64,000 bases of DNA from Leucocoprinus leucothites (taxonomy: Eukaryota; Basidiomycota; Agaricomycetes; Agaricales; Agaricaceae): the NCBI GenBank assembly GCA_013368445.1, contig JAACJO010000005.1, forward strand, positions 1,178,001-1,242,000. Direction: 5' to 3'. The notes below the pieces were generated by a model that saw only the letters and a list, made by a program, of their open reading frames with translations, made no database searches and was not told where the DNA came from. Below are positions 1 to 64,000 of this stretch, piece by piece. Numbering within the stretch: the first letter of the stretch is position 1; every line of letters starts with the position of its first letter. The position numbers and the translations under genes are program-made.

Positions 1-112
1 ATGAAACTTTTGCAATTAAGAAAGCATGAGTACAAGATTATGCGGAATAAAACAAGTAATTGAGAGCAAACGGTTTATACGTAAACGCAAGGGAGTATGC
101 ATATTGAAATGG

Positions 113-3100
113 CTACTCTTGCTCCCATAACGTGTCTTGAGCAGCCAACTCTTTTACTCTCAAAACCAACTCCTCGTCCAGTTCTAACTCTCCAAGCACA
201 TCCATTTCATGGGTATAGTCGTTTACAATAGCGTCCAGCCTTTCCGGTGGCATTCCCGGCCATCTTGAACCCATTTCTTCAAGCGTTGGAATTTCAAGAG
301 CTTCATCAGGCTTGATCTCGAACTCCTCATCTTTGGACCTGGACAACTGGATGGTGAAGACGGTGTACAGTGCTGTGTTTTTGAAACGTTCGCTGAGTTC
401 TGCATCCGACACGTTCGCAGTTTTACGAATGGTGTTCCAGCTGTATTTGGTGAGTAACTTTTAGGCACGGCATCGGTGCTTGAGAGACTTACTCATCATG
501 GAGATACACGCGTCGCCAGACTGTTCGTAGAGCAGATTTTTTCCGGGCTTCAGGCAGATTCTGAAGGACTGTCAGCTGCTTGCTGATTGGTATAGGTCTG
601 GCAATTACCGAGGCACGGGTAAGAAGTTGTAAAGCTGTAGCATAATCCTCGACGGTCTCTTTGTTGTCTTTCAAAGTTAACACATCAACAGTGTCCTCTA
701 TCGAGAGTGCTTTGCCTTGCAAGAGTTGGCGAACAAAATCTTTAAAAGCCTGTTCCTTGAGTTAGCTCACATTCCTAAGTCAAGCAAAAGATGCCCACGT
801 ATAACATCCCCTTCCTCCCAGCAAGCCCGGTAACCTTGCCTTTGACAATGATGTCAACCTGACTTTCAAGAGAATGACGTCCACGAACGGCCGCAAGAGC
901 CGACTTCAAATCTTCTAACAAAGCTTCGTGCACACTGACAAAGTCAAGCTCATCATGGAACCCTACCCGCATGTTAATTATTTTCACATGGGAAATGATG
1001 CAGGATTAATACTTACTGCCGAGCTTGCGTTCACTCGGAGGTGCTCCTTTGTCGTAGACCTGGGCCAAGTGCGCCAATTTCCCGAGACTCAACATAAACT
1101 ATAGTGTCACTGGAAATTAGACCATGCAATTATCAAGGGAGCTAAAACTCACGTATTTTGCCTCAAGATTTGCTGCTCCTTGTGCCTCACTGAGAAGAGC
1201 GCTACTCGCCGCATCAAACCTCTCCTTCCCAATATCATCCAACCATGAAATTGCCGGGTTGGGCTTCTCAGCAAAGAACTTATCCAAAAAACCCTTTTCG
1301 TCTTCCTGCGAGAACATTACCCGCAGCTCCCCATGCTGAATATACCATTGATATAATTCACGTGTGAACTCTTCTTGGAACCGATCAATATAAGTTTGTA
1401 TGCGTCTAGCATTGGGGTTTTGATCAGGCGGATAGACAGTCTCGCGGTTACAGAGAGCGGCAAGGGAGCTGAAGTCACGATACCGCTCGGCAAGAGCAAA
1501 GGCGGCGTTTTCGTGCCCACAGCGTCCTGTTTTTGATGAGTTACATGCCAAAAGACCTAGCTGTTACACGTACTGAGGGTTTCTAGGACCTCGGGCCGGA
1601 GTAAGGCGAACCTCTGCTCCAACTCTTCCTTGTCCTGTTTCACAGAGGGCTCCTCAGCTGCAGCACCGCTACAGGTTCTGAGGATTGCATCCAGAGATAT
1701 ACAACGAACATCACTCACCTGCCCAACCAATTCAACCTCTCTTGGATACAAGCAAACAGAATCTCCGCAAGTTCCGCAAGTTGTGTATTTGGTTCTCCAG
1801 GTCTTACCTGGGTCGCACCACCTGTGCCCTGAGTTTCCGCAACCTCAGTTGATGCGTCAAACAACGCAAGTACTACATCAATAACCGAAGGTCGACTCGT
1901 CCAAGGGTTAATCATTGGCATCTCTAGCCCATAAACACCGAGATTGTAAATCCGGTAATCAAATGCCGAACGCAAGACTGTAATGACGATTCGGTTTGCT
2001 TCCGGCAAGAAATCGACGATATTGTGGCCTGTATTGCGTGCAGCGGATGTTGCAGCTCCCTTGACTTTTTTGATTAACCGACCAATGTCGGCCACTCGAA
2101 GGCGGAAAAATGCTCGGAGAACATCCTCGTGCGAGCCTTCGTGAATTTCTGACATCAATTCGTGTACAGCATCATTCAAGACGCTGAATCGCGGGTTTGT
2201 GCTACAGAGAGCTCGATAGTTAGTTTGAGAATGGCGATAAGGGTAGTTCCGCATACGCGAGGAGATCATTGTACTGCAACCATAGTTGATGGGCCGCATA
2301 TAGTTTCTCGGCGTCAGTGGCCAGCCGTTGTCGGCTTCTCTGAGAGATCTAAACAGGTAGTTGAGACTTGGGGGTTCGATGTGACGAAGGTGTATTCCCC
2401 ACCTTGCCAAGAACAGCATTGTCATTGACGAACCGAATCAACCAGCTAAGACGCTCTTTGCGGCTATTCAGCTGTGATGTCAAGTCATGGTTCTTGCGTA
2501 CAACTTCCGATGCTTTGCAAGGGTTAGAAAATGCCGCTTCAAGCAATCGATGGTGAGTTCGAACCTGAACGAAGAACAGCTGCGCTAAGTTGTTCAGCTG
2601 CCTGCATCAAACTTTCCGCATCAACCTCAGGAGGGAAGCTGAATTGAAGTGGGTTCTGTTAAGTAGTCTATCAGCATACAGTTTTGATTAGGAGTGAGAA
2701 CCTACTTCGGGGAGCGAGCCATAGAGAATCGCCTGCATCATAATCGACTTCACAATGTTTATGTGACCAGTCCTGGGGGAATTTGGCTTAGAAAGGGGTT
2801 TTCGAGATTGGTGTAAAAGACCCACTGGTAGTCAAACGTATCGATTTTCTCATTATCCACCACAACCCTCATCATTGTTGAGGCAGTCAACATCAACAAG
2901 GTTCCACCCGATTCGTATGCACCAACCCCAAGAGTCCTGTCTGTCGCTGACTTAAGTTCCAGTCGGTCTCGGTAATCCGAATCTAAAGAGCCCTTAATAC
3001 ATGCACAACACCCAAGCTGACAGGACATACCCCGGGCAACCAGAGCCACTGCATCCCCAAACTGCACGACAACGACGGCACCACCAGCCAAGAACTGTAT

Positions 3101-4655
3101 TCGAGGGTGTGTGGGTGCACCACTAGTGGCGGTCTTTATCCACAATGAGTGACCCCTAAAGTATAGAATTCTCGATGCTCACTCACAGATTGGTATGGAA
3201 CAGCTTTCGTGCTCTCGACCATGAATGTATCCCCATACGCTGACAACCTCACCAAAGCGAATACTCGACGAGTTCCAGACGTGTCCGTCGCCATCAACGC
3301 GACCTCCTCGGTATGCGCATACGAAACAAGCACTACAAGCTTATCTTCGCTTCATTATCTTCAATAAAAAAGTCCTTAACGTTCGCAGACAACATAATAG
3401 AACATACCTCTCAAGACCGACATCAATAAGCTCAAAGTCCAGGAATTCATCCCTGTCCTCTTTGATTCCGAAAGCATCTTTCACAACCGACTTTAACAGC
3501 TCCACAACGTTCTTGTCCAACAACAGCTCTTCCCAACCCTCAGGTTTGAGCTCCCACTTCTGGATCCTCTCATTAACCAGGGTCCAAACCACACGTTCAC
3601 CTGTGGCGGAAGGTTTACCGAGGGCAATTGAGCTAACGTATGCATTCATAGCATCTGCAGCACTGAGGTTCGAGGAGCTAAAGAATGAAGGAATAAGGCG
3701 CGAAAGGGAAAGAGATGGTGCTGGACGGGCGAAAAGCCGTGAAACGAGATGATACTTGCCACCGGTTGGTGTAAGTGTGAGCCGAAAGAGGTGCCCAGAG
3801 GACGTTGTCGCAATGAATGTTTGGGCCTTGAAAACCACTGTCGTTCAACCAAAGTTGACGGGCATAAAGAATTAAACTCACTTCTGCTCGAACAAAGTTT
3901 GTTACATGCTCATCCTCCAACAAGTCCAAATTCATCGTCGAGAAGTTTTCACCACCAGCTAAACCAATGCTAATGCTCTCCCAAAATCGGACTTGTCCGG
4001 AGAGCGAGACGAGGATGAGTCCTGGTTCGCGCGCTGCACCGTGAGGAATGAAAGCATGTAATGGTGTATTTGCGCCCGCGTCATCTTGTGGACATGAAAA
4101 GATGTAGCATGTTGGTGTTCCACGGATCGCCTGAGCATAAATAATGAAATTCTGACTGGGTCCACTTTGAAGTCGAACGTACTTGTACGTGTTGCCACAC
4201 AAAACATGTCTGCGCAGACACCACGAGTGCAAATCCGGTGAGGATATCCACAGCACCGTTATAAGCATCCTTGAAAAAGTCTTTGGAATCGAGATAGATA
4301 AATCTGTGTTCATTCACAAATCCAATGGATCCATACCAGCGCTCCGAAGCACCTGCTTCACCTCCACTGGCAAGCTTGCGTAGAAAGAGACCGTCAGCTC
4401 GCCCGACTTTGCGTATATTGTTTCGCCGTATGATTTCGTAGAGCTTCGCTCTGTTGCAACAGATTCGGTTTCGTCAATGTCCATAAGCGTTGTTTGGAGA
4501 CGATCACTGGTGGGCGGAGAACTGAGACGCGTCGAGGCTCTTGCGGCCAATCTAGACGACTTTCGAACGGGAGAGCCAGCTTTTCGTCCCGTCCTTGACG
4601 ACCGACGTGTCGTAGGCGCAGGTGTCGGACCTGGGGAGGAAGTGAAGGTGGCCAT
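113..4655 (-). CDS. NUP133: Nucleoporin Nup133-like, many exons
   Basis: Probable structural nucleoporin of the outer-ring (Nup84/Nup107-160) subcomplex of the nuclear pore. The reading frame is split by many short introns. The start at 4655 is followed by a basic, Ser/Pro/Arg-rich tail and then a beta-propeller-like region that includes a TPTCYIFSCP stretch and a REPGLILVSLSGQVRFWESI-type strand, which I recognise from Nup133/Nup155 N-terminal propellers. The C-terminal exons are mostly helical, and the last one (412-113) starts with a SDAELSERFKNTALYT-like helix typical of Nup133 ends. The gene is followed upstream by the histone H2B gene on the same strand. Exon borders in the middle (about 600-3300) were not all resolved. 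Nup155 is the alternative, but the length and the C-terminus fit Nup133 better. Confidence 0.8.
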
Positions 4656-5006
4656 GACAGACCTCCAATGTCGGTGATATTCAGAATTGAACTCAATACC
4701 GTTGCGAGCAGCAAGCGATAGGTCCCAACCAAACAAAACCAAAGTGAGCGCGAACCCCTAAGTACAAGAACAGTTCCATCCTCAGTGGCTCAGTGCAGAC
4801 TTCTTGCAAAATACGTCTTAGCTCAAGAATCACAACAGAAATGGCGAGTAAAGATGCCCCCAAAGCATCTGGAAAAGGTATCATATATAAATTAAACTAG
4901 TGTACAATGAAGACATTATATCCTGCCCGTCTGGTCTCCAATCAACAACCCGGAAGGTGAAAGCAGTCACAGTAACAAAACATATAAGTAGAGGGTGGCC
5001 ACACTT
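4656..5006. other. Intergenic: NUP133 promoter / H2B 3' region
   Basis: About 350 bp between two genes on the minus strand. It should hold the NUP133 promoter and the H2B terminator. I see no further gene, repeat or structured element. Confidence 0.5.
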
Positions 5007-5645
5007 TTATTTGCCACCAGAAGAGAACTTGGTGACAGACTTGGTACCTACCAACACTTCAATAACCAAAAATAAGGCAATGAAATAATGGAACTTACCT
5101 TCAGAGATAGCATGCTTAGCAAGTTCACCAGGGAGAATCAAGCGAACGCTAGTCTGGATTTCACGAGAAGAGATGGTCGATTTCTTTGAGTATGAAGCGA
5201 GCTCTGAAAAGGGAATTAGTTAAAGCGGCGTGGTAGAACAATATCTTGCATACTCGAAGCCTCAGTGGCAATACGCTCGAAGATATCGTTGACAAAAGAG
5301 TTGAGGATGGCCATGGCCTTGTTGGAGATACCGGTGTCAGGGTGCACCTGCTTGAGTACTGCAAGGACATGAGGAAAAGTAGCTGATAGACCAGTCATCT
5401 AAACAAACCTTTGTAGATGTAGGAGCTGTAGGTCTCCTTACGCGTCTTCTTACGCTTCTTTTTTTCAGAGTCACCACCACCAGAAGTTGCTTTGCTTTTG
5501 CTTGCAGTCTTAGAAGCGTCAGACTTGACGGGAGCCTTTGAGGCAGTAGAAACGGGGGCTTTTCCGGCAGTGGAAGCGGGCTAACGCACGAATATGAGTC
5601 AATGGACATGCATTCATCAAAGACTAAACTCACTTTTGGGGCCAT
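5007..5645 (-). CDS. Histone H2B
   Basis: Core histone H2B, which pairs with H2A in the nucleosome. The start ATG (5645-5643) gives MAPK, then an intron with a GTGAGT donor. The next exon holds the Lys/Ser-rich tail ending [18 protein letters not shown]. The histone fold continues with [18 protein letters not shown] and [16 protein letters not shown], an intron, then [20 protein letters not shown] and [15 protein letters not shown]. After the last intron it ends VTKFSSGGK and the TAA at 5009-5007. Five exons over 639 bp give a protein of normal H2B size. No divergent H2A gene is adjacent, unlike the paired H2A-H2B arrangement common in fungi. Confidence 0.96.
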
Positions 5646-5903
5646 TGTTGAGTGAAATTGAGCGAAGAGTACGAACTGGTGGTGGTTGGGGAAGAAGGAT
5701 GTGCGATAGCTCTGTCAAGTCGCGTCTTCTTATGTGCCGTCACGGTTGCGGACTTTGAATTCGCGCATTTCGCTTACCACGTGCATTCAACAGGCTTCAA
5801 TCATAAACGCGTCTAGCACGTGATCAAAAAGATATCTATTCACCCGCGCCAAGTTAGACCCAAAGTCCATTGTAGAGCTTCAATGCCTGCCACTAATAAT
5901 TCT

Positions 5904-6944
5904 TTACTTCTTCTGCCAAATGACTACCCAAGCCTGATAGGGGTAGTGGAAGGTGCCAGCGGCCTCGTCAATCCATTCCTTGTCTTCACCTTTCCTAACA
6001 AGCTCTCTGAGCTTTTGGCAAACTTCCTCCTTTTGATCAGGGGGAAGAATGGCAATGTAGCTCTTGCTACAGGCTCTGTCAACGACAATTTGTTCGGTGC
6101 CAACGAGTGAATATGACCAGATGAACTCCTCAGGTTGTTCAAAAAATTTCTTGTAAGACGGCGTGTCGAATGTTTGTTTCCACAAGAAAAGGCGGAACTG
6201 AGGACTGCCTTGCTCATGTGCCTCAATGGTATTCCGGACGCCAGCCACCCACCGTGCCGCATGCCTATCAAATATGCAATCAATAACCGTGACATATCCT
6301 TGCGTGAAATGACTGCGTACCTGTCTTCTAGGTTCCAAATGCACGCCACAGTGCCATTTGGCGCTAAGATCCGCGCAAACTCGGCCGAGGCGAGGTCGAA
6401 ATCTGGGCACCAGTGGTAAGCCTAAACAGGAAAGAGTGGTTCGGTAAATCTCAACAGTCATGAGGTCAAGCAATACCTGTGCGATGACAACGAGATCAGC
6501 CCAACCATCTTCTACACCAGTGTTTTGGAAGGTTCCATCGCGAAGGTGGATACGATCATCCTGGATGGTCCGAGCAAAGGTATCGCGCATACCCTCGCTC
6601 GGCTCAACTGCCACATACCCTTTGATGGCCTTGTTCCATTCTGGATTAGAGAGTAGAGCCCTCGTAAATATTCCCGTGCCAGACCCAATCCTAAGTAGCT
6701 CATCATGAGGCACATCCCAAGCAATCATTCGCAATGTACACACTCAACGATTTTGTAAGGTCCGGGCCCTCTCAAGGCCTTGCGAATATGTTCGATAGCC
6801 TTCGGCTGGTAACTGGGGCGAGCACTGTGCGAAAACGATCAATTTGAAGCGAGAACAACTTGGCGGGAAATAACCTCACCGGTCGTAGAGCTCATTGGTG
6901 CCACTTCCAAAGCCACCTTGCGCAACGGTATGGACGAATGACAT
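5904..6944 (-). CDS. Class I SAM-dependent methyltransferase
   Basis: Methyltransferase type 11-like fold. The start at 6944 gives MSFVHTVAQGGFGSGTNELYD, followed by an intron and an ARPSYQPKAI segment. A motif-I glycine loop GSGTGIFTRALL (SAM binding) comes next, then an acidic post-I strand ending AVEPSEG, and after another intron an AYHWCPDFD-like motif and a VACIWNLEDR strand. The C-terminal half (to KK-stop at 5904) contains FFEQPEEFIWSYSLVGTEQI. This arrangement matches the uncharacterised fungal methyltransferases related to trans-aconitate or Crg1-type enzymes. The substrate cannot be told from sequence. It is divergent from the sphingoid-base kinase gene and shares a 363-bp upstream region with it. 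Confidence 0.85.
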
Positions 6945-7307
6945 CTTGCTAACCAAGTTGTTGAGTCACGAAAACTGGGAGCCGTGCGTATAAATATTAT
7001 CGAGTGAAGAATGATTGCACCATAATTGGGAGTCGCTGATCGTGTGTTCCATGCTCACCGGCGACCCGGTGCGCCGTTTTGAGGTGACCGCGGGATAGGC
7101 TGACCACAATAGTGCTGGTGGCAGAGAAGATGGAGCAAAAACCGGAGGAGAGGGAGGGGAACAGAAAAAAAGACGGGAGGGTAGAACAGGCTAAAGGCGT
7201 AGCCCCTTTCCAGATGCCGCAAGCCATGGCGACTATTCCAAACAAATGGCGCCCAACATCTTGACCTCTTCTTCCAGACTCCCACCTCTCTCCTTCTCTC
7301 CTTCCTC
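6945..7307. promoter_or_regulatory. Shared upstream region, methyltransferase (-) / sphingoid-base kinase (+)
   Basis: A 363-bp gap between two divergent start codons, so both promoters must lie here. It is pyrimidine-rich next to the kinase start (about 7255-7305), as is common in basidiomycete promoters. No specific operator was recognised. Confidence 0.5.
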
Positions 7308-9325
7308 ATGGATCTCCTGGTTTCTTCTCCCCAGGGCAAATACACCTTCAAACAAGTGGATAATGCTCTCCTCGTCACTCACGAAGGTACACCCGCTTCA
7401 TTATTGTGTTTTCTTTGGTTAACCTCCTGCTACTCCCCCAGACTCCCCAACGTGCACCATACAACACCACTATGTCCTCGATAGCCACTACGACGACGAA
7501 GATCACTTGATGCACGTTTCCTATTTGATCGACAAGCTCGACAAGAAGCAAGGCACATCCCTGGAGCTTCTCAAAGTGACCGGGACGGTACAAGATGAAG
7601 TGCAGGCATTTGACTGGGCTGAGAAACTCATGAGTACGGTATATGAAGGTCAGCTTGCATTTCATTTCCCGTGAGCCTTGCTTGATGACGTCCATAGGTT
7701 ATGGCATCCAGCGGTCACGGCGACTACGAGTCCTGGTCAATCCTCATGGAGGCGTCGTGCGTTGACCTCAGATTTCCTTATCACCGCAATCCTTACTAAC
7801 CCATCCACTCAGAGAAAGGGGACCTTCATTTTCTCTAGAATAGTCGAACCAATATTCCGGGCAGCTGGCTGTCAGCTTCACGTCACTCGTGCGTAGTTGC
7901 ACTCTTGCTTGCCGCGTAATAGGCTGAGATCCTTTCCAGAGACAACACACAACGGACATGCACATGACATTGCCAAAGACCTCGCGACCAACTACGATGC
8001 TGTTGTAACAGTGTCTGGCGATGGGCTCATACACGAAGTTCTCAATGGCTTCGCTGAGCATGCCGATCCACTCAAGGCGTTTAGCATACCTGTCGCCCCC
8101 ATCCCCACAGGGTCCGGAAATGGCCTTTCACTAAACCTACTTGGTGCAGAGGTGAGCTCATTGTATTGCAACCGAATAACCACGGTCTCATGTCCCCAGC
8201 ATGGCTTCGATGTCACGAGAGCTGCGCTAAACGTCATCAAAGGTATGTGCTTCTATGCTTTTGGGGGTTGGATTTTCAGCTGATTATGCCAAAGGCCAGC
8301 CAATGAAAGTTGACTTATTCTCGTTCACACAAGACAACAAGAGGTCGATATCCTTCATGTCACAATCATTGGGGCTCATGGCTGATCTGGATATTGGAAC
8401 CGAGCATCTACGTTGGATGGGTGATACGCGTTTCATGGTCGGTTTATTGCGTGGAAGTGAGCCTTGGACTTTTTCGGTGGATCTCAGCCCCATTTTGCCA
8501 ATAATACTGACGAGATGTTTAGTTATTCAGTTTAGAGCATGCCCAGTTCAGCTGTCCTACAAGGCAGCCGAAATGGACAAACACAAGATGGCCGAGCGCG
8601 TCTCATTACTCCGGAAGAACAAGAAACCCCCACCACCCACCAGTTCATCTCCTGCGACCTCAGAAAGCGATATCGCTGAGACATTACCACCGCTTAAGTT
8701 CCAACCAGAAGACAACGAGGGTTGGACAACGTTTGATGAACCTTTGTTGTATGTTTATGCCGGTAAGGGACCGTTCGTTGGCCGGTATGTTCATCATGCC
8801 CTTTCTGTCTTATTTTAGTCAACTGAATTATCGTTAGGGATTATATGGCCTTCCCTGTCTCACTGCCCGACGACGGGCTAATTGATGTTATGGCAATGCC
8901 ATTGGTAAGTAGGGTTTCTGTCCGAGCCTGACGCCCATTGACACTCCCTTAGTCTTCAAGAAAGGATGTTATTGCAGGCATGACTGGCGCAGAGAAAGGA
9001 GAAAGCTTCTGGTCACCAAAGGTATGCTAGTATCAGACTCCACGAGAATCGATCCCTTACCCACGGCCTGTCATAGCTTCAGTATGTCAAGGCTCATGCA
9101 TATAGAGTGAAACCTCTCAAACCAAAGGGACACCTCGCCGTTGACGGCGAAATATACCCCTTCAAGGAATTCCAGGTGGAAGTTCATCAGTGCTTAGGCA
9201 CTCTACTCAGCCCCTACGGGCACTATGCAGTTGACTTTGCCCCTCACCCTCCTGCTAAAAACAAAAAATCAAAGCCTTCGGAGGGCAAGAAGAAGGGTGC
9301 AACCCGCAGTGTTTCAACAATCTGA
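7308..9325 (+). CDS. Sphingoid long-chain-base kinase (DAGK-catalytic family)
   Basis: Probable LCB4/sphingosine-kinase-type enzyme that phosphorylates sphingoid bases at membranes. The start ATG at 7308 opens MDLLVSSPQGKYTFKQVD; the first intron follows GAAG at about 7386. Across spliced exons the DAGK catalytic core reads VLVNPHGG, then SGDGLIHEVLNGF (the SGDGxxxEVxNG nucleotide-binding motif), then PTGSGNGLSLNLLG. Downstream lie SLGLMADLDIGTEHLRWMGD, a poly-proline linker (KKPPPPTSS) and the C-terminal DDGLIDVM and HLAVDGEIYPFKEFQVEV segments typical of the family. The stop TGA is at 9323-9325. The order of domains and the length (roughly 500 residues) are normal. The N-terminal 100 residues are less conserved. 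Confidence 0.9.
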
Positions 9326-9785
9326 CCATCTCAATAGGACAATGTAGGATAATCTTATTCATTCACATCACTATTGTTGCGTTTGATACCCCTCTTTTCC
9401 CGTAATGTTTCTGTCTGTCTTTTTATCTCCGAATCATTCGTTGTCCCTCCTTATACTTTAATACCGCTTTTAGGACGTTTGTGTACTTCTGGTACTGATA
9501 AATAGTGCTGATAGTGTAGTAGGTAGTAGGTATACGTACCACTAGCATCCCGGCTGCTCTCTAATCCGATTCTCCTTCGGTCGCTCCCAGGACTATAGGA
9601 TAATATTTCTAGCGTCCCCGTGGATTTTCTTCAATAAACAACTGTATATACCCCATGTGAGTAGAAACGGCCGAAAACACGGACCATGACATCTATCATC
9701 AACCTTCTTTTTGAGTATGTTATAAACCCGCCAGTCCGATGCGCCGAGAATAAACGCGCCGAGTTGACCCTCCTTCGTTACCAAC
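9326..9785. other. Intergenic: kinase 3' region / HTD2-like promoter
   Basis: 460 bp between two plus-strand genes. The sequence is T/C-rich up to about 9470, then mixed. No gene, repeat or RNA structure was recognised. Confidence 0.5.
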
Positions 9786-10846
9786 ATGTTCTCTCGATGT
9801 CTCCCTCGTACAGTGCTAACCCAAATCACCCGGCGACAATCCTATCACTCCGAGGCACTAGACAAATGGATTAACAACCCACCATCCATCACACTAACCG
9901 ACAGCTTCCATTACGAGCCCCTATCCGACCTATATATCACACTCCCGACACGGGATGGCACTCGCAAACCTTACGCTGAGCCTAAAGTGGGCCAGCCTGT
10001 ACCATATGGGTCGCAACTAGCATTCTTCCATGCGCGTAAACCTGAGCATTTGTTACGTGCAGATGGGACGGACGAGGATATATCACCCCCTGCACCTTTC
10101 CTGAGGAGGATGTGGGCTGGCGGGAAGATGACTTGGAATAATGACAATCCGATGCTCGTCGGTTCTAAGGTTCATGGAAGGTCGACTGTCGGGGATGTGA
10201 AATTGAAGGGAGCTGAGAAAGGGAAGCCTATGGTGTTTGTAACCCAGAAGATCGAATATGAGATTGATGGGACGAGAAAAGGGCCTTCATTGGTAGAGGA
10301 AAGGGCTCATGTGTACTTTGAGGTCAAGAATGAAGAGGAGAAAAAGAAACCTGGTCCCAAATGTGCGTTTCGTTTGTGCCCAAATTAGTTCAGCTACTGA
10401 AACCCTGGATTAGCCGTGCAAGTCCCCTCGTCGGTCGACTTTTCATTCACGTATCTTCCGAGCGTAGTCACACTCTTCCGGTTCTCCGCACTCATGTTCA
10501 ACGCGCACCATATCCACTTGGACAAGGAATATTCGCAGAAAAAGGAAGGATACGAAGGTATTATTACAGTCTACGCAACTCGCGTCTTATCAGTTACTAA
10601 TGTCATGACTGCTTGCTAGAACGCCTGGTTCATGGACCACTGACCGCTCTCATGTTACTTGAAACCGCCGCTTTTAACAAGCCGGATATTCGCATCAAGA
10701 CCTTCGAATACCGCGCAACTAACCCACTCGTTGCCGGTAGGCAGACGTCAATCAATGGGGTATGGACAGACAGGGATAGAGCACAACTTTGGTGCGTGGA
10801 CGAGAAAGGAGTAGTTGGGATGACGGGAAGTATCACAACCGAATAG
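9786..10846 (+). CDS. HTD2-like hotdog-fold dehydratase (mitochondrial)
   Basis: Probable 3-hydroxyacyl-thioester dehydratase of mitochondrial type II fatty-acid synthesis, or the closely related mesaconyl-CoA hydratase. The start at 9786 gives an Arg-rich, Ser/Thr-rich leader (MFSRCLPRTVLTQITRRQSY) consistent with a mitochondrial presequence. The N-terminal half has a PFLRRMWAGGKMTW segment and the YEIDG/VEERAHVYFEVKN strand region of the first hotdog domain. After an intron near 10,362-10,413 the second domain shows LFRFSALMFNAHHIHLDKEY, the hydratase-2-like motif, then HGPLTALMLLE. It ends VGMTGSITTE-stop at 10,846. The gene is convergent with the small minus-strand gene at 10,933. Substrate choice is inferred from family only. 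Confidence 0.82.
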
Positions 10847-10932
10847 ATTACATGTAGTTGAATGAGAATATAACCCGTGCCAACGAAGAGGATAGTTTTG
10901 AATACTATACGTTGCGAATCATGACTGGCCTC

Positions 10933-11466
10933 TTAGCGGCAAACCTTGTCAATCTGGAGGACTAACCTCTCGGGCAGCTCGGAGTCGTATTGGGTTTTGA
11001 ATCTGACCACCCTGTTTCTTGTCACCTCAACAGGAGACCAAACAGATTCTGGGGTCATATCGCGCGTGAACAGTTCTTCCTGGTCTAAATCCACCACAGA
11101 CCGAACAAGGGAGGTCAGGGGTGCTGTAAGAGAATGGGCAGTGTAGAACATCATGACATATGCAAAGTCAACCAACCCGTTTCTCCAATAATACCTCGTC
11201 CCGGTAGCTCAGGAAACATAGGCATATAGCTGACCACTTTTCGTTCAACATATAGCCCACCTCTATTTTCAGTGTAACCATGATAATTCAGAACAATCAA
11301 ATTTGTGCGATCCGCTGGCAAATTATAGAAAGCTAAGGTTAGACAAAGTTCATTAGCTCAGCGGTGGCTTACCGCTGAAATTGCCAGCCCGGTTGATTCG
11401 AGCGCGAGTATAGATGTCTATCAAAGTGGCATCTCGGTCACAGGTAGAAGCACTCGAGTAGTGCAT
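10933..11466 (-). CDS. Unrecognised small protein, four exons
   Basis: I do not recognise this protein. A spliced reading from ATG 11,466 gives MHYSSASTCDRDATLIDIY..., then after an intron with a GTAAGC donor a NLPADRTNLIVLNYHGYTEN / GGLYVERKVVSYMPMFPELP segment, and then TSLVRSVVDLDQEELFTRDM, a WSPVEVTRNRVVRF strand and a PERLVLQIDKVCR end (stop TAA 10,935-10,933). Intron borders follow GT..AG and keep the frame. The true start is uncertain: the same frame runs open upstream to about 11,525 (a hydrophobic FLIFTLGPLLP stretch), and another coding-like scrap (MDSPHQFDCCGLFSWTRLEY) lies at about 11,545-11,655 in a different frame. The gene may therefore have an extra 5' exon, close to the PRCC 3' end. 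Confidence 0.5.
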
Positions 11467-11726
11467 CGTCGCAGGTAAGAGAGGACCGAGGGTAAAGATA
11501 AGAAAGTCTCTTATTCTGATTGACAGGGGTCTTCATCATTGTATTCCAATCTCGTCCACGAGAACAGGCCACAGCAATCGAATTGATCTACAAATGGCTC
11601 CAGGCCCCACCATAGACAAGGGACTCACATACGAGGCGAATCCATAGAAACCGAAAATATTCACTGTGAACTGATAGGGTACCAGGTGTTGTAGTCTACA
11701 TGGGCATAAGTATAAGGCAATCGCAG

Positions 11727-13124
11727 CTAGAATCCTATTTTATGGAAATGAATCAGCATACGGAGGTCAGGAAAATATCATTTATACATACCATATTTAT
11801 TGCCAGCCTCTTTGCGATTCCGCCTGCCTTCTGCGATCTTCTCCTCCAAAGTTTCGCGGTTCTCATATGCGTCCCTAAGCAGTGTAGACAATTGATGTCT
11901 CGACCTCGCAATTCCACTCAGTTTGCTCGCCTGTGTGAGATGCAATCGGCTTAGCCCATGCCTGTTGAAACGATAGACAGACTTACGCTGAGCTTCATCT
12001 TCGGCTCTTCAGGCGGACCCGTAGAACCCTTCGACAGAGCCTTTCTCTCCTCTCTCTCTTTGATCTCAACTTTCGCCTTCTCCATCTCCTTCATAGCATC
12101 AACCTCCGAAGCGCTATCTTCGTATCCCTCGAACCCTTTGAGTGCACCCTTCTCCAGGCCCCGAACATACGCATCATATTCACTCTGCCACTTTCTCCTG
12201 AATTTCTCATAGTACGCTGGGTCGTGCGCAGCCCATTGACCAGACGGCAGCTGATAATAGCCGGGATATTGGTCCTGCGGAGTTGGCTCCGGAGGCTCAA
12301 ACGTAGGAATGGAAGGTGCAGAGGAGAGAGTTGGAATGGAGAAGGACGAGCCCGGGGCTGAAGTTGAAGCAGGTATGGTCGTTTTCGAGTTGCCTGTCCC
12401 GAAGTTGAGAATGGTTTCGGCATTTCATTCAATATGACTTACCTAAAGAGAAGAAGTCGACTGCTGGAGCAGCAGACACACTCGGTAGCGGCGGTTTCAC
12501 AGAAACCTTTGGTTTATCTTCCAGTGAGATATTTGCCTTTCCTTTGGCCAGTGAAGGGGGCAGGAAAGGTAGCGATGAGCCCCCACTTGAAGGCGTCGAC
12601 GTTGACTGGATTGGCACTTCCTCTCCGCCATTCTCTTCTTCGTCTTCCCCTTCATCCCCATCCTCAGCAGGCGCTACCTTCTGCGCCGAAGGGATGCTAG
12701 GTCGTGTGTTGAAGACTAATCCAGGTCCCTTCCCACCACCCAAAACGCGTTCTTGTGGTGGTGCTACTGCCGCCTTTTGTTTTGGTGCTGGAAGCATTGA
12801 CAGCAAACTAGAGGTGCCAGCTCCCGACGTCTTCTGCCGTTTGGGTGCAGGCCGCTCAGACTCTAGCTCATCCTTTTCTTCGCCCACATCCTTCGGTAGT
12901 GCAGGAAGTCCAATGGCAATCTTTTTGGGTGCACGTTTAGTGGATTTGGGAGGTGGAAGTGAGATTTTAGAGTTGGACGATCCATTTGATGGCGGTGGAC
13001 GACCGAGCTTTGGTTTAGAGGCAGTTGTGGTTGAAGGAGACGTCACCTGAGGCTTGGTGGCCTTCTGGGTCTCGTTGTCGCTCTCGTTGTCGCTGCCGCT
13101 GCCATAGCTGTCCAGTCCAAGCAT
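11727..13124 (-). CDS. PRCC-like nuclear protein
   Basis: Homologue of the proline-rich PRCC protein (mitotic checkpoint regulator/PRCC family), a nuclear factor tied to splicing in animals. The start at 13,124 opens MLGLDSYGSGSDNES, the typical short acidic/Ser start. A long low-complexity region follows, rich in Pro, Ser, Lys and Glu with a basic RPAPKRQKT patch and an EDGDEGEDEEENGGEE acidic patch. The C-terminal part has YPGYYQLPSGQWAAHDPAYY and ends with the family hallmark block RSRHQLSTLLRDAYENRETL followed by EEKIAEGRRNRKEAGNKYGF-stop. The last codons are split by an intron (11,731-11,782 region), with the stop TAG at 11,729-11,727. The length of about 390 residues fits fungal members. 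Confidence 0.85.
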
Positions 13125-13531
13125 GATGATGGGGGTTAAATCTGAAAGGGAATCAGGGCACAGCTTTCACTCCCGACCAATCTCGATGTAAACAACGATT
13201 GTGTATTTCTACGGGCATATACTGTCCACTTAAAGTATGATTACGCGATAGGTAGTACTAGCCAGTATAAGTCCAAAAGGCTAGGTATAGTCCGGAGTAT
13301 GCAATGTCAGAATTAACTGTCTATGAACGAATGATAACTACAAAGGAGAGTCTGGTCTACAATAATTAACAAAGAATGTGAGTAGCAATGTCCATGCAAA
13401 ACAACAAGTTTCAAAGCAAAAACGAAAAACATAGCGAATTTTGTGATAGGACCAAGCCTAAAGTCCAATGTAATTTTTGGTCTGTAAAATGCGTCTAGTA
13501 ATGTCCAGTGCAGTATGTTATTAAGTCGTGA
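13125..13531. other. Intergenic: PRCC-like promoter / ags1 3' region
   Basis: About 400 bp, AT-richer than the flanking genes. It holds the PRCC promoter and the ags1 terminator. No gene or repeat is seen. Confidence 0.5.
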
Positions 13532-16500
13532 TCATGGTCGTGCTAAAACATGGATGTTAGCCTATCGGGCGAGAAAGGAAGAGGGAGTTTATCTTACAGA
13601 GTTGTTCCTTCCTGTAGAACCAGAAGTAGCCGAGAACAATGACTAGTTGACAAATAAGAGCGAGCCAGAAAGGAGCGGACGCCATAGGGCTTCCTGTAAA
13701 CACACAATCAGCTCAGTTTTTTGTTTGTTTGGAAAGCATCCCAGCGATTGCTTACCTTTGATACCATCGCTGAAATCCCATTTCGCGGCGTCGGGGAATA
13801 CAGTGCCGGGACCAAGTCGATTAGGAGCAGTCGCACGAGCAATCATCACACAAATGGAACCAATCACTTGAGCAAGTGCAAGAGTGGCACAAACATGAAG
13901 GCGAGAGAGCGTTTGGAGCAGGATCATACCCAGGCCAACACCTTGAATAGCATCTAGGACACCCAACCACAACCAGAGCGAGATACCGAGGTAGGGTCCC
14001 GCAGAACCTGCCCATGGGATGTAGAGCGCCAGCGAGGAAGTGCCCCACATCATCTGACACCATCTGGGTGCGCCGAGACCAACAGCGAAAACAGGAAGTA
14101 GCCAGGTGTGAGTCTTGCTGAAATGAGTGAGGACAATCAACATGGCGGCCCAAACCCCAATAAAGAATAGTATCACAAGGAGCAGAATCTGCCACTTGGG
14201 AATGTTCACATTCCATAAGAAGCTCCAGTTACGTCCATATGGCTGGAAGTCGTATAAGTACAGCACAGCGAATAGCATTTGAAAGAAAGAACACTCACTC
14301 CACTCAACCAATAATCCCGCAAGATTTCTGAAGCGAGGAACCAGAGAACAAGTTTGCGGCGGAAGAGTGTTTTGAAAAAGTGGGGGACCTTGGGTGGGGT
14401 TTGGCGATAGTACTCTGGAAGGCCGTAGAGCATGACGTAGGCGAAGAGGAAGCTGGCACAGGCAAGGGGCCAGACGATCAAACAAATCCACCAAGGTGGA
14501 ATGTAGTCATCTGTACGACCATTCAGGGAATTACCCCAGTACCATAGTGCAGTAACCCAGATCTGTTGAGAGCCTTGTACTATACATGCCCGTATCGTCC
14601 AGACCTCAGTGGCAGCGCCCTTTAAAACAGTCAATTAGAAAGATACATAAATATAGTGAATGTGTACTTACGGCTTCTTCACCAAAGTTGAGACCGAAAA
14701 ACAAGAACCCGGCAGCAGAAGCAACGGCGTAGCACCATGTCGCAACGCTGGCGATAGTATGATGCGAAGATATGAAGGCGGAGCTGAGCGAGGGCAAACC
14801 AATCAGGAAGAAAGCGAGACCGAAGAAGATCCAAGGGAAAGAAAGGACGTAGATGGAGGGTCTCAGACGGAACATGGGGTACCAGATGGCAGATGCAGCC
14901 AAGAAGACAGCACCCAGCACGTAGAGCTGAAGGTTATCCTGGTAATTGCGACCGCTGAGCAAGGTGATCTGGAAACTCGTGGCGCTCAACATTTGTCCCA
15001 AAGCAATAACAATGGTATAAAGCGGCCAACCCGCGACTTCTCGCGACATTGCAATTTGCAGTCGAGTCATGGGGGGAACATCAGTTGGAGTGGGATCATG
15101 AGGGAGGGGTCCATCATATTCAGCATTCGAGTATGCATTCGAGTATGCATGGGTGCTTGGGGCTATGAGACATATTAGTACAACGTGTTACCAACATCAG
15201 GAGGTACTCACAGCTAGGGCGAGAGTAAACCGAGGGAGATGGTGTGCCCCAAATGGAATCCCGTTGAGATGATATCATGCTAGCAGCGCTGGAGAGCTTG
15301 TCCTTTCGAACTTTTCCAAAGAATGCCTCTTCACTCTTGACAAGATACTTTTCAATGGAAAGCTCGCGCTCAGAATTCTTAGCGTCGAGATTTTGCAGTT
15401 TCTGAACAAACTCAGAGGCAACCCCACCATCGGCATCAGTGAACTAGATCACCCAAAGTCAGCATGTACAACTCCATCCGAGAAAGTAGATTACTGACCG
15501 AAGCAATAGCCTTGTTCAATGGCGAGTTCGACTTTTCATCCATGATCGAGGAGATAGATTCTGCCGACGAGACCCTCGAGTGCATTCCAAACGGTTTAAG
15601 GCCTCCTTCCAAAAACGGATCAGGGAGACCTTTTTGTTCCTTGGCGATCGCCTTGTTTGCTCTCTCCAAGAAATCTGCATATCCCTGGTTCGAAGAACGG
15701 CTGCTTCCTCTCTGGCTGGAATAGTCCTCATCTGCACCGATTCGAGGTGGCGGCGTGGGGACTTCTGCAAGGGACTCCTGACTCAGGACGGCTGGGGAGT
15801 TTGCATAGCTACGAAGGCTCCTATCATCCCATCCAGGTTGCTCAGGGAAAGATTGGAAGACAGGATTCCAGTCGTCCGTATCAGCCATGGGTCGCATACC
15901 AATACCTCCACCGTCATGAGGTCTCCAAGCATTTTGGCCAGAAACATTTCGACTGGTTGTGATGCTGCGCTTATGGAAATCTTCCATACGTTGACGCCAC
16001 TCGACAACGGGGAACCGTTGAACAGCAGAGCGAGCACGTAGAATCGCACGCTCTTCTTCTGAAGATTTCAGAGCCATTTTGATCGTCTTTGTTAGCTGCG
16101 AGAGCATATGGGCCGTAGAACTAGACTCGACGGGGTACCACTACAAAATTCATCAGAGTCCCTTCGTATTCATAACTGGAAAATAAATTACTCACCCAAC
16201 CAGGCATGAGACCAAGTCCGCCTAAACGAGAACCAACACCAAGAGCGCCTTTCCTTCCAAACTCGACGGCAACCAAACCAAAAGGCTCATCACGAGAAGG
16301 AATCAAAGCGAAATCAGCTCCGCTGAACAAATAAGGTGGGAGAGCTGTGAACTCTGGCTTCGAAAAAACACGATCCGGATACATCTCCATCAACCTCGCC
16401 AGCTTTTCCGCAGCAAACCTTCCATACAAATCAATAACAGGGCCAACAGCGATCAACTGAATCGACGGTCTCTTCTCCAACCTAAGATATACACATGAAC

Positions 16501-19500
16501 ATCACAGATCATTTATCAGGGAGAGGCCGAAAAAACTCACAAAGCCGGCATCACATCCGCAATCAAATCCACTCCTTTCTGCTTCGACCACCTCCCAACG
16601 AACACAAACAAATCCGAATCTGGGTCCTGCTTGATCCCAGCCCACTCTTGCGCTTGTCTCTTCATCTCCGGTCTTTGCGCCTCCGCCTCCGCATCAACCT
16701 GCACATCCTTCGGCCTCACCGGTTTCTCATCCAACGCCGCAATATCTGACGGATCGGGATTCGGTAACGAATCAACATGTTTCAGCGTCCACAATGCAGG
16801 GTACCTCGCCCAGCTACGCTTCCCATACTTATCCGACACACCTGCAACACCCACGCTCTTCTGATGCGTACTGATGAACGACGCAGCGGCATGTAACAGG
16901 TTGAATGTGTTGCCGAATTGCACGTATTTGGTGCAATGTTCTTTACTGATGTTGAAAGCCGAACAGACTTCTTTCATCTCCTCTTTTGTGCGCAGCGGCC
17001 ATAGACCCTGGAATTCGGCATTGTGCAAGGAGAGACAGACGGGGATGACCTTGGGTAGGAGATAGATCGGGGCTAGTGCACCATGGTAGTCATTGATGTG
17101 ATAGATATCGATATCGGGATACCGACGGATAGTAGCAGCGATAGCCTGATTCCACGTCGAATAGAAAATAGCAGAGCTGAGATCGTCCATGCGAGCCGGG
17201 TATGGATCCGACTTTGTCTGGGCGCGGAAAACGGGCGAGTCCAAGAGAACATAAGTGATATTGTCCAATTGATGCGTCTCCACTTCGATGAGGTAGGGTT
17301 CACCGAAAATGATCACCTCGATCGGTTCCGCGGGCTCTCCGGCAGGATAATCCAAGTCCTTGACCTTGGGTACAACCCAAATCAAATCAACGTCCGTCAT
17401 AGCCTTTCCCATCAAACCCGACATAACGCCCAACCCGCCAATCTTGACCTTGACCTTCCAATCAAACACTTCATACTCCAACGTCGAAATTAGCACCCTC
17501 CTCCTCTTATTCCTATCCTCCGGCCAACCAATGGCCTCCACTGGCTGTTTATGACCACCAAAAATCTTCTCCGTCATCGGCATACTATCCTTCAGATCCG
17601 TAGTTGATTTATTTGCACCCCCAAGACCTCCAATAATAGGGAAGTAGTTAGTATGACTCTTCGTCTTGACGCCATACTGATTATATTTGATTCCGTAGAA
17701 AGTCCACATGAAAACGAGCACGGCGAGAACACCTGTGATGAGGGGTATAGCGAGGAGAAGGGAATACATGATGGCGCCAACAGAAGCTTGACCCCGTGGT
17801 TGTATGGACCAAGTCATGGTAGCATCATCAATGAAAAGAGACCATGCGAGATGAGGTTTAGGAGGTGCGGACATGTTGAGGTAGTTTGGAGCAACACTGT
17901 TGGGTGGGAGACGGTCTAGAACGCCATCACCATCTGCATCACCGTAGAAGAAATCATCGTAGCCCCAGACATTGACTTGGACATAGGAAGGCCAAGCAGC
18001 CATAAGCTCGATCTCCCATGTACCATCTGAGGTTAGTTGCATATGGGTGGGAAGACCTTGGTCGAAACCCCAGTTGTTGTAAGGACCACGGAGCAAGAGT
18101 TGGGGCCAACGACGTTTCGGGCCGCTGTATTGGGCATCCGCGTGAACGACAGCAGCTACAGAGAGCGTAGCCTCGCTCCAATCTAACAAACATCAGTCAG
18201 GTCATCTCTGAAAACGGAGCCTTTTTTCCAATGAACGTACATTGCACCATGACATGCCTGCCCTCCCAAAAGTTTTCCGGGGTATCAAAAATCGAAGCAT
18301 CGATAATAGTAGTATCCTCCCAAGTCTTCCACTGTGTCCAATTTTTTCCAAAGTTCCAAGAATATCTGAACGTGTCAGCACCAAAAGCCCGATGTTGGAA
18401 TGTATAATTCCCATTAGAAAACTTGAATGAATCCTCCGTGTCATAATCATTCTCTGGGAAAATCATGACATTATTCGATGCGCCTTTCCTGAGCAAAAGA
18501 TGGTCCCTAGCCTATACCACAAACTCAGGTTCACATTCACTCAAAAAAGAACAACTTGAAATACTCACATTGGTAGTCGCATTCCCGGCCTGTGATGGCG
18601 CGCGATCAACTGTAACCGTCACTACTCCATCTGGTACATTCACCAACGTCGCATTCCAATACCAAACCGACACATCCACCCCTACAATCATCGCTGGATC
18701 CGGATTCTGCACAGTCCCACACTGTACATTCGTCACCCCCACTGGCCCTCCCCCTGCACTCTTCCCTGAACTAGATACATTCAACGATACACTCGACGTA
18801 ACTCCATCGCAATCCATCGGGACATTAAACTCCAACGACACATCAATTGAGGTCGCATTTGTTGCGCCTGGGGTAGATAGAATTCGATGATCGTGCCCTG
18901 GTCGGAATTTAGTGATCATAGGAGGTTGTGCGACCCATTGCTCGACAGGAACGAGGACCTTGAAGCCATAGGGATCCATCGTCACGCTGGCCAAACATCC
19001 AAAGAACGGTGCCTTGCCGTCGTTGTTGAAAGCAGACAACGACTCTTCGAATTGATACGTCTCGTACGGAGGCAACAGGTTCCTAACGACGACGTTCGAT
19101 TGAAAAGGCGACGAAATCCATAGCGACTCTTTACAGTCGAAACTCCAAGTCTTGGTGGAATTTTCATTGGTGTAGAGCAGCCATACTTGATCATTGAATG
19201 TCCCGTTGAGAGTTTGTATTCCTGGGAGGCCCGCTCGTGAGATGGACCATAATCCCATTTCGGTTTGAGTGTGGTTGGAACCAGGCTTTTCGATCCGGTT
19301 GGTCCAGTTTCCACGTTGGACGAGGTTGAAACCGTCTTGAAGGGCACCATAGATGGTCCGGAGCTGGAAGAAGCGTGTGAAGAGACGGCGAGAGTCGGCT
19401 GTGGGGTCAAAGTGGTCGAGGGCGTTCCAGTCGTCGTGGCATCCGAAGAGAGCTTTGTCGAGGGGCATGTTGAAGTATTGTTCTGAACCGAGGACGTAAC

Positions 19501-21454
19501 ACCCGTGCCGCTTCCAAGCGAGACTGCTGGTCATGGCTTGTCGGCTGTGGCGCAGTCAGGTTGAGATTTTGAGCTGATTTTTTGTTGACAGACTCACCCG
19601 TATAGATAGTTGGAAGCACCGTTATCGTACACATAAAAGTTCTGTTCTTCACCATAATACAGCTAAATTTTGCAATTGTTAGGACAAGAGTTGTTTTGTG
19701 TTGAGGGAAATCAGCACGCACCAGGGGTATGCCAGGCATAACCAACGAAGTAATAAACGTCGCCAATACACTCCTTTGGGTCCCATTCTCCAAACTCGGC
19801 CACCGGAAAACATCGAAATTACTCGTTCCATACATATGCCTCGGGTCCACCACACCGGTGCGCGGATTCAAGAAATCATTATTCACAAACATCTGATTCC
19901 AGGCCGTGACAAAATTAATATCGAGATCATATGCGACTTGGAGATTTCCATCCATGCCGAGAAAGCGAGTGAGAGAACGATAAATTGAGTAATGGAATGC
20001 CACGCCGTCCAAAGCATTAAGGGGAGCCTCCCGGAGGAAGAACTGGTTTTGATCTGGTGTGACATTGGCAGCTGCCAAGAAACCGGGAGGAAGCTGAGTT
20101 GGCGTGCGCCCGCGCCCACTAAGTTGAACAAGTCAAAGGTTAATTCAATCAAGTGACAAACTGGGTGGTATGCGACCGAGAGTGATCTGACGTACATGTA
20201 CAGAGAGCCAAAAGTGTCACCGCCTGTGACTTCCCCTGAAATGAAGAAGTTAGTCTTGCCGAGCTGGGCGGCGCATTCTCTGGTGCTTGAGGTCCAGGAA
20301 GCGAGGGCGTCAAGAGTGACTTGAATTGACTTGTCAATACGAATTGCATCGAAATCGAGAGCTTTGATGGCCATGCAGGAGAAGACTTTGATCCTAGCCA
20401 TAACATCTGGCTGCCACTCGCGGAGACGGTCTTGGACGGAGGCAAATTTGGACAATTGACGTTGCCAATCCGGATGAACGCCGAAAGCCTCCATGTCACC
20501 GTACTGGTCGAAATCGGAAGACATGCAACCATCAGTAGCATTGACCTTGATCAGTGTAGCAGAGTCATCCCAGAATGACGGCATCACACAAGAAGTGTTG
20601 CGTTCGTTGCGTATCTAGAATTAGGGGTGAAATCAAGTTACGGATGTGAGGATGTACCGGTATCAAGGTTAAGCTCACGCTGAAGTCACGGTACTCTGTA
20701 AAGTTCCATGGCATGTAGTTGGGCCGTTTCCACATTGTGTTGTACTCGTCGAGTGTGAAGGGGGCGCTTGTGTTGAGGAAACTGATGGATTGATGGGTTA
20801 ACGACGGAATGATATTTTTTTCATCAACGTGCCGAGGACTCACCCTTGGAAAGCGATGAGGTCGGACATGGTACCGACGGTGAAATCGACTATGAGGTAC
20901 ATTCCACGAGCATGGATTTCGTCAATGAGGTGGCGCCAGTCACTTATGTTGCCCCAGTGTGGGTCGAGTACACTAAAGTCGAGAGGAGAATAGCCTACAA
21001 AAATAATTAGCGGCAAGACAAGGTCGGCTAGCGGTTTAAGAGACTGACTGTCGGCTTGCCAGAGCATGTTGAGGAAAGGGGTACCAGCAATGAAGATGGC
21101 CTTGACGCCCATGCCCTGGAGATAGTCTAGGCGCTTCTCTAGGCCTCTAGGGTCGCCACCGTAGCGAAGCTGAGTTTCACGATAGTCGGACTCGTAGGGA
21201 GTGGCAAAGAAGTCGTTGTTGGAGGGGTCTCCATCAGCGAACTTGTCTAGAAGGACAGTATAGGTAGGGAGTGACCGCCAGTTGAGCGGGGAGGGGGTAT
21301 AGGTTGAATTTGGGCGCTCAGAGTCGTACTCGAGTGGAGACTGGGCATTTTGATTGGTATTGAGGTTCCAGTCTACGAGGTCAGCACGCCAGGGAGAAGC
21401 CTTTACTAGCTGAACCAGCAGAGGAAGGGCCGTAAGTGCGGACAGAAGCCGCAT
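13532..21454 (-). CDS. ags1: Cell-wall alpha-1,3-glucan synthase, full length
   Basis: Large multidomain plasma-membrane enzyme that makes cell-wall alpha-1,3-glucan. The start at 21,454 gives a signal peptide ([20 protein letters not shown]). Domains in order: an extracellular alpha-amylase-like domain ([14 protein letters not shown], then [13 protein letters not shown], then [12 protein letters not shown]); a beta-rich linker; one TM helix (about 17,790-17,700); an intracellular glycogen-synthase-like GT5 domain with [16 protein letters not shown] (UDP-glucose loop), [17 protein letters not shown] and the retaining pair in [11 protein letters not shown]; a Ser-rich linker; and a C-terminal multi-TM pore-like region ending WFYRKEQL. 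A last small exon after a GTAAGA intron gives an SRP end and the TGA at 13,534-13,532. Dozens of short introns are present and no break is seen. The start codon lies only 265 bp from the inserted element, so its upstream promoter has been displaced. Confidence 0.93.
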
Positions 21455-21719
21455 GGCAAAAAGGTTGAGGAGAGAAAGAGGAGGAAGGCGGGCGGAAAGA
21501 AAAGATAGTGGGTAGGCAGAAATATGGCTAGCTGACTTTTGACGGAATAAGGTGACAGGCGGCCAGGGCAGTCACACACACACACACATTGTGTTGCGGC
21601 ATCAATTAGATCTCCGAGCAGTGTCCCTCCATTCGCAACGCACCTACCGCAGACAGCTGCACAATGGCTGTTGATCATGATGCTCTCACAGCCCCCTTGC
21701 TGCTTGGCCAGAGTACATA
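21455..21719 (-). promoter_or_regulatory. Proximal ags1 promoter, truncated by element insertion
   Basis: 265 bp between the ags1 start codon and the outer element. A short (CA)n run is at about 21,571-21,588. The last six bases (TACATA) are the target-site duplication. The rest of the original intergenic region continues at 50,550. Confidence 0.6.
21714..21719. repeat. Outer target-site duplication, left copy (TACATA)
   Basis: TACATA directly precedes the outer element's TATGG terminus and is repeated at 50,544-50,549 directly after its CCATA terminus. Adjacent bases differ (G before the left copy, G after the right copy), so the duplication is 6 bp. Confidence 0.9.
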
Positions 21720-21749
21720 TATGGGCGAAATACTGTGTAAAAAATAAAA
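21720..21749 (+). repeat. Terminal inverted repeat, outer copy, left
   Basis: Begins TATGGGCGAAATACTGTG and ends AAAAAATAAAA. It matches the reverse complement of 50,514-50,543 at 28 of 30 positions; the only differences are GC versus AA at positions 6-7. Confidence 0.93.
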
Positions 21750-21791
21750 TGCAACACGTTTGCCCTTTTTCAGCAAGTTGCACATCAAAAA

Positions 21792-21942
21792 TTTGACATC
21801 TACATAAAATTGCACACCTTTCTGTCACAAGTTTGACAAGTTCCAAATTTGACACCTTCTGTATTTTGACATCTCGTGAATAAAAATTTCGCATCTTGCT
21901 TCTCTGACCACTCGAATTCTCACAAGTTGACGAATTTTCGCA
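21792..21942 (+). repeat. Left subterminal motif array, outer copy
   Basis: TTTGACA occurs at 21,792, 21,832, 21,848 and 21,865, and TTTCGCA at 21,887 and 21,936, all on the plus strand, within 225 bp of the terminus. A related GTTGACG is at 21,926. The right end carries the same two motifs on the opposite strand, so every copy faces the same way relative to its terminus. Such arrays are usual transposase-binding sites in TIR transposons; binding here is inference. Confidence 0.8.
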
Positions 21943-24398
21943 AGTTAATTTAGTGCCGCACGGCCATCATTAGTTCTGCTGGCTAAGCGGCATGTCCTCG
22001 ATGCCGGTTGACTGCCGAGGATGAACTCCGGTGCTAGCTGCTACTCATCGGGTTAACCTCCGGGGATCTGATGGGACCCGCTTCTAAATATGATCAAAAA
22101 ACCTTTTTGTAGACAAGTAGTAGTGAGTACTTCAATAACTCCATAGGAGAATCGCTATATTGAAGATACTTGAGAGATAATGCTCTGGCTGATAGATCAA
22201 ACAAAGAAGGTGGTAATGGTCAGATAAAAGTATTAAGCTTGAGCTGGAACAACAACTCAACATGAACACAACGGTATTAAGCGTTGTGAGCTCGAACCGA
22301 ACTTCATTACCAATGCTGCTAGAAAATATGTTCCCCAAGTTAGTGAGTCTTGCCTTCTCCGTTTAACAAACGTTGTATGGCCCAAAGCGCATGGTAAGGT
22401 CACTATACCTGAAAAAATGGGCCTTGGGGCTTTGAGTTTTAGTGGGTAGCCAAATATTTGGCGTTAGACTCCCATACGCCTATTGGGGGGCGCATTTCCC
22501 CAAGGGCAGAGACATGGAATCAAACTAAACTAATACTCACGCGTAAGCCGACTGAATAAGCCGACTCTCCGCCAAGTGGATTTGACGAAGGCTGATTGTC
22601 ATTCGTGACTCCCCAGCCTCAGAGCCAACTTCAAGTGGTATGTGGCACCTATAATGCCTCCTTCGCGATGCTTCCCAACACGAAACAGACCCAACATCCT
22701 CCTCCAAGCATGCCCTAACCTTGTCCACAATGTATCTTCTGTCGTTCTAGCCTACAAAGTCTTCTGCTCTCCAGAAAGACAATGCGATCGGATTGTCCAG
22801 GTCTCTAGACTTTGGACGTTCGCTAACCTTCTGTAAAAATGTATTCCATGCACTCTCGCTGATTCTCGCCGCCAAGCAAGCCTCTTTGATCAGCATCATT
22901 TCTGTCTTCTCTGACTCTTTCTCCTCTGCTTTTTAAATTCGCTAACTTGATCCGTTGAACTCCAACTCGTCTCTGCCTTTATTTTTTTGAACAAACCTCA
23001 TACACCCCACTCAATAATTCATACACGCTTTGCCCACTCACTCGCACATCGGGCTCCCTCCGCTGCCCGCCCCCGAGCGTGGTGGCGGCCTTAAAACCCC
23101 CTCTCATCCCAATCATCTTCCAGGTCGCCTTCCATCAGATCTCCTTCTACTCAAATCAATATACCTTCTACTTCAATTTCTTCTCTCTCGAGCAGCCCCC
23201 TTCTCTCGGGATTAGAAAGACGCACCATCTGTAGGCCCCGACTTCCACTGTATTCCTTAGAAGTATGCCAATGCTCGTAAATTAGATACTTACCGATATG
23301 TATATGAGGGACTGTATGTAAGCTACTTCCGAATGCACGTTGAGTTCATAGTATCCATCGTGTCCCCTAACGCCGACATTCCACCACCACCCTGAGACAA
23401 CTCAAAGAAACAACTGACCATAGGGCGAGTCGGCCAGTTGAATATATCATGATATTTTTGTCATTGGGTTGGACCAGCTAACGCTCACAGATCATGTCAT
23501 TAAGACACTCAGCGGGATCTGGCGTCCCTAAGATAGTATCCCCTCTGCTGTCCTTGGCAGCCCTCAAGAACACCTCTCCAACAGTTTCCCTCCCATCCTC
23601 GTTGCCATCTAGCTGCAGGAATGACGTCTGTACCATTGTACTCATCAAGGGCTTTGTACATAGAGTTGCTCTTTGTGATGGAACTCGAGAAAGAGTACCT
23701 CCAACGGAGGATTTGTGGCCCCAAGACTGCCAGCGTTCCTTTGTCCTCGGACCTTACCTCAACCATCTGCATTACCGAACATCCGCCGGCAAGATGCCCC
23801 ATTGAGCATGGACAAGAAACAACTCTGAGCGCCCAAGCGACACTCGTCTCCAAGAGATATGTCGCTTTCCCCGATATCTACCCTAGTTTCACCTCTCCTC
23901 TGCACTCGCCAAGGTTTCTTCGTTGCACTCATCCTCACGTCAAAACTCACGTGGAATAATACTTCTCAAACTGTGCCCGAGCCAAGGCTTCTAGTCTTCC
24001 AGCCAGGGAAACCAATCGCTTTGAGCGTGCTCTTGGTGAAGCCCTCGACCGCTCTCTCGCCCATTAGATTCCGCTAGTTACCCCTTTTCAGGTGTGATGG
24101 GATCCCTATCAAATCCTTCATCTCAGTCGCCAAGTTTGCTATCGACTGGATCTCCTTCACCTACTCAAACCGGATTCCACCATTGCCAGACATCACAGCT
24201 GGGGAGGGAGGGAGTCATAAGAGAGAGAAAGCACGTGAATATTAAACTAATGGGTTCGGTGATACTACTTCGAGTCCTGTCTCCTGTTATGTACTTTGAA
24301 TAAGAATAGTGTCTTTGCGTGCAAGATTATAGAAGTGGTATTAAGATAGTATGATGACGGGGTATGAATATGAAGGGGTATATCGTGAAGTCCTCTAC
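21943..24398. other. Left arm of outer element: no confident gene, coding-like scraps
   Basis: About 2.4 kb. A perfect inverted repeat CGGCAT (21,988-21,993) / ATGCCG (22,001-22,006) forms a short hairpin. A CT-rich, promoter-like tract lies at 22,890-23,050. Between 23,494 and 24,240 several open frames on both strands overlap, and two pieces look more like protein than chance: a SLPARETNRFERALGEALDR scrap near 24,000-24,066, and DGIPIKSFISVAKFAIDWIS followed by FTYSNRIPPLPDI at 24,097-24,200. I could not join them with legal splice sites in one frame, so this may be a decayed gene or a long leader. The inner copy has the same sequence at 35,340-37,795. Confidence 0.4.
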
Positions 24399-27300
24399 TT
24401 AATTTGTTACGCCGAGATCGTCCTTTCGAATCCGCTTTAGAACCTTATATTTATGTCCTCCACGAACTGCGCCCAGGCCACAAGTATCCCCAAACTCATT
24501 CACCCAGTGTCGACTCCCGAAATCTGAACCGCGCATGACATAGACGAAGCACCCCTTTTTAGTCGGGGGAACCCAGGACACCAAACCGTGGGGTATCACC
24601 CCGGTCTGGCCCTGCGCTCCGGGCGACGATGGTTGAAAGTATATTCTGACCATGTTGTCTGAAACCCCCTTGAATACTCCAGTCTTACCGTGCCACGGGG
24701 CGGCATCGAGGCGAAGAGGATTCTCCGTGACCTTCAACATCAGGCTCGAGTTTTTTGGAAGGATATCAGATATCCGTAGGAGCCAGTGGTCGTGCGCTAC
24801 AGTTCTGAGCAGCCATTGATTGTGATTGAGATGACACTTACGGATGACCCCTCCTATGTTTACTGGTGCTGGCTCTGCTTGCTGAGTGGCTGGAGCCCAG
24901 ACTCCGTCGGTCTCGGTGTTGATCGGCTCAGGAGTCCTCCCTCTAGCTGTCGAACCTGAGGCCTCAGGCCTCAGCACCCGCCGCTCCAGTTCGGATTTCA
25001 CGTGCTCGGTGGGCACAAGCTCGAAGTCTGACTCCTCAGTAACCTCGTATAATCTCTCGTCATTGTCCCTGTATTCAACTTAGACTCACATCGATCACAA
25101 TGAACTGAGCGTGCTTACAGGAAGAAATATAAACCTTTGAGATGACGCTGGACAAGCTGGTTTCGATTGACAAGCACACCTTCAACTTCCACGTGTGCTA
25201 TCCACTGAGTGCTAACGGTCCTGATGATGCCTTGGTATGCCCTGAACGGTTCGCTCTTGAACATAACGCGCATTTTAAGAAATTTGTCGCGTTTCTGATT
25301 CTCGCTGCGAACAATAATGTCTTCAAACATTTTATGAATTCTGCGGGCTTTCTCATTCGCATGGGAAGCGCTCTGTCCTTCTGGTTGAGGAGCCGCTTCC
25401 TGAGGCTTCACGAAGACGCGATCGTCTTCTGCAAACTCTACATCATTTATCGAGGCAAAGACCTCGGAGACCTACTCTTCATATATAAGTAACCGAACCG
25501 GGGAATGGCCACAACACGTACCTGTCGCATTCGAACAGAGATAGCGACCGTATGAGCCTCGTCGTTCACAGCGGTCACAAAGCCTTGGGCACCCGCATGC
25601 TCACCGGACCTGACGCGGACGTGATCACCTATCTGAAAGTGCCGTCGGAGCGAGGATTTTGCCACCTCAATGATTTCATTAGAGGCCGTAACGGTGACCC
25701 GTGCGTAGGTCAAGAAGACCTGCTCTACGAATCCCACCATTCCTCGATAGTCTCCTTCAGTCAGCTTTACCTGGTCGCCTCTCTTCAGGTCCTCAAGCTC
25801 TGCCGTCTCCAGCGCCAGACTCTTAGCTAAATCAGGAATCGAGGGGCAATCCATGAATTCCATGATTTCTTCGCGAGAAAGATGGACAGCACGTGGGCGG
25901 TATGAGCCATGGACCAATTCTGCCAACAGATAGCCACCAGCGTCGAATTTCATAAAACCCTTTTGATTCTCGTCTTGATTCTCGATCTCCTGGTCTTCGT
26001 CTTCATCCTCCGCGTCCTTTTCTTCTTCTCCTCGCGCTCCCTCTTGAGCTTGCTCTCCTACTGATGTACTCCCTTCTTCCACTCGTGCTCCACTTTCCTC
26101 TTCTCGCTGTCGCTCTTCTCTTTGATCTCTAAGTCGTGCTCGTCCTTCTTCTCCATCCGCATGTATCCGTCCTTCTCCTTCCTGTCCTCCTTCTTTTGAG
26201 GGGCCCTCCTCTCCACGTTCTATAGCCGTATGCTGAAACGGATATTCAACTGGGATCTTCCTCCACCTTCTGGGGACTTTGAATCTTGAATTGTAGCATT
26301 CAATCTCATCAGTGTCGGCACTCCGCTTTACTGTCAGAAAAGAGTCTCCATATATAGCGCGGCATCGGTCAGGGTTGAGCCGTGCAGCAGGAGCACGTTC
26401 TGAGCGAGCCTGCCCGCGTTTTCGTTTGCGCGTGGAATAAGGAAGTCTCGCGAGGAGCACGGCGACCACACTAAACCTCTGCGAGTCGACTTGATTGACT
26501 TCAAGGACGTAGGCAGGGTCGTCCTTATACGGAGCGGATGATAAGCGGATCCAGGTATTGCTCTTTGGAACCTCCACAGGCTTTTCACGTTCTATCAAGT
26601 ATTGCTTGGCGGTTTCAACATAAACGTAGCGGATCTTTTGCGTATTGAGCCCGCTGCATACGAATGTCGCGTCCTCAATCTTCTTGACTTGAACAAAAAC
26701 TCGGCCAGGTAGGGAAGACCGATAGAAGGCGGCATGTGGAGGTTCGTGCAAACCGCAGAAACCGGATTCAATTCGTCTCAGGATTCGGTCCACAGTTTTT
26801 TGTTCCTTTCCTACCTGGAATACCGTCAGATTGTATCCGCAGATATAAAACATAATGATATTTACTTGGACCGGAACCTCCCAGAGCGGGCAATCCCAAC
26901 GTACATTAGCCTCGGCGTCGTCCTTAGCGTCTTCCTCAGTGTCGGCCTTAGCGTCTTCCCCAGCGTCGGCTTGAACGTCTTTATACACATGCCTCCTCAT
27001 TATCCCTTCAATCACTGGGTTGTCTTCGTCTTCATTTCGGTTCAACCGGGGAGCAGGATGCACGAGGTTCTCTTGAGCCTCAGAGTTGTCGATAAAGTTG
27101 GCTGGAACAATTCATGAATGCCTTGAATACACGTATTTTATTATTTCTAAGAAGTCTACCTTGATCGGCCTCTGTCTCGTCTTCGCTCTCTTCCTCGTCA
27201 TTGACCTGTGCCTCTATATCCAAGAAGGCATGCACGGCGTCCGTTCGAACCTTCTTTCTTGCCCTTGAATGGTGCGGCTGTTTAGGAGTACTCTTCCGCG

Positions 27301-27853
27301 CTTGGGGTGCCGTCTGAACCTCCTAGAAGGCATAGTTAACTCAAGTAGATGTAGTACAATCATATCTACCTCGGTATTCCCGCTGAATCCTACCGACATT
27401 GGATTTGGCTCGTCGGGGTCGTATACCCAAGTAATTTCGTGAGATTCTTTGAGCGTGCCGTCGGCGTTGACCGCCTCACCGTCCTGTATATTCTTTTTGT
27501 CAATACGTTGGTCATCTGGTAGCGTTTTGGTGGTACAAACTAAAGGGTGGTTCTACAACGGAAGATGAGATTCAGCCGTCATTCATGTATGGTGAACATA
27601 CCGTTGACGCTGTTACGGGCGCCGCTGGTATCGGTGTGGATTCATCTGGGTCGTAAACCCACTCGATCTCGTGTGCGTCCTTGAGTGTACCGTCAGCATT
27701 GACAGCCTCACCTTCCTGCACTTCGGCTGTCAATGGCATTCAGTCCGGTGACACCTTGTACGAACCGGGTTTCGGTGCTGTAGAACTTATATTAGCTTTT
27801 GATATTATAGATATCGTCCTACATACGTTCGTTGAGTATCTATTGTCTGACAT
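24399..27853 (-). CDS. Spt5-like NGN/KOW protein, outer copy
   Basis: Large transposon-borne relative of transcription elongation factor Spt5. Exons I could splice in frame: 27,726-27,602, 27,552-27,370, 27,322-27,160, 27,101-26,866, 26,814-25,522, 25,471-25,119, 25,068-24,842 and 24,796-24,399, about 990 residues. Order: two repeats of GEAVNADGTLK...HEI.WVYDPDE (about 27,712-27,640 and 27,485-27,400); an acidic Spt5-like stretch (HAFLDIEAQVNDEEESEDE...NFIDN); a DCPLWEVPVQ start of an NGN-like domain; an Arg/Glu-rich linker; KOW motifs at about 25,779 (GDQVKLTEGDYRGMVGFVEQ), 25,629 (GDHVRVRSGEHAGAQGFV), 25,249 (PFRAYQGIIRTV) and 24,701 (APWHGKTGVFKGV). The likely ATG is 27,853 (MSDNRYSTN), but the first intron is unresolved. 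Two introns are 45 and 51 nt without stops. A role in transposon transcription is inference. Confidence 0.82.
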
Positions 27854-27931
27854 AGTTTTTGTTTTCGTTGTATCTATTTATAATATGTATTATAACGAAA
27901 GCGACTGTAAAGGGGAAAGTTGCATCAAAGT

Positions 27932-28190
27932 CGGTTACAGGTATATGATCGGTTTGTGTCGTTAGGGCCGGCCTGAGAAATTTCACGTGGTCATGCCCTT
28001 GTGGTGGGAAAAAGCACCACCGGTTACAGGACCATATGACCGGTTAGTATGGTTAGGGCCGGCCTGAGAAAGCTCACGCCTCAAAATCGGCACGTGGCTT
28101 GGCCCAATCCCCACACTCACGGTGAGTCACGCGGCTAGACTCACAGTCACATGGCTGGACCCACCCTCCGGTTCCCAGGATCCTCACGTG
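27932..28190. promoter_or_regulatory. Repeat-rich promoter with three CACGTG sites, outer copy
   Basis: Lies just upstream of the Spt5-like gene and may be bidirectional. Two imperfect direct repeats start CGGTTACAGG at 27,932 and 28,021 and share a GTTAGGGCCGGCCTGAGAAA block. CACGTG palindromes (E-box, bHLH-type site) are at 27,984, 28,091 and 28,185. A second small repeat GTCACRYGGCTRGACYCA lies at about 28,127-28,163. Regulatory function is inferred from position and repetition. Confidence 0.55.
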
Positions 28191-28420
28191 CGGAAAAAAC
28201 CTGCCCTAAATCTTCGAAGCGCTCATATACTGATGCGCATCAATATCACCTCTTTCCTTTCTGTTATCTCCGTCGTAGTATGGTAGTATTGTACTTAGAT
28301 ACCCTCACGTTTGAGTTCATGTGTCACTTGGTGATATACTGCGATTCACCAATTATTCTGGGGCTTCGTTAGCCCTATAATGAACAGTGGGAGAAATGAG
28401 GAATAGAACATGCGACCCTC

Positions 28421-29102
28421 ATGTTGATTGACAGTGAAATATCGTCCGGAAACCAAGCCATAGAATGTCTTGGTAAGATTCGCCTCCCATTCTACAGTGC
28501 GGCGAGTGAAATTTCTAATAATCAAGCACTTGTTAGTGTCGGATATGCTACACTCCTCAAATGCGTCTCGCAGTGCACAGACGACATTACATGGGAACGG
28601 CGCATTCCCAATTACCAAACGCTTCTCATCGTATGCGCCTGCCTTCCCACCCTCAAAAACAATGATCAACACGTCCATGGTGTTTATCGCACAAATCGCA
28701 GGGTGAGACTTGTTTTATCAACGTCATTTATTCAATTAACATGTTCTCCAGATTCAACGTCGTTCTGAGGACGGACGGCACCGCCTTTGCACCGTAACGC
28801 ACAATTCATCTGTGCCGGGCCTGTCGCGTCAAGAATGCGTATCAGGATATACCACTTCCTCAAGAACTCGCCGGCTCAAATCTGGTGCGCCCGCCAGCGC
28901 AACTACAAAACCCACCCTCCTGTTGGCCCACCCACATCTAATAACGGACATTACACTGAGGTCTCTGGGTTTACATTTACTGAGGACCTGGTGGCATCGC
29001 AAGGATCTGAACGGTCATCGTCTGGCCGATTTTAAGCAGTGTTTGTTGCGTGACGGACAATGTCACATTAATCTAGTCTTTCTACGTTCGAGGGTGCGTT
29101 AA
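28421..29102 (+). CDS. Doubtful element gene, outer copy
   Basis: One possible gene: ATG 28,421 to AGG 28,702, a 49-nt intron 28,703-28,751 (GTGAGA..CCAG), then 28,752 to the stop at 29,102, about 210 residues with no recognised domain. The first part has several Cys residues. The opposite strand (28,678-28,346) also reads open with a protein-like MDVLIIVFEGGKAGAYDEKR start and a VIGNAPFPCNVVCALRDAFE stretch, so the true strand is uncertain. It would be divergent from the Spt5-like gene if plus-stranded. I do not recognise either reading. Confidence 0.3.
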
Positions 29103-30058
29103 TAGTTTCAATTATAAGTGATATGAGCTGATGCCGCAAAATATCAGACAGTCGATACAAATTCCAAAATGATTCGGGCGTTCATATTATCAACGAACAC
29201 GCTCTTATCACCTTATTCAACTATGTTACAAGAATAACCCTCCCTGAGGAGCTGTAATTAGCCCAAGTTTGATGGCGGCAAACCCGGCCCTGTATTTTGA
29301 CGCTCTGATACGGATAGTAAGACTCGTCGTTCATAGCATTCTTAGTGAAATGTCTGACGAGGCTAAACACCCTTCAGTACCTAATGTGTCTGATATGTAC
29401 AAGAGCTCTCCTGGGCGTCCGGTTACCGTCCCGCAGTGCGGATTAATTGAATTCTAGCGGTGCTACAAGTGACGCCGAAATGGACAGCGGCTCCCGTACG
29501 TATTTTGTCCTATCTACATTTGATCAGTAGCTGATATTTTTTGAACTAGTTGTACAGTGAACACAAAGGTTTATCAGTGTTCACCCTACACCCTACATCT
29601 TTCTTGGGGACTTTGCAATGCACCTAGAGACGGCACCAGTGAGGCGGCCTAGTACGAATAGTGTGATTCACCTTATATGTCAACGCTGAGCTTTCAAATA
29701 TATGGAAAACCCGCCTCCCTGAACTCAGGTCGCTTTTTTTTGTTGCGCCTTTCCTTTATCTGTGATCCCCGTGCCCAGAACAACTAATTGCAGCCTCTCC
29801 GTAACCTCAAATCCGATCTCCGTGAGTTCACATGGTTTAAGTTCGAATGGTTCGAACCTAATAGAGATACTCCGTGCCCTCTAGGTCTTACATCCACGCA
29901 TATGGTCATAGTTACACCCATTCCCGTGTCCTATTTCTCTCCTGAACTTTAAAATTTTAAACGCCCTCTGCTTTTAAAGGTGATAACCCTCTCTGCCGTT
30001 TTTCACCCCCCCACCCCCCACCCCCCACTCTCATTGCGTTTCCTTAACCCAAACTGTT
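29103..30058. other. Non-coding stretch upstream of the J-domain gene, outer copy
   Basis: AT-rich with short open frames only (for example 29,269-29,457, 62 residues, not recognised). It ends in a C-rich tract with repeated CCCCCCA units at about 30,005-30,028, directly before the start codon at 30,059, which is likely part of the promoter. Confidence 0.4.
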
Positions 30059-33000
30059 ATGTCCCACTTCTTCGTCGATTTGAAAGCTTGCAAAAATCCT
30101 GACTGCGCATGGAAAGGCTCATGCATGCTGTTCAAAGCAGCGTCCATGCAGCCTGACCTCAATTGCGCACTTATGTCCTTGTGCGAATGCGGCTGTCAAG
30201 CCACTCGTCACTATTTGCCTACAACCACTACTCAAGTATGTACCTCGCCTTTGGTTGAGCTGTACGTACTGAACCCCTCTGCTAGCCTCCTGACCCTGCC
30301 CCTCTCGCTCAGGTATGCTATCGCATTTGTTGCTTTTCCCCCTTATTAATCGCTATGTTATTAATCTTTTTAGGGTACGGGTAATGTTTCCCCAAACGCG
30401 ACCCCGTACGGTATCTCGTCTGAAGGCCAGCACTTCGTTCCTGGGAGTCTCGGTGCGGAGTTCCTTCGCTCTATGGGTGAAGGGAGAGGAAGTGCTTCAG
30501 CCTTTCTCCGAACCGACAACATCCGGAAAAAACGCCAGCAACAAGACGGCCTCGCCGACAGCCTCCAATTCGATCCTGGATCAGAGGTAAGACATACCAT
30601 CTTGCATTAAGTCAATATCTGACTCGGAGCAAGATCCACAAGACGGCAGCAGAGAACGCATCGACCACTCGGCTTCCCAAAAACAAAAGACGCAGGAAGG
30701 CTGAGGATACTTCTCGCCCAGCTGCCCCGATAACGACCGCCCCTGCTAAAGCAAAGGAGCCTCTAAGAGTATTCAAGTTCGTTTTGATACCTGAAACCTC
30801 GCTACTGGATAACTTCACTCGTACCGAGCCCACTGCCGATGAGTATGTCGGAGTCACTCTTAATACCTGCCTTACTTACCGTTTTATAGGATCCGAACTA
30901 GCTTGTACACTGCAGGCCTCGTGGTCGACGTGACAATTGACGCCACAGCCACTCACTCGGAAATCAAAGAATCCGTTATCGCTGCTTTCCTTGCCGCGCC
31001 TATCCGTCAAGAAATTCCCATTACCCTGGAGGATTTCTCGATCGTCTCTGCTTCTCCCCAGGGTAAAGGCCAGCGCAGGATACTCAAGCGCATTTTGAAC
31101 TCTAGTGAAGCTGTACTGTCACTGGAATCGATCAAATTGTGAGTTAAATTCGTTTATTCCTTCGCGTTGTCTACTAAATAGGACGTCATGTCTAGTCACA
31201 GTATTACTCACCGCCAGGGCAAGAAAGATATGGGCAAGGTTGTATACGTTGGTCTGTTACGCGGAAAAGCGGATATTGTGATCTCTCAGGAGAATGGAGA
31301 TGGTGGCAACGAAGAGAGTGCTTCAGCTGAAGACAGCGCTAGTGTTGACGAGGATGCACAATCTGACGTCTTGATGGCTGATGAAACGGCTGGTGCGTTC
31401 GTAATAGCTACCATGCTATTGGTTTTAATCGCCGGCATACCTAGACAATAACAAGACTTATGAAGATTTCTTAAACCATTCGCCCTTTGAAGACACCAGC
31501 GCCGACAACTTCAACTCTGGTAACATGAACCTTGAAGATCTTCCCGTTGGTGAAGAATATATTGGGCCAGCATTCGCTCGTACGTAGTAATGTGTCCTAT
31601 TATTTTATCAGACTCAGCGCCCTTGATAGATCCCGATGGATTAGTTGATTATTTACGCTACGATAAACATATACTACCACTGCATTGCTTGACGCGTAAC
31701 ATTTCATGTGAACTTGGGCAAGAAACCTGGGTATGTAGTCGCGCTTTTCCTTATGATGCTGGATTCTCAACTTTTAATCCAGTGGCCCCTGCAAGATTCC
31801 CGCTGTTGGACCGACCTTCACCAGGCTGCCGGTGCAATTCAGACGAAGTTGGAGGCTGTCGAAAAAGAGTCGACTCACAGGTATCTTATCAAGGAGCTCT
31901 ATACAGCACTGAACAGAGCACAGGCATCATTCGACTTTCTCTTCAAGCTCTCGAACATGCGGGTTATAGGGATTGTATCGGATGACGACAAGTATTACAC
32001 TGCGAGTTTCCGAGATACTTTCCGTGTCGGGCCTCACGGTGTCATGCCGTTCATTTCAACTCTTTATCGGGCGCACTGCCATCTCAACTCCTTGCAGGTA
32101 ACCAGCTGGATCAAGAATGAGGTGGAGAACTGTCTTCGCCGCATTGATGCATACGCTTACTGTCTCCTGACTCTGGTTAACGACTTCCGCGAGTTGGAGG
32201 ACAGAGTGAAGTGGGATGTACCTGGTGTTTGTCATCTTCGGCGTTCTACCAACACCCACCCCGACCTTTTTCCAGTAAGTTCTATGCCCCGAATTCCTCA
32301 TTCAATCTTCGGCTTACAAGATCATCAGGTTTCAACAATATCATATTTGGTTCTTCGAGTGCCGCTGAATCACCGCTTGCCTGAGTCCATCATTCAGGAC
32401 CTCCACCATGACTTCGGAAGTGCAACCGAGCACTCGAAGATTGATCCCACCAAGTTATGCTATGGCGAGCTCGGGATTCACGGATTCCTGGACCTTGTAG
32501 CTGATTATCTCGATGCATGCCCCAGCGAAGCTACCTACTACGACGAGGTCAAGGGCATTGTTTCGCGTTTCTGCATGGATCTTTCATACGCAATAGAACG
32601 TCACGCTATTGTAAGCTGTCCCAGCTAAACTATGAACATGATCTAACCTACATGCTTCTAGATAGATGCTCAGACAAAAGGGAAGGGCCGCCGCAAGTAT
32701 GAAACGAGAAGCTCTACAGTCAAGGATAGGGACAGGTGTCGTGCATTTTTCAACCGAGGTAACAGTACATTACTTACAAATTGAACTCAGCTCTCCTGAC
32801 ATTGAGGAATTAGAGCCAGGTCAGTGCCACCTATTGCTATCGTTTGCCGCCTGCTGACTCATGTCACAGATGAAGCTACTCGCAACGTATTCGAACGTAA
32901 GTAATATTCAATCTCAGTAGTTGAACTGTCATTAATTCTCTTGAAAGACAAAGACAAGCAACGGAGGTCGAACGCCAATGCCAATAGCAGTAATTGCAGG

Positions 33001-33538
33001 GCTGATCCTTCCTCCAGCACGACGAACGCTTCCACACATTTTACGAATAGCTCCTCATCCACTGGCACGAGTGCAGGCTCCAATACTTCCACAGGCTCGA
33101 GTGACGGTGGTTCGGCTGGTGCCTCAACTAGTTCCCCAACTGGTGCCTCTACTGGACCGGGCTCAGCTCCATCTGCGACCTCAACCCCACGTGTAAAGGT
33201 AAAAAATCTCTCTACATGTAACACACTCGATGAACTAGCACAACGAGTCGTTACTTACATCAAGCACCCTGATCCCGAAAAGCGGCTTCCTTCCTGGAAC
33301 TTAATGCAGGGTGTTACGAGGGAATTGAAATGGCGCAAGCTATTCTTAGTAAGCTTCCAATCCTCTACTTCTCTTGATCTTTTATCTGATGATACCTCAG
33401 ACATATCACCCCGACAAAAACAGTATCGGGCTCCCAAATTCAGATGGCAGTACTCCTAGTGTATACACGGAAGCTTGGTTGGTGACGTGCGTTTATGTCA
33501 CTGGTCACTTAAACCGAATACGGAAATCCGAGGTGTAG
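30059..33538 (+). CDS. Cys-rich N-terminus / J-domain-like C-terminus protein, outer copy
   Basis: Fourteen exons (30,059-30,235; 30,374-30,586; 30,634-30,842; 30,890-31,138; 31,202-31,392; 31,445-31,579; 31,612-31,730; 31,783-32,274; 32,329-32,610; 32,662-32,735; 32,791-32,819; 32,870-32,896; 32,948-33,348; 33,401-33,538) sum to 2,736 nt, 911 residues, with consistent phases. The N-terminus is a likely zinc-binding patch (C11, C16, C22, C36, C42, C44, C46, H51). A basic KNKRRRK patch and an acidic Ser-rich region follow, then a long helical-looking middle, then a Ser/Thr/Gly-rich linker. The end has KWRKLFLTYHPDKN, where HPD (869-871) after a basic helix resembles helix II and the HPD loop of DnaJ J-domains. 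Function unknown; a co-chaperone-like role is inference. Confidence 0.78.
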
Positions 33539-34070
33539 TTTATTCTCGGTCGAGGGATAGTGTAATGATTGGATTACAAACACGCGTCGAATCTCACCAC
33601 TATGCTATATTGACTAAATATTTTCATCTGCGACTTATATCTCTTGTTACCTTGATGTTTCATGCTTTAGTGTCTATGTGACAAGCTGTGTATTCTAGTG
33701 TCAACTAATAGTGTACAGTCCGTTTCCCTCTAATACTTTTTTCACCATTATTGCTGTCTATTCTCCTCATAGTACTTTTCTCGCTATTATTACTGTCTAT
33801 TCCCCTCTAATACTTCCCCCTCTCTGAGCTATATTACAATTTATTTTACGGTATTCAGTCATATATGCCCTATGCTGTTTTTCATTTCTGAGGTGTACAG
33901 AAAAAGTTGAAAGGGAGGCTTAGCATACATAGGGGCCGTGCCTATGCCTCTGCATTCTGAGTGCCATTTTTGGCATTGTTCTAGAGGATACGAGTGCGTC
34001 TCCCCTGTTTCCAATTTAGTAAGTAGCATTTCAATAATGAGATGAAAAATCTGGTCACTTACTCCCCACC
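33539..34070. other. Intergenic, J-domain gene to transposase gene, outer copy
   Basis: About 530 bp. It contains an irregular tandem pattern around 33,715-33,830 (TCTAATACTTTT / CATTATTGCTGTCTATTC-type units, about 50 bp, three times with drift). It should hold the terminator of one gene and the promoter of the next. Confidence 0.45.
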
Positions 34071-35110
34071 ATGCCCACTGAGCCTTATGATGGCGATCGA
34101 GTCTCCAACTTTCTGCGGCTGTCTGATAAAATCGTTCAAGAGGCCCAACACCTCATTGTAACAATACCTAATGTTGAGATATTCGCTGTCGAGAGGTCAC
34201 TTAGGCTTCTCAATACCGTGAATCAAGTCTTACAGCAAATTTCGGACCAATGGATTTCTCCAGTGGAGGTGGAGTTTCTTTCGGGTGTCGTTCAAGGCCT
34301 AATACACCCGCTCCAGCATTTTTTGGAAGTCACGGACCCAAATGAACGACCTCAAGCGCAGACGGCTCCTCCTGGCCCAGGTCGTGGTCGACCAAGGGTT
34401 ATAATCGATATTCAACGCGCTATTCATCTTCATGACCTCGGAAACTCATGGGAGTCAGTTGCAGAGGCCATAGGTGTTGCGAGAAAAACACTGTACCTTC
34501 ACCTAGCCCGAGCTGGCATTTCCTCCGCTCGCCCCACACATACAGAGATCACAGATGAAGGATTAGATGAAGTCGTAGCCGGAATCTCTCTTCTACACCC
34601 ACAGAATGGTGCAGGAATTATTCACGGTGCCTTGAAGTCCCTAGAAATTCTTGTACCAATCAAACGTGTAAAAGAGAGTCTTAGGCGTGTAGATCCTATT
34701 GGTATCATGCTTCGGTGAGTCATTTTTGCTCAACGTTCCGACACCCAGTTGAATAAACATATTTAGATGGCATGGAGCAATCAAACGCCGTGTGTATCGT
34801 GTTCGAGGTAGCAATGCCCTATGGCATATGGATGGAAATGAGAAGCTGAAGCCTTGGGGGTTTTATATACATGGCTGCGTGGATGGACACTCTCGTCTGC
34901 TCATCTACCTGCAGTGCCGTGACAATAAACGCGCTCTAACAGTAGAGAAGATCTTCATGCGTGGAGTCTCACAATACGGCTGGCCTAGTAGAGTTCGTGG
35001 AGATTATGGTACCGAAAATAATGCCATCGAAGTTAGAATGGTCTTGAAGTGGGGAGAGCACCACAAAGCCTACATTCGAGGACGGTATGTGTCTACCTAA
35101 TCAATACTGT

Positions 35111-35116
35111 ATGTTG
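35111..35116. repeat. Inner target-site duplication, left copy (ATGTTG)
   Basis: ATGTTG precedes the inner element and is repeated at 49,526-49,531. The empty site is visible at 48,508-48,513 within the inner copy, where ATGTTG occurs only once between the same neighbours. Confidence 0.95.
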
Positions 35117-35146
35117 TATGGGCGAAATACTGTGTAAAAAATAAAA
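35117..35146 (+). repeat. Terminal inverted repeat, inner copy, left
   Basis: Same 30 bp as the outer left terminus (TATGGGCGAAATACTGTG...). It pairs with 49,496-49,525. Confidence 0.95.
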
Positions 35147-35188
35147 TGCAACACGTTTGCCCTTTTTCAGCAAGTTGCACATCAAAAA

Positions 35189-35339
35189 TTTGACATCTAC
35201 ATAAAATTGCACACCTTTCTGTCACAAGTTTGACAAGTTCCAAATTTGACACCTTCTGTATTTTGACATCTCGTGAATAAAAATTTCGCATCTTGCTTCT
35301 CTGACCACTCGAATTCTCACAAGTTGACGAATTTTCGCA
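35189..35339 (+). repeat. Left subterminal motif array, inner copy
   Basis: Same array as at 21,792-21,942: four TTTGACA and two TTTCGCA, all plus strand. Confidence 0.8.
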
Positions 35340-37795
35340 AGTTAATTTAGTGCCGCACGGCCATCATTAGTTCTGCTGGCTAAGCGGCATGTCCTCGATG
35401 CCGGTTGACTGCCGAGGATGAACTCCGGTGCTAGCTGCTACTCATCGGGTTAACCTCCGGGGATCTGATGGGACCCGCTTCTAAATATGATCAAAAAACC
35501 TTTTTGTAGACAAGTAGTAGTGAGTACTTCAATAACTCCATAGGAGAATCGCTATATTGAAGATACTTGAGAGATAATGCTCTGGCTGATAGATCAAACA
35601 AAGAAGGTGGTAATGGTCAGATAAAAGTATTAAGCTTGAGCTGGAACAACAACTCAACATGAACACAACGGTATTAAGCGTTGTGAGCTCGAACCGAACT
35701 TCATTACCAATGCTGCTAGAAAATATGTTCCCCAAGTTAGTGAGTCTTGCCTTCTCCGTTTAACAAACGTTGTATGGCCCAAAGCGCATGGTAAGGTCAC
35801 TATACCTGAAAAAATGGGCCTTGGGGCTTTGAGTTTTAGTGGGTAGCCAAATATTTGGCGTTAGACTCCCATACGCCTATTGGGGGGCGCATTTCCCCAA
35901 GGGCAGAGACATGGAATCAAACTAAACTAATACTCACGCGTAAGCCGACTGAATAAGCCGACTCTCCGCCAAGTGGATTTGACGAAGGCTGATTGTCATT
36001 CGTGACTCCCCAGCCTCAGAGCCAACTTCAAGTGGTATGTGGCACCTATAATGCCTCCTTCGCGATGCTTCCCAACACGAAACAGACCCAACATCCTCCT
36101 CCAAGCATGCCCTAACCTTGTCCACAATGTATCTTCTGTCGTTCTAGCCTACAAAGTCTTCTGCTCTCCAGAAAGACAATGCGATCGGATTGTCCAGGTC
36201 TCTAGACTTTGGACGTTCGCTAACCTTCTGTAAAAATGTATTCCATGCACTCTCGCTGATTCTCGCCGCCAAGCAAGCCTCTTTGATCAGCATCATTTCT
36301 GTCTTCTCTGACTCTTTCTCCTCTGCTTTTTAAATTCGCTAACTTGATCCGTTGAACTCCAACTCGTCTCTGCCTTTATTTTTTTGAACAAACCTCATAC
36401 ACCCCACTCAATAATTCATACACGCTTTGCCCACTCACTCGCACATCGGGCTCCCTCCGCTGCCCGCCCCCGAGCGTGGTGGCGGCCTTAAAACCCCCTC
36501 TCATCCCAATCATCTTCCAGGTCGCCTTCCATCAGATCTCCTTCTACTCAAATCAATATACCTTCTACTTCAATTTCTTCTCTCTCGAGCAGCCCCCTTC
36601 TCTCGGGATTAGAAAGACGCACCATCTGTAGGCCCCGACTTCCACTGTATTCCTTAGAAGTATGCCAATGCTCGTAAATTAGATACTTACCGATATGTAT
36701 ATGAGGGACTGTATGTAAGCTACTTCCGAATGCACGTTGAGTTCATAGTATCCATCGTGTCCCCTAACGCCGACATTCCACCACCACCCTGAGACAACTC
36801 AAAGAAACAACTGACCATAGGGCGAGTCGGCCAGTTGAATATATCATGATATTTTTGTCATTGGGTTGGACCAGCTAACGCTCACAGATCATGTCATTAA
36901 GACACTCAGCGGGATCTGGCGTCCCTAAGATAGTATCCCCTCTGCTGTCCTTGGCAGCCCTCAAGAACACCTCTCCAACAGTTTCCCTCCCATCCTCGTT
37001 GCCATCTAGCTGCAGGAATGACGTCTGTACCATTGTACTCATCAAGGGCTTTGTACATAGAGTTGCTCTTTGTGATGGAACTCGAGAAAGAGTACCTCCA
37101 ACGGAGGATTTGTGGCCCCAAGACTGCCAGCGTTCCTTTGTCCTCGGACCTTACCTCAACCATCTGCATTACCGAACATCCGCCGGCAAGATGCCCCATT
37201 GAGCATGGACAAGAAACAACTCTGAGCGCCCAAGCGACACTCGTCTCCAAGAGATATGTCGCTTTCCCCGATATCTACCCTAGTTTCACCTCTCCTCTGC
37301 ACTCGCCAAGGTTTCTTCGTTGCACTCATCCTCACGTCAAAACTCACGTGGAATAATACTTCTCAAACTGTGCCCGAGCCAAGGCTTCTAGTCTTCCAGC
37401 CAGGGAAACCAATCGCTTTGAGCGTGCTCTTGGTGAAGCCCTCGACCGCTCTCTCGCCCATTAGATTCCGCTAGTTACCCCTTTTCAGGTGTGATGGGAT
37501 CCCTATCAAATCCTTCATCTCAGTCGCCAAGTTTGCTATCGACTGGATCTCCTTCACCTACTCAAACCGGATTCCACCATTGCCAGACATCACAGCTGGG
37601 GAGGGAGGGAGTCATAAGAGAGAGAAAGCACGTGAATATTAAACTAATGGGTTCGGTGATACTACTTCGAGTCCTGTCTCCTGTTATGTACTTTGAATAA
37701 GAATAGTGTCTTTGCGTGCAAGATTATAGAAGTGGTATTAAGATAGTATGATGACGGGGTATGAATATGAAGGGGTATATCGTGAAGTCCTCTAC
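35340..37795. other. Left arm of inner element, no confident gene
   Basis: Identical in content to 21,943-24,398: hairpin, CT-rich tract and coding-like scraps at 36,891-37,640. Confidence 0.4.
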
Positions 37796-40700
37796 TTAAT
37801 TTGTTACGCCGAGATCGTCCTTTCGAATCCGCTTTAGAACCTTATATTTATGTCCTCCACGAACTGCGCCCAGGCCACAAGTATCCCCAAACTCATTCAC
37901 CCAGTGTCGACTCCCGAAATCTGAACCGCGCATGACATAGACGAAGCACCCCTTTTTAGTCGGGGGAACCCAGGACACCAAACCGTGGGGTATCACCCCG
38001 GTCTGGCCCTGCGCTCCGGGCGACGATGGTTGAAAGTATATTCTGACCATGTTGTCTGAAACCCCCTTGAATACTCCAGTCTTACCGTGCCACGGGGCGG
38101 CATCGAGGCGAAGAGGATTCTCCGTGACCTTCAACATCAGGCTCGAGTTTTTTGGAAGGATATCAGATATCCGTAGGAGCCAGTGGTCGTGCGCTACAGT
38201 TCTGAGCAGCCATTGATTGTGATTGAGATGACACTTACGGATGACCCCTCCTATGTTTACTGGTGCTGGCTCTGCTTGCTGAGTGGCTGGAGCCCAGACT
38301 CCGTCGGTCTCGGTGTTGATCGGCTCAGGAGTCCTCCCTCTAGCTGTCGAACCTGAGGCCTCAGGCCTCAGCACCCGCCGCTCCAGTTCGGATTTCACGT
38401 GCTCGGTGGGCACAAGCTCGAAGTCTGACTCCTCAGTAACCTCGTATAATCTCTCGTCATTGTCCCTGTATTCAACTTAGACTCACATCGATCACAATGA
38501 ACTGAGCGTGCTTACAGGAAGAAATATAAACCTTTGAGATGACGCTGGACAAGCTGGTTTCGATTGACAAGCACACCTTCAACTTCCACGTGTGCTATCC
38601 ACTGAGTGCTAACGGTCCTGATGATGCCTTGGTATGCCCTGAACGGTTCGCTCTTGAACATAACGCGCATTTTAAGAAATTTGTCGCGTTTCTGATTCTC
38701 GCTGCGAACAATAATGTCTTCAAACATTTTATGAATTCTGCGGGCTTTCTCATTCGCATGGGAAGCGCTCTGTCCTTCTGGTTGAGGAGCCGCTTCCTGA
38801 GGCTTCACGAAGACGCGATCGTCTTCTGCAAACTCTACATCATTTATCGAGGCAAAGACCTCGGAGACCTACTCTTCATATATAAGTAACCGAACCGGGG
38901 AATGGCCACAACACGTACCTGTCGCATTCGAACAGAGATAGCGACCGTATGAGCCTCGTCGTTCACAGCGGTCACAAAGCCTTGGGCACCCGCATGCTCA
39001 CCGGACCTGACGCGGACGTGATCACCTATCTGAAAGTGCCGTCGGAGCGAGGATTTTGCCACCTCAATGATTTCATTAGAGGCCGTAACGGTGACCCGTG
39101 CGTAGGTCAAGAAGACCTGCTCTACGAATCCCACCATTCCTCGATAGTCTCCTTCAGTCAGCTTTACCTGGTCGCCTCTCTTCAGGTCCTCAAGCTCTGC
39201 CGTCTCCAGCGCCAGACTCTTAGCTAAATCAGGAATCGAGGGGCAATCCATGAATTCCATGATTTCTTCGCGAGAAAGATGGACAGCACGTGGGCGGTAT
39301 GAGCCATGGACCAATTCTGCCAACAGATAGCCACCAGCGTCGAATTTCATAAAACCCTTTTGATTCTCGTCTTGATTCTCGATCTCCTGGTCTTCGTCTT
39401 CATCCTCCGCGTCCTTTTCTTCTTCTCCTCGCGCTCCCTCTTGAGCTTGCTCTCCTACTGATGTACTCCCTTCTTCCACTCGTGCTCCACTTTCCTCTTC
39501 TCGCTGTCGCTCTTCTCTTTGATCTCTAAGTCGTGCTCGTCCTTCTTCTCCATCCGCATGTATCCGTCCTTCTCCTTCCTGTCCTCCTTCTTTTGAGGGG
39601 CCCTCCTCTCCACGTTCTATAGCCGTATGCTGAAACGGATATTCAACTGGGATCTTCCTCCACCTTCTGGGGACTTTGAATCTTGAATTGTAGCATTCAA
39701 TCTCATCAGTGTCGGCACTCCGCTTTACTGTCAGAAAAGAGTCTCCATATATAGCGCGGCATCGGTCAGGGTTGAGCCGTGCAGCAGGAGCACGTTCTGA
39801 GCGAGCCTGCCCGCGTTTTCGTTTGCGCGTGGAATAAGGAAGTCTCGCGAGGAGCACGGCGACCACACTAAACCTCTGCGAGTCGACTTGATTGACTTCA
39901 AGGACGTAGGCAGGGTCGTCCTTATACGGAGCGGATGATAAGCGGATCCAGGTATTGCTCTTTGGAACCTCCACAGGCTTTTCACGTTCTATCAAGTATT
40001 GCTTGGCGGTTTCAACATAAACGTAGCGGATCTTTTGCGTATTGAGCCCGCTGCATACGAATGTCGCGTCCTCAATCTTCTTGACTTGAACAAAAACTCG
40101 GCCAGGTAGGGAAGACCGATAGAAGGCGGCATGTGGAGGTTCGTGCAAACCGCAGAAACCGGATTCAATTCGTCTCAGGATTCGGTCCACAGTTTTTTGT
40201 TCCTTTCCTACCTGGAATACCGTCAGATTGTATCCGCAGATATAAAACATAATGATATTTACTTGGACCGGAACCTCCCAGAGCGGGCAATCCCAACGTA
40301 CATTAGCCTCGGCGTCGTCCTTAGCGTCTTCCTCAGTGTCGGCCTTAGCGTCTTCCCCAGCGTCGGCTTGAACGTCTTTATACACATGCCTCCTCATTAT
40401 CCCTTCAATCACTGGGTTGTCTTCGTCTTCATTTCGGTTCAACCGGGGAGCAGGATGCACGAGGTTCTCTTGAGCCTCAGAGTTGTCGATAAAGTTGGCT
40501 GGAACAATTCATGAATGCCTTGAATACACGTATTTTATTATTTCTAAGAAGTCTACCTTGATCGGCCTCTGTCTCGTCTTCGCTCTCTTCCTCGTCATTG
40601 ACCTGTGCCTCTATATCCAAGAAGGCATGCACGGCGTCCGTTCGAACCTTCTTTCTTGCCCTTGAATGGTGCGGCTGTTTAGGAGTACTCTTCCGCGCTT

Positions 40701-41250
40701 GGGGTGCCGTCTGAACCTCCTAGAAGGCATAGTTAACTCAAGTAGATGTAGTACAATCATATCTACCTCGGTATTCCCGCTGAATCCTACCGACATTGGA
40801 TTTGGCTCGTCGGGGTCGTATACCCAAGTAATTTCGTGAGATTCTTTGAGCGTGCCGTCGGCGTTGACCGCCTCACCGTCCTGTATATTCTTTTTGTCAA
40901 TACGTTGGTCATCTGGTAGCGTTTTGGTGGTACAAACTAAAGGGTGGTTCTACAACGGAAGATGAGATTCAGCCGTCATTCATGTATGGTGAACATACCG
41001 TTGACGCTGTTACGGGCGCCGCTGGTATCGGTGTGGATTCATCTGGGTCGTAAACCCACTCGATCTCGTGTGCGTCCTTGAGTGTACCGTCAGCATTGAC
41101 AGCCTCACCTTCCTGCACTTCGGCTGTCAATGGCATTCAGTCCGGTGACACCTTGTACGAACCGGGTTTCGGTGCTGTAGAACTTATATTAGCTTTTGAT
41201 ATTATAGATATCGTCCTACATACGTTCGTTGAGTATCTATTGTCTGACAT
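37796..41250 (-). CDS. Spt5-like NGN/KOW protein, inner copy
   Basis: Identical translation to the gene at 24,399-27,853. Spliced exons lie at 41,123-40,999, 40,949-40,767, 40,719-40,557, 40,498-40,263, 40,211-38,919, 38,868-38,516, 38,465-38,239 and 38,193-37,796. Spt5 family members bind RNA polymerase through the NGN domain and nucleic acid or partners through KOW domains. Host Spt5 is a single essential gene, so an element-borne version is unusual. The N-terminal double WVYDPDE repeat and the long Arg/Glu-rich linker are not part of normal Spt5. The start near 41,250 is tentative. Confidence 0.82.
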
Positions 41251-41328
41251 AGTTTTTGTTTTCGTTGTATCTATTTATAATATGTATTATAACGAAAGCG
41301 ACTGTAAAGGGGAAAGTTGCATCAAAGT

Positions 41329-41587
41329 CGGTTACAGGTATATGATCGGTTTGTGTCGTTAGGGCCGGCCTGAGAAATTTCACGTGGTCATGCCCTTGTG
41401 GTGGGAAAAAGCACCACCGGTTACAGGACCATATGACCGGTTAGTATGGTTAGGGCCGGCCTGAGAAAGCTCACGCCTCAAAATCGGCACGTGGCTTGGC
41501 CCAATCCCCACACTCACGGTGAGTCACGCGGCTAGACTCACAGTCACATGGCTGGACCCACCCTCCGGTTCCCAGGATCCTCACGTG
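41329..41587. promoter_or_regulatory. Repeat-rich promoter with three CACGTG sites, inner copy
   Basis: Same as 27,932-28,190: two CGGTTACAGG...GGGCCGGCCTGAGAAA repeats and CACGTG at 41,381, 41,488 and 41,582. Confidence 0.55.
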
Positions 41588-41817
41588 CGGAAAAAACCTG
41601 CCCTAAATCTTCGAAGCGCTCATATACTGATGCGCATCAATATCACCTCTTTCCTTTCTGTTATCTCCGTCGTAGTATGGTAGTATTGTACTTAGATACC
41701 CTCACGTTTGAGTTCATGTGTCACTTGGTGATATACTGCGATTCACCAATTATTCTGGGGCTTCGTTAGCCCTATAATGAACAGTGGGAGAAATGAGGAA
41801 TAGAACATGCGACCCTC

Positions 41818-42499
41818 ATGTTGATTGACAGTGAAATATCGTCCGGAAACCAAGCCATAGAATGTCTTGGTAAGATTCGCCTCCCATTCTACAGTGCGGC
41901 GAGTGAAATTTCTAATAATCAAGCACTTGTTAGTGTCGGATATGCTACACTCCTCAAATGCGTCTCGCAGTGCACAGACGACATTACATGGGAACGGCGC
42001 ATTCCCAATTACCAAACGCTTCTCATCGTATGCGCCTGCCTTCCCACCCTCAAAAACAATGATCAACACGTCCATGGTGTTTATCGCACAAATCGCAGGG
42101 TGAGACTTGTTTTATCAACGTCATTTATTCAATTAACATGTTCTCCAGATTCAACGTCGTTCTGAGGACGGACGGCACCGCCTTTGCACCGTAACGCACA
42201 ATTCATCTGTGCCGGGCCTGTCGCGTCAAGAATGCGTATCAGGATATACCACTTCCTCAAGAACTCGCCGGCTCAAATCTGGTGCGCCCGCCAGCGCAAC
42301 TACAAAACCCACCCTCCTGTTGGCCCACCCACATCTAATAACGGACATTACACTGAGGTCTCTGGGTTTACATTTACTGAGGACCTGGTGGCATCGCAAG
42401 GATCTGAACGGTCATCGTCTGGCCGATTTTAAGCAGTGTTTGTTGCGTGACGGACAATGTCACATTAATCTAGTCTTTCTACGTTCGAGGGTGCGTTAA
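41818..42499 (+). CDS. Doubtful element gene, inner copy
   Basis: Same as 28,421-29,102. Exons 41,818-42,099 and 42,149-42,499. The competing minus-strand reading is at 42,075-41,743. Not recognised. Confidence 0.3.
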
Positions 42500-43455
42500 T
42501 AGTTTCAATTATAAGTGATATGAGCTGATGCCGCAAAATATCAGACAGTCGATACAAATTCCAAAATGATTCGGGCGTTCATATTATCAACGAACACGCT
42601 CTTATCACCTTATTCAACTATGTTACAAGAATAACCCTCCCTGAGGAGCTGTAATTAGCCCAAGTTTGATGGCGGCAAACCCGGCCCTGTATTTTGACGC
42701 TCTGATACGGATAGTAAGACTCGTCGTTCATAGCATTCTTAGTGAAATGTCTGACGAGGCTAAACACCCTTCAGTACCTAATGTGTCTGATATGTACAAG
42801 AGCTCTCCTGGGCGTCCGGTTACCGTCCCGCAGTGCGGATTAATTGAATTCTAGCGGTGCTACAAGTGACGCCGAAATGGACAGCGGCTCCCGTACGTAT
42901 TTTGTCCTATCTACATTTGATCAGTAGCTGATATTTTTTGAACTAGTTGTACAGTGAACACAAAGGTTTATCAGTGTTCACCCTACACCCTACATCTTTC
43001 TTGGGGACTTTGCAATGCACCTAGAGACGGCACCAGTGAGGCGGCCTAGTACGAATAGTGTGATTCACCTTATATGTCAACGCTGAGCTTTCAAATATAT
43101 GGAAAACCCGCCTCCCTGAACTCAGGTCGCTTTTTTTTGTTGCGCCTTTCCTTTATCTGTGATCCCCGTGCCCAGAACAACTAATTGCAGCCTCTCCGTA
43201 ACCTCAAATCCGATCTCCGTGAGTTCACATGGTTTAAGTTCGAATGGTTCGAACCTAATAGAGATACTCCGTGCCCTCTAGGTCTTACATCCACGCATAT
43301 GGTCATAGTTACACCCATTCCCGTGTCCTATTTCTCTCCTGAACTTTAAAATTTTAAACGCCCTCTGCTTTTAAAGGTGATAACCCTCTCTGCCGTTTTT
43401 CACCCCCCCACCCCCCACCCCCCACTCTCATTGCGTTTCCTTAACCCAAACTGTT
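42500..43455. other. Non-coding stretch upstream of the J-domain gene, inner copy
   Basis: Same as 29,103-30,058, with the C-rich tract at about 43,402-43,425 before the start codon. Confidence 0.4.
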
Positions 43456-46400
43456 ATGTCCCACTTCTTCGTCGATTTGAAAGCTTGCAAAAATCCTGAC
43501 TGCGCATGGAAAGGCTCATGCATGCTGTTCAAAGCAGCGTCCATGCAGCCTGACCTCAATTGCGCACTTATGTCCTTGTGCGAATGCGGCTGTCAAGCCA
43601 CTCGTCACTATTTGCCTACAACCACTACTCAAGTATGTACCTCGCCTTTGGTTGAGCTGTACGTACTGAACCCCTCTGCTAGCCTCCTGACCCTGCCCCT
43701 CTCGCTCAGGTATGCTATCGCATTTGTTGCTTTTCCCCCTTATTAATCGCTATGTTATTAATCTTTTTAGGGTACGGGTAATGTTTCCCCAAACGCGACC
43801 CCGTACGGTATCTCGTCTGAAGGCCAGCACTTCGTTCCTGGGAGTCTCGGTGCGGAGTTCCTTCGCTCTATGGGTGAAGGGAGAGGAAGTGCTTCAGCCT
43901 TTCTCCGAACCGACAACATCCGGAAAAAACGCCAGCAACAAGACGGCCTCGCCGACAGCCTCCAATTCGATCCTGGATCAGAGGTAAGACATACCATCTT
44001 GCATTAAGTCAATATCTGACTCGGAGCAAGATCCACAAGACGGCAGCAGAGAACGCATCGACCACTCGGCTTCCCAAAAACAAAAGACGCAGGAAGGCTG
44101 AGGATACTTCTCGCCCAGCTGCCCCGATAACGACCGCCCCTGCTAAAGCAAAGGAGCCTCTAAGAGTATTCAAGTTCGTTTTGATACCTGAAACCTCGCT
44201 ACTGGATAACTTCACTCGTACCGAGCCCACTGCCGATGAGTATGTCGGAGTCACTCTTAATACCTGCCTTACTTACCGTTTTATAGGATCCGAACTAGCT
44301 TGTACACTGCAGGCCTCGTGGTCGACGTGACAATTGACGCCACAGCCACTCACTCGGAAATCAAAGAATCCGTTATCGCTGCTTTCCTTGCCGCGCCTAT
44401 CCGTCAAGAAATTCCCATTACCCTGGAGGATTTCTCGATCGTCTCTGCTTCTCCCCAGGGTAAAGGCCAGCGCAGGATACTCAAGCGCATTTTGAACTCT
44501 AGTGAAGCTGTACTGTCACTGGAATCGATCAAATTGTGAGTTAAATTCGTTTATTCCTTCGCGTTGTCTACTAAATAGGACGTCATGTCTAGTCACAGTA
44601 TTACTCACCGCCAGGGCAAGAAAGATATGGGCAAGGTTGTATACGTTGGTCTGTTACGCGGAAAAGCGGATATTGTGATCTCTCAGGAGAATGGAGATGG
44701 TGGCAACGAAGAGAGTGCTTCAGCTGAAGACAGCGCTAGTGTTGACGAGGATGCACAATCTGACGTCTTGATGGCTGATGAAACGGCTGGTGCGTTCGTA
44801 ATAGCTACCATGCTATTGGTTTTAATCGCCGGCATACCTAGACAATAACAAGACTTATGAAGATTTCTTAAACCATTCGCCCTTTGAAGACACCAGCGCC
44901 GACAACTTCAACTCTGGTAACATGAACCTTGAAGATCTTCCCGTTGGTGAAGAATATATTGGGCCAGCATTCGCTCGTACGTAGTAATGTGTCCTATTAT
45001 TTTATCAGACTCAGCGCCCTTGATAGATCCCGATGGATTAGTTGATTATTTACGCTACGATAAACATATACTACCACTGCATTGCTTGACGCGTAACATT
45101 TCATGTGAACTTGGGCAAGAAACCTGGGTATGTAGTCGCGCTTTTCCTTATGATGCTGGATTCTCAACTTTTAATCCAGTGGCCCCTGCAAGATTCCCGC
45201 TGTTGGACCGACCTTCACCAGGCTGCCGGTGCAATTCAGACGAAGTTGGAGGCTGTCGAAAAAGAGTCGACTCACAGGTATCTTATCAAGGAGCTCTATA
45301 CAGCACTGAACAGAGCACAGGCATCATTCGACTTTCTCTTCAAGCTCTCGAACATGCGGGTTATAGGGATTGTATCGGATGACGACAAGTATTACACTGC
45401 GAGTTTCCGAGATACTTTCCGTGTCGGGCCTCACGGTGTCATGCCGTTCATTTCAACTCTTTATCGGGCGCACTGCCATCTCAACTCCTTGCAGGTAACC
45501 AGCTGGATCAAGAATGAGGTGGAGAACTGTCTTCGCCGCATTGATGCATACGCTTACTGTCTCCTGACTCTGGTTAACGACTTCCGCGAGTTGGAGGACA
45601 GAGTGAAGTGGGATGTACCTGGTGTTTGTCATCTTCGGCGTTCTACCAACACCCACCCCGACCTTTTTCCAGTAAGTTCTATGCCCCGAATTCCTCATTC
45701 AATCTTCGGCTTACAAGATCATCAGGTTTCAACAATATCATATTTGGTTCTTCGAGTGCCGCTGAATCACCGCTTGCCTGAGTCCATCATTCAGGACCTC
45801 CACCATGACTTCGGAAGTGCAACCGAGCACTCGAAGATTGATCCCACCAAGTTATGCTATGGCGAGCTCGGGATTCACGGATTCCTGGACCTTGTAGCTG
45901 ATTATCTCGATGCATGCCCCAGCGAAGCTACCTACTACGACGAGGTCAAGGGCATTGTTTCGCGTTTCTGCATGGATCTTTCATACGCAATAGAACGTCA
46001 CGCTATTGTAAGCTGTCCCAGCTAAACTATGAACATGATCTAACCTACATGCTTCTAGATAGATGCTCAGACAAAAGGGAAGGGCCGCCGCAAGTATGAA
46101 ACGAGAAGCTCTACAGTCAAGGATAGGGACAGGTGTCGTGCATTTTTCAACCGAGGTAACAGTACATTACTTACAAATTGAACTCAGCTCTCCTGACATT
46201 GAGGAATTAGAGCCAGGTCAGTGCCACCTATTGCTATCGTTTGCCGCCTGCTGACTCATGTCACAGATGAAGCTACTCGCAACGTATTCGAACGTAAGTA
46301 ATATTCAATCTCAGTAGTTGAACTGTCATTAATTCTCTTGAAAGACAAAGACAAGCAACGGAGGTCGAACGCCAATGCCAATAGCAGTAATTGCAGGGCT

Positions 46401-46935
46401 GATCCTTCCTCCAGCACGACGAACGCTTCCACACATTTTACGAATAGCTCCTCATCCACTGGCACGAGTGCAGGCTCCAATACTTCCACAGGCTCGAGTG
46501 ACGGTGGTTCGGCTGGTGCCTCAACTAGTTCCCCAACTGGTGCCTCTACTGGACCGGGCTCAGCTCCATCTGCGACCTCAACCCCACGTGTAAAGGTAAA
46601 AAATCTCTCTACATGTAACACACTCGATGAACTAGCACAACGAGTCGTTACTTACATCAAGCACCCTGATCCCGAAAAGCGGCTTCCTTCCTGGAACTTA
46701 ATGCAGGGTGTTACGAGGGAATTGAAATGGCGCAAGCTATTCTTAGTAAGCTTCCAATCCTCTACTTCTCTTGATCTTTTATCTGATGATACCTCAGACA
46801 TATCACCCCGACAAAAACAGTATCGGGCTCCCAAATTCAGATGGCAGTACTCCTAGTGTATACACGGAAGCTTGGTTGGTGACGTGCGTTTATGTCACTG
46901 GTCACTTAAACCGAATACGGAAATCCGAGGTGTAG
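43456..46935 (+). CDS. Cys-rich N-terminus / J-domain-like C-terminus protein, inner copy
   Basis: Identical to the 911-residue protein at 30,059-33,538 (add 13,397 to each exon border). Lies between the Spt5-like gene (-) and the transposase gene (+), transcribed with the latter but with its own upstream region of about 0.95 kb. The N-terminal Cys/His cluster could bind metal and nucleic acid or protein. The terminal KWRKLFLTYHPDKN block keeps the HPD tripeptide needed to stimulate Hsp70 in true J-proteins. The rest of a J-domain (helix III with its usual KFQ.I.EAY pattern) is not evident, so the domain may be partial or only similar. Confidence 0.78.
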
Positions 46936-47467
46936 TTTATTCTCGGTCGAGGGATAGTGTAATGATTGGATTACAAACACGCGTCGAATCTCACCACTAT
47001 GCTATATTGACTAAATATTTTCATCTGCGACTTATATCTCTTGTTACCTTGATGTTTCATGCTTTAGTGTCTATGTGACAAGCTGTGTATTCTAGTGTCA
47101 ACTAATAGTGTACAGTCCGTTTCCCTCTAATACTTTTTTCACCATTATTGCTGTCTATTCTCCTCATAGTACTTTTCTCGCTATTATTACTGTCTATTCC
47201 CCTCTAATACTTCCCCCTCTCTGAGCTATATTACAATTTATTTTACGGTATTCAGTCATATATGCCCTATGCTGTTTTTCATTTCTGAGGTGTACAGAAA
47301 AAGTTGAAAGGGAGGCTTAGCATACATAGGGGCCGTGCCTATGCCTCTGCATTCTGAGTGCCATTTTTGGCATTGTTCTAGAGGATACGAGTGCGTCTCC
47401 CCTGTTTCCAATTTAGTAAGTAGCATTTCAATAATGAGATGAAAAATCTGGTCACTTACTCCCCACC
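46936..47467. other. Intergenic, J-domain gene to transposase gene, inner copy
   Basis: Same as 33,539-34,070; contains the drifting repeat of about 50 bp at 47,112-47,227 and the presumed transposase promoter. Confidence 0.45.
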
Positions 47468-49081
47468 ATGCCCACTGAGCCTTATGATGGCGATCGAGTC
47501 TCCAACTTTCTGCGGCTGTCTGATAAAATCGTTCAAGAGGCCCAACACCTCATTGTAACAATACCTAATGTTGAGATATTCGCTGTCGAGAGGTCACTTA
47601 GGCTTCTCAATACCGTGAATCAAGTCTTACAGCAAATTTCGGACCAATGGATTTCTCCAGTGGAGGTGGAGTTTCTTTCGGGTGTCGTTCAAGGCCTAAT
47701 ACACCCGCTCCAGCATTTTTTGGAAGTCACGGACCCAAATGAACGACCTCAAGCGCAGACGGCTCCTCCTGGCCCAGGTCGTGGTCGACCAAGGGTTATA
47801 ATCGATATTCAACGCGCTATTCATCTTCATGACCTCGGAAACTCATGGGAGTCAGTTGCAGAGGCCATAGGTGTTGCGAGAAAAACACTGTACCTTCACC
47901 TAGCCCGAGCTGGCATTTCCTCCGCTCGCCCCACACATACAGAGATCACAGATGAAGGATTAGATGAAGTCGTAGCCGGAATCTCTCTTCTACACCCACA
48001 GAATGGTGCAGGAATTATTCACGGTGCCTTGAAGTCCCTAGAAATTCTTGTACCAATCAAACGTGTAAAAGAGAGTCTTAGGCGTGTAGATCCTATTGGT
48101 ATCATGCTTCGGTGAGTCATTTTTGCTCAACGTTCCGACACCCAGTTGAATAAACATATTTAGATGGCATGGAGCAATCAAACGCCGTGTGTATCGTGTT
48201 CGAGGTAGCAATGCCCTATGGCATATGGATGGAAATGAGAAGCTGAAGCCTTGGGGGTTTTATATACATGGCTGCGTGGATGGACACTCTCGTCTGCTCA
48301 TCTACCTGCAGTGCCGTGACAATAAACGCGCTCTAACAGTAGAGAAGATCTTCATGCGTGGAGTCTCACAATACGGCTGGCCTAGTAGAGTTCGTGGAGA
48401 TTATGGTACCGAAAATAATGCCATCGAAGTTAGAATGGTCTTGAAGTGGGGAGAGCACCACAAAGCCTACATTCGAGGACGGTATGTGTCTACCTAATCA
48501 ATACTGTATGTTGTCTAAGTCATAACTCTAGCTCTGTACACAACGTCCGTATCGAGCGTACATGGAGGGATGTTCGCACCGGAGTTATTGAGTTCTGGAG
48601 GACGATTTTTCTTCATCTAGAAGAGATCGGCATGCTAGACATGGACAATGCTGCACATCGTGTATGTCTTTTTATTGTCTTCCAGCCCCGTATTCAGCGC
48701 TGGCTCGATCGCTTTATTCAGTTTTGGAACCACCACTCAATCCGTACTGCCAAGAATAAAAGTCCACTTGCGATCTACGAGCTAAGCAAGGAACGTGCCA
48801 TCAACCTTGGATTTTGGAATAATGATCCGGGAGATGGAGTTGAAGAAATAGACCCATTCTACGGCTTCGACGGCCAGGAACAACAACCGACACCTGAAGA
48901 GCTTCTCCAAGAGGATGAGCAGCGACAAAATGAGAGGGACAGAGATGACGGGCCAGCACTGGCGGAGGCCAGAAAGGTGTTGAGTAACTTACCTGTTCAC
49001 ATGGATGACGGCAACAACGGTATCAACTGGTATTGTCAAGCTCTTTTCACCCTCGAGACATACTTGAACGCTCTAGCATAG
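47468..49081 (+). CDS. Integrase-type DDE transposase, intact
   Basis: Three exons (47,468-48,111; 48,164-48,481; 48,532-49,081) give 503 residues. The N-terminal 100 residues are helical. GRGRPRV then leads into a helix-turn-helix-like segment (about 112-150, SWESVAEAIGVARKTLYLHL). The catalytic core has D237 in ALWHMDGNEK, D294 in RVRGDYGTEN and E329 in SVHNVRIERTW. Spacing is D-56-D-34-E, the retroviral-integrase pattern. A CVDGHSRLLIYL strand and RIQRWLDRFIQFWNHHSIR helices fit the integrase-core family I know from fungal and animal genomes. The C-terminus is Glu/Gln-rich. No mutation is seen. It should cut and join the element ends and give the 6-bp duplications. The start ATG follows ACTCCCCACC; no upstream in-frame extension looks coding. 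Confidence 0.9.
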
Positions 49082-49495
49082 TTTTTTTGGAATATATTTA
49101 TTAAATGGGAGAATTTCAGTGGGATTTAAGATTTGCTATTTGGAGTATATACTACGCCAAAAGTCCACCTCTCCTTTTTCGCTGCCGAGATGAGGAAATG
49201 ATAATAATCACCGGTATTCCGGTGCACCGGTGCTATCAAACATGCCGCTCGGCAGGATTGTCTGCTGGCCTGGCTGCCGGCAAGAGTTCGGCAGCCTTTC
49301 ACTGCGTTACCATTTGTGGAACATGCGAAAAAGTCAAGGGTGTCAAAAGAGTAAGGTGTTAAAATTTAGATGTCAAATTACAACATGTCAAAACTACTAG
49401 GTGCGCTTTTACGTCAACATGTCAAAATCTGAGTACATGCGAAATTCTAACGTGCTCTACTTTGCAAGTTGTCAAAATTTGAGTTGCGTTTTCCC
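49082..49495. repeat. Right subterminal region, inner copy: hairpins and motif array
   Basis: Inverted repeats cluster here: CACCGG-TATT-CCGGTG (49,209-49,224), palindrome GCACCGGTGC (49,224-49,233) and GGCTGCCG (49,272-49,279) / CGGCAGCC (49,289-49,296). From 49,324 to 49,476 lie five TGTCAAA and two TGCGAAA motifs, the mirror image of the left array. An 85-residue open frame at 49,105-49,362 overlaps these structures and is probably not a gene. Confidence 0.75.
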
Positions 49496-49525
49496 TTTTA
49501 TTTTTTACACAGTATTTCTTCCATA
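49496..49525 (-). repeat. Terminal inverted repeat, inner copy, right
   Basis: Reverse complement starts TATGGAAGAAATACTGTG; 28/30 match with the left repeat. Confidence 0.95.
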
Positions 49526-49531
49526 ATGTTG
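49526..49531. repeat. Inner target-site duplication, right copy (ATGTTG)
   Basis: Follows CTTCCATA directly and is followed by TCTAAGTCATAACTCTAG, the rest of intron 2 of the outer transposase gene. Confidence 0.95.
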
Positions 49532-50099
49532 TCTAAGTCATAACTCTAGCTCTGTACACAACGTCCGTATCGAGCGTACATGGAGGGATGTTCGCACCGG
49601 AGTTATTGAGTTCTGGAGGACGATTTTTCTTCATCTAGAAGAGATCGGCATGCTAGACATGGACAATGCTGCACATCGTGTATGTCTTTTTATTGTCTTC
49701 CAGCCCCGTATTCAGCGCTGGCTCGATCGCTTTATTCAGTTTTGGAACCACCACTCAATCCGTACTGCCAAGAATAAAAGTCCACTTGCGATCTACGAGC
49801 TAAGCAAGGAACGTGCCATCAACCTTGGATTTTGGAATAATGATCCGGGAGATGGAGTTGAAGAAATAGACCCATTCTACGGCTTCGACGGCCAGGAACA
49901 ACAACCGACACCTGAAGAGCTTCTCCAAGAGGATGAGCAGCGACAAAATGAGAGGGACAGAGATGACGGGCCAGCACTGGCGGAGGCCAGAAAGGTGTTG
50001 AGTAACTTACCTGTTCACATGGATGACGGCAACAACGGTATCAACTGGTATTGTCAAGCTCTTTTCACCCTCGAGACATACTTGAACGCTCTAGCATAG

Positions 50100-50513
50100 T
50101 TTTTTTGGAATATATTTATTAAATGGGAGAATTTCAGTGGGATTTAAGATTTGCTATTTGGAGTATATACTACGCCAAAAGTCCACCTCTCCTTTTTCGC
50201 TGCCGAGATGAGGAAATGATAATAATCACCGGTATTCCGGTGCACCGGTGCTATCAAACATGCCGCTCGGCAGGATTGTCTGCTGGCCTGGCTGCCGGCA
50301 AGAGTTCGGCAGCCTTTCACTGCGTTACCATTTGTGGAACATGCGAAAAAGTCAAGGGTGTCAAAAGAGTAAGGTGTTAAAATTTAGATGTCAAATTACA
50401 ACATGTCAAAACTACTAGGTGCGCTTTTACGTCAACATGTCAAAATCTGAGTACATGCGAAATTCTAACGTGCTCTACTTTGCAAGTTGTCAAAATTTGA
50501 GTTGCGTTTTCCC
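50100..50513. repeat. Right subterminal region, outer copy: hairpins and motif array
   Basis: Same as 49,082-49,495. TGTCAAA at 50,359, 50,389, 50,404, 50,438 and 50,488; TGCGAAA at 50,342 and 50,456. Confidence 0.75.
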
Positions 50514-50543
50514 TTTTATTTTTTACACAGTATTTCTTCCATA
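50514..50543 (-). repeat. Terminal inverted repeat, outer copy, right
   Basis: Mirror of 21,720-21,749 with two mismatches; ends CTTCCATA. Confidence 0.93.
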
Positions 50544-50549
50544 TACATA
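50544..50549. repeat. Outer target-site duplication, right copy (TACATA)
   Basis: Matches 21,714-21,719. Confidence 0.9.
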
Positions 50550-50849
50550 GGAGGGCACGATGCATGCGAGGTGTGACAATGCAGATCAAGTCGAGGCTCG
50601 GTGCTATTTTTAGACATTCCCGTTGAGGGCAGGGATGACCGTCTCCGTCTCCGGCCACGCTGCAGGGTTTCGGCTATGCGGCAAGACTGTTTATTTATCT
50701 AGAAAGATATCTTGAGTAGACTGAGTACAAGGATACGAGTAGAAGAAATGAGCGCGGTGTGTTTCGTGTGGTGTTGATTTGAAAGAGTTGTGTGTGATGA
50801 GATCATTTGTACTGTTATCTCCATCCCTCTGCACGCTCTCCTTCTTGTC
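50550..50849 (+). promoter_or_regulatory. Proximal STE11 promoter, cut off from the ags1 side
   Basis: 300 bp between the outer element and the STE11 start codon. Together with 21,455-21,719 it formed a divergent intergenic region of about 570 bp before insertion. Confidence 0.6.
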
Positions 50850-53800
50850 ATGTCCGCGCTCGCTGCAGCCAGTGCCTTTTATGGCCACGATGCCTCGTCG
50901 CAGTCACCTCCAAAGCCTGCGTCGCCGGTGACGCCAACTGGCCAGCAGCCCATCGTCGCTCGTTCTTTTATCAATCTCAACCCAGAAATCAGAGGCCAGC
51001 ATGCGCCCTTTCCTCTCACACCCACCACCGCTACTTCTTCCCCTCCACCCGCAAGCCTAGATCCACCTCCAGGCATGTCCTTTGGCGACTTTCTCAAGTC
51101 ATGGAACGACGCCCAGACAGCCCGATGGCTTGCAGAATGCAAGTGTGCCCACCATGCAGACGCTTTCAAAGCCAATGACATCCGTGGCGATATCCTACTT
51201 GAGCTCGACCAGCCCACCCTCAGGGAGCTCGGAATCACAAGTATAGGGGACCGTCTACGCATGCTCAATGCAGTCAAGAATCTCCGCCAACGCACATCCA
51301 GTTCAGGTTATGCGCAGTTTCGTCATCCAGAAACTCTCTCCTCCAATCCTGCCGCTCCAGCCTCACGCACGCATACCAAACGGCCGGCTCCTCTTAGGCT
51401 CAATGAAACTCACGCTCAGAGCGATCTTCCCCATGTTATACGCGAACCACCTGATTCTGCCAGGAGCAATATCCTCAGACCCCTGCCCCAGCCAGGCCAG
51501 CAGACAACAGCACCGACCAGTGCGCATCCTGTCACTCCAGGTTTCCAACGTTCCCAGCCCCCACCCCTCCCACCTCCCCGAGGTCAACCCCCACCAGTCC
51601 CCGCCGCCCGCACTCCCAATCGTAACTGGGCCACAACTCCTACCACAGAAGCCCCTCCTAGCTACGCCTTGCTTACCCCAAGCAATAATTCTGGAAATAA
51701 AGTCCCATCACGCTCCACCTCCCCTCTCCCTGGTCGAGGCGTTCGTCCAAATCCCACAAACCCCGTTCACGGACGCAATGGTTCTGGTTCACTCGTTTCA
51801 CCCAGCACAGCTTCTAGTCCATTGAACAAATTACCTCCTCGACCCTCGACAACTGGTACTACTGTTCATCCTTACGCTGCCGCGACCCTTCAACCACCAG
51901 GTTACTCCACCCACAATCTGTCTCCAATCGAAGAGCGTTCCTTTGACTCGGCTCAGCAGCAGTCATCAACAACTTTAAATAACGCATCTTCCCCCGCTTC
52001 CCAATATGCCTCGGCTACACGCGGTCCGTTCCATAGCAACAGTGGCTCAACTGGTGGAGGTCAGCCCCTTACCCTCGACGAGATTAGACGCAAGCTTGTC
52101 AAGTTTGTATTGCCTGACGAAGGACTCACGTATACCATTGATGTTGCATCCTGTAATGGTGGAATTGAGGTTTTGGAAAAGGTCTTGAAAAAGTTTGGAA
52201 AGGGAGGATCGAGAGCGGTGGAAGGCGATGCCCCGCTGGAACATGCACTTACAATCCAGGGAGGACTAACTGTAGATGGATGGGGCGTTTATCTTGACTT
52301 GGGACAACAAGATGGGCCCGGTAAGTACCTCTGGCAAACAAGAGAAAAACTTATCTTACCTCCAACTCAGGCGAACCTCTCACTGAGGCAGAGCTCATGT
52401 CAATTTGCCACGCTCCCCCAGATCACCCAACGCGAGAACATGGTCTCGTTCTTCGTCGCACCAAAGTTCCCCGACGAACAGGCAGCCCATCCCGTCTAAA
52501 CCCTCCCACCAACAAACCCAAGCGTGCAAGCTCAATCAGCATCCTCAGTTCTCTCGGTGTTCGTGATCCTGAACGCGCTCTCGAACCCCCATCCTCTCCA
52601 ACCTCGGCATCTAGTAACACAGGCCGTCTCAGTCCAGCCGCTCTGAGTGCCACAGCAAAACGTCCCTCCAAACTTCGCAACTTTTTCGGACAACGCCCTC
52701 CCTCTGAACTCATCACCAATCACCTCCCCGAGTACTTCCCCAATACTGAAAAGAAGATTCTCGAGCGCACTGCAAGGCATAGTATGATGCTCAAAAACAG
52801 GAGGGAGAGTTTTGCAAGTGTGACCAAGGAACCTTTACCTTCAAGATTCAGCGTTTCCACCAGAGGGTCAACTTCCCCTTCGCGGATGTCAATGATCTCG
52901 AATTCTGGCATGGCTGCCCCTCCCGTACCAGACAAGAACGATACATTAACTGTTGCAGGTGGTGAGGAGATACCCAGAATGTCACTATCGACAGACGATG
53001 GCCGATCCATCGATTTACATCCGGACAGTCACACCAACGTCCTAGAAATTCGTCGCGGTCGCTCCCCATCTCCACATTCCTCTCCGTCTTCCTCATCTAG
53101 ACCTCTTCTACCACCTATCCCCTTCCCCTCTGAATCCCTCTCTGAATCCATCATCGAGTCCGTCTCCCGACACCATGGCGGGGGACATCGCATGTCTCGA
53201 ACAATGTCTTCTTCATCCTCTACTCGTCGTATGTCATATATGACTGAACTAAGAAGTAAAAGGGACAGATCAGATACAGCAAGCTTAATGACCGTAGATG
53301 AAATCACTGCCGAAGTGGAGAGTAGAAGAGCAAGCAGCACATTAGATGGACACGGAGGCGGAACCACTACGAGTCTCGGAGGATCGACAGCTGCAGGACA
53401 TGCTGGTGCTGGTGCTGGTACTAGTACGGTTGTGGCTGGACCAGAGGATGATTGGACAAAGGTGGATGTGGATGATGAAGTTGATGCGCCTGTGGATGAG
53501 AAGGATGTGGTTGTGGCAGAGAGAGCGGATGAGTATAGTAGTGCTGAGGATGATGATGATGATCTGGAAGAAGAAGAGGAGGATGAGGATGATGTAGATG
53601 ATGGGGTGGGTGTTACGCTTGGCGGTGATGATGACGATATACCCAAGGGAGTTGAAACAAAATTCAAGTGTGAGTTTATTGCTACTTTTTCTTTAGTACC
53701 TTGTGCGTGAAGCTGATTTAATGTCCTAGCGAATAAATGGATCAAGGGTGCACTTATCGGTGCCGGTTCATTTGGAAAAGTGTACCTCGGAATGGACGCG

Positions 53801-54721
53801 TCAAACGGTTTACTTATGGCCGTGAAACAAGTCGAACTGCCAACTGGTTCTCTACCAAACCAAGAACGCAAAAAGAGCATGCTCAACGCTCTGGAGCGCG
53901 AGATCGAACTACTCAAGAACCTCCAACATGAAAATATCGTGCAATATCTCTGTACGCTGTCCCCGAATCCTCAATCCTACCCACTACTTAAAATCATTTT
54001 TCAGACTCATCAGTAGATGACGAGTACCTCAACATCTTCTTGGAATACGTACCCGGCGGCTCCGTAGCGACACTATTACGGAATTACGGCGCGTTTGAAG
54101 AAACCCTCGTCAAAAACTTTGTTCGACAGATATTGTTCGGGTTGAATTACCTTCATGAAAGGGATATCATCCATCGCGATATCAAAGGCGCCAACATCCT
54201 CGTGGACAATAAAGGCGGTGTCAAGATTTCAGATTTTGGCATTTCGAAGAAGGTTAATGATAGTGAGTACCTGAGTATTTTAACATACAAGGGTGATACT
54301 GATGATATCTTGCTGTTAGATTTGCTGGCGAATAAGTTGCACCGGTTTTCGTTGCAGGGTTCGGTATTCTGGATGGCGCCTGAAGTCGTGAAACAGAGTG
54401 GACATACCCTTAAAGCTGATATTTGGAGTGTTGGGTGTTTGGTCGTCGAAATGCTCACTGGTGAACATCCTTGGGCCCAACTAACCCAGATGCAGGCTAT
54501 CTTCAAGGTACAACAAAAGCTCTGTTCTTTTCATCGTAACTTCGTTTTTAACTGTTTTCTCTTTACTATAGATTGGATCATCAGCCAAACCAGCCATGCC
54601 ATCGGACATTTCTGCTGAAGCGGCCGATTTCCTCGCCAAGACGTTTGAGTTGGATCAACATGCTCGTCCTTCGGCACAGGAACTATCTCAGCATTCGTTC
54701 GTCAGTGTTAGCGGGAAGTAA
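50850..54721 (+). CDS. STE11: STE11/Byr2-type MAP kinase kinase kinase
   Basis: MAPKKK of the pheromone/filamentation cascade, acting on a Ste7-type MAPKK. I chose ATG 50,850 ([14 protein letters not shown]) rather than the in-frame ATG at 50,790, which adds a hydrophobic stretch unlike the family. An N-terminal SAM domain ([20 protein letters not shown] ... [16 protein letters not shown]) is followed by a long Pro/Ser-rich region. An RA/RBD-like segment ([20 protein letters not shown]) comes next, then a Ser-rich and very acidic tract (about 53,540-53,620). The kinase domain has [58 protein letters not shown] and [23 protein letters not shown] plus RA plus kinase is the Ste11/Byr2 architecture; BCK1 lacks SAM. 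Introns split the kinase domain near 53,669, 53,953, 54,262 and 54,508. Stop TAA at 54,719-54,721. Confidence 0.9.
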
Positions 54722-55310
54722 AGGCACACATACACAGTTTCTTCGGCTTAATGCTGTCGTTCGGGTTTTTACGTTTGACATGAGAAGATTATGCTGTTAT
54801 TTCCTTTTTTTTCTTTTCTCTTGGTCTCAAGTTGGTACTTTTGCTTGTCCGGCCGCCGGAATTCGGTTAATTGTTCGTTGTTTTTTTCCACCCCTTTCTT
54901 GTGCTTTTCCTTATGGTTTCTCTTTTTATCACAAACTTACCACGCCGTGTCGCTGTTAATGTACGCCATGAAGAATCTTTGGTATCAGAAATAATGTGTA
55001 GTTTACTTCTTCTATTGACCTCTCACTTATCCGCCACCACCTTCACTTCATGATCTCTTTCGTTGTTTTGGCTTGCTTAGCCGCTTACCATCACCAAATT
55101 AACTTCCTCGTTTCCCCCTTATTCTTCATTCATTTTGGGAAAGGAGTGTTGTATCATTTTGGAAAATCTTGTTGTCTTTTAGAATATAAAGAGTATCTGG
55201 TTCCAGTCGTATCTTTCCATGATTAAGGGAGAACAATAGTGACCAAAATAACAACAAGAACCACTATTATCTAAACGCGAAGGAGTGTGCATGTGCATGT
55301 AATACACACG
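54722..55310. other. Convergent intergenic, STE11 / TRM1
   Basis: 590 bp between two converging stop codons, T-rich on the plus strand. It holds both terminators. Short open frames here have no protein-like character. Confidence 0.5.
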
Positions 55311-57763
55311 CTATGCTGTCTCCTCCCCCTCACCTCGCTTCCTTTTGTTCCCCGTTCCAGATACAGCTTTAGGTTTTGGCCCCCAATAAGGTGTCGGATT
55401 TTGTTGATACCTCACAAGCTTGACTTCACCAGAAGGCGTGATCGAATCAGGGTGTCGCTTAAAGTTTGCGTCCAGCCTGTGACAAACACACATACACATG
55501 TCTCATGAAGTGTTCTGCAGTGAGAGCTAGAGTGTGATCAAACTTACAGAGGTTCTTTCGCCAGTAACCTGCGTGCAGGTGAACCTTGACTGATATTTTC
55601 CATCTTCACCGGGTTCTTTTTAATCCACCCACGGATGACATCGTGGGTGTCTCGATGAGGAGCTGTCGTCTTGAGTGATCCTGCACAGGCGTGTGATCGA
55701 GAGACTTTATGTCCTGCGTTAAGAAGCGCCGAGCTTGCGTAGAGTCAAAAAATTTAAGTAATTAGTGACTTTGGGGGGGTGAGAGAGTACTTAGAGAGAC
55801 AGACGTACGCGATGTCGTTGAGGGAAGGGCTACAGCAATGGAAAGCACTGGCAAGTTTTGAGGCCGTGAAGTAGAACGGTGCTGCAATTTCCTGAAGAAA
55901 GATGAGCCCTTGTGATCGAGAACAGTAACTCCTCGTGTGGTGTTGCCTCACCTCTTTTGCGAGGGTAAGCATGCCCTTCATTCTTGGAGCAGTTCCGTAA
56001 TGATCTTTATGCTCTTCAAGGTGCTCCAGCACACGACCAACAAACCCGGGATCATGTAGAGGTCCTGACCACATTGGCCCTGCGAGCTGTTAGTACGATC
56101 AGTCCGACGTGAACTTTTTGTGTGCGAGTGTAAGTTTGTTGTATGACATACATGCAGCGTTGACTCGCATTCTGGGCATTTCTCGGAAACTGTAGGCCCG
56201 GCTTGTGTTTTGAACAGGTAGTTCACGTGTCCGCTCTTCTCATGAACCTTTTCAACGACTCTTCCAAGGGGCTGTTCATACCAAGCTTGGCAGTGTGAGC
56301 AAATGTAGTAGTTTGCAGTTTTACTGCAGATTCAAGGTCGGTGATTCAAAGCTGGACCCAAGAGAGAGAGAGAGAGAATCAAACTTACGAGAGTGCCCTT
56401 TTGGTTTCCATCGCTCCAGTCCATACGCGGACGAAAACCCGAACGTAGAAATCAATAGAAAGGGAGAGAACGGGCTCAATGTAGCGGCCATAACGTGCCG
56501 CCGCTGTTGATAGGGAATGTAACACGAGTCGAAGGGCCTGAATGGCTCAGTAATGGATAAAGAATGCACAAGTAGCAGATCTCACAGCTTCATGTGCATA
56601 TTCGGCTTTGACAGATACACCACCATAATTTGAGAAACTGATAGTATACAGCATTCAGTATTGAACTATGATCCGGAGCTTTTTTGGCTTACCATTTCTC
56701 TGGATAGTTCGTTGTAGCGAGGACAGCCAAATCCGTGCAGGTGACACAAAGGAGGCCTTTGTGTGAAAGGGTTAGATTGGCCGCCGCATGAGTCGCAAAA
56801 GAGTAATGGTCACCTCCATCACTAACGCATTGCACAGCTGCATCCACAAAAGGTGCCGCAGTTCCGTACGGGTCGAGATCGACAACGTCCACTCTCTTCT
56901 TGTCCTCTCGGTGGTTATACATAAGGGTACTAATTCAAATACAAAAATACATTGCGATGAATATATCACTCAATGAGGATGGCTAACATGAGCTCACCAA
57001 GCATCGCCTTCATTCACTCGTACCTTTCCTGGATTGAGTTTCGGTGGAGTAGCTGGATCAGTGCTGGTCTCCTCGAATGCGCCCAAACCATTTAGCTCAA
57101 CATTCCTTCGCATTGTAGCTGCTGCTGCGTCCGACAGATCATTGGCTATAACGAATCTAGATCCAATGAGCTTGACAAGATTTTGAGACGCGGAAAAGAC
57201 TGACTTGAGGAGTGGGATCTCTTTAGCATAACGAATGGAACGTAGTCCAGTTGCCGAGAGTGCTTCTAGCAGAGTAAAATTATATGGACGAAACACGGAC
57301 TGAAAAATAATACTTGAATGCACATACGCTGAGAATATAACTGTTCCACACACCTCGGGCTTCTTTTGACTCTCTTGAAGCTGCTCGCCCGAATCCTCCT
57401 CCTTAGCCTTTTGTGACTCCTCTGCAGTCGTTGTAGCGATTGGGTGTCCGCCGTCACCTGTTTACCGTATTAACTTTTGTAGACATTTACTAGTATTCAA
57501 ACCACACCTTTCAGTTTCTTATTGGGGTTGTTGGCCGCTCGAACAGCTTTCCCTCGAGTCACTTTCCGCCATGCCTCCTCTTTTTCACGATTGCGGTCTT
57601 CACTCCAAGTCCTAATACAGGCAACACTCATATCACGGTTGAACTCTTGTACCGGATTTAAAAACGCGTCATTAGCAGAGAGTAAAATTTGTGAAGTGTT
57701 CTCGGTGTGAAGTCGAAAACCGTCAGGTACCTCGACCGAACTCGTTGCTGTTGAAGTAACCAT
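55311..57763 (-). CDS. TRM1: tRNA (guanine26-N2)-dimethyltransferase
   Basis: Dimethylates G26 in cytosolic and mitochondrial tRNAs using SAM. The start at 57,763 gives [20 protein letters not shown], then [20 protein letters not shown], the standard Trm1 opening. After introns: [20 protein letters not shown] (SAM motif I), [40 protein letters not shown] (the DPYG active-site motif), and [22 protein letters not shown] with YGG following in the next exon. The C-terminal half has a zinc-binding-like [18 protein letters not shown] and [10 protein letters not shown], then [15 protein letters not shown]. It ends with the [15 protein letters not shown] block and the stop at 55,311. All family blocks are present in order; at least ten introns. 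A GA-repeat at about 56,361-56,376 lies at an intron edge. Confidence 0.95.
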
Positions 57764-58096
57764 ACGACGCGGAGTGGTCAAAAGGTATGAAGCTAGACAC
57801 TTGGTGCGGCACAAAGACCTGAGAAGTGAGAGTATTCTGGGCGACGTTTTCGAATACAGATTTGTCTTTCGATTTCCGGTTTGGTTAAGGTGGAGCTTGG
57901 CCGGAATAATGCCGGACCGATGCTTTGTTTTTCAACTCCTCACTAGGCGCTCACTAGGGTTCAAGCGCTTACAATCAGTCCTTGCAAAACTTGAGACCTG
58001 ATTTATCGCCACCTAATCCCGCATACACGCTAAGAAGGTAAAATTGTGGATTCATATTCGATTTTGCGCTACGCGCGCGAAGATATAAGCTAATTA
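57764..58096. other. Intergenic: TRM1 promoter / ferric reductase 3' region
   Basis: 333 bp between two minus-strand genes; no other element recognised. Confidence 0.5.
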
Positions 58097-60990
58097 TCAA
58101 TACTCAAACTCCTCAGAAACAAACGAAATGTGACCACGACCGCCGCCCCTCCATGCAGATCCTAGGTCAGTCTGCGATACGATACACTCACGAACCATTG
58201 TGTTCAACGATGTGGGTCCGCAACCTGTTCATGCTATGAGTTTAGGTGAACAGGGAGACAATACCACACTTACATGCAACCACGATCGGTCCCTTAACAG
58301 CATCCATCTCCTCCTGTAAGATATGTTCCAGCTTCGGTTTCCCTGGAAGTGCAAACTCTGAAATGACATTAATGTCATTCATCTCCACCTCGCTCATCTG
58401 CAGTCGAAATCTCGGAGTGTCAGAGGTGTGTGGGATACCGGTTGTAAACTGGTAGTCCTTCGGGTTCCCGGTACGCCTCTCGATATCTTTAAAGAGCTTT
58501 GGCGCATGCTTTCGAGTTGACACAAAGCTTCGGGTGTTTCTACGATCACCTGTCACATAGGCGAGTCGCGAGGGCGTATAGGATGATAATTCTTCCGACG
58601 AAACAACACTATTGTTTCTCTGGGCTTGAGTTAAGGGACTGCAGGTGGGGGTTGCGCGTCTGTCGATATACTGACAAACAGAGGCCACTGGTTTTGGCCT
58701 TGGTACCCTGTCGAGTTGTGGGTTGAATTTTGCATTTGCACTGGTAGCTTGAGTAAAATCACTTGATCCAGCCAATCGTCTCTGGCTTCGTGTTCTTCGG
58801 ATCTTGGACTCCCTTTTCACCCGCTCGCTCAATCTCCTCTCACCGGGAATCTCAACATCCTCATCTCCTTCAAACGCCACAAGATCTAGGGCCTCCAATT
58901 GGGTATCAAGCATTTCGTCGTCCTCTGGACCGTGTAAACCTGGCTTGTAAAGGCTTCTGACATCGCTAGAGGATGTCATGTCGGTGTCCTTGGTGGGAAC
59001 GTTGTTGAACATGATCCCTGGCTCACTCTGCGACGCCGCAGGTTCATACTCGAAATTCGTCCCCAACCCAACTGCTGGACTGAATTTTGGGCGGGTAACA
59101 AATATATTTATTTCAAGCTCGCTTGAGATCCCCCACTCCATATACCGGCATAACGTGGACGCGGCCCATTGTATATGTCCTGACGTTGAGCAGCAAGAAT
59201 ATTGAGTTCTTTGATCCAAATCCGCGTCGAGGAGCTCACCAAATTCTTGAACTATCCAAACAAATCTCGCCCTCGCCATAGTGCTGTCGAAGGAACCCCA
59301 CTCGCCCTGCTCCAGTCTCTTTTTCCTCTGCCTGATTAGCCGACAAAGACTCTCGAGTATGCTCAAGCCATAGCTCACTCCTGACCCCGCAACCACGATA
59401 ACTGCCCCCGAGTAGGTATTCCACTTCACTCTCTCCGCACTTCCAAATGGACCATCAACGTTCATTCTCAACAGTGCACCAGAGTCTGGAGGCCTAGCAT
59501 CGGCATGTAAGAGATCGTTCGTCGAGCAAACAAGTCCCCTGGAGCATAGATACGTGACTTGATCCCAGAGGTTCCTTGTAAACCCGCTCTTGACTCTGAC
59601 CAAGAAAACGAGGGCCGGTGTTTCTGAGGAATTATATGACGTCGCACAAGTAAAAGGGTGCGTCGTAAATCTGGAGATGGATGGAATGTTGACTAGAAAA
59701 TATTGACCTGGTGCCCAGACATGATCACGAGGCGAGACATATGTCAATCTCACAGTTGTTCCTGCCACTATTTCTGCATGAGCAAAACCAGGGGGTGGAA
59801 TATATCGTGGACGAGTGGTCTGTGGTGTAGTCGTGGAAGTCGCCGGATGTTCTAAAAGTGGTGCCGATCCCAGTGGAATGTACTCGCTGAAGGGAGACCG
59901 TCTGAATAGCCGATTATGCCACTGTCTATAGGGATCGATGGTATAATTCATATGCAGATATCGTGCTGCTCTCCATGACCGTTCTGCAGCCCATACGGCC
60001 AGCGCGCACCATGACCATAGCCACATACTCGGATGGTGCAGGGAGGTCGTGAGAAGCATGGGCGGTACAAGTAACACATGGGATGCAAAGAATAATTCAT
60101 AGTGGTGGTTACGAATCGGTTTGAGTGATAAAATGATCAGAAGTGTCAGAAAGACAAATCCCTAGACGGTACCAACATTAGAGGCTTTTTTTTGCAAGGA
60201 GAAGGTGATTACCCACCCACCAGCCGTATACGAATGGCGGATAAGACCAGACAAGTGATAAAACTGTCTGCTTTGAACCAGGGTATTCGTCAAGAACAAG
60301 CTGGACGGACCATGATCCTACGTGACAAGCCGTCAGCAACCATAGCAGCCCAGCACTCCACCTGTGCAACCATGCAAGTTTATCGAAGTGTAAGAGCACC
60401 AGAAATTTCGACGAAAACAGTGAAAAGGGGGAACCTTTGAGGGCGAATAAAATACACAAGGGAAGTAGAGCGAAGGCCATGATTCCTGTGCGGCCGGCTG
60501 AAGTCCACCATGACTTTTGGATTACTGTTTCGGGCTGCCGTGATTTTTCAGCTGGTGGGAGATAATCCGGTCCCGAGAACGCAAGGATCGAAACGAGAGA
60601 GCTGAGCATGAGGACGCCTAGAAGACGGCCATTGGAAGGGAAATGTACGGGTCGCCGCGTCTTGATACGTCGACATTTGAATCTGTCGTAAACCCAAGTT
60701 ATGCAGTCTGGTACTCGTTTCCTGCCTAACAAGACCGAATTGCACCATGCACCGAGGATGCCTCCGCGAAGCTCGAAGCGATGAGCAAGTGAGTACAACA
60801 GAGTGATGCCTACGACAATCGCCCAGAACGAATATCCATAGTATTTCGACCTTGAACTCAGCGAATGTGAGGTCATGTAGGCTCTAAGCCACGCTGCGTC
60901 GTCGCTAGGCGTAGGGGATGGGGACGAGTAAGCATTTGGAGGAGACATTGTGAGCTCCGAGGCCGAAGAACCGCCTAGAAGTTGACTCAT
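58097..60990 (-). CDS. Ferric/cupric reductase, transmembrane (FRE family)
   Basis: Plasma-membrane metalloreductase moving electrons from NADPH via FAD and two haems to extracellular Fe(III) or Cu(II). The start at 60,990 gives MSQLLGGSSASELTMSPPNA. Membrane helices carry haem-ligand candidates in WLHRWSAGLLWLLTACHVGS and, after an intron, FFASHVLLVPP and SLHHP. The FAD domain shows APGQYFLVNIP and HPFTCATSYNSSE, then the NADPH domain MNVDGPFGS and VVAGSGVSYGLSILESL. The C-terminus, after a last intron, is VACCGPTSLNTMVREC with the conserved CGP. A Ser/Arg-rich insertion of about 200 residues (roughly 59,070-58,470) interrupts the NADPH-binding half. Stop TGA at 58,099-58,097. It is next to an ATX1 copper chaperone. 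Confidence 0.88.
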
Positions 60991-61409
60991 AGAGGGGATC
61001 GTGGTCGGGTATCTCTAGGTGCGCAGTGGATGCCTAACGGTGTTTGAAGCCCTTGAACTCGAGAGATCGGATCCTGACTAACGGTGTAATGGTTGGGGAG
61101 TACCATATGAGTACGCCACTGGCAGTGGTCTGACAAGTGACGTCGCGGATATTCCTGGAACTCGCTGGTCGTTGATTAATCGAGTACAACACACCATTCT
61201 CGTCACGGAACCGGGGCCATGCGAACCGTCACAAGTACATGAGAGAGACTAACATCAGGTATACTTGAAATCGGGGGCCGTGTTGCTGCGTCCAATCACT
61301 TTCGTTACTAGAGCCTCACTGCGAGCCAAGGGGTAGCCCCAATCCCGTATTCAAAAATTGGTTAGATAACATTACACAAACCAGCGGTACAATGAAATCA
61401 TAGAACCCT
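60991..61409. promoter_or_regulatory. Ferric reductase upstream region
   Basis: About 420 bp upstream of the reductase and downstream of ATX1. Iron- or copper-responsive sites would be expected here, but I could not assign one with confidence. Confidence 0.4.
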
Positions 61410-61852
61410 TCATTCAACTGTAACTCCAGAGCGAATCTATGTTATTGGTTCAAGAACTACTGTCCGTTGACATGCACCGGGTATAGTACCTACCTCTTTG
61501 CCGGTCTTCGCAATCTTCTCCCTGACGGCCTCATAATCGAGCGTGGAGGATTTCACGACAACCTCCTGCTTATCCAGAGAGACATCGAATCCGCTGACAT
61601 CTGGTGCTATTCTTCAGATCGGTTTTCTTTTTGCCGAGATCAAACTACTCACCACCGGCCTCCTTCGCTTTGTTCAACACGCGGGTGATAGCACCAGAGC
61701 AACCTCCACAAGTCATCTATCACAAGATGTATTCAACTCCTTCACTGTTTCACAGAGTGTTGCATACCTTAACGTCAAATTTATAAGTATGCTCCTACTC
61801 TAGGGTTAACACTTCATTCTGGGCTAGGATCACCGTCACTCACGTCGGACAT
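61410..61852 (-). CDS. ATX1: ATX1 copper metallochaperone, five small exons
   Basis: Cytosolic chaperone that hands Cu(I) to the Ccc2/ATP7 P-type ATPase of the Golgi. The exons are too short to show up in a simple open-frame scan. ATG 61,852 codes MSD and is followed by a GTGAGT intron. A 24-nt exon gives EHTYKFDV+K; after the next intron MTCGGCSGAITRVLNKAKEA carries the MxCxGC copper site. Then DVSGFDVSLDKQEVVV and TLDYEAVREKIAKTGKE follow, and a last exon gives IRSGVTVE and the TGA at 61,412-61,410. Intron borders are GT..AG and the frame is kept, giving about 77 residues, normal for Atx1. The conserved KTGK near the end (metal-site lysine) is present. Confidence 0.9.
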
Positions 61853-62474
61853 GGTGGGCGGGATATAAAAGAGCAAGTCTATAATGGATCGGCATGAGTT
61901 GATCGTCAGCTAGGGTGGGAGGCAAGGATAGATTTACTCGCAGGTATAAGAGCAATAGAAGTGGGAAGAGCAATTGAGGGGTGAGCCTGTCGTCAAGCTG
62001 CTATATAAGTATTCATCGACATCACTGCTACGGTGGTTTACCAAGCACTTGATACACACTGTGATACTCGATCACGCCATTTGACAGAACTCGGGCATAT
62101 TACAGGTCACTCAGATGGCTTACCCATCGTCACGGAGGGACCAATGGCGTTGTCCACTAGGTTCCCACCGACTCCAGGGCTTTCTAATTCATTCTACCAA
62201 TCCGAGCTTTCTGCGGGATCAAGTAGCTGCAAGTCGGCAGTGGATAAAGTGTACCAGGTGATTATGAAGGCTCTAATTATGCCAAGAAATACAGTCTCGA
62301 GAGTATCGACGTCATTACAGATTATACCCAAACTCGTGGAACTATCTGCGGGACCGACCTTCTACCATCTCTATGGGCTCGTCCGCTTCTGTAGAAACCG
62401 GCACCCAACCATCATCGCTCGGCTGACGTCCACGTACGCGTGAGATGATTGAGCGCAACCAAGCTGCCAAACCC
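61853..62474. other. Intergenic: ATX1 promoter / permease 3' region
   Basis: 620 bp. An open frame on the plus strand (62,033-62,443, 136 residues) has no recognisable domain and is probably chance. If the permease ends further left than placed here, part of this region is its last exon. Confidence 0.4.
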
Positions 62475-64000
62475 TCAGTCATCGAGCCAACCAGGAGGAG
62501 GGATCAACTTACAAGGCCCGTCATCGTTTCGTTGTGTCATGTAGTATACTGGTATGCCAGTGAGGACAAAACCTTCAAGAAAAAGATGAGAAAATGCTCT
62601 TTCAAAAAATGGGTTGGACAGTCGTACCGCATACGGCTATGGCTTCCAAAGGTGCCGCAAAGACCGGCATACAAAGTAAAAATAAAGCGACCTGGCTTTC
62701 GGTGAGTGAAGCATATTTTGTCCCTGGACTTGTCCATACTCACAGCACAGAAGGTTAGAGGAGTGGTGATCCAGGTTCTATACGGTCTTTAAGGAATTTC
62801 AATGAAATGTCGAAGCTGAAGAAATATGCAAGACTACCTTTCCAATAGAGGCTCTTTGAAACGTAAAATAATGAGACCCATGACCTTGAATAATGGTGTC
62901 AATAGGGAAAAAATTATTAAAATTCAGTGTTCGTACTGTCAGAAAATAGAACGCCCATGAAGCCACAACGGCAAAGTTGATGAGGGACCGGAATCCACCG
63001 CCAATGGCAATGAAGATGATTGTAATGGTGGCTTGTAGAAGTGCAGCATTCAGTGGTGTTTTTCTGCTGGTATGTAGTCTACCAAACATAGAGGGAATGA
63101 ACCCCTCCCGACCAGCAGCGTAGATAAGGTGTGAAGATGTGAGAAAACCACCTAGAGCGTAGGCTAAATAAGGCAGCCAGACGCAGGCAGAAGAGCTCTT
63201 ACCGTTCAGAGCCCCGAAGCAAGAAATCACAACCATAATCGCAAAAATAGTCCCACCAATAGGACCGAAGAGCGCACGGCCGAAATCGAGTGCGACTGTG
63301 TTACTCGAACCGACAAGATCCTGATCGACCCAATCGGTCAATTTTAAGGGTTTAAGAAGACTGAGGGAATGATTTACCCGATCTAGAACGACGAAGTACG
63401 AAATATTCGCCACTAGGAAGAGAAGCTGATGCAACATCATAAACGGCCCGGCAAGTGTCACCTTGTAATGTCCGACGTACCGTGACGATAGCCATACTCG
63501 AATGTATGGCTCGAGGAATATTCCGCTCCGGACGATGAATTTCTCCCCCGACGTAGGTTACTTGATCCCAACCATCGAAAGACCAGAGCCCAGAGTACAA
63601 TGCAAGTGAGTAAGAAGAGGGACTTCGACTAGAGCCTTCAAACCAAGGCTGGCGGAAACTAGCAGTTGCTTTTCCGCGGGCTAGTTGAATAACTCCGAGA
63701 GTCATCACAAAGATCTGGTTTTGAGGTCATGATCTGGAGCGAAAAATAAAGAGCTATTCTCACCAAAGCGGTGACCTGGTTCGTGGGTTGACATGAGAAA
63801 TGGTGTTCACTAATACAGAAGTGCTCGCCCACCTTGGCAGCCGTAAACACAACGGCAACACGGTTGCCTAATTTGCGTGTCGCGACACACAAAAACGTTA
63901 CCACAAGTACCGCACCGGCTGCGGTGAGTTTAATGGCCCATTGAGGGATGTCGTCCGGCGATGCCTGATTGCTGAAGAATAGCCTATTCATATATTCCGC
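62475..64000 (-). CDS. Amino-acid permease (APC/LAT-like), 5' end outside the window
   Basis: Multi-spanning plasma-membrane transporter. The frame is open to the window edge (AEYMNRLFFSN...), so the N-terminal part is missing. Segments in order: LTAAGAVLVVTFLCVATRKL, FEGSSRSPSSYSLALYSGLW, the family motif SFDGWDQVTYVGGEIHRPER, NIPRAIHSSMAIV, FGRALFGPIGGTIFAIMVVI, HLIYAAGREGFIPSMFGRLH, RKTPLNAALLQATITIIFIA and a terminal TM pair including GLIILRFKEPLLER and ALFLLCMPVFAAPLEAIA. This matches L-type/methionine permeases of fungi (MUP1-like). The 3' end is uncertain: reading through gives a PPPGWLDD end with TGA at 62,477-62,475, but one more exon ending EPIEMVEGRSRR near 62,355 is possible. Confidence 0.82.

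Follow-up and report, generated by a model that had tools for sequence, protein, structure and literature searches.

The window analysed here, a 64,000-nucleotide stretch of a Leucocoprinus leucothites contig, contains two copies of a large transposon with terminal inverted repeats (TIRs) and target-site duplications (TSDs), one copy lying within the other and each encoding a transposase, an Spt5-like protein and a cysteine-rich protein with an HPD motif (Cys/HPD protein). The features, with the evidence for each in brackets, are:

35117..49525, plus strand: inner IS3EU element, complete, 14,409 bp (TIRs, TSD, further copies in the genome)
35111..35116, no strand: left TSD of the inner element, ATGTTG (flank comparison)
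49526..49531, no strand: right TSD of the inner element, ATGTTG (flank comparison)
35117..35155, no strand: left TIR of the inner element (end-to-end comparison)
49487..49525, no strand: right TIR of the inner element (end-to-end comparison)
37796..41250, minus strand: Spt5-like (NGN-KOW) gene, about 1,000 aa (KOW profile matches, collinearity with Spt5 chains)
Exons of this gene, minus strand: 37796-38465, 38516-38868, 38919-40211, 40263-40498, 40557-40719, 40767-40949, 40999 to about 41120, and small 5' exons, the 5' end being uncertain
43456..46935, plus strand: HPD-containing Cys-rich protein of 905 aa (our own model), 13-14 exons (gene model, profile scan)
47468..49081, plus strand: IS3EU transposase, 503 aa, exons 47468-48111, 48164-48481 and 48532-49081 (profile matches, 146 homologues)
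21720..50543, plus strand: outer element, identical to the inner element and interrupted by it (blastn of the window against itself)
24399..27853, minus strand: Spt5-like gene of the outer element (identical copy, offset by 13,397 bp; tblastn)
30059..33538, plus strand: Cys/HPD gene of the outer element (identical copy, offset by 13,397 bp; tblastn)
34071..50099, plus strand: transposase gene of the outer copy, with the inner element in its intron 2 (copy identity and intron limits)

The TIRs of the inner element are 39 nt long and 87% complementary, have the form TATGG..CCATA and end exactly at positions 35117 and 49525; their outer 30 nt match at 28 of 30 positions, and the best match of this 30-mer elsewhere in the window, other element ends excluded, reaches 17/30. 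These ends, together with the ATGTTG hexamers flanking them, bear out the anatomy given in the original prediction for this DNA, namely a transposon with 30-bp TIRs and 6-bp target duplications that encloses an integrase-type transposase along with KOW and HPD genes. The self-nesting in a 100%-identical copy had not been noticed there: positions 35117-48514 equal 21720-35117 at 100% over 13,398 bp, and 48508-49525 equal 49526-50543 at 100% over 1,018 bp. The outer element has its own duplication, TACATA, at 21714-21719 and 50544-50549, and is flanked by long open frames resembling host genes. The identity of the nested copies suggests that the element was active very recently, and it is probably autonomous.

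We then examined the remainder of the 47-Mb genome with the 25-mer of the left end, which at up to 2 mismatches gave 13 matches, the reversed-pattern control giving 0. A perfect 6-bp TSD is present at five of the six two-ended copies compared (the inner and outer window copies, those on contigs C6 and C15, and the MITE at C5:966041), the sixth, an outer relative on C10, having no perfect duplication. The C6 copy is 99.99% identical. By tblastn all three genes occur in the window copies and on C6, C15, C79 and C10; the C90 copy is cut by the contig end before the transposase, and C12, C46 and C5:966041, being fragments or the MITE, were left out of this comparison. Neither cargo gene was found at the C49 locus, which has an rva_4 transposase. 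The co-occurrence of the three genes, which had been proposed as a check, therefore holds within the element's own family and not for all rva_4 loci, as seen both at C49 and in the published TET-bearing IS3EU elements, which differ in gene content.

Contig C79 has both ends but was excluded from the TSD count as misjoined: its left side corresponds to the outer copy of the window and its right side to the C6 flank, and from the latter, together with the 6 mismatches as against 240 gap bases that separate its first 5,088 bp from the outer copy, we take it to be an unpolished misjoin. Consequently, C79 and the window were rejected as independent insertions at one intron site; C90 was likewise rejected as an independent insertion, its flank being the same as that of C15. 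Although C79 indicates that the assembly was led astray by repeats of this family, it is hardly credible that the self-nested arrangement is itself an assembly artefact, as a misassembly would scarcely produce a nested junction with exact TIR ends and a perfect ATGTTG duplication, and the left side of this junction recurs in C79. Of the 254 substitutions in the C15 copy, 236 are C>T/G>A and 219 of the latter fall at CpG; based on this deamination scar in one copy, the family is probably methylated.

The transposase combines a helix-turn-helix (HTH)-like N-terminus, where the HTH_7 match falls below the cut-off, with an rva_4 integrase core that is matched in one exon at 2e-33 (Pfam). The intact D-56-D-34-E triad previously noted is formed by D237, D294 and E329, which are invariant in an alignment of 11 rows (the transposase and 10 relatives). 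Inspection of the gene model by eye found no cysteine N-terminal of the integrase core, and with it no HHCC zinc motif. Compared with the C10 relative, the transposase has a dN/dS of 0.12.

These features fit the IS3EU/GingerRoot superfamily, a Repbase entry since 2013, for which TA..TA ends and a 6-bp TSD have been described (Kojima 2023, PMC10045372), with a TIR of >30 bp, TAYGG..CCRTA ends and extra genes in the fungal members (Kojima 2025, PMC12730594). The element agrees in its TSD (five of six two-ended copies, C79 excluded), in its 39-nt TATGG..CCATA termini, in its DDE integrase core lacking HHCC and preceded by an HTH-like N-terminus, and in having extra genes. The latter are Spt5-like and Cys/HPD genes, whereas the published TET-bearing IS3EU families carry TET/JBP and alpha-kinase genes (PMC12730594); the single TET/JBP match in this genome is below the cut-off and outside the element. 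Similarly, Styx of Zymoseptoria is described as an IS3EU-related fungal TIR element that was recently active, but its four coding sequences include two that have been reported solely from Zymoseptoria (PMC10853768). In view of the 6-bp duplication, ends and transposase, we do not regard the element as a new class. A large integrase-type DNA transposon of an undescribed class, as originally predicted, might be entertained since the combination of a 14.4-kb length with these genes is unusual and the IS3EU literature searched has no mention of KOW ('kow' appears only in a species name, in a Repbase paper); yet all testable superfamily features match IS3EU and extra genes are already published for its families, making such a class very unlikely. 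Polinton/Maverick elements also combine an integrase-type transposase, a 6-bp TSD and large size. However, the ends and Pfam family of the present element fit IS3EU, and in agreement with the earlier reading no Pfam match to PolB, packaging ATPase, protease or capsid was found in the three gene products and 10 further stop-to-stop frames.

For IS3EU the cargo is unusual, most of all in the Spt5-like gene; neither this gene nor the Cys/HPD gene was found on such elements in the literature searched. The predicted KOW/NGN gene was confirmed: its product has the Spt5 architecture of an acidic N-terminus, an NGN domain and several KOW domains, with significant KOW matches (Pfam), a weak NGN match (6.9 bits for the highest-scoring Spt5 chain), partial collinearity with solved Spt5 chains and a weak acidic motif, FLDxEAxV, which is present in the host gene too. 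As for the second cargo gene, earlier described as encoding a 911-aa J-domain-like protein, the length of about 900 aa (933 aa in the NCBI model of the C6 copy) and the HPD motif stood, the motif emerging once a canonical 52-nt intron is spliced and being kept in the C10 relative as YHPDKNS, but the match to Pfam DnaJ is weak and below the cut-off (E 0.12). The HPD motif faintly hints at a co-chaperone-like role. AlphaFold models of the two cargo proteins were unusable (mean pLDDT 28.8 and 36.4).

Further context comes from the KDZ loci of this one genome, L. leucothites, whose transposase is unrelated to that of the element; no KDZ or CxC2 match was found inside the element. At 13 of 16 KDZ-associated CxC2 loci, compared here as gene neighbourhoods, a distant KOW paralogue is found in the same orientation 2.2-6.0 kb upstream, against a random mean of about 0.06; 3 of the 16 lack it, and 8 of the 21 distant KOW loci have no CxC2 locus in the vicinity. 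Taking KDZ-domain loci instead, 12 of 19 are near a KOW paralogue and 7 have none within 8 kb. For comparison, Kyakuja of Laccaria has a 7-bp TSD and no TIR reported. An N-terminal motif, GEAVNxDGTLKE..ITW..DPDD, is common to the element's gene and those on C22 and C55, which make up two of the three KDZ-side loci read, and was not seen in the stretch of host Spt5 read; two of three KDZ-side paralogues score about 17 bits for NGN (Pfam). Against the host Spt5 fragment the KDZ-side genes score 76-93 bits, a level not clearly below that of their matches to the element's gene, and hence the scores do not establish a single origin of the transposon-borne copies. Nor is a direction of transfer given by a tree of 7 rows in which the host branch is long; these rows include an L. 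birnbaumii gene and a C18 gene with no KDZ match found nearby.

Taken together, we consider the locus best explained, with reasonable though far from complete confidence, as a very recently active IS3EU transposon with a transposon-specialised Spt5 paralogue that aids transcription of the element. As expected from the superfamily, the transposase would bind the inverted ends, probably via its N-terminal helix-turn-helix, and move the element by DDE chemistry with 6-bp staggered insertions. The Spt5-like protein, in turn, would associate with RNA polymerase II and help transcription of the long, intron-rich, methylation-targeted transposon genes; our tentative view is that it is an elongation factor specific to transposons and counters silencing. 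Genes of this kind also occur beside KDZ transposases, which suggests that transposon lineages exchange them as an accessory module, in the manner reported for TET/JBP, and that transposons may use them for expression despite host silencing.

Alternatively, both cargo genes might be passengers, chance captures of host genes with no role for the element, as the different genes of the TET-bearing IS3EU families could imply. This appears improbable, given dN/dS values of 0.31 (Spt5-like) and 0.33 (Cys/HPD) against the C10 relative at about 0.5 dS, the lack of any Cys/HPD gene outside the element family in this genome (tblastn), and the fact that the element's Spt5-like gene is closer to its KDZ-side counterparts than it is to the fragment of host Spt5. 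We accord a similarly low likelihood to the Spt5-like protein acting in transposition rather than in element transcription, for instance as a tether that holds the integration complex at transcribed chromatin. Spt5 proteins travel with the transcribing polymerase, and the insertions, one between host-like long frames and the other in an intron, would agree with tethering; however, they are too few for a test of target preference, and one tether would need to serve two different transposases.

Returning to the favored role in element transcription, bacterial plasmids carry NusG paralogues of the RfaH kind that are proposed to express long transfer operons (PMC7593976). There too a mobile element has its own NusG/Spt5-family factor, but the systems are related only via that family and the comparison is one of analogy. 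Rather speculatively, mushroom DNA transposons from at least two unrelated superfamilies, IS3EU and KDZ, could encode Spt5 paralogues of their own that serve as elongation factors dedicated to countering silencing and would be the eukaryotic equivalent of plasmid NusG/RfaH, with the gene passed between superfamilies as TET/JBP has been. If so, transcription elongation would join DNA demethylation (TET/JBP) among the host processes for which fungal transposons apparently equip themselves, and, given a universal elongation factor that evolves as the cargo of unrelated transposons, one could test whether transposons are limited by silencing during elongation. Judging from its identical nested copies, the element was probably active very recently, so that work on the system in a living host would be possible.

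The repeated structure around the transposon was resolved by self-comparison of the window, in which we delineated the following features:

21720-50543: outer element, interrupted by the inner element, with its own target-site duplication (TSD), TACATA
35117-49525: inner element, 14,409 bp, delimited by its inverted ends and TSD
37796 to about 41250, minus strand: Spt5-like gene, with three KOW families above the Pfam cut-off (6e-8 to 7e-10)
43456-46935, plus strand: gene for a Cys-rich protein with an HPD motif (Cys/HPD)

The terminal inverted repeats (TIRs) and 6-bp duplication of the original prediction are borne out at 35117-49525 by inverted ends of 39 nt, which are 87% complementary, and a TSD of ATGTTG; the outer 30 nt of these ends pair at 28 of 30 positions, the best match elsewhere in the window, the other element ends excepted, reaching 17/30. 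The stretch 21720-35117 is identical to 35117-48514 (13,398 bp, 100%), as is 49526-50543 to 48508-49525 (1,018 bp, 100%). Given that intron 2 of the transposase gene spans 48482-48531 in inner coordinates, these two blocks place the inner element within that same intron of the outer copy, and such nesting within a 100%-identical copy indicates a very recent self-insertion.

The plus-strand transposase gene codes for a protein of 503 aa, whose exon 2 matches the integrase-core family rva_4 (PF24764) at 2.1e-33, with further Pfam matches below the cut-offs to rve (PF00665) and HTH_7. The proposed D-56-D-34-E integrase-like active site corresponds to D237, D294 and E329, and this triad is invariant across an 11-row alignment comprising the transposase and 10 relatives hand-chosen from the protein matches. 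Altogether 146 proteins match the transposase, with PF24764 in all of the best 120 of the 146, and the named homologues among the matches listed belong to Agaricomycetes as well as to other fungi and to animals. IS3EU elements of Pucciniales are described as having a 6-bp TSD, TIRs of more than 30 bp and TAYGG..CCRTA ends (Kojima 2025, PMC12730594), and IS3EU in general as having TA..TA ends and usually a 6-bp TSD, joining GingerRoot with 99% bootstrap (Kojima 2023, PMC10045372). Hence we infer that the element belongs to IS3EU; this step from rva_4 is our own and rests on the ends, TSD and protein type rather than on a tree. It would then probably move by cut-and-paste transposition. Styx (PMC10853768) is likewise IS3EU-like and multi-gene.

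A search of the 47.0-Mb assembly, whose counts are lower bounds, recovered these further loci (labels denote contigs, the window lying on C5):

C6: copy of 14,407 bp, 99.99% identity, TSD CGTTTA
C15: copy, 97.9% identity, TSD TAATAC, split by an insert of 10.7 kb
C90: copy sharing a flank with C15, stopping at the contig edge before the transposase gene
C79: copy on a misjoined, partly unpolished contig
C10: relative, 69-79% nucleotide identity over its main pieces, apparently within a shorter relative
C5:966041: MITE of 77 bp with the same ends as the element, TSD CAGGGG
C12 and C46: element fragments

Perfect 6-bp TSDs flank five of the six two-ended copies compared (misjoined C79 left out), the outer relative on C10 being the one without. 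The insert at C15:437190-447858 has identical 173-bp end repeats, a 5-bp duplication and long open frames, and looks like an LTR retrotransposon. C79 appears to join the window's nested junction to the C6 flank, with one end unpolished. On the left side of the C10 relative (C10:195100-201500), near-identical stretches about 6 kb apart perhaps represent another LTR element.

In tblastn the Cys/HPD gene turns up in element copies alone, its 73 matching pieces falling on C5 (two copies), C6, C15, C90, C79 and C10. Those copies also hold the Spt5-like gene, its individual pieces being 54-99% identical, and distant paralogues lie elsewhere at 23-36% (both among the best 46 of 92 tblastn candidates). 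The three genes thus co-occur in the element copies, but C90 ends before the transposase, and an rva_4 locus at C49:69620-70204, the sole one outside element copies by tblastn (a lower bound), has neither cargo gene by tblastn and no clear TIR pair within the 10 kb read. This orphan integrase-core gene belongs to another lineage.

All three genes are under purifying selection relative to the C10 relative, with dN/dS of 0.12 (transposase, 497 codons), 0.33 (Cys/HPD, 896) and 0.31 (Spt5-like, 958), leaving out gapped codons and C10 stop codons (6, 4 and 5, respectively); as the C10 copy has decayed, these values should be pushed upward. The C15 copy carries a CpG scar: across C15:447859-461704, comparison with the window copy shows 254 substitutions, 236 of them C>T or G>A; of these 236, 219 fall at CpG, sites that hold just 22% of the C/G. 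Such a pattern is expected when methylated CpG is subsequently deaminated, which is its likely cause in Leucocoprinus leucothites. The bias is weaker in the C10 relative (589 of 1,275 substitutions, 248 of the 589 at CpG). The genome has a single TET/JBP match, below cut-off and outside the element; in PMC12730594, every TET+ IS3EU family described has TET/JBP and alpha-kinase genes.

Among 7,987 candidates scored, the Cys-rich protein has one homologous cluster, from the same species. Its HPD motif emerges on removal of a canonical intron (46746-46797), which the NCBI gene model of the C6 copy retains. The J-domain-like cargo originally predicted survives in part: in the C10 relative the splice sites are conserved and the motif reads YHPDKNS, but the stretch before it differs. 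We regard the product as J-like rather than as a J protein. It might have a co-chaperone-like role. A Pfam scan of ten further frames, 91-143 aa long, gave nothing above cut-off; one frame matched at E 0.05.

Among PDB entries, 12 distinct sequences labelled Spt5 or Spt4 partner match the Spt5-like protein with E values of at most 0.0027, chiefly over the KOW region; the protein's NGN stretch and acidic FLDxEAxV motif align weakly (6.9 bits to the best PDB chain and 1.9 bits to the second, respectively). Each of the distant paralogues on C55, C22 and C1 precedes, in the same orientation, frames with the KDZ-associated CxC2 domain and KDZ. Genome-wide, 13 of 16 CxC2 loci (a lower bound) are preceded at 2.2-6.0 kb by a same-strand KOW paralogue, and the three that lack one are the three weakest CxC2 matches; some of the loci, for example C1 and C82 with their equal scores, may reflect contig duplication or recent copying of a single element. 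Over 20,000 random placements, in a model that takes no account of transposon clustering, the number of such loci averaged 0.06 and never exceeded 2. When loci are counted by KDZ domain, a same-strand KOW paralogue lies no more than 8 kb away at 12 of 19, while the other seven (C2, C49, two on C34, C30, C20, C60) lack one. Conversely, 13 of 21 distant KOW loci lie near a CxC2 locus; the other eight lie as follows:

C83, C52: at contig edges
C18: beside a Ty3/gypsy-like frame, by eye
C22 (two), C34, C100, C3: the remainder

Position and orientation suggest that these paralogues may be carried by KDZ elements. The element's protein scores 84-89 bits in the KOW region plus 47-76 bits in the NGN region against four paralogues, and 41 bits against a 1.2-kb host Spt5 fragment (C14). 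Three of the four paralogues themselves match this fragment at 76-93 bits, and so show no clear preference for the element's gene over the host's. By eye, an N-terminal motif, GEAVNxDGTLKE..ITW..DPDD, is common to the element, C22 and C55 genes and at most decayed in C1; the 2.4 kb of host Spt5 inspected did not show it.

Literature searches returned nothing relevant on KOW with IS3EU, Kyakuja, KDZ or Agaricomycetes transposase, on Spt5 with fungal transposons, or on the host name with transposition; the cargo may have been mentioned earlier in a 2014 PNAS paper, reportedly on KDZ and TET/JBP. KOW and Spt5 are absent from the available text of PMC12730594. Among candidate reports, in the parts available, 'kow' occurs within the name of a species or an author in PMC4455052, PMC9765290 and PMC12477816 and is absent from PMC12810828, and PMC13289920 leaves transposons unmentioned. 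A bacterial parallel is offered by plasmid-borne NusG paralogues, proposed in PMC7593976 for expression of long transfer operons. We posit that the Spt5-like protein may aid Pol II elongation, and that its gene may have been exchanged between transposon superfamilies.
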